Part shown: one piece after another, positions 1 through 41,300 of the stretch
Layout of the letters: the number at the start of each line of letters is the position of its first letter
How positions within the stretch are numbered: position 1 is the first letter of the stretch
Assembly (NCBI GenBank): GCA_017501105.1
Contig: JAFVXO010000105.1
Coordinates: 1-41,300, forward strand
Origin: Clostridia bacterium
GTDB lineage: Bacteria; Bacillota; Clostridia; RGIG7378
Direction of reading: 5' to 3'
Length of the DNA: 41,300 nucleotides
The notes under the pieces: model-generated
The model's database searches: none
What the model was told of the DNA's origin: nothing
What the model saw: the letters and a program-made list of their open reading frames with translations, nothing else
Translations under genes and position numbers: made by a program

Positions 1-2
1 AG

Positions 3-629
3 TTCTGCCAGGTCAGGAGAGCAGATATGGATGCAAATGCAGAGGCTATTTGCTGTGAGATCGAGGGCAAGCTGGGCTATCCCTGCTTTGTCAAGCCAGC
101 CAATGCAGGTTCCTCTGTAGGTATTTCCAAGGCCGAGAACAGGGAAGGATTGATTGATGCGCTGAACAATGCTTTGATTTACGACTCCAAGGCTATTGTG
201 GAGGAATTCGTCAAGGGTAGCGAGATCGAATGTGCCGTGCTGGGCAATGACAATCCCCAGGCCTCAGGCGTTGGAGAGGTTGTGCCCTGCAACGATTTTT
301 ACGACTATGATGCTAAATATAACAGGGGAGACGATTCAGTTATCTGCATTCCTGCCAATATGAATCCTGCCCTTGCTCAGCAGATCAGAGAATATGCCAT
401 TGAGGTGTACAAGGTCATGGACTGCAGCGGTCTGTCCAGGATTGACTTCTTCTGCGACAAATCCACAGGAAAAATTGTGTTCAATGAGCTCAACACTCTG
501 CCTGGATTTACTGTTATCAGCATGTATGCCAAGCTGTGGGCCCAGGAGGGTCTTGCTTTTGACGCACTGGTAGACAAACTCATTGACCTGGCATTTGACA
601 AATTCGCCTCCAAGCAGCGTAAGTATTGA
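3..629 (+). CDS. ddl: D-alanine--D-alanine ligase, C-terminal part (5' truncated by window edge)
   Basis: ATP-grasp enzyme that joins two D-alanines for the peptidoglycan stem peptide in the cytoplasm. The frame is open from base 3, so the gene begins upstream; about 209 residues remain of the roughly 350 usual for the family. Visible family landmarks are the ATP-binding FVKPANAGSSVGISKA block, the omega-loop FYDYDAKY typical of D-Ala:D-Ala rather than D-Ala:D-Lac ligases, the metal-binding RIDFF and FNELN motifs, and the closing LPGFTVISMYAKLW. The ATG at 27 is internal to the conserved fold and is not the start. The next gene begins 4 bases after the stop, suggesting co-transcription. Identity is very secure; only the N-terminus is unseen. 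Confidence 0.95.
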   Translation, partial: FCQVRRADMDANAEAICCEIEGKLGYPCFVKPANAGSSVGISKAENREGLIDALNNALIYDSKAIVEEFVKGSEIECAVLGNDNPQASGVGEVVPCNDFYDYDAKYNRGDDSVICIPANMNPALAQQIREYAIEVYKVMDCSGLSRIDFFCDKSTGKIVFNELNTLPGFTVISMYAKLWAQEGLAFDALVDKLIDLAFDKFASKQRKY

Positions 630-633
630 TACA

Positions 634-1233
634 ATGACCATTGAATCCCTGTTAACCTTTGATGGAATGGCATTTCATCTGCACATGCGGGGGGAGCAAC
701 TGGTTTTATGCTCCTCTGTAATGTTGCGTCAGGCCAAAGGGGACGAGAATGTGGCTGAAAAACTAGCCATAGACAGGATTAATGCCATTGCTGCAGATTC
801 TAGAGTACAGGCTGTGTCTGTGACTCCCGGGGGCATTATAGAGGTGATCCCCTCCGGTACATGGCACTATATGCTCACAGAACTTCTCTGTAGCGAAGAT
901 GCGGTGCGAGAACTTTTTGAGGGTGTTTCTCCCTGCTTGAATTTGTCCGGTGGTGACGGCATGGGCCTGCCGTTTATGATTCGCTATACCAGGGACAAAT
1001 TGCAGACCATGAGGGGTCAGGACCCCTCGGAGGCTGTTGCCGCAGCTATGGCCCGCATAGTTTCCATGAAGGTTCCTGCAGAGGGGGATAGGGCAACCCA
1101 AAGGTGCAGGATATATGGTGAGAGCCTGACCCAAGCGATATATAGAGAGTACTTGCATGGAGCTCAGCTGAGCCTCCCGCAAATCTACGCCCTGAATAAC
1201 ATTTTACAAATTCTGGAGGAAGTTTTTCCGTGA
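634..1233 (+). CDS. hypothetical protein, about 199 aa, between ddl and an ABC-F gene
   Basis: I do not recognise this protein. It is soluble, with no signal peptide or membrane segment, mixed alpha/beta in composition, with a Gly/Asp-rich stretch (NLSGGDGMGLPFMIRY, about residues 104-119) and several Arg-rich helices near the C-terminus. The start is taken at ATG 634, just after the ddl stop at 629; an in-frame ATG at 583 would overlap ddl by 47 bases. Neither start has a strong Shine-Dalgarno, so the choice is uncertain. The stop overlaps the GTG start of the next gene (GTGA), indicating translational coupling with the ABC-F protein. Function unknown. Confidence 0.75.
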   Translation: MTIESLLTFDGMAFHLHMRGEQLVLCSSVMLRQAKGDENVAEKLAIDRINAIAADSRVQAVSVTPGGIIEVIPSGTWHYMLTELLCSEDAVRELFEGVSPCLNLSGGDGMGLPFMIRYTRDKLQTMRGQDPSEAVAAAMARIVSMKVPAEGDRATQRCRIYGESLTQAIYREYLHGAQLSLPQIYALNNILQILEEVFP

Positions 1234-3122
1234 GCATATTGGTGGTCAATCAGGTCAGCAAGCATTACGACACCAAGCAAATACTCAACGACGTGTCATT
1301 TACCCTTGAGGCAGGTGACAGAATGGCCCTGATCGGTTCCAACGGATCGGGAAAATCCACATTGATCAAGATAATAACAGGCAAGGTACAGCCAGACTAT
1401 GGCAAAGCTACTCTGGGCAGAGGTCTTAAGGTGGGATATATGTCCCAGAATCTGGCGGATTTGTGCTTTGAGACAGATGAGGGAATCTGCAATGCCCTCT
1501 ACAGCGAAGAAACTGCAGCTATGGAGAGGCGCATAGCCGAGCTTGCGGATATGATGAAGGACACCACTGCTCCGGACTACAACGACATACTGAATAAGTA
1601 CGCCATTTTGGTGGACAAATACGAGAGGCTGGAGGGGTATATTTCCGAGGCCAAGATCCGCATGATCCTCATGGGTCTGGGACTGAGACCAGAGCTGATG
1701 GATGTGCCTGTAAACCTGCTCAGCGGCGGGGAAAAGATGAGGGTTGCCCTTGCCAGGGCACTGCTACAGGAGCCGGATCTGTTGATTCTGGACGAGCCCA
1801 CTAACCACCTGGATATTCGCGCCATGGAATGGCTGGAAAAATATCTGATGGACTTCCCAGGTGCAGTTCTGTTTGTCTCCCACGACAGGTATTTCCTTGA
1901 AAAAACAGCCACAGCTGTAGGTGAACTGGAGTACGCCCATCTGAAGTTTAAGAGATGCACATATTCAAACTACATAGCGTCCAAGCAGATGATAGCAGAG
2001 TATGCTGCCAAAGAGGGCGCCAGACTCAAGGAGGAGATACGCAGACAGGAGGAATTAGCAGTACGCCTTAAGGCTATGCGCAAAATTTCCTCTGCAAATA
2101 GCCGGCTCAAGGTGGCGGACAGGCTGAGAGAACAGTACAGGAAGGATGTTACCGAAACCCTGTTGGACAACAACATCAGAGGACATCAACGCCTGAAGAT
2201 TAACTTCGAGGACGCCAGGTTCCTCTCCAGAGAAATTGTCAAGGTAGAGCATCTGACCAAGGCCTACGGAGAGCGCAAAATACTGGATGATATCTCATTT
2301 GAGATTCTGGGAGGCCAAAGGATAGGCATTATAGGCCCAAATGGCTGTGGCAAGAGCACACTACTTAGAATATTGACCGGTCAGGACACCTCATATAGCG
2401 GCGTTGTTCGCATCGGAGATTGGGTAAACTACGGAGTGGTACGCCAGGAGGTATCCTTCGAAAACGAAGACATCTCTATATTGGATCTGTTTGAGAACAA
2501 GCATGGTATGACGGAAAAGGAAGCCCTGCTCTATGCGGGCAAGTTTATGTTCCGTGGCAACGAATGTACAAAACAGCTCAGGAGTCTCAGCGGAGGAGAG
2601 AGGGCGCGACTGTACCTCTCCGAGCTGCTGTTGGAACAGAAGGACTGCCTGATGTTTGACGAGCCTACCAACCATTTGGATATAGACGCTAGAGGTGCAT
2701 TGGAACAGGCCATTTCTCAATATACCGGCACGCTCATACTAATCACCCACGACAGAATGTTGCTGGAGGATACGGTGGACAGGATATTCGACCTGGAGGG
2801 AGGCCGCCTGCGCATCTTTGACGGATCATACACTGAATACCGCGAGCTGGTAGAGGAAGAGGAGGCCCAAGCCGAGGCGGAGCGCCTGCGCAGGGAGCAG
2901 TTGGAGCAGCAAAACAAGAAGCGTGCCAAGCAGGAGGCCAAGAAGAAAACTAAGCAGGTTATTAACTACGAGAAGGAAATTATGGCCTTGGAGGCACGGG
3001 CTGCCGAGCTTGAGGAGATGTTTGCCACGACCTCGGATCCGGAGCTTTACAGGGAATACAATCAGCTCCAGGAGGATATTGGTCATCTCTATGACCAGTG
3101 GGAACAATCCTCTCACGTTTGA
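1230..3122 (+). CDS. ABC-F family ATPase (ribosome-associated, Uup/EttA-like)
   Basis: Soluble duplicated ABC ATPase with no membrane segments. ABC domain 1 has Walker A GSNGSGKST (residues 36-44), signature LSGGEKMRVALARALL and Walker B LLILDEPTNHLD. Domain 2 has Walker A GPNGCGKST (about 369), signature LSGGERARLYLSELL and Walker B CLMFDEPTNHLD. The linker between the domains is long and basic/helical, as expected for ABC-F proteins that act at the ribosomal E site. A Glu/Lys/Arg-rich C-terminal coiled coil (about 545-630) resembles Uup-type extensions. Start is GTG 1230, preceded by GGAGGA and overlapping the upstream stop. It could be a housekeeping translation factor or an antibiotic-resistance member; the sequence alone does not decide. 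Confidence 0.93.
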   Translation: MSILVVNQVSKHYDTKQILNDVSFTLEAGDRMALIGSNGSGKSTLIKIITGKVQPDYGKATLGRGLKVGYMSQNLADLCFETDEGICNALYSEETAAMERRIAELADMMKDTTAPDYNDILNKYAILVDKYERLEGYISEAKIRMILMGLGLRPELMDVPVNLLSGGEKMRVALARALLQEPDLLILDEPTNHLDIRAMEWLEKYLMDFPGAVLFVSHDRYFLEKTATAVGELEYAHLKFKRCTYSNYIASKQMIAEYAAKEGARLKEEIRRQEELAVRLKAMRKISSANSRLKVADRLREQYRKDVTETLLDNNIRGHQRLKINFEDARFLSREIVKVEHLTKAYGERKILDDISFEILGGQRIGIIGPNGCGKSTLLRILTGQDTSYSGVVRIGDWVNYGVVRQEVSFENEDISILDLFENKHGMTEKEALLYAGKFMFRGNECTKQLRSLSGGERARLYLSELLLEQKDCLMFDEPTNHLDIDARGALEQAISQYTGTLILITHDRMLLEDTVDRIFDLEGGRLRIFDGSYTEYRELVEEEEAQAEAERLRREQLEQQNKKRAKQEAKKKTKQVINYEKEIMALEARAAELEEMFATTSDPELYREYNQLQEDIGHLYDQWEQSSHV

Positions 3123-3180
3123 GAATGCACACAAATTATGATATATTAATTGGTACATTTTACTGGTTTTGGAGGGATAA

Positions 3181-6100
3181 ATGGCAAAGGCTAAACCTAC
3201 CAGTGTTAAGAGGGAAAAGAACCTGCTGCTGGCAGTGGCTCTGTTCGTGGCAGCTGCAATACTATTTGCAGGTCTGACCACAGGCAAGCTGACAGGCAAG
3301 GTTCCCGCAGGAGCAGAATACAACACAGCATTTATCGCATGGACTTTGGTTTATGCGGTTTTGGCAGTTGGAGGATATACATTACTCAAGGGCAGGGATT
3401 TCTCCATAGATGACAACAAACTGTCATTCTACATGCCCATTGTTCTGGTGGTGGCATTTATTGCCCAGTGTGTAATAGGCGCCGCTTTCAGAGGGTACTA
3501 CTACGATATTGGTACCAATATGGCCTGGGCCATCCAATCCGGACAGGATCTGTTTAATATCTACAACAGCGCATCCTTTATCGACTACCCTCCGGGAATG
3601 ATGTATATCTGGGCACCTCTTGCATGGCTCAACAACCTGTTGGGAGGCGGCAATGACGCCATGGTGCTCCTGGTTAAAATCCCCGGCATTATTGCAAATA
3701 TGGGACTGGCCTGGCTTGCATACAAGTGGACCAGCGATATCAAGGGTCGCACCTATGGATTCTTCGCACTGTGCGTTGTAGCCCTTAATCCCTTGCTCAT
3801 TCTGGATACGTGCCTTTGGGGACAGACGGACTCAGTTCTTATGCTGTTTGTCATGTTGGCAGTGTACTTTATGGATAAGGACAAGTTCCCCCTGACCACA
3901 GTATTCCTGGCTCTGGCTATTATGACTAAGCCTCAGGCTATATTTACATTCCCCCTGTTGGCATTCGAGCTTGTTCGCAGAGTAGTGGTTTGCGATGCAG
4001 ATAAGAGATGGCGCAGAATTGGAGACATAGGCATATGCGTATTAATCGGAGCAGCTGTTTGCTTTGGACTTTGTCTGCCTTTTTCCATCAAGAACGGTGG
4101 TATCAAGTGGATATTTGAACTATTCCTCAACACTGCAGGAGAGTACAATTATGCATCTCTTAATGCCTGCAATTTCTGGTCCATGCTGGGCTTTAATACA
4201 GCAGGCGGTGCCGACACATGGATGCTGTTTTCATTCAATACATGGGGCAAGATTTTTATAGGCCTTGTTACACTGGCAGTGCTGGCATACAACATTATGA
4301 CCAAGAGCCGCCACAGGGTGTTGATTTCAGCTCTGGCCCTCAATTTTGGATATTTCATGTTTGCCACAGTTATGCATGAGAGATACATTTTCCCCGCAGC
4401 TATTGTGGCCATGTTTGCCGCACTGGTTATAAACCACAAGGCAGTATATGCATTTGCAGGGGCAATTTGGGCAACTGCTATTGCCAACATCAACGACATG
4501 CTGTATCTGCAGCAGGTAAACAACTGGCCCTATCCTCAGACATCTCAGGAGCAGTCATTTGTTGTGATTGTTTCTGTGTTTAATATGCTGATATTTGTTG
4601 CTCTGACGGTGTTCGTTGTCAAAAAATGTATGAACGACGTATACCTCGACACCGGTGTAACAGTAACCCGGGCAGACTATGGAACAAAACAGCCTGTAGT
4701 TCCCACAACTCCTGCTGAGCCCAAGGCCAGCGGCACGCCGTTCCACAAGTACGTAAAGGTTCAGTGGACAACCAAGGATTGGATTCTCATGTCCGTGCTG
4801 ACAGTCGTATATGCTGTTGTGGCACTGTTCTACCTTGGTACTACAGAGTGCCCCGAGACATCCTGGACACCCAATGCGGTGGGAGAGACCATAACCATCA
4901 AGCTGGAGGAGCCTACAGTAATTGATAGGTTCTATATGTTCGAGGGCGTGCGCCAGAGGGCATATGACGACTATATTTACAAAGTGTCCTATGTGGACAG
5001 CTCCGGAGAATTGGTGACGGCCGAAACAATTCACGGCGACTATTCCACCTATTGCGATTGGAAGAACTACAGTCTGGGGGAGATAACTACCGACACCATT
5101 GTGGTTGAGGTTAGGGCTCTGGGAGCACCTATCAACGAGATATGCCTCACTGCTCCTGGATCCAGAGATGCTATAGCTATCCAGTCTGTAACATACACGT
5201 CTGCAGACAAGTCAACAAGCTATGCAGTTACTGAGATTAGCGATGAGCAGGGCACACTGGACTACTCCAGCACCATCCTGACAGGCATGATTTTCGACGA
5301 GATCTACCATGCCCGTACAGCCTATGAGCATTTGCACGGCATTTCTCAGTACGAGACAACACACCCGCCGTTGGGCAAGCTAATTATCTCACTGGGTATC
5401 CTCATCTTTGGTATGAATACCTTTGGCTGGAGAATAATGGGTACACTGTTCGGCATCGCTATGGTTCCTCTGATGTATGCCTTTGGCAAGAAGGTATTCA
5501 AGAGGACAGATCTGGCATTTATTACAGCCCTGCTGATGGCAGTTGACTTTATGCATTTCTCTCAGACGAGAATAGCCACCATAGACACCTACGTTGTATT
5601 CTTTATCATTTTGATGTTCTACTTCATGTACGACTGCTTTGTATACGGAGCAGTGGAGATGGGATACAAGAGATATGTGGCACATCTGGCAGTTTGCGGC
5701 ATTATGTTCGGCCTTGGCTGTGCAGCTAAATGGATTGGCATTTACGCCGGACTTGGATTGGCACTCCTGTTCTTTATCGGCAAGTACAAGGAGGTGGACA
5801 GCTACTCCCGCAGCATCAAGGGATTTATGAACAAGTACTTCTGGCGAATTATTCTGCTGTGCTGCCTGTTCTTTGTGGTAATACCTCTGACTATCTATAT
5901 GCTGAGCTATATTCCGGTTCAGGCTGCAGAGGGACATGCCAAGGGACTAAAGGCTTGGTGGGATTCACAGACCTTGATGTTCAACTACCATTCCGGACTG
6001 GAGGCAACACACCCCTTCGCTTCCGATTGGTGGCAGTGGCCTCTGGATGTTGTGCCCGTACTGTTCTACAGGGGCTCGGATATGCTGGGCAACCTGTCGG

Positions 6101-6489
6101 GCAGCGCCTCCACAATGGGCAATCCCTTCATATGGTGGATGACAGTTCCGGCTATAATTTTTGCCACCGTAATTGCCTGCTACAAGAAGGACAGGCGTAT
6201 GGTTCCCGTATTGGCGGCTTACTGGTCTCAGTATCTGCCTTGGATACTGGTATCTCGTCTGGTGTTTATATATCACTATTTTTCTTGTGTTCCTTTTGCT
6301 ATAATTGCCATCGTATATGTGATGGAATATTTCATTGAGACATATCCCAAGGCCAAAAGGTATTGTTACATTTATGCAGCAGCCTGCGGAGTTTTGTTCG
6401 TACTGTTCTGGCCAGTATTATCGGGATATCCTGTAGAGCGGACCTACGTGACCAACGTGCTTAAGTGGTTTGGCTCATGGCCGTTCTAG
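3181..6489 (+). CDS. giant two-module GT-C glycosyltransferase with PMT (GT39-like) C-terminal half
   Basis: Polytopic membrane protein of 1102 residues, about twice the size of one GT-C enzyme. The N-terminal half (1-500) has many membrane helices and a DYPPGMMYIW motif typical of polyprenyl-linked mannosyl/glucosyl transferases. The C-terminal half (about 690-1102) begins with FDEIYHA (705-711), holding the PMT-type acidic pair, then THPPLGK (727-733), the PMT signature. Between them, residues about 560-690 form a beta-rich, non-membrane insert that looks like a discoidin (F5/8 C)-like domain. A GGAGGG Shine-Dalgarno precedes ATG 3181. Likely role: transfer of sugar from a lipid carrier to a protein or wall polymer outside the membrane. 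Substrate unknown. Confidence 0.85.
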   Translation: MAKAKPTSVKREKNLLLAVALFVAAAILFAGLTTGKLTGKVPAGAEYNTAFIAWTLVYAVLAVGGYTLLKGRDFSIDDNKLSFYMPIVLVVAFIAQCVIGAAFRGYYYDIGTNMAWAIQSGQDLFNIYNSASFIDYPPGMMYIWAPLAWLNNLLGGGNDAMVLLVKIPGIIANMGLAWLAYKWTSDIKGRTYGFFALCVVALNPLLILDTCLWGQTDSVLMLFVMLAVYFMDKDKFPLTTVFLALAIMTKPQAIFTFPLLAFELVRRVVVCDADKRWRRIGDIGICVLIGAAVCFGLCLPFSIKNGGIKWIFELFLNTAGEYNYASLNACNFWSMLGFNTAGGADTWMLFSFNTWGKIFIGLVTLAVLAYNIMTKSRHRVLISALALNFGYFMFATVMHERYIFPAAIVAMFAALVINHKAVYAFAGAIWATAIANINDMLYLQQVNNWPYPQTSQEQSFVVIVSVFNMLIFVALTVFVVKKCMNDVYLDTGVTVTRADYGTKQPVVPTTPAEPKASGTPFHKYVKVQWTTKDWILMSVLTVVYAVVALFYLGTTECPETSWTPNAVGETITIKLEEPTVIDRFYMFEGVRQRAYDDYIYKVSYVDSSGELVTAETIHGDYSTYCDWKNYSLGEITTDTIVVEVRALGAPINEICLTAPGSRDAIAIQSVTYTSADKSTSYAVTEISDEQGTLDYSSTILTGMIFDEIYHARTAYEHLHGISQYETTHPPLGKLIISLGILIFGMNTFGWRIMGTLFGIAMVPLMYAFGKKVFKRTDLAFITALLMAVDFMHFSQTRIATIDTYVVFFIILMFYFMYDCFVYGAVEMGYKRYVAHLAVCGIMFGLGCAAKWIGIYAGLGLALLFFIGKYKEVDSYSRSIKGFMNKYFWRIILLCCLFFVVIPLTIYMLSYIPVQAAEGHAKGLKAWWDSQTLMFNYHSGLEATHPFASDWWQWPLDVVPVLFYRGSDMLGNLSGSASTMGNPFIWWMTVPAIIFATVIACYKKDRRMVPVLAAYWSQYLPWILVSRLVFIYHYFSCVPFAIIAIVYVMEYFIETYPKAKRYCYIYAAACGVLFVLFWPVLSGYPVERTYVTNVLKWFGSWPF

Positions 6490-6516
6490 ATTATGTGATT
6501 GTAATATGGAGGTAGT

Positions 6517-8373
6517 ATGAAAATTCTCACTAGTATAGTCAATCAGGTTTCTGACAACCTCAAGGAGCAAAGAGAAAAGGTGAGGCAGAAGAAGGAAGCT
6601 AAGCAGGTGGCAATGAGCTCTGCTTGGAGTAATCTGCAGCACAAAATTCATCTTCCCGGACAGTATGCTCCTGCGGTTAAGGTTAACGACTATAGAGAAT
6701 TGGTTGACAAGGCTGCTACAGACTTTGGCCATTCTCCTGCATTTTACCTTGCAGGGGAGGACGGTGACTTCAGCAGACAGGTCAGCTATATTCAGTTCAA
6801 GGAGCAGATATACGGATTGGGCACTGCCATGGCTGAGGCAGGCATGCTGGATGGCTTCGTTGGCATTCTCAGCGAGAACAGATATGAATGGTGTCTGTCC
6901 TACTTGACAATCGGCGCAGGAGGCGCGGTTATAGTACCTCTGGACAAGGAACTGGGTGTAGAGGATCTGCACAATCAGATTGTCGCAGGCGGTGTCAAAA
7001 CTCTGTTCTATTCCCGCCCTATGGCAGCTAAGGTTGCCGAGGTGGTGGCAGCTGGCGATACCCAACTGGAGTTCCTGATTAATATGGATATTGGTGTCAG
7101 CACAGAGGACGAGATTTCCATGTCTGAACTGATAATTAACGGTGTAGAGAAGTACCATAGGGGAGTGGATGTGTATGCCCAACGCAAGATTACTCCTGAC
7201 AAACTAGGTGTTTTGGTATTCACTTCCGGTACTACATCAAACTCCAAGGCAGTTATGCTTTCTCAGAAGAATATCTGCTCCAACATGTACTCAGTGCTTA
7301 ATTCGCTCCAGTGCGATGAGAGAGACACTATGCTGGTGATTCTGCCTCTCCATCATACCTACTGTTGTACCGCCGGATTCCTCACCATGATTAACAGAGG
7401 ATCAGGTATTGGCTTCTGCAAAAGCATCAAGGGCATGGCTAAGGCTCTCTTGGAATTTAAGCCAACCCTTACTATGATGGTGCCAGCTATTTTGGAGGCT
7501 CTGTATAGGAAGGTAGATTCGGCTATTTCCTCCACCCCCGAGCAGGCAGCCAGGGTAGACAAGGGCAAGGGCATTTGCAATGCTGCTCAGAAAATGGGCC
7601 TGGATATTCGCAAGGCAGTATTTAAGGATATCCACGCCAAGATGGGCGGCAGAATCAGACTGATTATCAGCGGTGCTGCAGCAATCAACCCTGCAGTGCT
7701 CAAGGCATTTGAGGAGTTTGGATTTACAATCAGACAGGGCTACGGTCTCACAGAGACATCCCCCATTGTTGCGGTTAACGAGGCCAGGGGAAATAAGTAC
7801 GAGTCCGTTGGCAAACCGCTTAAGGAGGTTGAGGTTGCGATCCTGGATCCCAACGAAAACGGCATTGGAGAAATTGGCGTTAAGGGAGATAACGTAATGC
7901 TTGGTTATTACAAGAACCCCGAGGCCACATCCAAGGTGTTCAGGGATGGTTGGTTCCTGACAGGAGACCTGGGATGGATGGACAAGGACGGCTACTTGTA
8001 TATTTCCGGCAGGAGCAAGAACGTTATTGTTACCAAGAACGGCAAAAACATCTATCCTGAGGAGTTAGAGACCAAGATACAGCGAATGGAATTTGTAAAT
8101 GAGGCAATGGTAACAGGTGAGCCGGATGACAATTCGGGAGACCTGGTGGTGACCGCGCAGATTTACCCCAACTACAAGGATTTGGCCGCAAATGGCTACA
8201 CTGACGAACAGCAGATTTACGATAAGCTCTGGGCAGAGATAAAGGCTCTCAATGAGACTCTCGCCTCCTACAAGAAGGTCCGTGCCCTGGTGGTTCGCAA
8301 GGAGGACTTTGAGCGTACCTCCACCAACAAGGTCAAGAGGTCAGCTAAGGCAAACCAGATTGTAAAGGAATAA
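6517..8373 (+). CDS. AMP-forming acyl-CoA synthetase (long-chain fatty acid--CoA ligase family)
   Basis: ANL-superfamily adenylating enzyme, 618 residues. Motif A3, the phosphate-binding loop, reads FTSGTTSNSKAVMLS (from about residue 234). YGLTETSP (about 409) is motif A5, TGDLGWMDKDGYLYISGRSK is A7/A8, and NGKNIYPEELE leads into the mobile C-terminal domain. The expected catalytic lysine lies in the TSTNKVKRS stretch near the end. The N-terminal about 45 residues are basic and amphipathic, which may aid membrane association. GGAGG precedes ATG 6517. It activates a fatty acid with ATP and CoA, probably for lipid metabolism; acyl specificity cannot be read from the sequence. It follows the PMT-like gene by 27 bases. 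Confidence 0.9.
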   Translation: MKILTSIVNQVSDNLKEQREKVRQKKEAKQVAMSSAWSNLQHKIHLPGQYAPAVKVNDYRELVDKAATDFGHSPAFYLAGEDGDFSRQVSYIQFKEQIYGLGTAMAEAGMLDGFVGILSENRYEWCLSYLTIGAGGAVIVPLDKELGVEDLHNQIVAGGVKTLFYSRPMAAKVAEVVAAGDTQLEFLINMDIGVSTEDEISMSELIINGVEKYHRGVDVYAQRKITPDKLGVLVFTSGTTSNSKAVMLSQKNICSNMYSVLNSLQCDERDTMLVILPLHHTYCCTAGFLTMINRGSGIGFCKSIKGMAKALLEFKPTLTMMVPAILEALYRKVDSAISSTPEQAARVDKGKGICNAAQKMGLDIRKAVFKDIHAKMGGRIRLIISGAAAINPAVLKAFEEFGFTIRQGYGLTETSPIVAVNEARGNKYESVGKPLKEVEVAILDPNENGIGEIGVKGDNVMLGYYKNPEATSKVFRDGWFLTGDLGWMDKDGYLYISGRSKNVIVTKNGKNIYPEELETKIQRMEFVNEAMVTGEPDDNSGDLVVTAQIYPNYKDLAANGYTDEQQIYDKLWAEIKALNETLASYKKVRALVVRKEDFERTSTNKVKRSAKANQIVKE

Positions 8374-8494
8374 CTGAGATATACCGATAACTCTGTTTTT
8401 TAGGGTTACTTGCAAATTTAACTTCCGCCCCTTTTGTGCCCTGAATTTTGTGAGGATGAGGTTGCTTTAAACTATAAGGAGAGAGTTTCTTCGA

Positions 8495-9721
8495 ATGAAA
8501 AAGATATATTTGATAGCGATGCCAATCATTGTTGGCCTATTTATAATGGGAGCGATTGCAGGCGTTGTTATACTCAAATCATATACGGCTCCGGATAATA
8601 TATCTACAGGTGATTTGGCTCATAATGGTATAGAGGATGAGACGGACGATGTTATTTTTGTCAGGCCTGAAGAAACTCCTACGCCCACTGCGCCATCCAC
8701 GCCTAATTCCACAGCTACACCGGATAATCCTGAGGAAACACCTGGCCCTACTGATCCACCAGAGAATCTGTCTCCAACCCTTACACCTAGCCCCGAGGAT
8801 TATTATAAGAATCCATATATTACTCAGGCAAATACCACCTGGGTATACGACAAGATATATAAGTCCGGCAAGGCTCAGCAAAGTACCAACTCCTACAACA
8901 TCTTAATTTTGGTTGCAGACTGGTCCTCCGGGTGCACTGATTCCATTATTGTTATTAATTTCAACCAAGATTCCGGCAGGATTACAACCTTGTCTATTCC
9001 GCGTGATTGTTATGTTAAACTTCCAAATGGCGAAAACGGCAAGATTAACGAAATCTATTGTGGGTATGGTGTATCTAAGCTTTGCGACTATATTAAGGGA
9101 TTCACGGGTATAGACATTAATTATTATGTTGTTATTACCGGGGATACAGTTAAGACCTTAATTGATGCTGTTGGTGGTATTGATTACAATGTCCCTGTAG
9201 ACATTCCTCCACTTGGACTACACAAAGGCATACAACATTTAGATGGATCTAAGGCAGTTGACCTTCTTAGATTTAGAAACTTCTATTATTACACAGATGA
9301 CGTTTCTGATGAACAGCTTGCTTGGTATAATGGCAGTGATATTAGCAGAGTTAAGACAGCTATCGGATTTATCCAGGCATTTGCTGAACAGAAGTTTGCC
9401 TTGGAGTATATACTGAATATTAATGGCTATATCAACATTGTTCTTGATGATGCAGAGACCAACATTAAGACTGATACTTTGTTGTCTATGTTTAACGTAA
9501 TGCTTGATCACTATGGTACGATAACAAGGGACGAAAACTTTAACTCATACTATCTTGGTGGTAAGTATGATGATACAAAATATTACAATAAGTACGGGAA
9601 AATGTGGGTATGGGAGGTTAATGACTGCATGGTTAATTACAACGTTAACAAGGCATATTATACAGAAGATATCTTCAATAAAATGTTTAAGACTAAGTAT
9701 CCCGGACTTGCATCATTTTAA
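8495..9721 (+). CDS. LytR-CpsA-Psr (LCP) family protein with Pro/Thr linker
   Basis: Extracellular, membrane-anchored enzyme family that transfers undecaprenyl-linked polymers to peptidoglycan. Residues 7-27 form one membrane anchor. Residues 57-100 are a Pro/Thr/Glu-rich spacer, and the LCP domain starts near 134 (NILILVADW) and includes SIPRD (167-171), KINEIYCGYG, LIDAVGGIDYNVP and LLRFRNF. The usual Arg-Ser-Asp of the first pyrophosphate-binding motif is Cys-Thr-Asp here (C147), losing one phosphate-contacting arginine. AAGGAGAGAG precedes ATG 8495, and an intrinsic terminator follows the stop. It lies just upstream of a capsule locus, so attachment of that polymer to the wall is a reasonable inference. 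Confidence 0.9.
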   Translation: MKKIYLIAMPIIVGLFIMGAIAGVVILKSYTAPDNISTGDLAHNGIEDETDDVIFVRPEETPTPTAPSTPNSTATPDNPEETPGPTDPPENLSPTLTPSPEDYYKNPYITQANTTWVYDKIYKSGKAQQSTNSYNILILVADWSSGCTDSIIVINFNQDSGRITTLSIPRDCYVKLPNGENGKINEIYCGYGVSKLCDYIKGFTGIDINYYVVITGDTVKTLIDAVGGIDYNVPVDIPPLGLHKGIQHLDGSKAVDLLRFRNFYYYTDDVSDEQLAWYNGSDISRVKTAIGFIQAFAEQKFALEYILNINGYINIVLDDAETNIKTDTLLSMFNVMLDHYGTITRDENFNSYYLGGKYDDTKYYNKYGKMWVWEVNDCMVNYNVNKAYYTEDIFNKMFKTKYPGLASF

Positions 9722-9734
9722 CAGACTTCATTAA

Positions 9735-9759
9735 GGCCTCCTCGGAGGCCCTTTTTTTT
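9735..9759 (+). terminator. Rho-independent terminator after the LCP gene
   Basis: A perfect 7-bp stem (GGCCTCC at 9735-9741 with GGAGGCC at 9744-9750, loop TC) is followed by C and eight T residues (9752-9759). It sits 13 bases after the LCP stop codon and separates the envelope genes from the polysaccharide locus. Confidence 0.92.
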
Positions 9760-9796
9760 GTAGAGATAGGTTTTCACCACCGGAACTTTAAGGCTC

Positions 9797-9850
9797 ACCA
9801 TGTTGGGTGTTTTACCTGAGAAGAACAAGGAGCCAAAACACAAGCATGGT
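9797..9850 (+). other. nested inverted repeat in the 256-base gap before the capsule operon
   Basis: ACCATG (9797-9802) pairs with CATGGT (9845-9850), and inside it GTGTTTT (9807-9813) pairs with AAAACAC (9835-9841), with a 21-base loop. A competing pairing GGCTC (9792-9796) with GAGCC (9830-9834) is also possible. No T-run follows. It could be a structured leader or regulatory RNA; only the pairing is seen directly. The rest of the 9760-9977 gap is AT-rich with no supported gene. Confidence 0.4.
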
Positions 9851-9912
9851 TACTTGAGAATGTAATAATGTGATGATATTATAGAAAATGGATTATTGGA
9901 AGAAATTATTCC

Positions 9913-9940
9913 TTGCTTATCAAAGCAGACATGATATATA
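9913..9940 (+). promoter_or_regulatory. candidate sigma-A-type promoter for the polysaccharide operon
   Basis: TTGCTT (9913-9918) and TATATA (9935-9940) are separated by 16 bases, 38 bases before the first capsule gene and downstream of the LCP terminator. A promoter is expected here because of the terminator, but neither box is a perfect consensus. Confidence 0.4.
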
Positions 9941-9977
9941 AGAGTTAGATGCGGGATGTTACAGGAGATAATGCAGT

Positions 9978-10607
9978 ATGTATAAGCAGTTTATAAAGAG
10001 ATTGATAGATGAGGTACTCTCTATTATAGGTATTATTGTCCTGGCGATTCCAATGCTGATTATCGCTGTTGCGGTGAAGATTGATGATCCTGGACCAGTT
10101 CTATTCAAACAAAAGCGAGTAGGTATACATAAGACACACTTTATCCTTTATAAATTCAGGAGCATGAAGATGTCTACTCCTAAAGATTGCCCCACACATT
10201 TATTGGAAAATCCGGATCAGTTTATTACCAGTGTTGGTAAGTTCCTGCGCAGGAGCAGTCTGGATGAATTGCCACAGCTATTTAATATATTGATGGGGGA
10301 TATGTCTATAGTTGGCCCGCGTCCGGCTCTGTGGAATCAGGAGGATTTGATTGCAGAGCGTGACAAGTACGGAGCTAACGATGTAAGACCTGGACTTACA
10401 GGATGGGCCCAGATTAATGGACGTGACGAGCTGGAGATTGATGTGAAAGCTAAGTTAGATGGCGAGTACGTCGAGAAAATGAGTTTTGGCTTTGACTGCA
10501 AGTGCTTTTTTTGCACCATAATCAGTGTGCTTAAGTCCGATGGTGTTGTTGAGGGCGGCACCGGCGAGATGAAGAAACAGGAAGAAACACAAGAGGTTGC
10601 TAAATGA
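9978..10607 (+). CDS. undecaprenyl-phosphate phosphoglycosyl transferase (monotopic, PglC/WcaJ-domain type)
   Basis: Initiating enzyme of a lipid-linked polysaccharide: it moves a sugar-1-phosphate from a UDP-sugar to undecaprenyl phosphate at the inner membrane face. At 209 residues it is the short monotopic form, with one N-terminal re-entrant hydrophobic segment (about 12-34), then DDPGPVLFKQKRVG, YKFRSMK, the catalytic Asp-Glu pair in SSLDELPQLFN, MSIVGPRPAL and PGLTGWAQINGRD. The gene overlaps the next by 4 bases (ATGA), so the two are translationally coupled. The sugar is not readable from the sequence; an N-acetylated hexosamine or diNAc-bacillosamine-type sugar is typical for short forms. 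Identification as the first gene of the capsule operon fits its position. Confidence 0.93.
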   Translation: MYKQFIKRLIDEVLSIIGIIVLAIPMLIIAVAVKIDDPGPVLFKQKRVGIHKTHFILYKFRSMKMSTPKDCPTHLLENPDQFITSVGKFLRRSSLDELPQLFNILMGDMSIVGPRPALWNQEDLIAERDKYGANDVRPGLTGWAQINGRDELEIDVKAKLDGEYVEKMSFGFDCKCFFCTIISVLKSDGVVEGGTGEMKKQEETQEVAK

Positions 10608-11797
10608 AAATTTTAGTTGTGTGTCAATATTACTATCCGGAAAATTTTCAGATAACCCCTGTTTGCGAACAGCTCGTTAAGGATGGATATGATGTTACTG
10701 TTTTGACAGGCCTTCCCAATTATCCCTTGGGAGTGGTCCCGGAGGAATATAAAAAGGGACACAGAGATGAATGGATCAATGGAGTTCACGTTGTTAGAGT
10801 TCATGAAATAGGAAGAAAAAAAGGCGCTTTTCATTTAGCACTGAACTATATTAGCTTTTGGTTGTCTGCCTCTCGAAAGATTAATGAGTTGCCTGGTGAT
10901 TGTAACCTGGTTTTTGTGTATCAGTTGTCTCCGGTTATGATGGGACTGCCTGCAATCAAATATGCCAAAAAGCACAATGTACCAATGCTTTTGTATTGCT
11001 GCGATTTGTGGCCGGAATCAATGAAGATATATTTGAAATCAGAAAAAAATCCTGTTTTTAGATATTTCAAGAGATTAAGCAGGAGGGTATATCATTCCAG
11101 TGATTATCTTTTTGCTCAATCAACAAGTTTTGTCGATTACCTCTCGCAAATACATGGATTGCCATTAGAGAAGATAGCGTACTTGCCGGCGTTTGCTGAC
11201 GAACAGTATTTGCTGGAAGATTTCACGCCTCAGGATGATACAATAGATTTTGTTTTTCTTGGGAATTTAGGCATAGCACAGGACTTAATTAAGGTATTGT
11301 CTGCGGTTGAGAAGATCAAGGATATCCCTAATTTTAAAGTCCACTTTGTTGGCGATGGTTCTATGTTTGAAGCAGCAAAAGCATTTGTTGATGAAAAAGG
11401 GTTGACCCATATTGTCCAGTTTTATGGCAGAAGACCTGTAGAGGAGATGCCTGAATTTTATAGACTAGCCGATGCGTGTTTGGTATCTCTCAATATGGAG
11501 AATCAAATAGGATTAACTCTTCCTTCTAAGGTACAGGGATACATGGCGGCTGGAAAACCAATTATAGGTATGATTAATGGCTCTGCACGGGATGTCATTG
11601 TTGAATCAAAATGTGGAGTCTGTGTGGATTCCGGAGATGTTGATGGACTGGCAAATGCAATGAGAGATTTTATTCTCAACAATGATAACTACAAGGATTG
11701 TGGTGAAAATGCGCGACAATATTTTGTTGACAATTTTAGGAAGCACATATTCATGTCAGTTTTGGAAGATAAAATAAACGAAATGGAGAAGGTTTAA
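10604..11797 (+). CDS. GT4-family glycosyltransferase, WbuB-like (probable L-FucNAc transferase)
   Basis: GT-B fold enzyme, 397 residues, no convincing membrane span. The N-terminus (MKILVVCQYYYPENFQ, then TGLPNYPLG) and the C-terminal donor-binding stretch (LPSKVQGYMAAGKPIIG) match the WbuB family. WbuB accompanies fnlA-fnlB-fnlC in enterobacterial O-antigen loci and is assigned to N-acetyl-L-fucosamine transfer. The three UDP-L-FucNAc-type genes follow immediately here, which supports the same role. It starts at ATG 10604, overlapping the previous stop, and ends one base before the next gene. The acceptor is presumably the lipid-linked first sugar made by the preceding enzyme. Confidence 0.85.
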   Translation: MKILVVCQYYYPENFQITPVCEQLVKDGYDVTVLTGLPNYPLGVVPEEYKKGHRDEWINGVHVVRVHEIGRKKGAFHLALNYISFWLSASRKINELPGDCNLVFVYQLSPVMMGLPAIKYAKKHNVPMLLYCCDLWPESMKIYLKSEKNPVFRYFKRLSRRVYHSSDYLFAQSTSFVDYLSQIHGLPLEKIAYLPAFADEQYLLEDFTPQDDTIDFVFLGNLGIAQDLIKVLSAVEKIKDIPNFKVHFVGDGSMFEAAKAFVDEKGLTHIVQFYGRRPVEEMPEFYRLADACLVSLNMENQIGLTLPSKVQGYMAAGKPIIGMINGSARDVIVESKCGVCVDSGDVDGLANAMRDFILNNDNYKDCGENARQYFVDNFRKHIFMSVLEDKINEMEKV

Positions 11798-11798
11798 A

Positions 11799-12848
11799 AT
11801 GTCGCTCTTTAAAGGGAAAACACTTATGATTACGGGTGGTACGGGATCTTTTGGTAATGCTGTACTGAATCGTTTTTTGCGAACTGACATTGGAGAGATT
11901 CGTATCTTTTCCAGAGACGAAAAGAAGCAGGATGACATGCGTCATGAGTTTCAGGTTAAAAATCCCGAGGCGGCAGATAAGATTAAGTTCTATATTGGGG
12001 ATGTCAGAGATTTAGCTTCCGTTAAGAATGCTATGTATGGCGTAGATTATATATTCCATGCTGCAGCCCTTAAGCAGGTGCCATCCTGCGAGTTCTTCCC
12101 GATTGAAGCCGTTAAAACAAACGTACTTGGTACAGATAATGTCCTTACTGCTGCTATTGAGGCAGGAGTTAAGAATGTAGTTTGTCTCTCTACAGACAAG
12201 GCAGCTTACCCTGTTAATGCTATGGGTACTTCTAAGGCTATGATGGAGAAGGTTGTTATAGCTAAGTCGCGAACCGTAGCTCCTGCTAAGACCAAGATTT
12301 GCTGTACCAGATATGGTAATGTAATGTGCTCACGCGGTTCTGTTATTCCTCTTTGGATTGACCAGATCAGAAATGGTGATTCCATCACTATTACAGATGG
12401 AAGAATGACCAGATTCATCATGTCCTTGGACGAGGCGGTAGATCTTGTCTTGTTTGCCTTTGAGCATGGAGAATCCGGAGATATTTTGGTGCATAAGGCG
12501 CCTGCTTGTTCCATTCAGACACTGGCAGAGGCCGTATGTGAGTTGTTTGGTGGCAACAAGGATAACGTTAAGGTTATTGGTATCCGCCATGGTGAGAAGA
12601 TGTACGAGACTCTTCTGACAAATGAGGAGTGTGCTCATGCCATCGACATGGGCAATTTCTATCGCGTTCCTGCGGATAAGAGGGGGCTTAACTATGACAA
12701 GTACTTCAGTCAGGGAGATACTGAGAGAAATACACTAACCGAGTTTAATTCAAATAATACAGACTTGTTGGATGTTGAAGCTGTAAAGCAGGCCTTACTT
12801 CGTCTTCAGTATATTCAAGATGAGTTACATAAGATGGAGGAAGTATGA
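11799..12848 (+). CDS. fnlA: UDP-GlcNAc 4,6-dehydratase/5-epimerase (FnlA/CapE/WbjB-like)
   Basis: Extended SDR enzyme, 349 residues, soluble. The nucleotide-binding loop is TGGTGSFG near the N-terminus, followed by IFSRDEKKQDDMRHEF, HAAALKQVPSCEFFP, STDKAAYPVNAMG and RYGNVMCSRGSVIP, all highly typical of the CapE/FnlA/WbjB group. The lysine and following residues in MGTSKAMMEK take the place of the classical YxxxK tyrosine, as is normal for this group. It makes the 2-acetamido-2,6-dideoxy-beta-L-arabino-4-hexulose intermediate on the way to UDP-L-FucNAc. It overlaps the next gene by 4 bases (ATGA), as expected for sequential pathway enzymes. Confidence 0.93.
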   Translation: MSLFKGKTLMITGGTGSFGNAVLNRFLRTDIGEIRIFSRDEKKQDDMRHEFQVKNPEAADKIKFYIGDVRDLASVKNAMYGVDYIFHAAALKQVPSCEFFPIEAVKTNVLGTDNVLTAAIEAGVKNVVCLSTDKAAYPVNAMGTSKAMMEKVVIAKSRTVAPAKTKICCTRYGNVMCSRGSVIPLWIDQIRNGDSITITDGRMTRFIMSLDEAVDLVLFAFEHGESGDILVHKAPACSIQTLAEAVCELFGGNKDNVKVIGIRHGEKMYETLLTNEECAHAIDMGNFYRVPADKRGLNYDKYFSQGDTERNTLTEFNSNNTDLLDVEAVKQALLRLQYIQDELHKMEEV

Positions 12849-13699
12849 AGTTTTTAGTTTTGGGCTGTAATGGTATGGCAGGACATATGATTTCAGCATA
12901 TCTCCAGGAACAGGGCCACGATGTATTTGGCTTTGATAGAGCGAAATCTAAATATATTTCCAGCGTAGCAGGAGATGCTACAGACAAAGAAACTATCAAG
13001 GAACTTGTTGGCAAAAACAAATATGATTCAGTAATAAACTGTATTGGCATTCTTAATCAGTTTGCCGAACAGAATAAGGCCTTGGCTACATATTTGAATT
13101 CATATTTTCCTCACTATCTTGCAGAATTAACAGACAATACCGACACGCAGATTATTCATATGAGCACAGACTGTGTTTTCTCTGGCAGAAGAGGAAATTA
13201 CACTGAGGATGATTTCCCGGATGGAGAGACCTTTTACGATAGGTCCAAAGCTCTAGGCGAATTGAGAGATGATAAAAACATCACTCTTAGAAATTCTATT
13301 GTTGGTCCTGATATAAATCCTAATGGCATTGGCTTAATGAACTGGTTCATGAAGCAAGAAGGTCCGATTAATGGATTTACAAAGGCAATGTGGACAGGCC
13401 AAACCACACTACAGTTAGCAAAGACAATGGAGGTAGCCGCCAGGGAGAAAGCCGCTGGTTTATATAACACAGTACCGGATCACTCTATTAGTAAGTATGA
13501 TTTGCTGCAGTTGTTTAATCAGTATTTCAGAAATAGTGAGATTCAAATTTCTCCTGTAGAAGGAATAAATGCAGATAAATCACTAAAGCGTACTAAGTTC
13601 GACTTTAGTTACATTATCCCAGACTATGAAAAAATGATTGCTGAGGCTGCTGAGTGGTTATCGACCCACAAGGCTATGTATCCACACTATAATTTGTAA
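12845..13699 (+). CDS. fnlB: RmlD-family SDR reductase, probable FnlB/CapF-type step
   Basis: Soluble Rossmann-fold protein of 284 residues with GCNGMAGHMI as the NAD(P)-binding loop, INCIGILNQFAEQN, STDCVFSG and YDRSKALGE, where Y and K form the YxxxK catalytic pair. These are RmlD-type features. Position between the FnlA-like dehydratase and the FnlC-like epimerase, and translational coupling to the former, point to reduction of the 4-keto (and possibly C-3 epimerised) intermediate. The well-studied CapF/WbjC enzymes are about 370 residues because of a C-terminal cupin domain used for C-3 epimerisation. No cupin is seen here, so the exact product (L-FucNAc or a stereoisomer) is open. Confidence 0.82.
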   Translation: MKFLVLGCNGMAGHMISAYLQEQGHDVFGFDRAKSKYISSVAGDATDKETIKELVGKNKYDSVINCIGILNQFAEQNKALATYLNSYFPHYLAELTDNTDTQIIHMSTDCVFSGRRGNYTEDDFPDGETFYDRSKALGELRDDKNITLRNSIVGPDINPNGIGLMNWFMKQEGPINGFTKAMWTGQTTLQLAKTMEVAAREKAAGLYNTVPDHSISKYDLLQLFNQYFRNSEIQISPVEGINADKSLKRTKFDFSYIIPDYEKMIAEAAEWLSTHKAMYPHYNL

Positions 13700-13714
13700 A
13701 AAAAGGATTAATAT

Positions 13715-14839
13715 ATGAGCAAGCTAAAATTAATGACAATCGTTGGTACAAGACCAGAGATTATCAAGATGTCTGCAATAATCAAAAAGTGTGATTACTA
13801 TTTTGACCATGTTTTGGTACACACAGGTCAGAATTATGATTACCAGTTGAATGAGGTTTTCTTTAATGATTTGGGCTTGAGGGCACCAGATTATTATCTT
13901 GGTGTTGTTGGTGAAAATCTGGGCCAGACAATGGGTAATGTCATATCCAAATCATATGAACTTATGATGAAAGTCAAGCCGGATGCGATTATTGTCCTTG
14001 GTGATACTAATTCATGTTTGTCTGTTATTTCAGCAAAAAGATTAAAGATTCCAGTATTCCATATGGAAGCAGGAAATAGGTGTAAGGACGAGAACCTTCC
14101 AGAGGAAGTTATCAGAAGGATCGTTGATGTAACCAGCGATGTTAATTTATGCTATTCAGAGCATGCAAGGAGATACATTTTAGATTCAGGCGTTCGCCCA
14201 GAGTATACTTTTGTTGTTGGTTCTCCAATGGCTGAGGTGCTAAATGGATGTATTGATCAGATTAATGATAGCAATATTCTTGATGAACTAAAGCTGGAGC
14301 CCAATAAGTATATTCTCTTATCAGCACATCGCGAGGAGAACATTGATATAGAAGAGAACTTCTTCAGCTTGATGAATGCAGTTAATGCCCTTGCAGAAAA
14401 GTACGATATGCCAATATTGTATTCGTGCCATCCTCGTTCCAGGAAGTTCATAGAGCAGAGAGGATTTGCATTCGATTCAAGAGTCAGACAGAATCAGCCT
14501 CTGGGCTTTTTTGACTATAACAAGCTGCAACAGAATGCTTTTTGTGTGGTGTCTGATAGCGGGACGGTTCCGGAGGAAGGTGCTTACTTTAAGTTCCCGG
14601 CAGTATCTGTGAGAACATCAACAGAGAGACCAGAGGCAGTGGATAAGGGGGTTTTTATAATTGGTTCTATTACCTCCGAAAAGGTTATCCAAGCCGTTGA
14701 TTTGGCAGTTAAGATGCACGAGAGTGGCGATGACGCCTGTGACGTGCCAGCTTATACTGATACCAATGTATCTGCAAAGATTGTGAAGATTATCCAGTCA
14801 TATACAGGTGTAATTAATAAGATGGTTTGGAAAAAGTAA
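13715..14839 (+). CDS. fnlC: UDP-N-acetyl-hexosamine 2-epimerase (WecB/FnlC/CapG family)
   Basis: GT-B-like hydrolysing/non-hydrolysing 2-epimerase family, 374 residues. Landmarks are VGTRPEIIKMSAI at the N-terminus, LVHTGQNYDYQLN, VLGDTNSCLS, FHMEAGNRCKDENLPEEVIRR (split in the middle by the conserved Glu), LLSAHREENID, and the UDP-binding DSGTVPEEGAYF. In the UDP-L-FucNAc pathway this is the last step, inverting C-2. A WecB-type ManNAc role is the alternative, but the preceding fnlA- and fnlB-like genes make FnlC much more likely. AAAAGGA lies 11-17 bases before ATG 13715. Confidence 0.9.
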   Translation: MSKLKLMTIVGTRPEIIKMSAIIKKCDYYFDHVLVHTGQNYDYQLNEVFFNDLGLRAPDYYLGVVGENLGQTMGNVISKSYELMMKVKPDAIIVLGDTNSCLSVISAKRLKIPVFHMEAGNRCKDENLPEEVIRRIVDVTSDVNLCYSEHARRYILDSGVRPEYTFVVGSPMAEVLNGCIDQINDSNILDELKLEPNKYILLSAHREENIDIEENFFSLMNAVNALAEKYDMPILYSCHPRSRKFIEQRGFAFDSRVRQNQPLGFFDYNKLQQNAFCVVSDSGTVPEEGAYFKFPAVSVRTSTERPEAVDKGVFIIGSITSEKVIQAVDLAVKMHESGDDACDVPAYTDTNVSAKIVKIIQSYTGVINKMVWKK

Positions 14840-14872
14840 GAGAATTGCCTCGACATTAGAGAGAAAAGATAA

Positions 14873-16072
14873 ATGAAGGTTTTACAGATTAGTGCCAACT
14901 GGGGCCATGGTGGTCCTGGCGGCGTAGTTAAAGATATCCATAATTACTTGTGCGAGAATGGACACGAGGCTGTTGTTGCATATGGAAGATATGATGTTCC
15001 AGCGGACATAAAATCCATAAAGATTGGGAATAGGGTATCTGTATACCTTCATGTATTGTTATCCAGGTTGTTTGATATATCTGGTTTTGGATCAAGTTGG
15101 GCTACCCAGAAATTCATAAAAGAAATTGATAGGGTAAAACCAGATGTGGTTCATATCCACAATTTACTTGGATACTATATAAATGTTGAGATCTTATTTA
15201 ATTATTTGAAGAAAGCTAACATTCCGACCGTATGGACGCTACATGATTGCTGGGAGTTTACAGGCCATTGCATTAATTTTGAAAGAATTAATTGTAAGAA
15301 GTGGAAAGAGGGATGTGGCAATTGTTCATTAAGGGGTAATTACCCAGAGGCTTGGCTTAAAGATAATTCCAAATCAAATTTTATAAAAAAGAAGCAGTGC
15401 TTCACAGGTGTGTCGAAAATGCTATTGGTAACTCCATCTCAATGGCTGAAGAACTTGGTTCAAGAGTCCTATCTTAAGGATTACGAATGCGAAGTAATCA
15501 ATAATGGCATCGATCTACAAGTTTTTAAGCCAACGGCTAGTGACATCAGAAGCGAATATGGGCTTCAGGACAAAAAAATACTATTGTTTGTTGCTTCTGT
15601 TTGGAATGACATGAAGGGGGAGCAAATTGTCTATCAACTGGCAGATGAGCTGGATGATTCCTTTGCTATGGTCATGATTGGAAGAAAGTCTTCAGAAAAT
15701 ATTCCCGACAGGATTATTAACATTCCCAGAACACAAAATGTGGATGAATTGGTTAAATGGTACTCGGCAGCGGATGTTTTCGTTAACCCAACTTTGGGAG
15801 ATAATTTTCCCACAGTTAACATTGAAGCATTAGCCTGTGGTACTCCGGTTGTTACCAGCAACACAGGAGGAAGCCCTGAAGTAGCAGGGAATGAGTATGG
15901 CTGTGTAGTATACTCTAAGGGGATAGAAGAGTTTATCGATAAGATAAATCAATGTATAAAGAGAGGTCTGACAACCGAGGAATGCAGAGAAGCGGCGACG
16001 AAGTATGACAGAGACGCATGCTTTAGGAAGTATGTTGCGATTTATACTAAGGCTAAGGAGATGGAGGAATAA
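14873..16072 (+). CDS. GT4-family glycosyltransferase with Cys-rich acceptor loop
   Basis: GT-B fold enzyme, 399 residues. The N-terminal domain has NWGHGGPGGVVKDIHNYL and IHNLLGYYIN. The C-terminal donor site includes EALACGTPVVTSNTGG with the usual glutamates. A feature of this subgroup is the block beginning WTLHDCWEFTGHC and continuing through three more cysteines (KKWKEGCGNCSL), which resembles colanic-acid-type WcaC-like enzymes and may bind metal or form a structural knot. It adds one sugar to the lipid-linked repeat unit at the cytoplasmic face. Donor and acceptor are unknown. It lies 33 bases after the epimerase gene, with AGAGAAAAG as a weak Shine-Dalgarno. Confidence 0.85.
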   Translation: MKVLQISANWGHGGPGGVVKDIHNYLCENGHEAVVAYGRYDVPADIKSIKIGNRVSVYLHVLLSRLFDISGFGSSWATQKFIKEIDRVKPDVVHIHNLLGYYINVEILFNYLKKANIPTVWTLHDCWEFTGHCINFERINCKKWKEGCGNCSLRGNYPEAWLKDNSKSNFIKKKQCFTGVSKMLLVTPSQWLKNLVQESYLKDYECEVINNGIDLQVFKPTASDIRSEYGLQDKKILLFVASVWNDMKGEQIVYQLADELDDSFAMVMIGRKSSENIPDRIINIPRTQNVDELVKWYSAADVFVNPTLGDNFPTVNIEALACGTPVVTSNTGGSPEVAGNEYGCVVYSKGIEEFIDKINQCIKRGLTTEECREAATKYDRDACFRKYVAIYTKAKEMEE

Positions 16073-16074
16073 GA

Positions 16075-17370
16075 ATGTCCAGGAAGATATCTTTAAAAGA
16101 TATATTCTATACAATATTTGCGCTTTTATTAATCTTAATAGGTATCGTAAGTTTTAAAAACGCAAATATTATATTTGTTGCTTCATTAACTTTGCTGGTT
16201 AGTGTAATTAACTTTATAAGATATAGAAGCAGTCCGTTCCATTTTATTGTATTTGGGTTTATATTGTTTTCAAATTATAGTATTTGTTTTGCCCAATATA
16301 TTAAGCCAATAAATAGTATTTATGCTTCTTTATTTAATACAGAATATTCTAGAATTAGTATTTGTGTTTTGCTTATATTTAATTCACTGCTTTTGTTGTT
16401 TAATTGTCTGCCGCATAAGGAGTGTAGTAACGTTGAAAATAAATTTTTAAACAAGGAATTTTTCAATCCAATTATTGTAATTGGAGCGTTGCTTTTGCTG
16501 ATTGTTATCTTTACTTTCGGATTTGATAGAGCAACTACTGAAGGTGCCAGAGGTGATATTTCATCTTATTACGAATATTCGATTATATTGTTTTTAGTAG
16601 GATTTTTCTTTTGTGGTGATAAAAAAGGCTATAAGATAGCCTTGCTTTCAGTCCTTGCTATGTATGTTCTACAAGATCTGGTATACGGTGGGCGCATTAC
16701 ATCATTGCAGTTGCTGTTGCTCAGTTATCTGATTTTCTTTTTTGATAAAAAAATAAACGTATTAAAGGTTTTGCCATTGGGTGTATGTGGCCTTGCTGTG
16801 TTTAGTGCCGTAGGCCAATTGAGGGGAAGGTTTAATTTTTCCTTGGAGTCTATAGTAGACGCCTTTGAGATGCTGGCGGATGGTTCCTTTGCATTGGACA
16901 CTGCATATGCAGCGTTCTATGCATCACAGATTTTTGTTGTCGCTGCTTTGGTAGATCCCGTCGCTACTAAGTTAAACATGTTTGGTTCATTTTTGTTGTC
17001 AATCATAACGGGAGGCTCTGCAGAGTCTAATTTGTCGCTGTATACCCGGAATTTTTCCTGGCATGGTGGAGGCGGACTTGCTCCGTTTTATATGTTCTAT
17101 TATCTGGGGTATGTAGGTGTTATTCTTATCGGCATCTATATCGCTGCTATCTTAAGAAAACTTGGCAGGAATAATTCCTATTTTGGTAAGGCAGTAACCA
17201 TATATGTTGTTGCTACAGTACCAAGATGGTATCTATACTCATTGTTAGCAATCACAAGAGGACTGCTTATTTTGGGTGTTGTATTTGGAATTTGCTATCT
17301 TGCTGATTGCCTGATGAAAAAGAAGAAATTGCAGTTTAATAAAAGCAAAAGCATTAATGTTGGAGGGTAG
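16075..17370 (+). CDS. Wzy-like polysaccharide repeat-unit polymerase
   Basis: Highly hydrophobic protein of 431 residues with around ten or more predicted membrane helices and one larger external loop, the standard profile of Wzy/O-antigen polymerases. Candidate functional loop residues are in TEGARGDISSYYEY (about 160) and YGGRITSLQ (about 203), where arginines flank helices as in other Wzy proteins. It joins undecaprenyl-linked repeat units on the outer face of the membrane. Sequence is strongly AT-rich relative to the flanking sugar-nucleotide genes, as is common for serotype-specific polymerase genes. Family assignment rests on topology, length and position between glycosyltransferases and a flippase. 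Confidence 0.8.
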   Translation: MSRKISLKDIFYTIFALLLILIGIVSFKNANIIFVASLTLLVSVINFIRYRSSPFHFIVFGFILFSNYSICFAQYIKPINSIYASLFNTEYSRISICVLLIFNSLLLLFNCLPHKECSNVENKFLNKEFFNPIIVIGALLLLIVIFTFGFDRATTEGARGDISSYYEYSIILFLVGFFFCGDKKGYKIALLSVLAMYVLQDLVYGGRITSLQLLLLSYLIFFFDKKINVLKVLPLGVCGLAVFSAVGQLRGRFNFSLESIVDAFEMLADGSFALDTAYAAFYASQIFVVAALVDPVATKLNMFGSFLLSIITGGSAESNLSLYTRNFSWHGGGGLAPFYMFYYLGYVGVILIGIYIAAILRKLGRNNSYFGKAVTIYVVATVPRWYLYSLLAITRGLLILGVVFGICYLADCLMKKKKLQFNKSKSINVGG

Positions 17371-17372
17371 TT

Positions 17373-18374
17373 ATGGGATGTGATGTTAGTGTAATAATCC
17401 CAGTTTATAATTCGGAGAAGTTTTTAGAAGACTGCGTACATAGTGTTATAAATCAAACATTCTCTAATATTGAAATAATTTTGGTAAATGATGGTTCCAA
17501 GGATAAAAGCGCAGATATTTGTGACACCCTTGCCATAAAGGATAGTAGAATTAGGGTTATTCATAAAACAAATTCAGGGGTGTCTGATACCAGAAATGTT
17601 GGAATTAATGAAGCCATAGGAAGATATGTAACATTCATTGATTCTGATGATGTGGTTGAGTTGAACTACATTGAAAAGTTATATAGAGAGATTTTAAATT
17701 CGGATATAGATTGTGTTGTGTGTGGCTTTAATATTTGCAGGGGTATTAGCAAGGTTTCTCAAGATTATAAAAGACCGGTCCTCCTTTCTTCTGAAGATGA
17801 TGAATATGGAATTGAACTTATGCACCTTTATCAGGGAAAGCTGTTAAATCCCATTTGGAATAAAATGTATGTTAAAGAATCTATGCCAGGATTCAATGTG
17901 AATTTGGCAATGGGAGAAGACGTGGTCTTTAATTTAGAGTATTTCAGCAAAACGAAAAAAATAAAGGTTATTCCAGATGTTTTGTACAATTACAGGGTTC
18001 ATGAAGGCTCTGCCGTAACAACACCGAGTTTAAATAGGATGAAGGATGTTATTGTTGTTAACAATTTTATGATCGACTCCTTTTCTAACATTTTAACCGA
18101 AAAAAATATAAAAAAAATAATTAAGGTGTGCGTTGGCGAAGTGGATGGCCTGTATAGGCATCTATTCAGGATGAGTGCTTCCAAGAATGAAATAAAGAAT
18201 ATTATAAATTGTTGGAGAAGTTGCGAAGAGTATGCGGTATTCTTTAACTCTTTTGCGAGAAAAAATTTAATTTATCTGGCGTCAGCAAATACAATTTATA
18301 GATTTTATTATTTAAGAACTATTGGTGAAAGAACAATTATTAAGATGTTCAGGCAGAGGATGATAGTTAAATGA
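17373..18374 (+). CDS. GT2-family glycosyltransferase
   Basis: GT-A fold enzyme, 333 residues. It opens with VSVIIPVYNSEKFLEDCV, then the nucleotide-binding LVNDGSKDKSADICD and the metal-binding FIDSDDVV, followed by the acceptor side with MGEDVVFNLEYF, which holds the catalytic-base-type Glu-Asp. This is the classic capsule/WcaA-like GT2 profile. The gene begins 2 bases after the wzy-like stop and overlaps the flippase start by 4 bases, so it is a middle gene of the same transcript. GGAGGG lies just upstream. It probably adds a sugar to the repeat unit; specificity is not predictable. Confidence 0.88.
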   Translation: MGCDVSVIIPVYNSEKFLEDCVHSVINQTFSNIEIILVNDGSKDKSADICDTLAIKDSRIRVIHKTNSGVSDTRNVGINEAIGRYVTFIDSDDVVELNYIEKLYREILNSDIDCVVCGFNICRGISKVSQDYKRPVLLSSEDDEYGIELMHLYQGKLLNPIWNKMYVKESMPGFNVNLAMGEDVVFNLEYFSKTKKIKVIPDVLYNYRVHEGSAVTTPSLNRMKDVIVVNNFMIDSFSNILTEKNIKKIIKVCVGEVDGLYRHLFRMSASKNEIKNIINCWRSCEEYAVFFNSFARKNLIYLASANTIYRFYYLRTIGERTIIKMFRQRMIVK

Positions 18375-19756
18375 ATAAATTAAAGCGCTTTTGTAGTACG
18401 ACATTGGTGTATTTTGCAGGAATTGTGCTTCCCAAGGTAGTAGTCTTCTTTTTATTGCCGCTATATACCAGTCGAATTAATCCAGACCAATATGGCATAT
18501 ATGATTTAGTCCTTGCGTTTATTAATTTGTTAGCCCCCATATTATTCCTACAGATATGGGATGGTATGTTTCGTGTGAGTTTCGAATACACGGAAGAAAA
18601 GGACAAGTATAAGGTTATTGCGAATTCGTTTGCAGTGTGCCTGTTTGGAACGATAATTTATACATTGATATATTTCGTAGTACAAGGAGTATTCCATATT
18701 GAATATTCCCTGTACATCTTTGCGTATGGACTTGTTTTCTCGTTTCAATATTTGTATGGCTTCATTTGCAGAGTGTTCCTGGATAATAGGCTTTATGTTG
18801 TTTCGGGACTGATAAACACAGTCATTACAGTAATTCTGAACGTGGTGCTGATAGTTGTCTTTAATTGGGATGTCAGGTCTTTGTATTTTGCTCCCATTGT
18901 TGGAATGGTTGTCCAGATATTGATTATTGAAATCAGATATGGAGTATTTGCAAATTGCAAAATCGACTATATTGAGAAGGATATAATCAAGAGAATGATT
19001 AAATTCTCCGTTCCATTATGCCTGGCATCAGTTTCGTTTTGGCTGCTTTCCGGATATACCAAATCGCTGATTACAGGAGTTCTTGGTGCAACGGAAAATG
19101 GTTTGTTTGCTGTTGCCAATCGTTTCGCGTCAGCTATTACAATTATGGTTGCAATGTTCCAATATGCGTGGAATGAGCTGGCATATATTATATCCAACGA
19201 TTCCGATAGATCTGATACATATAACATCTGCATCGATTTGCTCTTGAAATTTGTAATACTTGGTAGTGCAGGTATATGTATTTTGGTAAAAGTTGTTTTC
19301 CCGTTTTTTATTCATGAACAGTATGGGGATGCATTGTATGTTGTTCCGGCAACAATCATTGGCAGCGGAATGAATATAATGGCGAATTTTGTAGGGACAT
19401 TATTTCTTACAGAGAAGAAGACCAATGGAATTATGTATAGTACCTTGATTGCCGCAGCGGTTAATGTTGTGGTGGGTTATTTGTCGGTGAGGATTTTCGG
19501 CCTGCATGGAGTTACAATTGCGCTGTGTCTGTCCTTTGTGGTTTTAATGTTAATCAGATTGATTCAATCTAATAAGCTATTTAATATTAGTTACAATGTT
19601 AAGAGCATTATTGTTATTTCGCTTGTTTTGGTAGCATCAATTATAGAGTTTTATTGTGTTAAAAATTTGTTGGTAGATATACTGTCTATCGTGGCCATTG
19701 GAGTAGTATTTACATTATCGATAAAAAAGTACCTTGTTATGATTATAAAAAGGTAG
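18371..19756 (+). CDS. Wzx-like polysaccharide flippase (MATE/MOP superfamily)
   Basis: Membrane protein of 461 residues with about 12-14 predicted helices. The N-terminal stretch (VYFAGIVLPKVVVFFLLPLY, then a Tyr-Gly-Ile-Tyr-Asp segment) and the start of the second half (IKFSVPLCLASVSFWLLSG) are characteristic of Wzx/RfbX-type exporters. It moves the undecaprenyl-linked repeat unit across the membrane to the Wzy-like polymerase. The gene overlaps the GT2 gene by 4 bases. It is AT-rich like its two upstream neighbours, consistent with a variable serotype core. Confidence 0.87.
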   Translation: MNKLKRFCSTTLVYFAGIVLPKVVVFFLLPLYTSRINPDQYGIYDLVLAFINLLAPILFLQIWDGMFRVSFEYTEEKDKYKVIANSFAVCLFGTIIYTLIYFVVQGVFHIEYSLYIFAYGLVFSFQYLYGFICRVFLDNRLYVVSGLINTVITVILNVVLIVVFNWDVRSLYFAPIVGMVVQILIIEIRYGVFANCKIDYIEKDIIKRMIKFSVPLCLASVSFWLLSGYTKSLITGVLGATENGLFAVANRFASAITIMVAMFQYAWNELAYIISNDSDRSDTYNICIDLLLKFVILGSAGICILVKVVFPFFIHEQYGDALYVVPATIIGSGMNIMANFVGTLFLTEKKTNGIMYSTLIAAAVNVVVGYLSVRIFGLHGVTIALCLSFVVLMLIRLIQSNKLFNISYNVKSIIVISLVLVASIIEFYCVKNLLVDILSIVAIGVVFTLSIKKYLVMIIKR

Positions 19757-19771
19757 ATTGTAAGAGGATAT

Positions 19772-20986
19772 ATGGACAAAACACTTTTACAAATGTTGGC
19801 ATTGTTACGCAGCAGTCTTTGGGGAACAGAACGTTATCCTTTAGAAGTGTATGCAGATATAAATTGGGAAGATTTGTACAAAGAGCTTAAGGACCAGACG
19901 GTTAATCGTCTGGTTGCAGATATATTGTGTTCGTTAAATACGCCTGTTAGCAACCAATGTCTCCAGGACACCACTCGAGGCATGATGGGATGGCACAAAA
20001 TAATGAAAGAGCAACAGAATCTCTATGAGCTCTTGTCTTCTAACAACATTCCATTTGTGGTTCTGAAAGGTGCTGTTGCCTGTATTAATTATCCTAAGCC
20101 CTATTACAGAAGCATGGGTGATATTGATATCATAGTTGATCCTGCTGATTTTAAACACACATCAGAAGTACTGGAAAATAATGGTTATGAGTTATGCTTA
20201 TCCGGAAGTCGGCACATATCTTTTTCTCATAATGGAATTGAAATAGAAGTTCACAGGTATTATTCCCTCAAAACTGATAAGGCACAATTCGAACTGCTGG
20301 AGGGCTTAATCCAAAAGGGGATACCCACAGCAACAGAAGCACACATAGAGGGATATAAGTTTCCCATGCTGTCCACATGTGAAAATGGTTTAGTGTTTTT
20401 GGAGCATATAGATCATCACCTACAGGACGGTATTGGCCTTAGACATATAGTGGACTGGATGATGTACGTAGACCGCCATGTCACAGATACTATGTGGAAA
20501 AATATGTTAGGACCATACACGGAAAGGCTGGGTCTCAAAACCATGGCTGTTGTAGTTACCCGTATGTGCCAGATGTATCTGGGATTAAGTGAAGATATCG
20601 AATGGTGCAAAGATGCGGACCCCGAGCTGTGTACAGACCTGATGAATGTAATTTTAGCGAGAGGAAACTTTGGTCGCAAAGCCAAAGATGCTAATGCGAT
20701 TTCTCATGTGCTACATTCCACGTCAAATGTTTTTGGCACCTTTAGAATGTTGCAGTACAGAGGAACAGTTAATTGGAAACTATTAGAAACCCACTCATAT
20801 TTAAAGCCATTTGCGTGGCTGTATCAAATATGCAGATATATACACAAGGGATTTAAGGTTAAAAACCCTATCAGGAGTCTGATAAAGAAAGCTAAGAGCA
20901 CCTCCGAGGAAAGAAGGATTTTTGACAAGTTGGGCGCTACCAAAAAAAGTGATGGAATAGAAACTCCTGATGGGAAACAGTATTAA
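19772..20986 (+). CDS. nucleotidyltransferase-fold protein (NTP_transf_5-like)
   Basis: Soluble protein of 404 residues. Residues about 92-120 hold VVLKGAVACINYPKPYYR and MGDIDIIVDP, with the paired aspartates of the pol-beta/nucleotidyltransferase fold, and a third acidic residue is supplied by GIEIEVHRYY. These match the uncharacterised NTP_transf_5 group often found in polysaccharide and peptide-modification loci. It is the last gene of the main capsule transcript, 15 bases after the flippase gene. Its substrate is unknown; it might modify a sugar, a peptide or a lipid carrier. Being intact and co-located, it likely acts on the same polymer. Confidence 0.8.
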   Translation: MDKTLLQMLALLRSSLWGTERYPLEVYADINWEDLYKELKDQTVNRLVADILCSLNTPVSNQCLQDTTRGMMGWHKIMKEQQNLYELLSSNNIPFVVLKGAVACINYPKPYYRSMGDIDIIVDPADFKHTSEVLENNGYELCLSGSRHISFSHNGIEIEVHRYYSLKTDKAQFELLEGLIQKGIPTATEAHIEGYKFPMLSTCENGLVFLEHIDHHLQDGIGLRHIVDWMMYVDRHVTDTMWKNMLGPYTERLGLKTMAVVVTRMCQMYLGLSEDIEWCKDADPELCTDLMNVILARGNFGRKAKDANAISHVLHSTSNVFGTFRMLQYRGTVNWKLLETHSYLKPFAWLYQICRYIHKGFKVKNPIRSLIKKAKSTSEERRIFDKLGATKKSDGIETPDGKQY

Positions 20987-21082
20987 ACTACAAATTCATT
21001 TATGTCCATAAAGATCTGAGGAGCTCGCTCCGAAAGTTAAGGAGCTTGAGAGGAAACAAGACTATTATTTGTTGTAAGTTGC

Positions 21083-21111
21083 TTTAGTGGACACCGGTAG
21101 TGTATTATAAT
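21083..21111 (+). promoter_or_regulatory. candidate promoter of the cpsC-cpsD-cpsB module
   Basis: A perfect -10 box TATAAT (21106-21111) lies 17 bases after a weak -35 (TTTAGT, 21083-21088) and 49 bases before the cpsC-like ATG. The surrounding gap, 20987-21160, otherwise has only a short GGAGC/GCTCC hairpin (21020-21031) and no gene. Confidence 0.55.
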
Positions 21112-21160
21112 ATGAGAATGCGGATAGTTATATTATTGATTGTTATGAGGCTTTGTTTAT

Positions 21161-21892
21161 ATGTCATATAATTTAGATGAATTTTCTATCAAGAAGGCTG
21201 ATACAGATAGTTCTGCAGGGATTTCTCTTGTGGATATTTTTAAGGTGCTTAAGCAAAAGGTTATCTGGATTGCTCTTGTTACGTTGATTGCCACAATCGG
21301 TTCTTTTTTAATCACAAAGTTCTTTGTTACTCCTAAGTATACATCTTCTGTCATGGTTTATGTATATAACGAGAAGGAGGGCGGATATACATCTTCTGAC
21401 CTTTCGCTTTCCAAGAGTTTGGTAAATACGTATGTAGTTATGATTGAGAGCGATACGCTGCTTACACAAGTGATTAATTCCCTTGACTTGGACATGTCAT
21501 GTAATCAACTCCGTAAGATGATTAGTGCTTCTGCAGTTAATAATACTGAGGTGTTCAAGATTAATGTTGAGCACGCAGACCCTGGGCTTGCAAAGGATAT
21601 TGCAGGCTCTATTTCACAGTTGGCCCCCTCGTTCCTGGAGGAGAAGGCTCATGCCGGCAGCGTGGAAATCATAGACTATGCCCAGATTCCTACGCAACCT
21701 ACATCACCTAGTCTTGCACGCAATATGATAATAGGATTTATACTTGGGCTTATTGTTTCAGTAGCTATAATTGTTGGTAGTGCCATTTTCGATACCAAGA
21801 TCTATGATGAGAACGACCTGATTTCTAAATTTGAGGTGCCTGTATTAGGTAGTGTGCCCAATATAGTCGTAGAGGTTAAGAAGGAGGTATAG
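21161..21892 (+). CDS. CpsC/YwqC-like polysaccharide co-polymerase (Wzz family, kinase activator)
   Basis: Membrane protein of 243 residues with two helices: the first at about residues 38-56 and the second at about 185-205, flanking an extracellular alpha/beta domain. The proline-rich stretch before the second helix (IPTQPTSPSLARN) is the Wzz/CpsC hallmark. The short cytoplasmic C-terminus is the part that activates the partner kinase in this family. It controls chain length and export of the polymer and is the adaptor for the tyrosine kinase encoded 1 base downstream. Only a weak Shine-Dalgarno (GAGG, 21147-21150) precedes ATG 21161. Confidence 0.9.
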   Translation: MSYNLDEFSIKKADTDSSAGISLVDIFKVLKQKVIWIALVTLIATIGSFLITKFFVTPKYTSSVMVYVYNEKEGGYTSSDLSLSKSLVNTYVVMIESDTLLTQVINSLDLDMSCNQLRKMISASAVNNTEVFKINVEHADPGLAKDIAGSISQLAPSFLEEKAHAGSVEIIDYAQIPTQPTSPSLARNMIIGFILGLIVSVAIIVGSAIFDTKIYDENDLISKFEVPVLGSVPNIVVEVKKEV

Positions 21893-21893
21893 T

Positions 21894-22679
21894 ATGAGAT
21901 TGACTGCTGATATAAAGTCGAAAATCAAGAGCGGGCATAGCGTCAGTTCCCGGTTCGTTAAGGATTCTTGCACTAAGTTGTTGGGCGATACAACTCCTTT
22001 TGCAGTGCAAGAGGCCTATAAGGTCATCCGTACCAGACTATCCTTTACGTCTAAGGGAGAGAAGTGCCCTATTTACGTTATAACCAGCTCTAGCCCGGGA
22101 GAGGGCAAGACTCTTACCTCACTTAACATTGCTATTTCTTTTTCGGAAATTGGGAAAAAAGTTTTGCTTATCGACGGAGATATGCGTAACCCCACATGTC
22201 ACAAATTTCTGGATACTCGCAGGGAAAATGGACTTTCTGAACTTTTGGCGGGTATTTCAGAGACAGTTAATGTTAGAAAAACCAAGTATGACAACTTGTT
22301 CTTTATGGCTGCAGGAAGCATCCCACCAAACCCTGCTGAACTTCTGGCTTCCAGTAAAATGAATGACCTTATTCATTTTCTTAAGGAACACTTTGATTAT
22401 ATATTGATGGATACTCCTCCGATTGGGATTGTTACAGATGCATCTCTTCTTTCTGATGCTGCTACAGGTTTTATTATTGTAGCAAAAAGTAATGCATCCA
22501 GAGTTCCAGAGGTTCAGGCTGCAGTAGGTGCGATTCGGGCCGTCGGTGGGAGAATTTGTGGCTTTGTTCTTAACGGAATTGGTGGCAAGGGTTCTGAGTA
22601 CTATAAGTCCGGTAATTCATATGGCTATTCTTATTACTATGGTAAAGACGCAGAACTTATTATTAGCAAGGATAAGTAA
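21894..22679 (+). CDS. CpsD/YwqD-like bacterial tyrosine kinase
   Basis: Cytoplasmic BY-kinase, 261 residues. The Walker A is SSSPGEGKTLTSLN, Walker A' is VLLIDGDMRNP, and Walker B is ILMDTPPIG. The C-terminus has a tyrosine cluster (YYKSGNSYGYSYYYGKD), the autophosphorylation site of such kinases. A strong AGGAGG inside the end of cpsC precedes ATG 21894. In Gram-positive capsule systems the kinase is separate from its membrane activator, as here, and its phosphorylation cycle modulates polymerisation and wall attachment. The stop overlaps the next start (TAATG), coupling it to its phosphatase. Confidence 0.93.
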   Translation: MRLTADIKSKIKSGHSVSSRFVKDSCTKLLGDTTPFAVQEAYKVIRTRLSFTSKGEKCPIYVITSSSPGEGKTLTSLNIAISFSEIGKKVLLIDGDMRNPTCHKFLDTRRENGLSELLAGISETVNVRKTKYDNLFFMAAGSIPPNPAELLASSKMNDLIHFLKEHFDYILMDTPPIGIVTDASLLSDAATGFIIVAKSNASRVPEVQAAVGAIRAVGGRICGFVLNGIGGKGSEYYKSGNSYGYSYYYGKDAELIISKDK

Positions 22680-23353
22680 TGCTTATTGATTTCCATAGTC
22701 ATATTTTACCAAGAGCAGATCATGGTAGTGATAGTTTAGCTACTTCTCTTAAACAGTTAGAATTAGCAAAAGCGGCAAGAGTAGGCACGGTTGTGGCTAC
22801 CCCTCACTTTTATCCACATAAAATGACACTGGAGTCTTTTTTGGACAGGCGTAATAAGTGTCATTCAAAATTGGCAGAGGCATATGACGGCCCTGTAAAT
22901 ATTAGGGTTGGAGCCGAGGTGATGGTTTGCAGAGGCCTTGAGCGTATGGAGGGACTTGAACAGCTTTGTGTTGATTCTACTAATGTGCTTCTTCTGGAGA
23001 TGCCGTCCGGCAAGTGGAGCAACAGCTTAATTGATACAGTTATAGAGCTAGACGACGATCCGCGATTTAATGTGGTATTGGCTCATATAGACAGGTACGA
23101 TATTTCCTGGGTTAAGCCTTTGATTGACTATGGTATTAATTGCCAGATCAATGCGGTGGCCATGGTCAAGCTGTTTTCCCGTAAAAAATATCTCAACTTA
23201 ATTGACCGGGGATCAGTTGTAGCCTTGGGAAGTGATATTCACGGTACAGAAGTTGGGTATAAGCATTATACTGCGGCTGTAAGATATATGGGAGACAGGA
23301 CTGCTGTGGTAATGAATAGAACAGCAAGACTAATAGGGGGCAGTTATAGGTAA
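22679..23353 (+). CDS. CpsB/YwqE-like PHP-domain tyrosine phosphatase
   Basis: Metal-dependent phosphatase of 224 residues that reverses phosphorylation of the CpsD-type kinase. The N-terminal metal ligands are in IDFHSHILPRADHGSDS (H6, H8 and the following Asp/His). Further ligands are in VATPHFYPH, VGAEVMV, LAHIDRYD and LGSDIHG near the C-terminus. This motif order is that of the PHP/CpsB family. Overlap with the kinase gene (TAATG) and position at the end of the cpsC-cpsD-cpsB set support the role. Nothing anomalous is visible apart from a slightly shorter length than some homologues (about 240-255). Confidence 0.92.
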   Translation: MLIDFHSHILPRADHGSDSLATSLKQLELAKAARVGTVVATPHFYPHKMTLESFLDRRNKCHSKLAEAYDGPVNIRVGAEVMVCRGLERMEGLEQLCVDSTNVLLLEMPSGKWSNSLIDTVIELDDDPRFNVVLAHIDRYDISWVKPLIDYGINCQINAVAMVKLFSRKKYLNLIDRGSVVALGSDIHGTEVGYKHYTAAVRYMGDRTAVVMNRTARLIGGSYR

Positions 23354-23424
23354 AAGCAAACACGAGCCTAAGAAAAGGGAAAGCAAGTGCTGTTTGCAAG
23401 GCAGATTTTTCCGATTTTTCGGGG

Positions 23425-23453
23425 TTGTGTTTTCATGTTGATAGTGATAATAT
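23425..23453 (+). promoter_or_regulatory. possible promoter for the dockerin-protein operon
   Basis: TTGTGT (23425-23430) and TAATAT (23448-23453) are spaced by 17 bases in the gap between the capsule module and the surface locus. The boxes are imperfect and several overlapping TA-rich -10 choices exist, so this is tentative. Confidence 0.3.
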
Positions 23454-23506
23454 ATAAACCCATTTGACTATAGGTTTTTGTGGCTTTTGGTCGACAATGC
23501 TTCACC

Positions 23507-23512
23507 GGAGGA
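23507..23512 (+). promoter_or_regulatory. ribosome binding site fixing the start of the dockerin protein
   Basis: GGAGGA lies 4 bases before ATG 23517 and decides for this start. The longer frame from ATG 23478 would add 13 polar residues in front of a good signal peptide and would place this site inside the gene. Confidence 0.75.
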
Positions 23513-23516
23513 CTAT

Positions 23517-24476
23517 ATGAGCCATGTTGTGAGTAAAATCAGATATTTCGTTTTTGGATTAGCGGCCATACTTGTAATGGTAGTAGGCCTTGTTTTTGTG
23601 CATGCAACAGCTGCCACATACATATATGACGTTACCAATGCTATCACGGGAGAACAGCTTTATAGAGGCAACGATATTCAGGAGGCTTTTGATGCTGCGG
23701 AGCGTGGAAGCATTATCTCTATTGGCAGAAATGTAACTATCAAGACAAATGTTATTATAGATGCAGAGGTTATGATTTCAAATTATAGCCTTATTCGTTT
23801 TGCAGATGATGGCAAGTTCTTGTTGACAGGAGATGGTGCACTATATGTAGATACCAGACTTCCTGTTAAGAGGATTGGTGCTCTATATTCTTACAGCTCA
23901 ATAGACTATACGGATACAGAGGGCCCCGGTGGAGGCTCGGGATATCTTTATTTCCTGGTTACACAGCCCCCATCTCTGGAGGGGAACGTTCCCCAGATTA
24001 GTGCAGGGGAAGGACTGTTTGGATCCCATATCGACGACACAGCCGGCGTTATCTACTTAGATGCGTCTGTTGATGGTATCTCCATACACGATTTAACCGG
24101 GTTGATTTCCATGGAGGCATCCAACGCGGATGATGTTACATTTACGGTTAATGGTTCAGTATATGTCAATGGCAAGGATTGTGTTAAAAATGGATCCACT
24201 ATTATTGCCAGCGCAAACAATAGAGATACTAAGACGACTGCAACCAGGACATATAACATCGTACTGGTAGGAGATGTTAACGGCAATGGTCGTATTGATG
24301 CGGCAGATGCCAGTTTAATTGTGCGTGCTTCCGACGGCAAGGTTTCCTTGTCTGATCTGGCTATTGCTGCAGCAGACGCGGATAGAGATGGATCAGTATC
24401 AGCAGCTGATGCGGATGTTATATGTAAAAAATATGTAAGGGTGGGCAGCTATAAAAGCCCGTTAGGCGGACAATGA
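23517..24476 (+). CDS. secreted protein with C-terminal type I dockerin-like pair of Ca-binding repeats
   Basis: 319 residues. An N-terminal signal peptide or anchor (basic start, hydrophobic 10-27, ATAA cleavage-like site) is followed by a beta-rich region of unknown fold (about 35-250) that includes Gly-rich turns. Residues 253-310 hold two F-hand calcium loops: DVNGNGRIDAAD (253-264) and DADRDGSVSAAD (287-298), each with Asp/Asn at the calcium positions, as in type I dockerins. Dockerins dock to cohesins and so link proteins into surface complexes. The following gene, translationally coupled (ATGA overlap), encodes an anchored protein with a possibly cohesin-like domain. What the middle region does is unknown. 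Confidence 0.82.
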   Translation: MSHVVSKIRYFVFGLAAILVMVVGLVFVHATAATYIYDVTNAITGEQLYRGNDIQEAFDAAERGSIISIGRNVTIKTNVIIDAEVMISNYSLIRFADDGKFLLTGDGALYVDTRLPVKRIGALYSYSSIDYTDTEGPGGGSGYLYFLVTQPPSLEGNVPQISAGEGLFGSHIDDTAGVIYLDASVDGISIHDLTGLISMEASNADDVTFTVNGSVYVNGKDCVKNGSTIIASANNRDTKTTATRTYNIVLVGDVNGNGRIDAADASLIVRASDGKVSLSDLAIAAADADRDGSVSAADADVICKKYVRVGSYKSPLGGQ

Positions 24477-25627
24477 GAGATGTGACTAAGCACAATTTCA
24501 TATCCATCATGGGAAAGAGCATAATCACTTTTGTGGTTGTTGCCTTGATGATGTCGTTGTCTATTACTGCCTCTGCAGCTGTAATAGTTGTGGATCCGGG
24601 AGAGTCCGTCAGCATTATTTTGGAATACACCAATGCCTGTGCTGTGGACGGATATGTATATTTCTCGGAGGAGTCGATAGTCAGTGATGTTCAGTATAGT
24701 GTCGCTGGCAGTAATATGAGGGGTTTAGTTGAGAATGGCCGCATTTTCCTATACTCAGATAATCCAGAGGGCGTTTCCGGCCAGGTTATTATTACAGTTA
24801 CGGTATATTCTGCTGCGGAGAGAGGTAGTAGTTGTAATGTAAACGTAAAGTATGCTGTTACAGATCCAGACAAAGACACCCCTGGCGAGTACAAGACATT
24901 AACTACTACAATTACGGTCCGTACAGAGAATGTCCCCACAGCAACACCTGCTCCAACAGCTACTCCTGCACCAACGGCAACTCCTACCCCCAAGGCCGAC
25001 ATATCCAAACTGCAGGAGCAGATCAAGATAGCGGAGTCGCTTACGTACTATGATTACACAAAGGACACATGGTCTAATGTGCAATCTGCACTTACAGTAG
25101 CAAAGCAGATGTTGTTATCGGACAGCCAATCTAATGTTGACTCTGCTACCAACAAGCTCAGGGAGGCCTTGGCGCAACTTCTGCCAATGGACTACACAGC
25201 ATTGGAGGAAGCTCTGAGCAGTGCTCAGCAGCTGAACAACATAGAGGAGTTAGCAGCTTATTGGCAAAGATTTGTACAGGCGCTGACAAATGCTCGTAGC
25301 CAGAGGACCAGCGGAGATCAAGAGGCCGTTAATGCGGCAACACAAGAATTGTTGGCCGCAAAGGATGCTCTGATTGCTGCTTTAGAGGACATGGAACAGA
25401 TTATTGAGGTAGAAAAGGAAGTGCCTGTTGAGGTGCTGCCCAGCTATGCGTACTGTAATGAAACCAAGCATTCAGTGTTCACAATAGTCATGATTATCAG
25501 TCTTGTACTTAATTTGATTTTGATAGGATTGATTGTTTTCTATTTCATAAAAAAACATCTTCACCAGAGAGATAATACACCTTTAGTTGATTATAACATT
25601 GACGAAGATATGGAAATCTCTGAATAA
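24473..25627 (+). CDS. membrane-anchored surface protein: possible cohesin-like domain, PT linker, FIVAR-like repeats, C-terminal TM
   Basis: 384 residues. Signal peptide (hydrophobic about 15-34, cleavage near ASA-AV at 36). Residues 38-150 form a beta-sandwich whose start (VVDPGESVSIILEY) and DNPEGVSGQVIITVTV resemble cohesin domains. Residues 155-173 are a Thr-Ala-Thr-Pro-type repeat linker. Residues about 176-305 are two helical repeats of FIVAR type. Residues 335-359 are a membrane helix with a short acidic tail. The protein thus presents a beta domain away from the membrane. Together with the upstream dockerin protein it could form an anchored docking pair; the cohesin assignment is tentative, and a generic bacterial Ig-like domain is the alternative. 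Confidence 0.75.
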   Translation: MRDVTKHNFISIMGKSIITFVVVALMMSLSITASAAVIVVDPGESVSIILEYTNACAVDGYVYFSEESIVSDVQYSVAGSNMRGLVENGRIFLYSDNPEGVSGQVIITVTVYSAAERGSSCNVNVKYAVTDPDKDTPGEYKTLTTTITVRTENVPTATPAPTATPAPTATPTPKADISKLQEQIKIAESLTYYDYTKDTWSNVQSALTVAKQMLLSDSQSNVDSATNKLREALAQLLPMDYTALEEALSSAQQLNNIEELAAYWQRFVQALTNARSQRTSGDQEAVNAATQELLAAKDALIAALEDMEQIIEVEKEVPVEVLPSYAYCNETKHSVFTIVMIISLVLNLILIGLIVFYFIKKHLHQRDNTPLVDYNIDEDMEISE

Positions 25628-25645
25628 GATAGCGAGGAAACACTA

Positions 25646-27103
25646 GTGGATCAACAGTGGAAGAGAGTTGAATATGAGACCTGGGATGCAGCCTTTAAGG
25701 GACTGGTTCCTTTGGTTCGTCAACAGTCTGTGCGTGTTGCTGCCTATGCACGAGAATTGTATGTGCATGCCTATAGTTTGTCCTTTGCCCGCAAGTTTGA
25801 GGGACAAGAACGTATCCATGGTAGGTACGCAGATGTGGCTTACAAGTGTGGTATGTACCATCAGCTAGGCAAGGCTTTGGTTCCACCGGAGTACCAGCTG
25901 TGGCAGGAGGACGTTAAGGAAGAGGAGGAGCAACTCTACAAAAAATATACCAGTGATGGACGCATTTTAGTTTCCACGCTGCAGGTTAGAGGGGCCAAGT
26001 CACGCTTTTGGAAAAAGGAAGCTTTTGAAGAGCAGCCAACAGAAAATATTCCTTGGCTTATGATTCGCGAGAGCTGTCAGCAGCACATGGAACGATGGGA
26101 TGGCAGCGGCTATCCTGATGGACGAAAGGCGGAGGAGATTAGCCCAATTGCTCAAATTGTCGGCTTGGCCAGAGAGCTGGATGTCCTGGCATCAGGTACC
26201 GTATCAGAGACTCCTTTTGATGAGGCTTTTGCCATGCTTTGCAGCCAGGAGGGTACTCTCTGGAATCCCGAACTTATTCAGGTGCTAAAGGCAGCAGAGG
26301 CAAGTTGCCGCGAGGTATACAACAAATATATCCATTACACCTTGACCTTGCCAAAGACCATTACACTGGTGGAGAGGTCTGCGGATCGCTCCATGGGGTT
26401 GTCTTACAGGGCAATACAGGATTCGATGGATGGTCATATTTGGGGCTACGAGGCGACACCTTGGTTCTCCGGCATAGCAAATAGACCTGGAGAGATAGAA
26501 AGGCTTGATGATGTGGCATCTATGCTAAAGTCCACAGACATAGCAAATGATGTAGCCAATTACTTTATGTACGAGGCTGCAGATACCATTTTGAGAATGG
26601 GTAATTGCAGGCTGGATACAAATAAGGTATTGCTTAAAGTTCCTAATGAGTTGTATACTCAAGGTAGTAAGCTTAAGGAATTCAACCAGTTATTTGAGGA
26701 TCAACCTATCGAAAAGGATAATCTCCTGCTTTTGATACCGGAGCAGCTTGTCAAGAACGCCAACAAGGGAGTGAGGGAGGTCATAGCACGATATGTGCGC
26801 AATGGCATAGTTTTGGTTATGGACCAGTTCCACCCAGAGGCGTGGGAGCCGGAGGAGCTTAAGGAGACGGCCATTTCGTATCTGCGTTTATCCCCTGATG
26901 TTGCAATGGATGCTGATACAGCAGAATCCATCGAGATTCTTAAGACATGGGGCTTTACTATTTTGGCCACCGGTGTTGACTCCCAGGAAATGAGGGATTG
27001 GATGTTCCACAATGGCGTTGCGGGGCTGTCTGGACCTATAACAGGTAACATCATTACGGAGGATGAACTCATCAGAGACGGTATTATGAGGCAACAGCAA
27101 TGA
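25646..27103 (+). CDS. degenerate HD-GYP plus EAL-like protein (probable inactive c-di-GMP-related sensor)
   Basis: 485 residues, soluble. The N-terminal half matches HD-GYP: HQLGK (72-76) replaces the usual His-Asp-Ile-Gly-Lys, so the metal-binding Asp is Gln73. HMERWDGSGYPDG (147-159) keeps the GYP signature. The C-terminal half resembles EAL: GYEATPWF (267-274) for the Glu-Ala-Leu motif, MDQF (392-395) for the Asp-Asp-Phe motif, and ATGVDSQE near the end. Several catalytic residues of both halves are lost, so it is probably a c-di-GMP-binding or scaffold protein rather than an enzyme. GTG 25646 is the start, after GAGGAAA. Its location in a surface locus suggests control of assembly. Both family calls are from motif reading. 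Confidence 0.72.
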   Translation: MDQQWKRVEYETWDAAFKGLVPLVRQQSVRVAAYARELYVHAYSLSFARKFEGQERIHGRYADVAYKCGMYHQLGKALVPPEYQLWQEDVKEEEEQLYKKYTSDGRILVSTLQVRGAKSRFWKKEAFEEQPTENIPWLMIRESCQQHMERWDGSGYPDGRKAEEISPIAQIVGLARELDVLASGTVSETPFDEAFAMLCSQEGTLWNPELIQVLKAAEASCREVYNKYIHYTLTLPKTITLVERSADRSMGLSYRAIQDSMDGHIWGYEATPWFSGIANRPGEIERLDDVASMLKSTDIANDVANYFMYEAADTILRMGNCRLDTNKVLLKVPNELYTQGSKLKEFNQLFEDQPIEKDNLLLLIPEQLVKNANKGVREVIARYVRNGIVLVMDQFHPEAWEPEELKETAISYLRLSPDVAMDADTAESIEILKTWGFTILATGVDSQEMRDWMFHNGVAGLSGPITGNIITEDELIRDGIMRQQQ

Positions 27104-28200
27104 GTACTCCCAAGCAGGCTGGTGTAGATAGAGAGCCAAGGTGGAAACTCTTTCGCAAGACCAGGGGCGGCGTAGTATTGACACGGGCCGAGGTCAAGGA
27201 AATCCGTAAGGGCCGAAAAAAACTCCGTAAGGAGATGAAGGAACGCAAAATTTACAGTAAGTATGAGTTTGAGGCAATGGCCTCGGCTCTCGGACTGTAT
27301 TTTGATAAAAAAAAGGGACTTCTGTTTTTGTTGTTTAGCGGAGGTCGCGGAATATGGGTATTGTTGGGAGCAGCACTCTTGACTGTATTGGCATTGTTCG
27401 CAATGGCCACTGTTAGCCAGATGAGAGGATACTTTACTATCAACTTGTCGGACAAGATGTACACACAGGGGTTTGTGCTTAGTGAGACTGAGGATTTTAG
27501 CAATCCAACCAGTTATCTCTTTACGGAACCGCGAGAGGTTATATGTGTTTCTCTTTCGGATATTCCTGGAGACGTTGATGAGGGTGAGGGGTTGCATGAA
27601 AGTTCTGAGTTCTTTGCATACACTCACTATGTTAGAAACGAGGGCCATATGACTGCCAGCTATACTTGGCGGTTAAAGATAACGGGAGAGAGCCAGGGTT
27701 TATCTGATGCCGTTTGGGTTATGGTCATTGAGGACGGAAAAATGAGCTTGTTTGCCAAGGCTCATGCCGACGGAACATTGCAGACGCTGCCGGCGTTAGA
27801 TGATAATTCCAGAGGCTACATAGATATTCCCGTTATGGCGCTGGCTGATAATGCAGACGATTACCTGCAACCCATCAGGACTGTGGGCAGCGTGACATAT
27901 AACCGCGTTATCACAAAGTCCTTTGAGGAGGCCTACCAGGTGACGTCCGGAATACAGACAGAGGTGCATCCTGGAGAGGTACACAAATACACCGTTGTTA
28001 TGTGGTTGGAGGGCGATGATCCGGAATGTGTCGACCAGTTAATCGGAGGCCATATGGGAGTCACTATGGCATATACCATGGTGGATGAAGAGGATGAGGA
28101 GGAAACCTTCTGGGAGACTCTGTGGGATCGTCTGAACTTCTGGGAGAAGGAGGACTTTGAACACTTCTGGCAAAATATCTGGAACTCCTTGAGATTTTAG
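27100..28200 (+). CDS. single-pass membrane protein with WLEG-x-D-x-x-C motif and Trp-rich tail
   Basis: 366 residues, no recognised family. Residues 1-80 are cytoplasmic and strongly basic (KEIRKGRKKLRKEMKERK). Residues about 84-106 form the membrane helix, and the remainder should be outside. Near the C-terminus is WLEGDDPEC (302-310), a motif shared with the proteins at 31139 and 36477. After an acidic run, the last 30 residues carry five Trp and several Phe on a charged background, suggesting an amphipathic or docking helix. The start overlaps the previous stop (ATGA), linking it to the c-di-GMP-like protein. It may be a membrane-side platform for the surface proteins. Confidence 0.72.
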   Translation: MSTPKQAGVDREPRWKLFRKTRGGVVLTRAEVKEIRKGRKKLRKEMKERKIYSKYEFEAMASALGLYFDKKKGLLFLLFSGGRGIWVLLGAALLTVLALFAMATVSQMRGYFTINLSDKMYTQGFVLSETEDFSNPTSYLFTEPREVICVSLSDIPGDVDEGEGLHESSEFFAYTHYVRNEGHMTASYTWRLKITGESQGLSDAVWVMVIEDGKMSLFAKAHADGTLQTLPALDDNSRGYIDIPVMALADNADDYLQPIRTVGSVTYNRVITKSFEEAYQVTSGIQTEVHPGEVHKYTVVMWLEGDDPECVDQLIGGHMGVTMAYTMVDEEDEEETFWETLWDRLNFWEKEDFEHFWQNIWNSLRF

Positions 28201-28234
28201 AACAGTGAGTTCTAACGAAAACGTATGCTTTCCT

Positions 28235-28260
28235 GGTTAAAAATTCACTCTGTTTTAACC
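28235..28260 (+). other. perfect 8-bp inverted repeat upstream of the large surface protein gene
   Basis: GGTTAAAA (28235-28242) and TTTTAACC (28253-28260) are exact inverted copies separated by 10 bases. They lie 53 bases before the start of the 866-residue protein and after the preceding stop at 28200. It could be an operator or a leader hairpin. It is not a normal terminator because no T-run follows. Confidence 0.5.
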
Positions 28261-28312
28261 ATGGATTACATAAACCGAAAGGTAAAAATTATACACAAGA
28301 AAGGAAGAAAAA

Positions 28313-30913
28313 ATGTACAAGCAAACAACTGAATACAAATCAATTCAGAAAAAGCTGGTAACTGCAGTTGCAATGGTTCTGGTGGCATGTATCATGGTGG
28401 TCTCCACATCTTACGCCTGGTTCACATTGTCTACAGCTCCTGAGGTTACAGGTATCACCACATCTGTCGGTGCTAACGGTAACCTGGAGATGGCTTTGCG
28501 TACGGGTAAATTATTGGATGATATAGAGACGACCATAGGCGCTACATATCCAACAGCAAATAACTCCTGGGGCAACCTGGTAGATCTCAGCGATGCCAGC
28601 TACATGCTTAGCGCCGTTGCTTTGCAGCCTGCTCGATTGAATATCACTCTCGATACAGAGAAGAGCAAGTATAGCGATGAGACTTCATACACTGTAAAGT
28701 CTGATACAATTAACCCTAAATGGGTAAAAGATGCAGTTTATGAGCCCGATGGAGCTAAAATTACAAGAGTTAGCTACACAGCATATGACGCATCAGACAA
28801 GGCTTTGCAAGAGGGAACTACAGAAGGTGTTTCGTATTACATGTACGAGATTACAACAGCGTACAGGTCCTTGATCCAGCCTGCATACAAGTTGGCAAGC
28901 AAAGCATATCTGCAGACTCCCATTTATGATATTAATGGTCAGCCTCAGGGTCTGGATGCTGCTAATGTTATTAATGGTACGTATAACCCAAGTGCCAACG
29001 GCTTTGTTGAAGCTGCATTGAATAATACTTTCGGCGTCAGAGCAGTTGGTACATCCAGCCAGATGTCTCCCGCAGAGATGGCTCTCCGTGCAGCTAAGCA
29101 GACTGTTAGCTCTACAATTACATCTGCCAAGACTGAGGCAGCCACATCTTTGCGCGTTGACTCTGTAGAGTTGGCCAGCATTATCATCAACCAGTATGTT
29201 TCTACAACCCCTACATTCTCTCAGGCAGATGTTACAACAATTGAAACAGCTATTGCTAACCTGCAGTCAATTGCTGCAGAGCTTGAGAGTGCTCTTGATG
29301 CTGCAGTTAAAGCAGTTGGTGTTGCTCAGAACATAGCAGTAAGTGGTAAAATCACTGTTGATGGCGATAAAATTACTGCCACAGGTGATGGCAAGACTGT
29401 TTCCTGGACAGGGCTGGAGACATTGGAGACAGCTCTTGTAGAGGCATATAACGTTGTGTCCGGTATGACAACAACTCTTGACAGCGCATCTAATGGATTG
29501 CCTACTGGAGAAACAGTTACTTGGGAGCAGATATCTGCAGCAATGAGCTCCTTGATGACAACAACTGATATTAGAGTTATCGACAGCAAGTCCGGTGCTG
29601 AATATACAGTTGAAGCTCTTAAGGCTTTGCCCTTGATGAATGCCGCTTCAATTCTGATGGGCACTCCCACAATCTCTATTGTAGATGGCGTTTATGCAGA
29701 CGTTGCCAGCCTTACTGGAAACTTCTCCGCATCCACATCTATGACAGTTAATGTTGAGTATAACGGCATCGACCTTAAGGACACGCCTGTCGATATCGTT
29801 ATGGCAACAGCAGTTGCTGAGTCAACAGTGGTGGGTACCTCTGGATTCTATCTGCCTATGATTCTTAGCCAGCTGTCCAGCGTTAGTGTTTCTGGCACAG
29901 AGGGCGAAGAGAACACAGCCCAGACAGTTATCACAGATATCTATGGCTATGTTATCGACCTTGCATTCCGTACAAACGCGGCCGGCTCCAGCTTGTTGCT
30001 CCAGACAGATGCTGTTGATCGTGTAGACGAGAGCTATGGCGATGATTCCCTCACAAAGGGTCACGGCAGCTACATGGAGTTCAAGTCCGGTCACCCCGAC
30101 TTTACCCTTAAGCAGGTAGCAGCCCTTATGGGTAGCGTCCGCGTTGTATTCCTTAACGACGAGGGCAACATCTTTGGTGTAGCAGCTCTCGACGTAAGCG
30201 ATGAGTTGGTAGATGTTCTTGGCGAGGATAATCTACCTGTTACATACGATCCCACACTTCATGGCTTCTATAGAACAGAAACAGTGAATGGTGAGGAAGT
30301 AAAATATGCACAGCAGCTCAAGGCAGGCACTATCGAATTTAAAGGTGATGCTCCTTATGTTCGCGCTGAGTTGGCTCTCTACGGCTTCGAGGTTTCTGAT
30401 GAGGGTATCTTGAAAAAGGGAGACAAACTTTCCTCCGATGTTATTACAACTCTTGACCAGAATATCGCCAAGGCAGTTTCTACTCTCGTTTACTTGGATG
30501 GTGATACTGTTGAGAACAAGGATGTTGCTATTTCCGGCGACTCTATGACTGGTTCCATGAACTTGCAGTTCGCAAGCTCTGCAGAGCTCGATCCCATGGA
30601 TTACACATTTACAAATGACAAGCTTGCAGCTCCCAAGGTAGAGTTTAAGGATGGCAAACTGGTTATCACAAATGTAGACAAAGCAGCATCTTACCAGATC
30701 ACATATGGTACAGTTCTTGACTACACAGTTAATGCAACTGCTGGTGAGACCACAGAGATTAATGTAAGTGAGATTGTCGGAACGAATAATAATGTTCCTG
30801 AGAACATTTCCCTTATGATCCAGGTTGTTGCAAATCCAGATGCTGGTTCACAGCTTAAGGCATCCAACAAGACAAACGTACAGATTATATATACTAAGCC
30901 TGTACAGCCGTAA
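28313..30913 (+). CDS. large surface/filament-type protein with SipW-cognate-like N-terminus
   Basis: 866 residues. Basic N-terminus, hydrophobic segment 15-34, then TSYAWFTLSTAPEVTGI (32-48) and ANGNLEMAL. This resembles the N-termini of proteins processed by SipW-type peptidases in Firmicutes. The mature part is Ala/Thr/Ser/Val-rich with alternating helical and beta stretches and is cysteine-free. Its end (about 765-866) looks like a small beta domain of fibronectin III type. No LPxTG sorting motif or C-terminal membrane segment exists, so any attachment must be by polymerisation or binding. AAAGGAAG precedes ATG 28313. Its size and flanking structured DNA suggest it is the major product of the locus. 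Function beyond surface structure is unknown. Confidence 0.78.
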   Translation: MYKQTTEYKSIQKKLVTAVAMVLVACIMVVSTSYAWFTLSTAPEVTGITTSVGANGNLEMALRTGKLLDDIETTIGATYPTANNSWGNLVDLSDASYMLSAVALQPARLNITLDTEKSKYSDETSYTVKSDTINPKWVKDAVYEPDGAKITRVSYTAYDASDKALQEGTTEGVSYYMYEITTAYRSLIQPAYKLASKAYLQTPIYDINGQPQGLDAANVINGTYNPSANGFVEAALNNTFGVRAVGTSSQMSPAEMALRAAKQTVSSTITSAKTEAATSLRVDSVELASIIINQYVSTTPTFSQADVTTIETAIANLQSIAAELESALDAAVKAVGVAQNIAVSGKITVDGDKITATGDGKTVSWTGLETLETALVEAYNVVSGMTTTLDSASNGLPTGETVTWEQISAAMSSLMTTTDIRVIDSKSGAEYTVEALKALPLMNAASILMGTPTISIVDGVYADVASLTGNFSASTSMTVNVEYNGIDLKDTPVDIVMATAVAESTVVGTSGFYLPMILSQLSSVSVSGTEGEENTAQTVITDIYGYVIDLAFRTNAAGSSLLLQTDAVDRVDESYGDDSLTKGHGSYMEFKSGHPDFTLKQVAALMGSVRVVFLNDEGNIFGVAALDVSDELVDVLGEDNLPVTYDPTLHGFYRTETVNGEEVKYAQQLKAGTIEFKGDAPYVRAELALYGFEVSDEGILKKGDKLSSDVITTLDQNIAKAVSTLVYLDGDTVENKDVAISGDSMTGSMNLQFASSAELDPMDYTFTNDKLAAPKVEFKDGKLVITNVDKAASYQITYGTVLDYTVNATAGETTEINVSEIVGTNNNVPENISLMIQVVANPDAGSQLKASNKTNVQIIYTKPVQP

Positions 30914-30948
30914 CATTTTTTCGATTTGTTTATAAGTGTATTGCCGTG

Positions 30949-30979
30949 TTCCTCCACCCCATTTTGTGGGGTGGAGGAA
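30949..30979 (+). other. 13-bp perfect GC-rich hairpin directly after the large surface protein gene
   Basis: TTCCTCCACCCCA (30949-30961) pairs exactly with TGGGGTGGAGGAA (30967-30979) around a TTTTG loop. It lacks the T-tract of an intrinsic terminator. Its place 36 bases behind the stop suggests an mRNA 3'-end stabiliser, a processing site, or a leaky terminator. Confidence 0.6.
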
Positions 30980-30987
30980 TCGTGGTA

Positions 30988-31035
30988 ATTGATAACATTA
31001 AGATGCGATAGAGTGGGCAACTTGGTGTTATCAAT
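30988..31035 (+). other. 10-bp perfect inverted repeat in the leader of the next surface gene
   Basis: ATTGATAACA (30988-30997) and TGTTATCAAT (31026-31035) are exact inverted copies with a 28-base loop. This is the second of three successive structures in the 225-base gap 30914-31138. Confidence 0.5.
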
Positions 31036-31049
31036 GCCAGGCGATCCGC

Positions 31050-31086
31050 TTTTTCAAGGGCCAATATTGGTTGACCTTTGGAAAAA
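31050..31086 (+). other. bulged hairpin closing the structured leader
   Basis: TTTTTC (31050-31055) pairs with GAAAAA (31081-31086). Inside it AAGG (31056-31059) can pair with CCTT (31075-31078), and CCAA (31061-31064) with TTGG (31067-31070). It ends 53 bases before the GTG start at 31139. Confidence 0.4.
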
Positions 31087-31138
31087 CTGATCATCCTGGA
31101 TGGTCTATTAGTAAACCTGAAATGCTGGGAGATTATTA

Positions 31139-32140
31139 GTGAAAAATCAAGTTAAAAAAAAGCGTAAGCCCTTTATGATTCTAGTTTATTGGGTGATGGT
31201 AATGACTTTGTTTTCACTACTAGTTACGGCCACATATACCTGGTTCTCAATCAGCAGAACACCTAAGGTGGGCAACATGGGACTCCATGTAAATGCGCCG
31301 GCTGGGTTGTCACTATCTACAGAGCCGGAGGGGGCAGAGTGGGTGCAACAGGTAAATGTAGCCGACCTGATTGGAGAGACGACTCCATTGAGACCAGTCA
31401 CCTGGTCAGAAAAGGACCAATGCTTTTACGCAGTTGTGTATGGGATAAATGGCCAACCCACCGGACAATATATTAAGCTGTCGGACAACACAAATGCCAA
31501 CAGGAGTGACATATATGGATACTACATTAAGTTTACCTTGTATGCCACAGCTGAGACCAATGTGAAGGTAAGGCTGACAGAGGCCATGGAGCTTAATGAC
31601 GGCAGGGATGGTGCAGGGACATATTTGATTGGTTCTCCCATATGGGATAGGGAACAGATACTCCACAGCGATGGTGGAAACGGAGCCCAAAATGCAATCC
31701 GCGTCGGATTTAAATTTACACCTTTGTCAGACGGAGAGGAGCAGTCGACAGGGAGCCAGTTCTTTATATATGAACCAAACAGCGACAGTCATGTGTCAGG
31801 AGAACAGGGCTATGTGGATACGCCCAGTATTGATGGAACCAGCACTCTGGTGCCCTCGGACAAACTCATTCCACAGACAGCCACAACGTGGACTGAGGCT
31901 GATGTGGTGGAAAGATCGGTGGTGATTAAGGAAATGGGTGATTTCCTGACAGATACCAATCTTATTAGTATTAAGGCACATGAAGTTGTTAAGGTCGATG
32001 TTTATCTGTGGCTGGAGGGACAGGATGCAGATTGCAAAGATTTGGGTACAAAAGAGACGCAAATTATGGCAAATATTCAGTTTTATGCAGACACGGAAGG
32101 TCAATCCGGAATGCAGCCGATTACTGATGATATAGATTGA
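31139..32140 (+). CDS. surface protein with SipW-cognate-like N-terminus and WLEG-x-D-x-x-C motif
   Basis: 333 residues. Positively charged start (KKKRKP), hydrophobic 12-33, then TYTWFSIS (32-39), the counterpart of the Ala-Trp-Phe motif in the preceding surface protein. The exported part is beta-rich. WLEGQDADC (291-299) near the end matches WLEGDDPEC and WLEGQDVDC in two other proteins of this locus, so they form one family. No sorting signal or C-terminal anchor is seen. The start is GTG 31139 with GGGAG 7 bases upstream. A minor subunit or cap/adaptor of the same structure as the large protein is a reasonable inference. Confidence 0.75.
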   Translation: MKNQVKKKRKPFMILVYWVMVMTLFSLLVTATYTWFSISRTPKVGNMGLHVNAPAGLSLSTEPEGAEWVQQVNVADLIGETTPLRPVTWSEKDQCFYAVVYGINGQPTGQYIKLSDNTNANRSDIYGYYIKFTLYATAETNVKVRLTEAMELNDGRDGAGTYLIGSPIWDREQILHSDGGNGAQNAIRVGFKFTPLSDGEEQSTGSQFFIYEPNSDSHVSGEQGYVDTPSIDGTSTLVPSDKLIPQTATTWTEADVVERSVVIKEMGDFLTDTNLISIKAHEVVKVDVYLWLEGQDADCKDLGTKETQIMANIQFYADTEGQSGMQPITDDID

Positions 32141-32141
32141 T

Positions 32142-32170
32142 TTGCAGATATTCGACAACAGATATATAAT
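32142..32170 (+). promoter_or_regulatory. promoter of the sipW-AAA operon
   Basis: A perfect TATAAT (32165-32170) lies 17 bases after TTGCAG (32142-32147), in the 74-base gap before the first signal peptidase gene. The predicted start of transcription is about 38 bases before ATG 32215. Confidence 0.55.
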
Positions 32171-32214
32171 TAAGACTAGATACTATCAATAATACGATAG
32201 AAAGGAATAATAGA

Positions 32215-32994
32215 ATGAGCAAGAGGAACACCGAAGCGACAGAACAGAAAAAGGTCAGCAAGGGTACTGGACGAAAGATTGCTAATATTGTAGTTAACGT
32301 TTTACTTGTTGTTGCACTTGTAGTTGTTGCAATCTGCACTTATGTATCATTTGTCTCAGCATCGGGTAATGGAGTCCCCAGCGTGTTTGGTATTGAGTTT
32401 TTCTCGATTCAGACAGACTCAATGTCACCATTTCTGGAACCCGGAGACTTGGCAATTGGTATTGAGGTAAAGGACAAGAAGGAACTTAAGGCTAAGGACG
32501 TTATTACATACTGGACTGTTATAAACGGAGAGCGTGTACTTAATACTCACCGTATTGAGACAGTTTATGACGGTGGTAACATCAGAATCTTCGAGACCAA
32601 GGGAGATAACAGCAACTCTGCAGACCCAATGACAGTCCATGAGAACCAGGTTGTGGGCAAGTACTTGTTCAAGATTCCTCGTGTAGGTAAGGTGTTTGAT
32701 TACCTGCAAACTTCTACAGGATTCCTTGTAGTTATTGTTATTCCTGTATTCCTGTTCTTCCTATATCATCTGGTACAGTTCTTCCGCGTGCTGTTTGAGT
32801 ATCAGAATGTCAAGAATCGTCTTCGTTACGAAGAGGAGAGAGGACGTGCTGAGGATGTTATCGAGGAGCATCAAAAACAGCAGGACGAGGCCAGAGCCCA
32901 ATTGGAGGCCCAGCTAAGGGAGCAGTTAAAGGCTGAGCTCTTGGCGGATATGGCTAAAAATCAGCAGACAGGGGAAGTTGTCTCCCAAGAGTAA
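32215..32994 (+). CDS. sipW: SipW-type (ER/archaeal-like) signal peptidase I with coiled-coil tail, copy 1
   Basis: 259 residues. Membrane helix about 22-47, then the catalytic domain: TDSMSPFLEPGD holds the nucleophile Ser69. NTHRI holds His112, the general base used instead of the Lys of ordinary bacterial signal peptidases. TKGDNSNSAD supplies the acidic residue (Asp131 or Asp137). A second membrane helix lies at about 173-195, and a charged coiled coil (about 200-250) follows, predicted to be cytoplasmic. SipW peptidases process a special class of surface substrates such as TasA in Bacillus. The neighbouring Ala-Trp-Phe-type surface proteins are the obvious candidates. AAAGGAA precedes ATG 32215. 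The coiled-coil tail is an unusual addition. Confidence 0.9.
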   Translation: MSKRNTEATEQKKVSKGTGRKIANIVVNVLLVVALVVVAICTYVSFVSASGNGVPSVFGIEFFSIQTDSMSPFLEPGDLAIGIEVKDKKELKAKDVITYWTVINGERVLNTHRIETVYDGGNIRIFETKGDNSNSADPMTVHENQVVGKYLFKIPRVGKVFDYLQTSTGFLVVIVIPVFLFFLYHLVQFFRVLFEYQNVKNRLRYEEERGRAEDVIEEHQKQQDEARAQLEAQLREQLKAELLADMAKNQQTGEVVSQE

Positions 32995-33015
32995 TTTTTA
33001 AGTATTATTGTTGTT

Positions 33016-33031
33016 TTGTGATAGTTCACAA
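33016..33031 (+). promoter_or_regulatory. palindrome TGTGA-N4-TCACA before the AAA+ gene
   Basis: TTGTGA (33016-33021) and TCACAA (33026-33031) are exact inverted copies around TAGT. The site resembles a CRP/FNR-family half-site pair with a 4-base spacer. It may equally be a short mRNA hairpin between coupled genes. Confidence 0.35.
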
Positions 33032-33040
33032 CGCAATGAA

Positions 33041-33046
33041 AGGTGA
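33041..33046 (+). promoter_or_regulatory. ribosome binding site fixing GTG 33053 as start of the AAA+ gene
   Basis: AGGTGA at 33041-33046 is 6 bases before GTG 33053, which is correct spacing. The alternative TTG at 33047 would touch the site directly and is unlikely. Confidence 0.7.
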
Positions 33047-33052
33047 TTGGCA

Positions 33053-34651
33053 GTGGATAATTTTTTAAAGTACTTTTTTCAAGATTTCGGTCGGGTATTA
33101 AGGGCTTTTTTTGAAATATTCGCTGCCATTTTCAATTTTCTTAATTATCTCCTAAATTTTCCCATGAGGATGGAGATTATTAAGTCATATGAGGAGAACT
33201 TTACAACAACAGATTGGATTCTGTTGTTACTTGCCAACATAGCGTTAATTGTTGTGCTGGTTATTGCCGGTATTTTCTTGACGAAGCTTTTAAGACGCAT
33301 ATTTAGGTTCCGTATTCCTGTTAAAGAGTACGACAATATGGTTAAGCAGGTTCGTACTCTGCAAAGGGACCTGATGCGGGCAAATTACGAAAAGGACAAG
33401 TTATTGGCCATGCGTCTTGCCGAGCTGGGTGGCAGTACAGAGGACATGCAGCATCTTATTGATGAGCCCGGTGAGTCAGAGGAAGGCGAGAATGGAGAAA
33501 CTCCCGGCGAGGAGGTCCAGTCTATTGGAGAGCGTAATACATTTGAGTCACCAATTGTAGACCCATCCACCAGTAGGTTCTTCAGACTTACCTCGGTAGA
33601 TAATTACTACAAGACTAGTTATATACCTCCGGTATACGAGAAGGATGTCACCCTTGAGGAGTTTTGTGTCCGCTTCAGAGCCTTTGCTGCATCTAAGCTG
33701 AGATTGTACTATGAAATAGATATGATCCGCTATTTTGTTGCTGCAATGGGTACGGCTCGTATCATCATTTTGCAGGGTATTTCCGGTACAGGTAAGACCA
33801 GCTTGCCATATGCTTTTGGTAAGTTTGTTCAAAAGGATACCTCATTGGTTTCTGTTCAGCCCTCATGGCGTGAGCGTACTGAGTTGTATGGGTATTACAA
33901 TGAGTTTACGAAAAAGTATTCCGAGACAGACTTCCTCCGTGCCATTTATGAGGCTAATTATTACAGAGATCCTCATATTCTGATTTTGGACGAGATGAAT
34001 ATTGCTCGTGTAGAGTACTATTTCGCTGAAATGCTCTCTATTCTGGAAATGCCCCTTGTAGAGGAGTGGAAGGTAGATATCGTTACTGCAACCTGGGATA
34101 ATGATCCTTGTTTGATTAATAACGGTACTGTTCAGATTCCCGACAATGTGTGGTTTGTTGGAACTATTAACAACGACGACTCCACATTTGCCGTAGCTGA
34201 TAAGGTATATGACCGTGCTATTCCAATCGACTTGGATAGTAGAGCAGAACCCTTTGAGTGCGACCCTCTGCCTCCGATTAACATCTCTACAGACAGGCTA
34301 TCGGAGTTGTTTGCAGAGGCTAAGGAAAAGTATCCCCTTAGCAAGGAGATGGAGGATAAGATGGAGGTGCTTAATGGATACCTTATTAAGAACTTCCGAT
34401 TGGCATTTGGTAACCGTGTTATCAAGCAGATCAGAGATTTTGTTCCCTGTCTTATTGCTTGTGGAGGAACAGAGATTCAGGCCGTTGACTTTATTATTGC
34501 AAAGAAGGTTTTGCGCAAATTTGAATCCTTGAGCCTCGGCTTTATGAAGGATGACCTGGCAAGATTTAACCAGTATCTTGACAAGCTGTTTGGAAAGAAC
34601 ACCATGGAAATCTGCAAGAACTATGTTGAATTGTTGAGAAAGAATAACTAG
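33053..34651 (+). CDS. membrane-anchored McrB-like AAA+ NTPase
   Basis: 532 residues. An N-terminal amphipathic region (1-36) and one strong membrane helix (about 54-79) precede a coiled coil (90-125) and an acidic linker (136-160). The AAA+ domain follows, with Walker A GISGTGKTS (242-250), SWRERTELYGYYNEF (271-285), Walker B ILILDEMNIARV (309-320), sensor 1 GTINNDDST (370-378) and the arginine finger region VYDRAIPIDLD (385-395). These place it in the McrB branch of AAA+ proteins. McrB is normally a soluble restriction motor, but this one is tied to the membrane and sits between signal peptidase and surface-protein genes. It probably energises assembly, extraction or gating of the surface complex. 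Nucleotide preference (ATP or GTP) is unclear. Confidence 0.87.
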   Translation: MDNFLKYFFQDFGRVLRAFFEIFAAIFNFLNYLLNFPMRMEIIKSYEENFTTTDWILLLLANIALIVVLVIAGIFLTKLLRRIFRFRIPVKEYDNMVKQVRTLQRDLMRANYEKDKLLAMRLAELGGSTEDMQHLIDEPGESEEGENGETPGEEVQSIGERNTFESPIVDPSTSRFFRLTSVDNYYKTSYIPPVYEKDVTLEEFCVRFRAFAASKLRLYYEIDMIRYFVAAMGTARIIILQGISGTGKTSLPYAFGKFVQKDTSLVSVQPSWRERTELYGYYNEFTKKYSETDFLRAIYEANYYRDPHILILDEMNIARVEYYFAEMLSILEMPLVEEWKVDIVTATWDNDPCLINNGTVQIPDNVWFVGTINNDDSTFAVADKVYDRAIPIDLDSRAEPFECDPLPPINISTDRLSELFAEAKEKYPLSKEMEDKMEVLNGYLIKNFRLAFGNRVIKQIRDFVPCLIACGGTEIQAVDFIIAKKVLRKFESLSLGFMKDDLARFNQYLDKLFGKNTMEICKNYVELLRKNN

Positions 34652-34673
34652 TTGTTATCGTAGGAGATCTGCT

Positions 34674-36473
34674 ATGGCTTCAGATAAAAAGAATAAGGCG
34701 ACAATGATGGAGCCACTGGCCTTAGTGGATCCTGTATATCAAAAGTTTGTAAAAGGTATACTCCGTGCTATTGGTAGCACGGACTTTTACACCTATTTCA
34801 TGCGTTCCATTGCCGGTGCAGACAATCAGATACAGTTTTCCAATCGTAAGATGATCAAAACTGTAGATGTTACATGGGTAGATACCATAGAGGATTCGCT
34901 GGAGGCGTTCCAGACAATTATTAACGCTCCTCGTAACGTCATTAAGGAAGAGGAACTGATTGTTAATGTTGCCAATGCCAAAAAGACGGGCACAGAGGTG
35001 GTGCAGCATTTGGCACAACATTCAAATCTTGTAGAGGATTTTAATTATGATACAGGTGATGTGCGTCCGTCCAGGCTTATGCAAAGATACAGGGAGGATA
35101 GTACAGAGCTTTACGAAAACAAGATTGTATTTACAGCCCTGGAATCAGCTTACCAGTTTGTAAAGATCAGACATGATGCTCTTTTCTCTGCCATGAGCGA
35201 CGAGTTTGGCGCTAAGCTTAAGGTTCAGTCCAATATGGATAGTGCCACAGAACACGTTCATCTGGATATGTTTCTGCATATAAAACAGGTAGAAAATTTA
35301 TTAGATACAGATGAGCGAAATTCCGAAATATTCGGCAGAATTTCCCGCATGCATCGTATTTTGGGCATGTTCATGAATACGGATTTTGCAGAGAGAATGA
35401 GCAAGCTGTCTCGTGTTAAGGGCACTATTGTTAAGACTAACGTACTCAAGAAGAACCCTAACTACCGTCACATTGTGGAACTCTTTGAGTTTTTGCACAA
35501 TTATAACGAAATTGGTTATAGCATCAATGTTATTGAACAGAATCCCGAGGTAAACGACACTCTGCAGAGAGACATCTATCACAATATCCTGTTTAACTAT
35601 TTGGTTCTGAAGGGGTACTTACAGGACGAAGAGGATAGGCAAGTATCTGTGTCCTCAAGGGGTAAAAAGCGTACGCTTAAGCCCAAGTTCATCAAGGAAA
35701 TAATTGAGGAACTGACTGAGGACTATGATTTGCCGGATGTGGAAATTCACAAGGTCCTCATCGAGGAATTGACCAAAACTGATTTGATGAAGGAGGAGTC
35801 TGCTGAGAGACACCGCCTGGTAGAGGAGCAGCGTCAGAGAAAGAAGGCTGAGGAGGAACGAATCCGCCAGGAAAAAGCTGCCGAGAAGGAGAGACTCCGG
35901 CAGGAAAAGGAGGCAGAGAAGGAACGCCTTCGTATAGAAAAGGAAAAGGAAGAGCAAAGATTGCTGCAGGAGCGCATGGAGTTAGAGATCGAGATGCGCA
36001 GACGCAGTGCTTTGTTCAAGAAGGACCTGGCCAATTTTGCAGAAAATCTTCGAGAGCGGTTAGAGGAAAGAGTAAACCAACAAAGTAAGGAAGAGCAGAT
36101 TCTGGAGAGACTGGATTATTCAGAGGCTGTCATCCTTCTTGAGGAGGAGGAAACTCGTCGCAGAGAGGCTAATGCAAGACTCCGAAAGCAACGCCAAATT
36201 GAAAAGGAAATGCGTCGCCAAGAGGAGGAGCGTGAGCGTATCCGTCAAGAGCAGGAGGCTGAGCGTGCAAGGGCAGAGGCTGAAGAGCAGGAGCGCATAG
36301 CTATGGAGAGACAGCGCGAAAAGGACATGGTGGCTCTCAAACCTGTTATCCTGGAGCTGGAACGTTTTGCAGAGTATAGAGGAACCCAGAAACTAGAGCG
36401 TATCATGGAGCAGCAGAGGCAGCAGGCTGCATTGGAAAAGCGTAGATTATCTGCTCAATCAAAGAGGGGATAG
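34674..36473 (+). CDS. DUF2357-like partner protein with long charged coiled coil, no nuclease domain
   Basis: 599 residues, soluble. Residues about 130-310 contain LMQRYREDSTELYENKIV followed by a conserved aromatic helix, and VLKKNPNYRHIVELFEFL (257-274). These are the pattern of DUF2357-type proteins that partner McrB-like AAA+ ATPases. Those proteins often end in a PD-(D/E)xK nuclease; here no such motif is seen. Instead, from about 375 to the end there is a very long Glu/Lys/Arg/Gln-rich coiled coil with imperfect repeats such as EKERLRQEKEAEKERLRIE. It follows the AAA+ gene by 22 bases with GTAGGAGA upstream. I infer a structural or adaptor partner of the motor, not a nuclease. The DUF2357 call is by recollection of the motif. 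Confidence 0.72.
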   Translation: MASDKKNKATMMEPLALVDPVYQKFVKGILRAIGSTDFYTYFMRSIAGADNQIQFSNRKMIKTVDVTWVDTIEDSLEAFQTIINAPRNVIKEEELIVNVANAKKTGTEVVQHLAQHSNLVEDFNYDTGDVRPSRLMQRYREDSTELYENKIVFTALESAYQFVKIRHDALFSAMSDEFGAKLKVQSNMDSATEHVHLDMFLHIKQVENLLDTDERNSEIFGRISRMHRILGMFMNTDFAERMSKLSRVKGTIVKTNVLKKNPNYRHIVELFEFLHNYNEIGYSINVIEQNPEVNDTLQRDIYHNILFNYLVLKGYLQDEEDRQVSVSSRGKKRTLKPKFIKEIIEELTEDYDLPDVEIHKVLIEELTKTDLMKEESAERHRLVEEQRQRKKAEEERIRQEKAAEKERLRQEKEAEKERLRIEKEKEEQRLLQERMELEIEMRRRSALFKKDLANFAENLRERLEERVNQQSKEEQILERLDYSEAVILLEEEETRRREANARLRKQRQIEKEMRRQEEERERIRQEQEAERARAEAEEQERIAMERQREKDMVALKPVILELERFAEYRGTQKLERIMEQQRQQAALEKRRLSAQSKRG

Positions 36474-36476
36474 GAT

Positions 36477-37841
36477 ATGAAGAAATATACCAAATTGGTT
36501 GTTGCCCTTGTCCTCTTGGTCACAGCTTCTGTTATGGTTGTTATGACATCCTTTGCATGGCTCACTATATCTCAAAATCCAGTGGTACAGGGCATTCAGG
36601 TTACAATCAGCGGTTCCCACACGGTTCTGGTTGCACCGGATGTGTCGTATGAGAGGGATGGACAGGTATTTCACTTTCCCGGGGAGTTTTCAGATAAATT
36701 GAGTTTTGATCAACAGGATAGGTATGCTTACCTTAAGGATGTTGCCGGACTAGTGCCAGTATCTACTGTGGATGGTGAAAATTGGTACATTCCTGATTAT
36801 TACGATGCGAATGATCATGAGGTGCTCGAAGGAAATGCGTATGCTGGACAGATAAAACCAACAAGTGATTTCTTCCTGGATAATATGTTGTTTTATTCTA
36901 ACTTGACATCAAACCAGGGGGAGATGCTCCAACAGGGCAACTATGTTTACATAGACTTTTGGGTAGTTGCTCCAGTTGATGGATATAAACTCAGAGTTTC
37001 TGCAGGAGACCAGTCTGCCGCCGGAACCTATGTGATAGACCTGATGAAACCCGAGGAGATTTCTGTAGGCGATTCTGTAACATATGAGCTGACTAAGGTT
37101 AACCAGCAGGCGTCCTCCAGCATGAGATTGGGATTTTTAGTGAATCACGATACTCTGGTGGATGACAGCATGTTGCTGTATACAGAGAGTCAGCATTATA
37201 AAAGCAGTTATTCCAGTCTACAGGGCGTTTATGCAGAGCCGGGATACAGTGCATTAAATAGTGCACAGACAAAATTTATAATATTCGAGCCAAATGGCGA
37301 TGTACATCCGGAGGTGGTGTATGATTCTAATGGCAATCGAATACTAAATGGCCAATATGTTCAGACAGAGCCTCTTGGCGAAGGTGGATTACCTTTCAGC
37401 ATACAAGATAGGTTAACTGTTCAGTTGGCAAATAGTTGGATAATGGCAGATGGTGAATTGTTCATAACCCAGATGTTTCGAACTTTTATGGCGGGGAGAG
37501 ATATATCAGGGGAGACGGCTTTGTCCTTAAATAACAAATTTATGACAGAGTATCTACAGTATCAGATTCACCCATATATAGCTAAGGGCAATTTTGTCTC
37601 AAATACCGAGAATCTTTACAAGGTTGCAGGTGCAGACAAGGTTTTGATGGCAGAAGAGATAGCAGACCTTAACCAGGGAGGCGCAACAGAGGATGTGTTC
37701 CTTACACAGTTGACGGGCGGAGTGCCGCAGCGAATCAGAATGTTCGTTTGGCTAGAGGGCCAGGATGTGGATTGTATTAATTCTGCATCTACAGGAAGTT
37801 TTGCTATCAGTGTAGAGTTGGCAGGCAGCAATGCAAGATAA
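36477..37841 (+). CDS. surface protein, SipW-cognate-like N-terminus, C-terminal WLEG-x-D-x-x-C
   Basis: 454 residues. Basic start, hydrophobic 6-24, then TSFAWLTISQNPVVQGI (24-40), closely matching the N-terminus of the 866-residue protein. The exported part is beta-rich with many Tyr, Asp and Gly. WLEGQDVDC (425-433) lies near the end, as in the proteins at 27100 and 31139, followed by a short strand-like tail. No anchor is visible. The start is 3 bases after the DUF2357-like stop, so this surface protein is translated from the same message as the AAA+ motor. GGGGATAGGA serves as Shine-Dalgarno. Likely a subunit of the same surface structure. Confidence 0.77.
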   Translation: MKKYTKLVVALVLLVTASVMVVMTSFAWLTISQNPVVQGIQVTISGSHTVLVAPDVSYERDGQVFHFPGEFSDKLSFDQQDRYAYLKDVAGLVPVSTVDGENWYIPDYYDANDHEVLEGNAYAGQIKPTSDFFLDNMLFYSNLTSNQGEMLQQGNYVYIDFWVVAPVDGYKLRVSAGDQSAAGTYVIDLMKPEEISVGDSVTYELTKVNQQASSSMRLGFLVNHDTLVDDSMLLYTESQHYKSSYSSLQGVYAEPGYSALNSAQTKFIIFEPNGDVHPEVVYDSNGNRILNGQYVQTEPLGEGGLPFSIQDRLTVQLANSWIMADGELFITQMFRTFMAGRDISGETALSLNNKFMTEYLQYQIHPYIAKGNFVSNTENLYKVAGADKVLMAEEIADLNQGGATEDVFLTQLTGGVPQRIRMFVWLEGQDVDCINSASTGSFAISVELAGSNAR

Positions 37842-37864
37842 TATGCACTAACAGAAAGGAAATA

Positions 37865-38587
37865 ATGCGTTTAAGCAATATATGGAAAAAATTAGGCTCC
37901 TGGTTATCTACAGTTGCACTGATGGTTTCTATAATCATATGCGCGACTGTTATTGTACAGGTGAGCACTAATGGATATGTAGAAATAGGCGGGTACAGTC
38001 TGTTCAAGATTGTTACAGGCAGCATGGGAGAAACGATCCCAGAGGGTTCGATAATTCTATGTTGTGAGACAGAAATTGAGGACATAGAGGTGGGGGATAT
38101 AGTATGCTTCCTATCTGAAAATCCTCAAATAATGGGGAAGGTCGTCACGCACAGGGTCGCAAGTATTGCTGTTGCAGATGACGGTTTGATCCAATTGGAA
38201 ACTAAGGGGGATGCCAATTTAACAGCCGATAGGGAGTCAGTTACAGAGAAAAATTTAATTGGCAAGGTTTATGGCTATGAGAAGGACAAAAATGTTATGT
38301 TGATGTTAGTTGATGTGTTAACTGATAAGATTGGATTTTTGATTTTAATCCTATTTCCAACGTTGTTTATTGCCGGATTTGTATTGCGTGTCTGCATGAA
38401 GAATATGCAAAGGGAAATTGAAAAGGCAATCGACGAAGAAAAGAAGATAAAAGAGGCACAGCTGTATTCTCCGGAGGAATATGCTGCCATGCTGCAACGT
38501 ATTAAGGACGAGGTTACACAGGAACTGGAGGAGACCGTTGAGGAAGGTAATGCAAAGACTACTGCAGAGGAGTCAAAAACAGAATAA
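37865..38587 (+). CDS. sipW: SipW-type signal peptidase I with coiled-coil tail, copy 2
   Basis: 240 residues, same plan as copy 1 but clearly diverged. Helix about 12-33; the catalytic serine is Ser53 in TGSMGETIPEGS. His96 is in VTHRV, and TKGDANLTAD supplies Asp116 or Asp122. A second helix lies at about 157-177, and a charged coiled-coil tail (about 180-225) follows. The use of His rather than Lys marks it as ER/SipW-type. It lies between two surface-protein genes and overlaps the following one. Two peptidases in one locus suggest division of labour among substrates. AGAAAGGAAATA precedes ATG 37865. Confidence 0.88.
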   Translation: MRLSNIWKKLGSWLSTVALMVSIIICATVIVQVSTNGYVEIGGYSLFKIVTGSMGETIPEGSIILCCETEIEDIEVGDIVCFLSENPQIMGKVVTHRVASIAVADDGLIQLETKGDANLTADRESVTEKNLIGKVYGYEKDKNVMLMLVDVLTDKIGFLILILFPTLFIAGFVLRVCMKNMQREIEKAIDEEKKIKEAQLYSPEEYAAMLQRIKDEVTQELEETVEEGNAKTTAEESKTE

Positions 38588-40478
38588 GGCATTACAGACT
38601 ATTCATAAAAGGGTTTTAATCCATGCAGGAATAGCGTTGTGGACAATTATTGTTACTATAGCACTCATATTTGGTATGAGTGCTGCTTGGTATACAAATG
38701 TTCTGCAGACGTCAGGATTGCAGTTCCAGGCAGAGGCATGGGGATTTAACGGGAAGGTATTGGTAACAGATGCTCCAACGGAGGCTGGGCCCGGCGATAC
38801 AGGAATAGTAGGCCTGACCGTGACAAATTCCAGTGACGACCTTCTATATGTGGCCGTCAATTTGTCAAAGACTCAGATGACGGTTCCAATGCAGCAGAGA
38901 CTATATTTTTATGTGGATATTGCCACAGAGAGCAACGGAGAAAGTCTGGACAGAGTATATATTAATACACAAAAAAGCTACACTTACTCACTGTTGGCAC
39001 ATAGTGAACTGGTTTTAACAGAAAAACGCTCTAACGATGCCATGCTCAAATGGCAGTGGGTATACGATATGGAGGGCTATTATTTCCTGGGATCCTTGAT
39101 GGAGACAACGGATTCTGCCGGGAATGTTACAGTTGTTCCTACAGTAGAGGACTATCTGCGCCCTGTTGAGTACGATTTGGATACAGCTATATTTTCCGAT
39201 GGCTTTTTGACGGAGGCCAATGGCAAGCCTTTGGATCAGTTTGTAAAGGAATTGTCTGAGACCGATGGTTATGCCGGAGACATAACACCCGGCCAGTGGC
39301 AGGGATATTACAAAGTGGATGTTGATGAAAACGGATATGGCATATGGATGTATATCTGTAATTGGGCCGAGATACAGCAGGCCACCATATATGACACGCA
39401 ATTGGGAAAGACCGCAGCACAGGCAATAGAAAATGGAACGGAGAGGGAGAACTATCTTGCCCGATTAACATTTACCGGACAGGTTTCCCACAATGATTTC
39501 AAAGAGGTTTCAACAGCTGAAGAGTTTATAGCGGCACTTAATGAAGGGGGAATGATCAAGCTCAGCCATGGACTGGAGTTGTCAGAGCCTATTGTCGTAA
39601 ATGGGGGCGCAAAGGCTGTGGTTGATCTGGCAGGCTGCACCATTACGGGCCCATCAAATAATTCTACTCTGGTTATAAACGACGGTTCAGAGCTGATGGT
39701 TATGAATGGTTCTCTGGTAGGCACTGATGGCACTCAAGATGTAATTACGGTCAGTGGAAGTTCTCTTACATTAAGCGGAGTAAATATTACGGGAGAATCT
39801 GATGATGCTATCTATGTTGTAGACCAAGGCAGTTCGGTGGATTCCTGTGTGAGAATATTCAATAGCGAAATCACTGCATCCAGCTGTGCCGTGTACATGA
39901 GGGGAAATGGCTCATCGCAAGATGGATACACTCAGGTAATTATCGAAAACAGCACTTTAACCAGTGATTATATGGCTGTGCTTGGAAATGGCACACAAAG
40001 GTATTGGGGAACTGATGTACAAATCTATCAGTCTACTATTCACGGCTACTACGCAGCAGTTTATCAGCCTCAGGGCGATAGTATTACAAGAATTACTGAG
40101 AGTACAGTCTCTGGCCTGACAGGTGTTGTAATTAAAGGAGGCGACCTGGTGGTTGCAGACAGCACCGTAATGGGAACCTCGGAGCAGCCTGAAAATCCGA
40201 CGTATCTCGGCAGTGGCTTTTCAGACACCGGTGACGGTATTTACATTGAATGTGGTTACGCCAATACAATTCATGTAACTGTAGAGGGAGAATTCTCTAA
40301 CATAATCAGCAAGAAGGCTCAGGCAGTAAGAGTTTTTGAGCCGGATAGTGTTTATGCCAATGTTTTCCTTAAGGGCGGGGCATATTCATCGGATGTAACA
40401 CATCTCTTGAGAGAGGGTTATTCCTATGACGCTTCTTCAGGCATCGTCAGTGCAGTGAAGGGAGCATCAAATGAATAA
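38550..40478 (+). CDS. surface protein with camelysin/TasA-like head and parallel beta-helix tail
   Basis: 642 residues from ATG 38550, which has GAGGAAGG close upstream and overlaps the peptidase gene by 38 bases; a longer frame from ATG 38481 would add a basic, non-helical extension and is less likely. Hydrophobic 24-46, then SAAWYTN (44-50). Residues about 56-130 contain QFQAEAWGFNG and GIVGLTVTNSSDD, reminiscent of camelysin/TasA-type domains. From about 317 to 630 there are repeated short strands and turns (for example SSLTLSGVNITGESDDAIYV) that fit a right-handed beta-helix like pectate-lyase-fold surface proteins. No LPxTG. It is probably an adhesin or fibre-tip-like element. Enzyme activity is not evident. 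Confidence 0.75.
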   Translation: MQRLLQRSQKQNKALQTIHKRVLIHAGIALWTIIVTIALIFGMSAAWYTNVLQTSGLQFQAEAWGFNGKVLVTDAPTEAGPGDTGIVGLTVTNSSDDLLYVAVNLSKTQMTVPMQQRLYFYVDIATESNGESLDRVYINTQKSYTYSLLAHSELVLTEKRSNDAMLKWQWVYDMEGYYFLGSLMETTDSAGNVTVVPTVEDYLRPVEYDLDTAIFSDGFLTEANGKPLDQFVKELSETDGYAGDITPGQWQGYYKVDVDENGYGIWMYICNWAEIQQATIYDTQLGKTAAQAIENGTERENYLARLTFTGQVSHNDFKEVSTAEEFIAALNEGGMIKLSHGLELSEPIVVNGGAKAVVDLAGCTITGPSNNSTLVINDGSELMVMNGSLVGTDGTQDVITVSGSSLTLSGVNITGESDDAIYVVDQGSSVDSCVRIFNSEITASSCAVYMRGNGSSQDGYTQVIIENSTLTSDYMAVLGNGTQRYWGTDVQIYQSTIHGYYAAVYQPQGDSITRITESTVSGLTGVVIKGGDLVVADSTVMGTSEQPENPTYLGSGFSDTGDGIYIECGYANTIHVTVEGEFSNIISKKAQAVRVFEPDSVYANVFLKGGAYSSDVTHLLREGYSYDASSGIVSAVKGASNE

Positions 40479-41007
40479 ATCACCAATTAAGAGGAATATA
40501 GCCTCAATCCTTGTTTTGGTGCTTGTGGTGCTCGTGATTGTCTATGCCGGTGTTGCATATGCCAGATATCTGGAGACGCTTGTTTTTAATCAAGAATTTG
40601 TTGCAAAACCTTTGGAACAGGTGGCTTTCGGGTCGAGCCAATGGCGAGTTAATGACAGGGAATCTGTTCTGGAATTTACGATGTCTGAGGAGTTGGAGGC
40701 CTGCAGAATATATATTGCGGTTTCTCAGGGAGTTAGCAACCCGGAGGCTCTGGAGATTTCTCTGAGTAAGCCAGGGGAGACCGAGGATAATACGTATATT
40801 GCAGTCCCTGAACCAATCGATAAAAGGACATCCCTTTATAAGATATTTGGTGAAGGCTATGTATTTAGGTTTTATGATGCAGAGACAGGAGAGGAGATAG
40901 AGTGGGAGTTTAATCCTCATGACACGTATACTATCTCTTTAAGTCAATTAGATGATGCAACAGAGTATCCAAGTCTGATCAGAGTATTTGTTGAGGAAAA
41001 CTATTAG
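40471..41007 (+). CDS. small surface protein with N-terminal hydrophobic segment
   Basis: 178 residues. A basic N-terminus (NKSPIKRN) is followed by hydrophobic 10-28 and AYARYLETL (29-37), a reduced version of the aromatic motif seen in the neighbouring surface proteins. The remaining about 140 residues are acidic and beta-rich. There is one cysteine and no anchor. The start overlaps the beta-helix protein stop by 8 bases, so the two are probably made together. No family recognised. A minor subunit, or a pilot for the beta-helix protein, is possible. Confidence 0.72.
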   Translation: MNKSPIKRNIASILVLVLVVLVIVYAGVAYARYLETLVFNQEFVAKPLEQVAFGSSQWRVNDRESVLEFTMSEELEACRIYIAVSQGVSNPEALEISLSKPGETEDNTYIAVPEPIDKRTSLYKIFGEGYVFRFYDAETGEEIEWEFNPHDTYTISLSQLDDATEYPSLIRVFVEENY

Positions 41008-41027
41008 GGTGTAGAGTGTTCTGAACT

Positions 41028-41300
41028 ATGAAGAAACGCAGAAATAAAATTGCATATTTGCTGACAATGGCGCTAGTGGTTTCTTGCGTTTTTTCTTCTG
41101 CCGGCAGCACCTATGGCAGGCCGATTCAAAGGACAAGTTCCGAGCTTTTGTTCAGTCCCGTTGAGACTCAAGAGTACTTTAGTGATTGCCTGTGTGCAGG
41201 AGGCCAGAGGATTTCACTAAGGGATTGGCAGGCAGACGAATACACAAGAACTGTTGTTTTCAAAATTACCAGACCAATGGTGGATGTACAAGATGATTTG
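41028..41300 (+). CDS. secreted protein, N-terminal part (3' truncated by window edge)
   Basis: 91 residues visible, open to the end of the window. A basic start (KKRRNK) and hydrophobic 8-24 (IAYLLTMALVVSCVFSS) form a signal peptide with a small-residue cleavage region near SSAGS. A Cys at residue 20 lies inside the hydrophobic core, so lipoprotein processing is not well supported. The exported part is mixed and shows no recognised domain yet. It begins 20 bases after the preceding stop without a strong Shine-Dalgarno. By position it is the next member of the surface locus, which therefore continues beyond the window. Confidence 0.65.
   Translation, partial: MKKRRNKIAYLLTMALVVSCVFSSAGSTYGRPIQRTSSELLFSPVETQEYFSDCLCAGGQRISLRDWQADEYTRTVVFKITRPMVDVQDDL

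Follow-up and report, generated by a model that had tools for sequence, protein, structure and literature searches.

What is the function of a gene cluster in which two signal peptidases of the SipW type and several surface proteins are encoded beside a membrane-anchored relative of the restriction motor McrB? The window, meaning the whole stretch of DNA that was analysed, is an entire contig of 41.3 kb from a genome assembly of 1.49 Mb, and the cluster fills its right third. In agreement with the original prediction of one strand and short or overlapping junctions, all genes are co-directional on the + strand, and ORF junctions range from -107 to +225 nt, with non-overlapping gaps of 3 to 225 nt. 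The order is HD-GYP/EAL, S0, S1, S2, SipW 1, NTPase, DUF2357-like, S3, SipW 2, S4, S5 and S6. The operon was found to start further left than had been noted, with the HD-GYP/EAL gene and S0 (25646-27103 and 27100-28200), and in relatives another large surface gene follows beyond the point at which the window contig ends. The features are as follows.

25646 to 27103, + strand: HD-GYP (HD_5) and EAL protein, first gene of the cluster (Pfam HD_5 E 2e-15, EAL E 5e-12)
27100 to 28200, + strand: S0, membrane-anchored Trp-Leu-Glu-Gly protein; 4-nt overlap with the preceding gene; orthologues in three lineages
28313 to 30913, + strand: S1, surface protein of 866 aa with SipW-type N-terminus STSYAWF; relatives in at least 13 loci
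31139 to 32140, + strand: S2, surface protein of 333 aa with SipW-type N-terminus TATYTWF and WLEGQD near the C-terminus (alignment; AF2 model)
32215 to 32994, + strand: SipW-type signal peptidase 1 (Ser-His; NF046067 E 4e-30, TIGR02228 E 2e-23)
32914 to 32952, + strand: conserved C-terminal tail helix of SipW 1, predicted to be cytosolic by SipW topology, LREQLKAELLADM
33047 to 34651, + strand: McrB-like NxD AAA+ NTPase, membrane-anchored; likely start GTG at 33053
33215 to 33292, + strand: transmembrane helix of the NTPase (18 of 19 residues hydrophobic), then a coiled-coil-like segment
33776 to 33802, + strand: NTPase Walker A, GISGTGKTS, invariant in 36 sequences
34169 to 34180, + strand: NTPase NxD motif (NND then D), in the register of GTVNMDE in nuclease-linked NxD relatives
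34674 to 36473, + strand: DUF2357-type (McrC N-terminal) protein without nuclease, with a long charged C-terminal helix
34896 to 35612, + strand: DUF2357-like core, residues about 75-313 (hhalign 97.6%, E 4e-12)
35787 to 36470, + strand: Glu/Lys/Arg-rich helix of the DUF2357-type protein, 52% E+K+R, no nuclease
36477 to 37841, + strand: S3, surface protein of 454 aa with SipW-type N-terminus TSFAWL and WLEGQD
37865 to 38587, + strand: SipW-type signal peptidase 2 (Ser-His; TIGR02228 E 3e-21), with degenerate tail helix RIKDEVTQEL
38550 to 40478, + strand: S4, surface protein with SipW-type N-terminus SAAWYTN, possible beta-solenoid; 38550 is the more likely start, the ORF being open from 38481
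40471 to 41007, + strand: S5, exported protein of 178 aa
41028 to 41300, + strand: S6, exported protein, gene cut by the contig end; orthologues in L003 and L004

Directly upstream of the cluster in the window is a capsule/EPS locus encoding Wzz, a tyrosine-kinase-like ATPase, CpsB/CapC, a sugar transferase and a LytR-CpsA-Psr protein. Neither sortases nor LPxTG signals were seen in the cluster region of the window. The absence originally predicted is restricted to that region, because the genome carries three sortase matches on other contigs.

The NTPase is, as had been proposed, a membrane-anchored McrB-like AAA+ protein. The hydrophobic stretch, at about residues 60-78, precedes the AAA+ core, whereas nuclease-linked NxD relatives have at most 14 hydrophobic residues of 19 anywhere before the P-loop, compared with 18 in the window NTPase. 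The coiled-coil-like segment following the transmembrane helix has no Pfam match to FtsB/DivIC. The motifs GISGTGKTS (Walker A), LDEMN (Walker B), NNDD (NxD) and VYDRA (DRA) show little or no variation across 36 aligned sequences, and a profile of the NTPase matched E. coli McrB in the PDB (E 2e-6). In the NxD branch, according to the main text of PMC11090510, E or D usually comes after the NxD motif; this signature is present as GTxNNDDST, which lines up in register with GTVNMDETT in NxD relatives. No DNA specificity domain was found on the NTPase with Pfam, its N-terminus being the membrane helix. The locus-linked NTPases form one clade, with support of 100/100, beside a group of NxD McrB proteins that have nuclease-bearing McrC partners. 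Matches to the NTPase across the phylum were also obtained in 47 of 399 genomes; the 20 whose flanks were read showed no recognisable SipW or SipW-type surface genes, and a Pfam scan of three partners identified each as a DUF2357-PDDEXK_7 protein. These matches were therefore rejected as relatives of the system and treated as outgroups.

The partner protein encoded next to the NTPase had no Pfam match when the window sequence was used singly. The L023 orthologue scores above the cut-off for DUF2357 (28.1 vs 23.3 bits), a profile of the partner family finds DUF2357-PDDEXK_7 McrC proteins (E 5e-9), and hhalign of the partner profile against these proteins gave 97.6% (E 4e-12). No match to a PD-(D/E)xK nuclease was obtained in the window protein or in the long orthologues, which bears out the prediction of a DUF2357-like protein that has no nuclease. 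The charged C-terminal helix of this family is very variable in length (about 17 to 800 aa), and the Lachnospiraceae proteins stop at about 390 residues and do not have it. The DUF2357 proteins of L035 and L052 are far longer, at 2240 and 2331 residues, respectively; that of L052 contains 13 Big_2 Ig-like domains by Pfam, and the same repeats were seen by eye in L035. No signal peptide was seen in these two repeat proteins, which are not explained by the model proposed below. In the PDB, nothing was retrieved with the sequence profile of the partner, and Foldseek of the DUF2357 model (pLDDT 79) gave no significant match.

A genome scan returned 80 loci, from Oscillospiraceae, Lachnospiraceae and Bacilli MAGs. 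Of the 76 loci that extend far enough, 75 have the DUF2357 gene directly 3' of the NTPase (62 by a strict window and 13 with overlapping frames, adjacent on the locus map; the exception is L081). All 62 loci with 3.5 kb of downstream sequence contain SipW, and surface-type genes precede the NTPase in 67 of 67; these counts are drawn from related sequences and hence are not independent. Apparent gaps in synteny at L003, L004, L006, L008, L009, L012, L014 and L078 were artefacts of ORF calling. The conserved gene set and order, on which the original prediction of a system depended, are therefore present. Oscillospiraceae loci have the gene order of the window. In Lachnospiraceae the order is HD-GYP, S0, S2-like, NTPase, short DUF2357 and SipW, and in Bacilli the surface genes come first, then a dead SipW-like gene, the NTPase, DUF2357, SipW, EAL, a PNP_UDP_1 protein and a large protein that ends in an EAL domain.

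With a purpose-built profile, 55 of the 59 loci that have sufficient flanking sequence were found to encode EAL, GGDEF or HD-GYP proteins close to the NTPase, and Pfam searches of 96 neighbour proteins (EAL 20, GGDEF 12, HD_5 6) confirmed a subset of these c-di-GMP labels. Such genes adjoin the cluster in all three lineages, and they are different genes in different lineages, a recurrence that speaks for a regulated role in the matrix or in adhesion. The EAL protein of Bacilli retains the EALVR, DDFG and EGV motifs. The HD-GYP/EAL protein of the window is probably catalytically degenerate, judging by its HQLGK and YEATPW motifs, and may be a c-di-GMP receptor. The NxD McrB-like protein and its nuclease-less DUF2357 partner are co-inherited with SipW peptidases, with surface proteins of the SipW type and with proteins carrying c-di-GMP domains.

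These neighbours bear on the possibility that the McrB/DUF2357 pair serves in anti-phage defence and uses or guards the cell surface, with the surface operon as its sensor or receptor barrier. Descent from McrBC speaks for such a role, as do a match of the PADLOC candidate model PDC-M26A to the NTPase (E 6e-43) and the DUF2357-PDDEXK_7 proteins that adjoin its nearest relatives. The AAA+ core, the Walker motifs and the DUF2357 gene directly downstream are shared with the type IV McrBC restriction system of E. coli and with NxD McrBC, but the locus has neither a nuclease nor a modified-base domain, and has gained a membrane anchor and the context of a surface operon. With CoCoNuT systems it shares the NxD motif, coiled coils on the McrB and McrC homologues and the frequent loss of the McrC nuclease. 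According to the main text of PMC11090510, however, CoCoNuTs lacking that nuclease always have one nearby, whereas no recurrent nuclease, HEPN or other effector was found among the 96 neighbour proteins (best 25 of 95 neighbour families). Since the gene order is also far steadier than is usual in defence islands, and the neighbours are c-di-GMP and surface genes, we regard an anti-phage function as quite unlikely.

Both peptidases belong to the Ser-His class, as had been predicted: SipW 1 and SipW 2 score 83.0 and 76.2 bits against TIGR02228 (cut-off 51.85), contain the Ser and His motifs TDSM/THRI and TGSM/THRV, and are the only members over the cut-off in the genome. Against NF046067 (SipW) they gave E values of 4e-30 and 2e-21, both under the equivalog cut-off. 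At the C-terminus of locus-linked SipW proteins is a tail helix with the consensus LSEEDKERLKxELLEEM. Searched for with a simple pattern, it was found in 81 of 102 linked proteins, dead copies included (0.7 expected from shuffled tails), and in 0 of 29 SipW-family peptidases from same-phylum genomes without the motor; these counts take in related sequences and are not independent. From the known topology of SipW-type peptidases it follows that the tail should lie on the cytosolic side. In Bacilli, two-TM proteins of 117-145 aa that have lost the catalytic domain end in the same helix. The tail of SipW 2 in the window is degenerate, and is intact in several orthologues. No tail helix was found in Lachnospiraceae SipW proteins (L016, L017, L019, L022), nor in those of L057 and L061, and in Lachnospiraceae its absence and that of the charged DUF2357 helix may go back to a single evolutionary event.

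The tail bears on two further readings of the locus. The pair might position or scaffold the export site through an FtsB-like helix and coiled coils and do no work on SipW, with hydrolysis controlling only assembly of the oligomer. The N-terminus of the NTPase, a transmembrane helix with a coiled-coil-like segment, would suit this, and the charged C-terminal helices of about 17 to 800 aa resemble spacers, but the catalytic residues are invariant in all aligned NTPases, which argues that hydrolysis is needed, and a motor-specific SipW tail argues for direct contact, making pure scaffolding unlikely. It is very unlikely that the linkage is only physical, with a matrix operon lying beside an NTPase pair that acts on an unrelated target: many genomes (97 of 398) do have SipW and no motor, but the association persists in three lineages despite rearranged flanks, the tail is motor-specific, and a same-genus genome (G001) has neither the motor nor any SipW over the cut-off.

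Of the five SipW-type N-termini originally predicted, those of S1, S2, S3 and S4 stood, each with a W-F/Y/L motif at the signal end, and that of S5 did not. Across the loci, the N-terminal motif [AST]W[FYL] was found in 199 of 296 surface proteins, with 16 expected, compared with 24 of the 572 remaining proteins encoded there, and 195 of the 296 carry the C-terminal motif WLEGxD (W-L-E-G-x-D), with 3.2 expected. S0, which has orthologues in Oscillospiraceae, Lachnospiraceae and Bacilli loci, has a cytosolic N-terminus of about 80 aa and a membrane anchor. S4 gave a weak NosD-like match (E 0.03). The AF2 model of S2 is beta-rich (mean pLDDT 81), and Foldseek found no significant match to it in the PDB. 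Among the non-significant matches were archaeal bundling pili (7ueg, E 0.06) and an archaeal thread filament (7pnb, E 0.21), which are related to TasA-type donor-strand fibres (PMC9674648); the resemblance is at most suggestive. The surface proteins have no Pfam or NCBIfam match to a TasA/camelysin family, and because the S2 comparison was not significant, the label "TasA-like" rests on the SipW link and the N-termini.

The locus shares with B. subtilis tapA-sipW-tasA a SipW-class Ser-His peptidase, exported fibre-type substrates and EPS genes. Unlike the locus, that operon has neither an NTPase nor a DUF2357 protein, and TasA fibres in Bacillus assemble without an NTPase (PMC9674648); the surface proteins of the locus match no TasA/camelysin family. 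A closer counterpart is CoCoPALM, named in eLife in 2024 in one paragraph with its analysis deferred, and described there as GTPases of the NxD type that carry an FtsB-like TM with a coiled coil and are linked to proteins of the signal peptidase family (PMC11090510). The NxD McrB-like protein, its N-terminal TM, the DUF2357 McrC homologue with a coiled coil (the charged helix is missing in Lachnospiraceae) and the linked signal peptidase-family genes, two in the window, are all present, and the segment after the TM is coiled-coil-like. Since the locus fits every checked part of that description, FtsB homology apart, it is filed as a member of CoCoPALM and not as a new class, and the original description of the system as undescribed does not hold. 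The main text of that paper does not give SipW-type cargo, c-di-GMP genes, the SipW tail, dead SipW copies or nuclease loss as features of CoCoPALM; all of these were found among the loci analysed here. No literature joining SipW and McrB in one system was found beyond this CoCoNuT paper (PMC11090510), whose main text names the class, and no function is given for it in the literature searched.

The best explanation is that the locus is a CoCoPALM in which a restriction-derived NTPase was repurposed for work at the cell surface. We consider it somewhat probable that this former restriction motor, tethered to SipW by the tail, controls the processing or assembly of matrix fibres. The McrB ring would be located under the membrane, and the DUF2357 protein would dock on it and stimulate the NTPase, by analogy with the McrBC structures summarised in the main text of PMC11090510. 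The charged helix, the ring or both might grip the SipW tail, and NTP hydrolysis would then switch, cluster or release the peptidases, so that TasA-like subunits would be processed and assembled at one site under c-di-GMP control. The NTPase would act in this scheme as a MoxR-like remodelling switch and not as a pulling machine. To our knowledge, there is no precedent for a TasA-type surface fibre with a step driven by NTP. Energised assembly, as originally suggested, is plausible; the accompanying idea of a contractile filament was rejected because no sheath, baseplate or pilus-motor family was found. The fuller proposal, that the McrB/McrC motor was exapted once and that the membrane NTPase grips the SipW tail and drives or gates matrix-fibre assembly under c-di-GMP control, is put forward tentatively, as possible but short of probable.

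New here are the motor clade (100/100), the motor-specific SipW tail, the c-di-GMP genes adjoining in three lineages, and the same-genus genome with neither motor nor SipW. The evidence points from restriction towards the cell surface, and the SipW tail helix offers a concrete, mutable candidate contact. If the proposal is true, a motor that once served DNA cleavage was turned into a regulator of matrix or pilus assembly, and gut Bacillota would possess an energised variant of TasA-type fibre systems.

Between the capsule/EPS locus of the window on one side and the CoCoPALM-type cluster on the other, positions 23478-25627 encode two proteins, one of the dockerin type I kind and the other a membrane protein with a FIVAR domain. 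These are followed by an HD-GYP/EAL protein (25646-27103) in which the HD-GYP and EAL active sites are both degenerate, and the end of its gene overlaps the start of that for the membrane-anchored Trp-Leu-Glu-Gly protein. It is possible that this HD-GYP/EAL protein is a c-di-GMP receptor. In nearly all Bacilli loci from the genome scan, a gene for a PNP_UDP_1 (nucleoside phosphorylase-like) protein, of 245 aa in locus L027 (15220-15963), is flanked by an EAL gene and by an EAL-containing gene of approximately 1015 aa.

Two related loci encode very large DUF2357 proteins, of 2331 aa in L052 (4599-11594) and 2240 aa in L035 (1567-8289), with a run of Ig-like repeats filling the C-terminal two thirds of each. 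Pfam identified 13 Big_2 domains in the L052 protein, and the repeats of the L035 protein were recognised by eye. Ig-like domains are usually extracellular; no signal peptide was seen in either protein. On the Anaeroplasma contig of locus L081 (1148-8889), genes for two large surface proteins with repeats come immediately after the McrB-like motor gene, and no DUF2357 gene lies downstream of the motor gene on that contig.

Bacilli loci also carry genes such as L027:6328-6705 for SipW-like proteins of 117-145 aa, which have two TM segments, lack the catalytic domain and retain the conserved C-terminal tail helix of linked SipW proteins. These two-TM proteins look like dead SipW scaffolds.

Follow-up and report, generated by a model that had tools for sequence, protein, structure and literature searches.

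A membrane-anchored McrB-like AAA+ protein and a DUF2357 partner without a detectable nuclease in SipW-linked surface loci of Clostridia

Gene content of the surface locus

The window (i.e., the whole stretch of 41,300 nucleotides that was analyzed) carries a McrB-like AAA+ gene and its DUF2357 partner gene (34674..36473) in a region where all genes are on the + strand with short gaps between them (Table 1). Both open reading frames lie where a sequence-only reading of this DNA had placed them. The export and surface genes that it had described as neighbors are also present, including two SipW-type signal peptidases (genes 32215 and 37865) and several proteins with SipW-type signals.

Table 1. 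Features of the AAA/DUF2357 locus and their coordinates in the window
Coordinates	Strand	Feature	Basis
25646..27103	+	HD_5 (HD-GYP-like) and EAL protein, cyclic-di-GMP-type regulator	Pfam HD_5 1.7e-15, EAL 4.7e-12
27100..28200	+	Membrane-anchored core protein, candidate fiber base or anchor	AF2 model, VIA-align, locus counts
28313..30913	+	Large surface protein, SipW-type signal VSTSYAWFTLS	Signal pattern
31139..32140	+	SipW-type substrate, VTATYTWFSIS signal, WLEGQDADC near C-terminus; TasA/camelysin-like candidate fiber subunit	Signal/motif patterns
32215..32994	+	SipW-type (archaeal/ER-type) signal peptidase 1	TIGR02228 83 bits, cut-off 51.85
33053..34651	+	TM-anchored McrB-like AAA+ NTPase, NxD signature (NNDDST)	Profile/PDB matches, alignment, RBS, homolog starts
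33218..33286	+	TM helix of AAA protein, residues 58-80 counted from TTG at 33047	Alignment
33776..33799	+	Walker A GISGTGKT, residues 244-251	Invariant in 16-row alignment
34169..34180	+	Sensor-1/signature motif NNDD, residues 375-378, NxD variant	Comparison with relatives
34674..35798	+	DUF2357 (McrC N-domain) core of partner	Pfam DUF2357 26.7 bits; VIA-align McrC matches
35799..36470	+	Charged coiled-coil tail of partner, 224 residues, no nuclease found	Composition, homolog comparison
36477..37841	+	SipW-type substrate, MTSFAWLTIS signal, WLEGQDVDC motif	Signal/motif patterns
37865..38587	+	SipW-type signal peptidase 2	TIGR02228 76 bits, cut-off 51.85
38481..40478	+	Surface protein, MSAAWYTN signal-like N-terminus, weak NosD-like match	BLAST homologs in 24 records
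40471..41007	+	Small predicted exported protein, same operon	ORF list, BLAST

Signal peptidase 1 carries a charged tail, about 60 residues long and predicted to be cytosolic, and its match to NF046067 (104.8 bits) is below the cut-off of 190. The NCBIfam SipW-substrate models have no match among the substrates in the window, and BLAST homologs of the 31139..32140 substrate were found in 52 records. The true start of the surface protein annotated from 38481 is probably downstream of this position. A pattern search for a hydrophobic stretch with an ensuing TYAWF-type site matched 84 of 798 unlabelled ORFs at SipW loci, compared with 0 of 169 at control loci. For the WLEGxDxxC motif, which is also carried by the family of the membrane-anchored protein encoded at 27100, the counts are 153/1262 and 0/203, respectively; because both patterns were drawn up after viewing the data, they describe these loci rather than test them.

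The AF2 model of the 27100 protein (pLDDT 89.5) has putatively cytosolic N-terminal helices, a TM segment at residues 83-107, and a predicted extracellular beta-sandwich at residues 113-332. The VIA-align matches of this ectodomain include the TasA fiber 8aur (Z 6.4), the archaeal bundling pilus 7ueg (Z 6.2), and a Sulfolobus filament (Z 5.8), tied with carbohydrate enzymes. The archaeal bundling pilus is also at Foldseek rank 3 for the model (E = 2.9e-3). The suggested resemblance to TasA and bundling pilins is a lead and not proof, given middling Z scores (5.8-6.4) that unrelated beta-sandwiches equal; these scores, below the level that would exclude a common arrangement, count against a fiber reading.

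The HD_5-EAL protein at the start of this region may be degenerate, because its EAL signature reads EAT and its HD motif reads HQLGK in the translation. BLAST homologs of the gene were found in 41 of 88 records. Rfam has no match in the window, and the only family that it matched beside six related loci was a fluoride riboswitch unrelated to them; known cyclic-di-GMP riboswitches are therefore absent from the window and these six loci. Directly upstream, positions 8495-23353 hold a polysaccharide-type cluster (a LytR-CpsA-Psr protein, a sugar transferase, glycosyltransferase-like ORFs, and a CpsD-type ATPase), which is followed by genes for a dockerin protein (23478) and a FIVAR protein (24473). 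A large protein-O-mannosyltransferase-like membrane protein (PMT; 3181-6489) could glycosylate surface proteins.

Anatomy of the AAA/DUF2357 pair

The AAA gene probably starts at the GTG at 33053, because AAAGGTGA is found upstream and in-register homologs begin with MDNF. The encoded protein consists of a hydrophobic N-terminus, a TM helix, a coiled-coil-like segment (residues ~95-125), a low-conservation linker, an RF..L..VD motif, and a McrB-like AAA+ domain. The TM helix, which the sequence-only reading had noticed in this protein, is conserved across 16 aligned relatives: residue 57 is Trp in all of them, and a hydrophobic run of about 22 residues comes after it. The alignment likewise shows no variation in the Walker A, Walker B, and DR motifs. 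No modified-DNA-binding domain was found in the Pfam search, and the N-terminus is occupied by the TM helix and coiled coil. By sequence, E. coli McrB (PDB 6hz4) is the closest solved structure (E = 3.7e-5). PADLOC PDC-M26A matches the protein at E = 6e-43, Pfam AAA_5 is just below its cut-off (21.1 bits and 22, respectively), and NF008457 matches 160 positions with a score far below its cut-off. The signature NNDDST is kept in all SipW-linked AAA relatives, and the pattern NxD[ED][ST]T is found in most other relatives but is absent from E. coli McrB in the motif comparison. The letters NNDD may also be read as NxxD, and it is the [ST]T context after them that supports the assignment to the NxD variant.

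The partner is a McrC homolog in its N-terminal half, which had gone unnoticed in the sequence-only reading. Residues 1-375 match DUF2357 (PF09823) above the Pfam cut-off of 23.3 bits, and the same domain is matched at E ≤ 1 in 58 of 59 partner homologs. Searched at full length, the partner had no useful Pfam match; DUF2357 showed only once the sequence was trimmed to the core. For the AlphaFold model (pLDDT 85), the top four VIA-align PDB matches are all McrC chains from E. coli and Thermococcus gammatolerans (Z 7.8-8.1; the next unrelated match has 5.9), and the overlap with E. coli McrC covers only its N-domain (residues ~34-190 of McrC). A Z score near 8 is modest alone, and the McrC identity is firmer because these four chains agree with the independent Pfam match. 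Foldseek alone placed McrC (6hz4_M) at rank 9 with E = 0.43, and sequence searches against PDB chains found no McrC.

The remainder of the partner is the charged coiled coil that had been recognized from sequence, with 53% charged residues and three Pro/Gly. The accompanying observation that the partner has no visible PD-(D/E)xK motif agrees with the results obtained here. Pfam searches of the core, fold comparison of the model, and the composition and conservation of the tail revealed no nuclease, including the PD-(D/E)xK nuclease of McrBC type IV restriction, and the homolog comparison found no well-conserved [DE]xK position in the tail. Among 77 homologs, the tails that follow the DUF2357 core are 16 to 634 residues long, with a median of 246; the long ones are about half charged. 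Ten of these homologs end 30 or fewer residues past the core; therefore, neither a nuclease nor a coiled coil is essential to this family. PADLOC has no match for the partner.

Conservation and phylogeny

In one genome scan, 80 named loci were found in Lachnospiraceae, Ruminococcaceae/Oscillospiraceae, and unclassified Clostridia. The recurrent gene order is HD or HD-EAL, a 27100-type anchored protein, a SipW-type substrate, SipW, AAA, DUF2357, a second SipW, further substrates, and a very large surface protein, and the order with SipW and fiber-type genes is kept across families. Among the 75 single-AAA loci with full flanks, most of which were gathered with SipW-linked queries, 73 have a SipW-type peptidase within about 6 kb of the AAA gene, 69 have a DUF2357 gene within 120 b of it, and 69 have a 27100-type gene within 8 kb upstream. 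Neither SipW-type peptidases nor TYAWF-type signals were found at the control loci. Because these 75 loci came from SipW-linked queries, an even draw of 391 genomes of the class was added; matches were obtained in 27 of them, and the scores fell into distinct steps. SipW was nearby in all 10 loci examined that had full-length matches, whereas the five tandem loci, locus L141, and the distant relatives lacked it. Of the 33 SipW-type peptidases that scored over the cut-off in 11 of these genomes, 25 are within 10 kb of the AAA gene, compared with about 0.3 expected by chance. The surface link of the AAA/DUF2357 pair is thus real. EAL, HD_5, HD, and GGDEF are the most frequent Pfam families among the neighbors of 11 SipW loci. 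A draw of 397 genomes from the phylum had no match at 1e-40 beyond the genome of the window itself. Furthermore, the only genus-mate genome compared lacks the AAA gene; the distribution of the locus is therefore patchy even between closely related genomes, and the AAA is dispensable.

The AAA phylogeny had been set as a check in the sequence-only reading. The AAA of the window is not nested in restriction McrB and groups with SipW-linked relatives from other families. In an unrooted tree of 54 AAA domains, the SipW-linked sequences form one group (85/84) and the tandem sequences form another (97/90), with E. coli McrB very far from both. When the longest branches were left out, the SipW-linked and tandem sequences together with L141 were split from other NxD relatives (98/98), and the SipW-linked group alone had 78/89. 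L141 (8519-10333) encodes an AAA protein with N-terminal hydrophobic segments beside an 834-residue DUF2357-type partner, and no SipW-type peptidase was found in its whole genome.

Distant AAA relatives are present in two phage-labelled contigs and 265 plasmids. SipW was neither annotated in those read in detail nor labelled where they were scanned, and the viral-contig scan found no relative. One of the phage-labelled contigs (MT835511, Bacteriophage sp. from human feces) encodes an 824-residue NxD AAA relative. Five plasmid loci from Deinococcus, cyanobacteria, and Burkholderiales share a conserved operon of a kinase, an AAA/helicase-type protein, a hypothetical protein, an NxD AAA, and DUF2357.

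Five loci (L127 and L137-L140) have the tandem form AAA-DUF2357-AAA, no SipW, and adjoining genes for large membrane-anchored repeat proteins. The AAA proteins of these loci are probably also TM-anchored, as judged from their hydrophobic N-termini. A transglutaminase core is found in the adjoining repeat proteins at four of the five loci (two by Pfam, with 2.9e-21 and 8.1e-22, and the remaining two by BLAST), and therefore the surface theme recurs without SipW. No published report of the AAA-DUF2357-AAA form was found in the one literature collection searched.

Relationship to known systems and possible functions

A passage of a few sentences, without experiments, in an eLife 2024 paper (PMC11090510) describes CoCoPALM as a group of NxD-type McrBC relatives that have an FtsB-like TM/coiled-coil region and a signal-peptidase link, together with a DUF2357 McrC homolog that usually has a coiled coil. 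As far as this description goes, the window has the same features: an NxD McrB-like AAA+ domain fused to a TM helix and coiled-coil-like segment, a DUF2357 partner with a coiled coil, and the signal peptidase link (73/75 loci). Because the class was named in 2024, the idea of exaptation is not new; in the literature searched, only this paper and its preprint were relevant for the term CoCoPALM. The present analysis adds the detailed anatomy, the range in Clostridia, the cyclic-di-GMP-type neighbors, and the sister AAA-DUF2357-AAA cassette with transglutaminase proteins, which lacks SipW, unlike CoCoPALM.

E. coli McrBC (type IV restriction) shares the McrB-like AAA+ domain and the McrC N-domain fold, but the pair in the window has no detectable nuclease or DNA-binding domain, has NxD rather than NxxD, carries a TM anchor, and resides in a surface operon. 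CoCoNuT shares the NxD motif, coiled coils, and DUF2357; the window differs in its membrane anchor and surface operon, and no HEPN or other nuclease is among the 25 most frequent neighbor families of 11 loci. For PADLOC PDC-M26, the AAA matches PDC-M26A, whereas the partner has no PADLOC match and the context is surface rather than defense. The Bacillus tapA-sipW-tasA operon also has a SipW-type peptidase beside likely substrates with aromatic residues at the cleavage region, whereas the window has SipW in two copies, along with several large substrates.

The near-constant clustering with SipW peptidases and fiber-type surface proteins in many gut Clostridia indicates that the pair probably helps build the cell surface. 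With its domain identities, lack of a detectable nuclease, membrane anchor, intact NTPase motifs, and conserved linkage established by computation, the pair is probably a CoCoPALM-type system, in which a membrane-anchored McrB-like AAA+ NTPase and a nuclease-less McrC-type activator form a motor exapted for the export or fiber assembly of SipW-processed surface proteins. The inferred hexamer, with its topology, NTP, coupling, and fiber product, may be outlined as follows. SipW-type peptidases would cut TYAWF-type signals off TasA/camelysin-like subunits, while the 27100 protein would remain in the membrane as a base or anchor. Beneath the membrane, an AAA hexamer would form via six TM helices, and the DUF2357 partner would enter this ring and, like McrC acting on McrB, stimulate NTP hydrolysis. 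The coiled coil of the partner and the cytosolic tail of the peptidase may couple the motor to the export site. Operon linkage alone cannot establish an action of the motor on the surface proteins, and no experimental test of the pair was found in the literature searched. To our knowledge, Bacillus makes TasA fibers without a McrB-like motor and has no AAA/DUF2357 pair, so such a motor is not needed in principle.

An active motor is favored because the NTPase motifs are strictly kept. This conservation argues against a regulatory or scaffold role, in which AAA/DUF2357 gates SipW or positions the export site on a signal such as cyclic di-GMP without powering export. Such a role is fairly unlikely. 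It is consistent with the HD_5-EAL gene that adjoins the operon, the presence of EAL, HD_5, and GGDEF among the most frequent neighbor families, the coiled coils on the partner and the peptidase tail, and the variable length of the partner tail; however, the EAL and HD motifs in the window look degenerate, and HD homologs are found in fewer than half of the records. Anti-phage defense, in which a nuclease-less McrBC relative posted at the membrane would sense infection or guard surface receptors while its genes lie hidden among surface genes, is improbable. The PDC-M26A match of the AAA, the kinase-helicase-AAA-DUF2357 operons of the nearest plasmid-borne relatives (which also match PDC-M26A), and the patchy distribution would fit this explanation. 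However, the match is not specific, because PDC-M26A covers a broad set of NxD relatives. Moreover, no nuclease is found in the partner, PADLOC families had at most one match each among the neighbors of 11 SipW loci, no nuclease is among the 25 most frequent neighbor families of these loci, and the SipW/fiber-type gene order is kept across families. Of the two possibilities raised in the sequence-only reading, exaptation is supported and a hidden defense island is not. Neither of the results that this reading had named as refutations was obtained, given that the partner showed no nuclease fold and the AAA groups with SipW-linked relatives outside restriction McrB.

A chance neighborhood, or a restriction system in decay that was left next to surface genes, has a negligible probability. 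The lack of a nuclease in the partner is the sole point in its favor, and both genes and their neighbors are conserved over many families, the catalytic motifs are invariant, and the AAA domains form a separate phylogenetic group. This explanation is ruled out by the SipW linkage in nearly all loci.

More broadly, membrane-anchored NxD McrB/DUF2357 pairs may constitute a general class of Clostridia motors for extracellular protein export or assembly, with at least two forms (SipW/TasA-like, and AAA-DUF2357-AAA with transglutaminase proteins), a DNA-restriction motor having been recruited for the cell surface; the chances of this generalization are about even. If the motor reading of the window is true, a DNA-restriction motor drives or controls the building of surface fibers in common gut bacteria. 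McrBC would thereby have acquired a second role, and Gram-positive fiber assembly would have a new source of energy. Defense-finding libraries (e.g., PADLOC PDC-M26A) would then assign an anti-phage label to genes that serve the surface. The idea can be tested in cultured carriers, including Ruminococcus bicirculans and R. albus.
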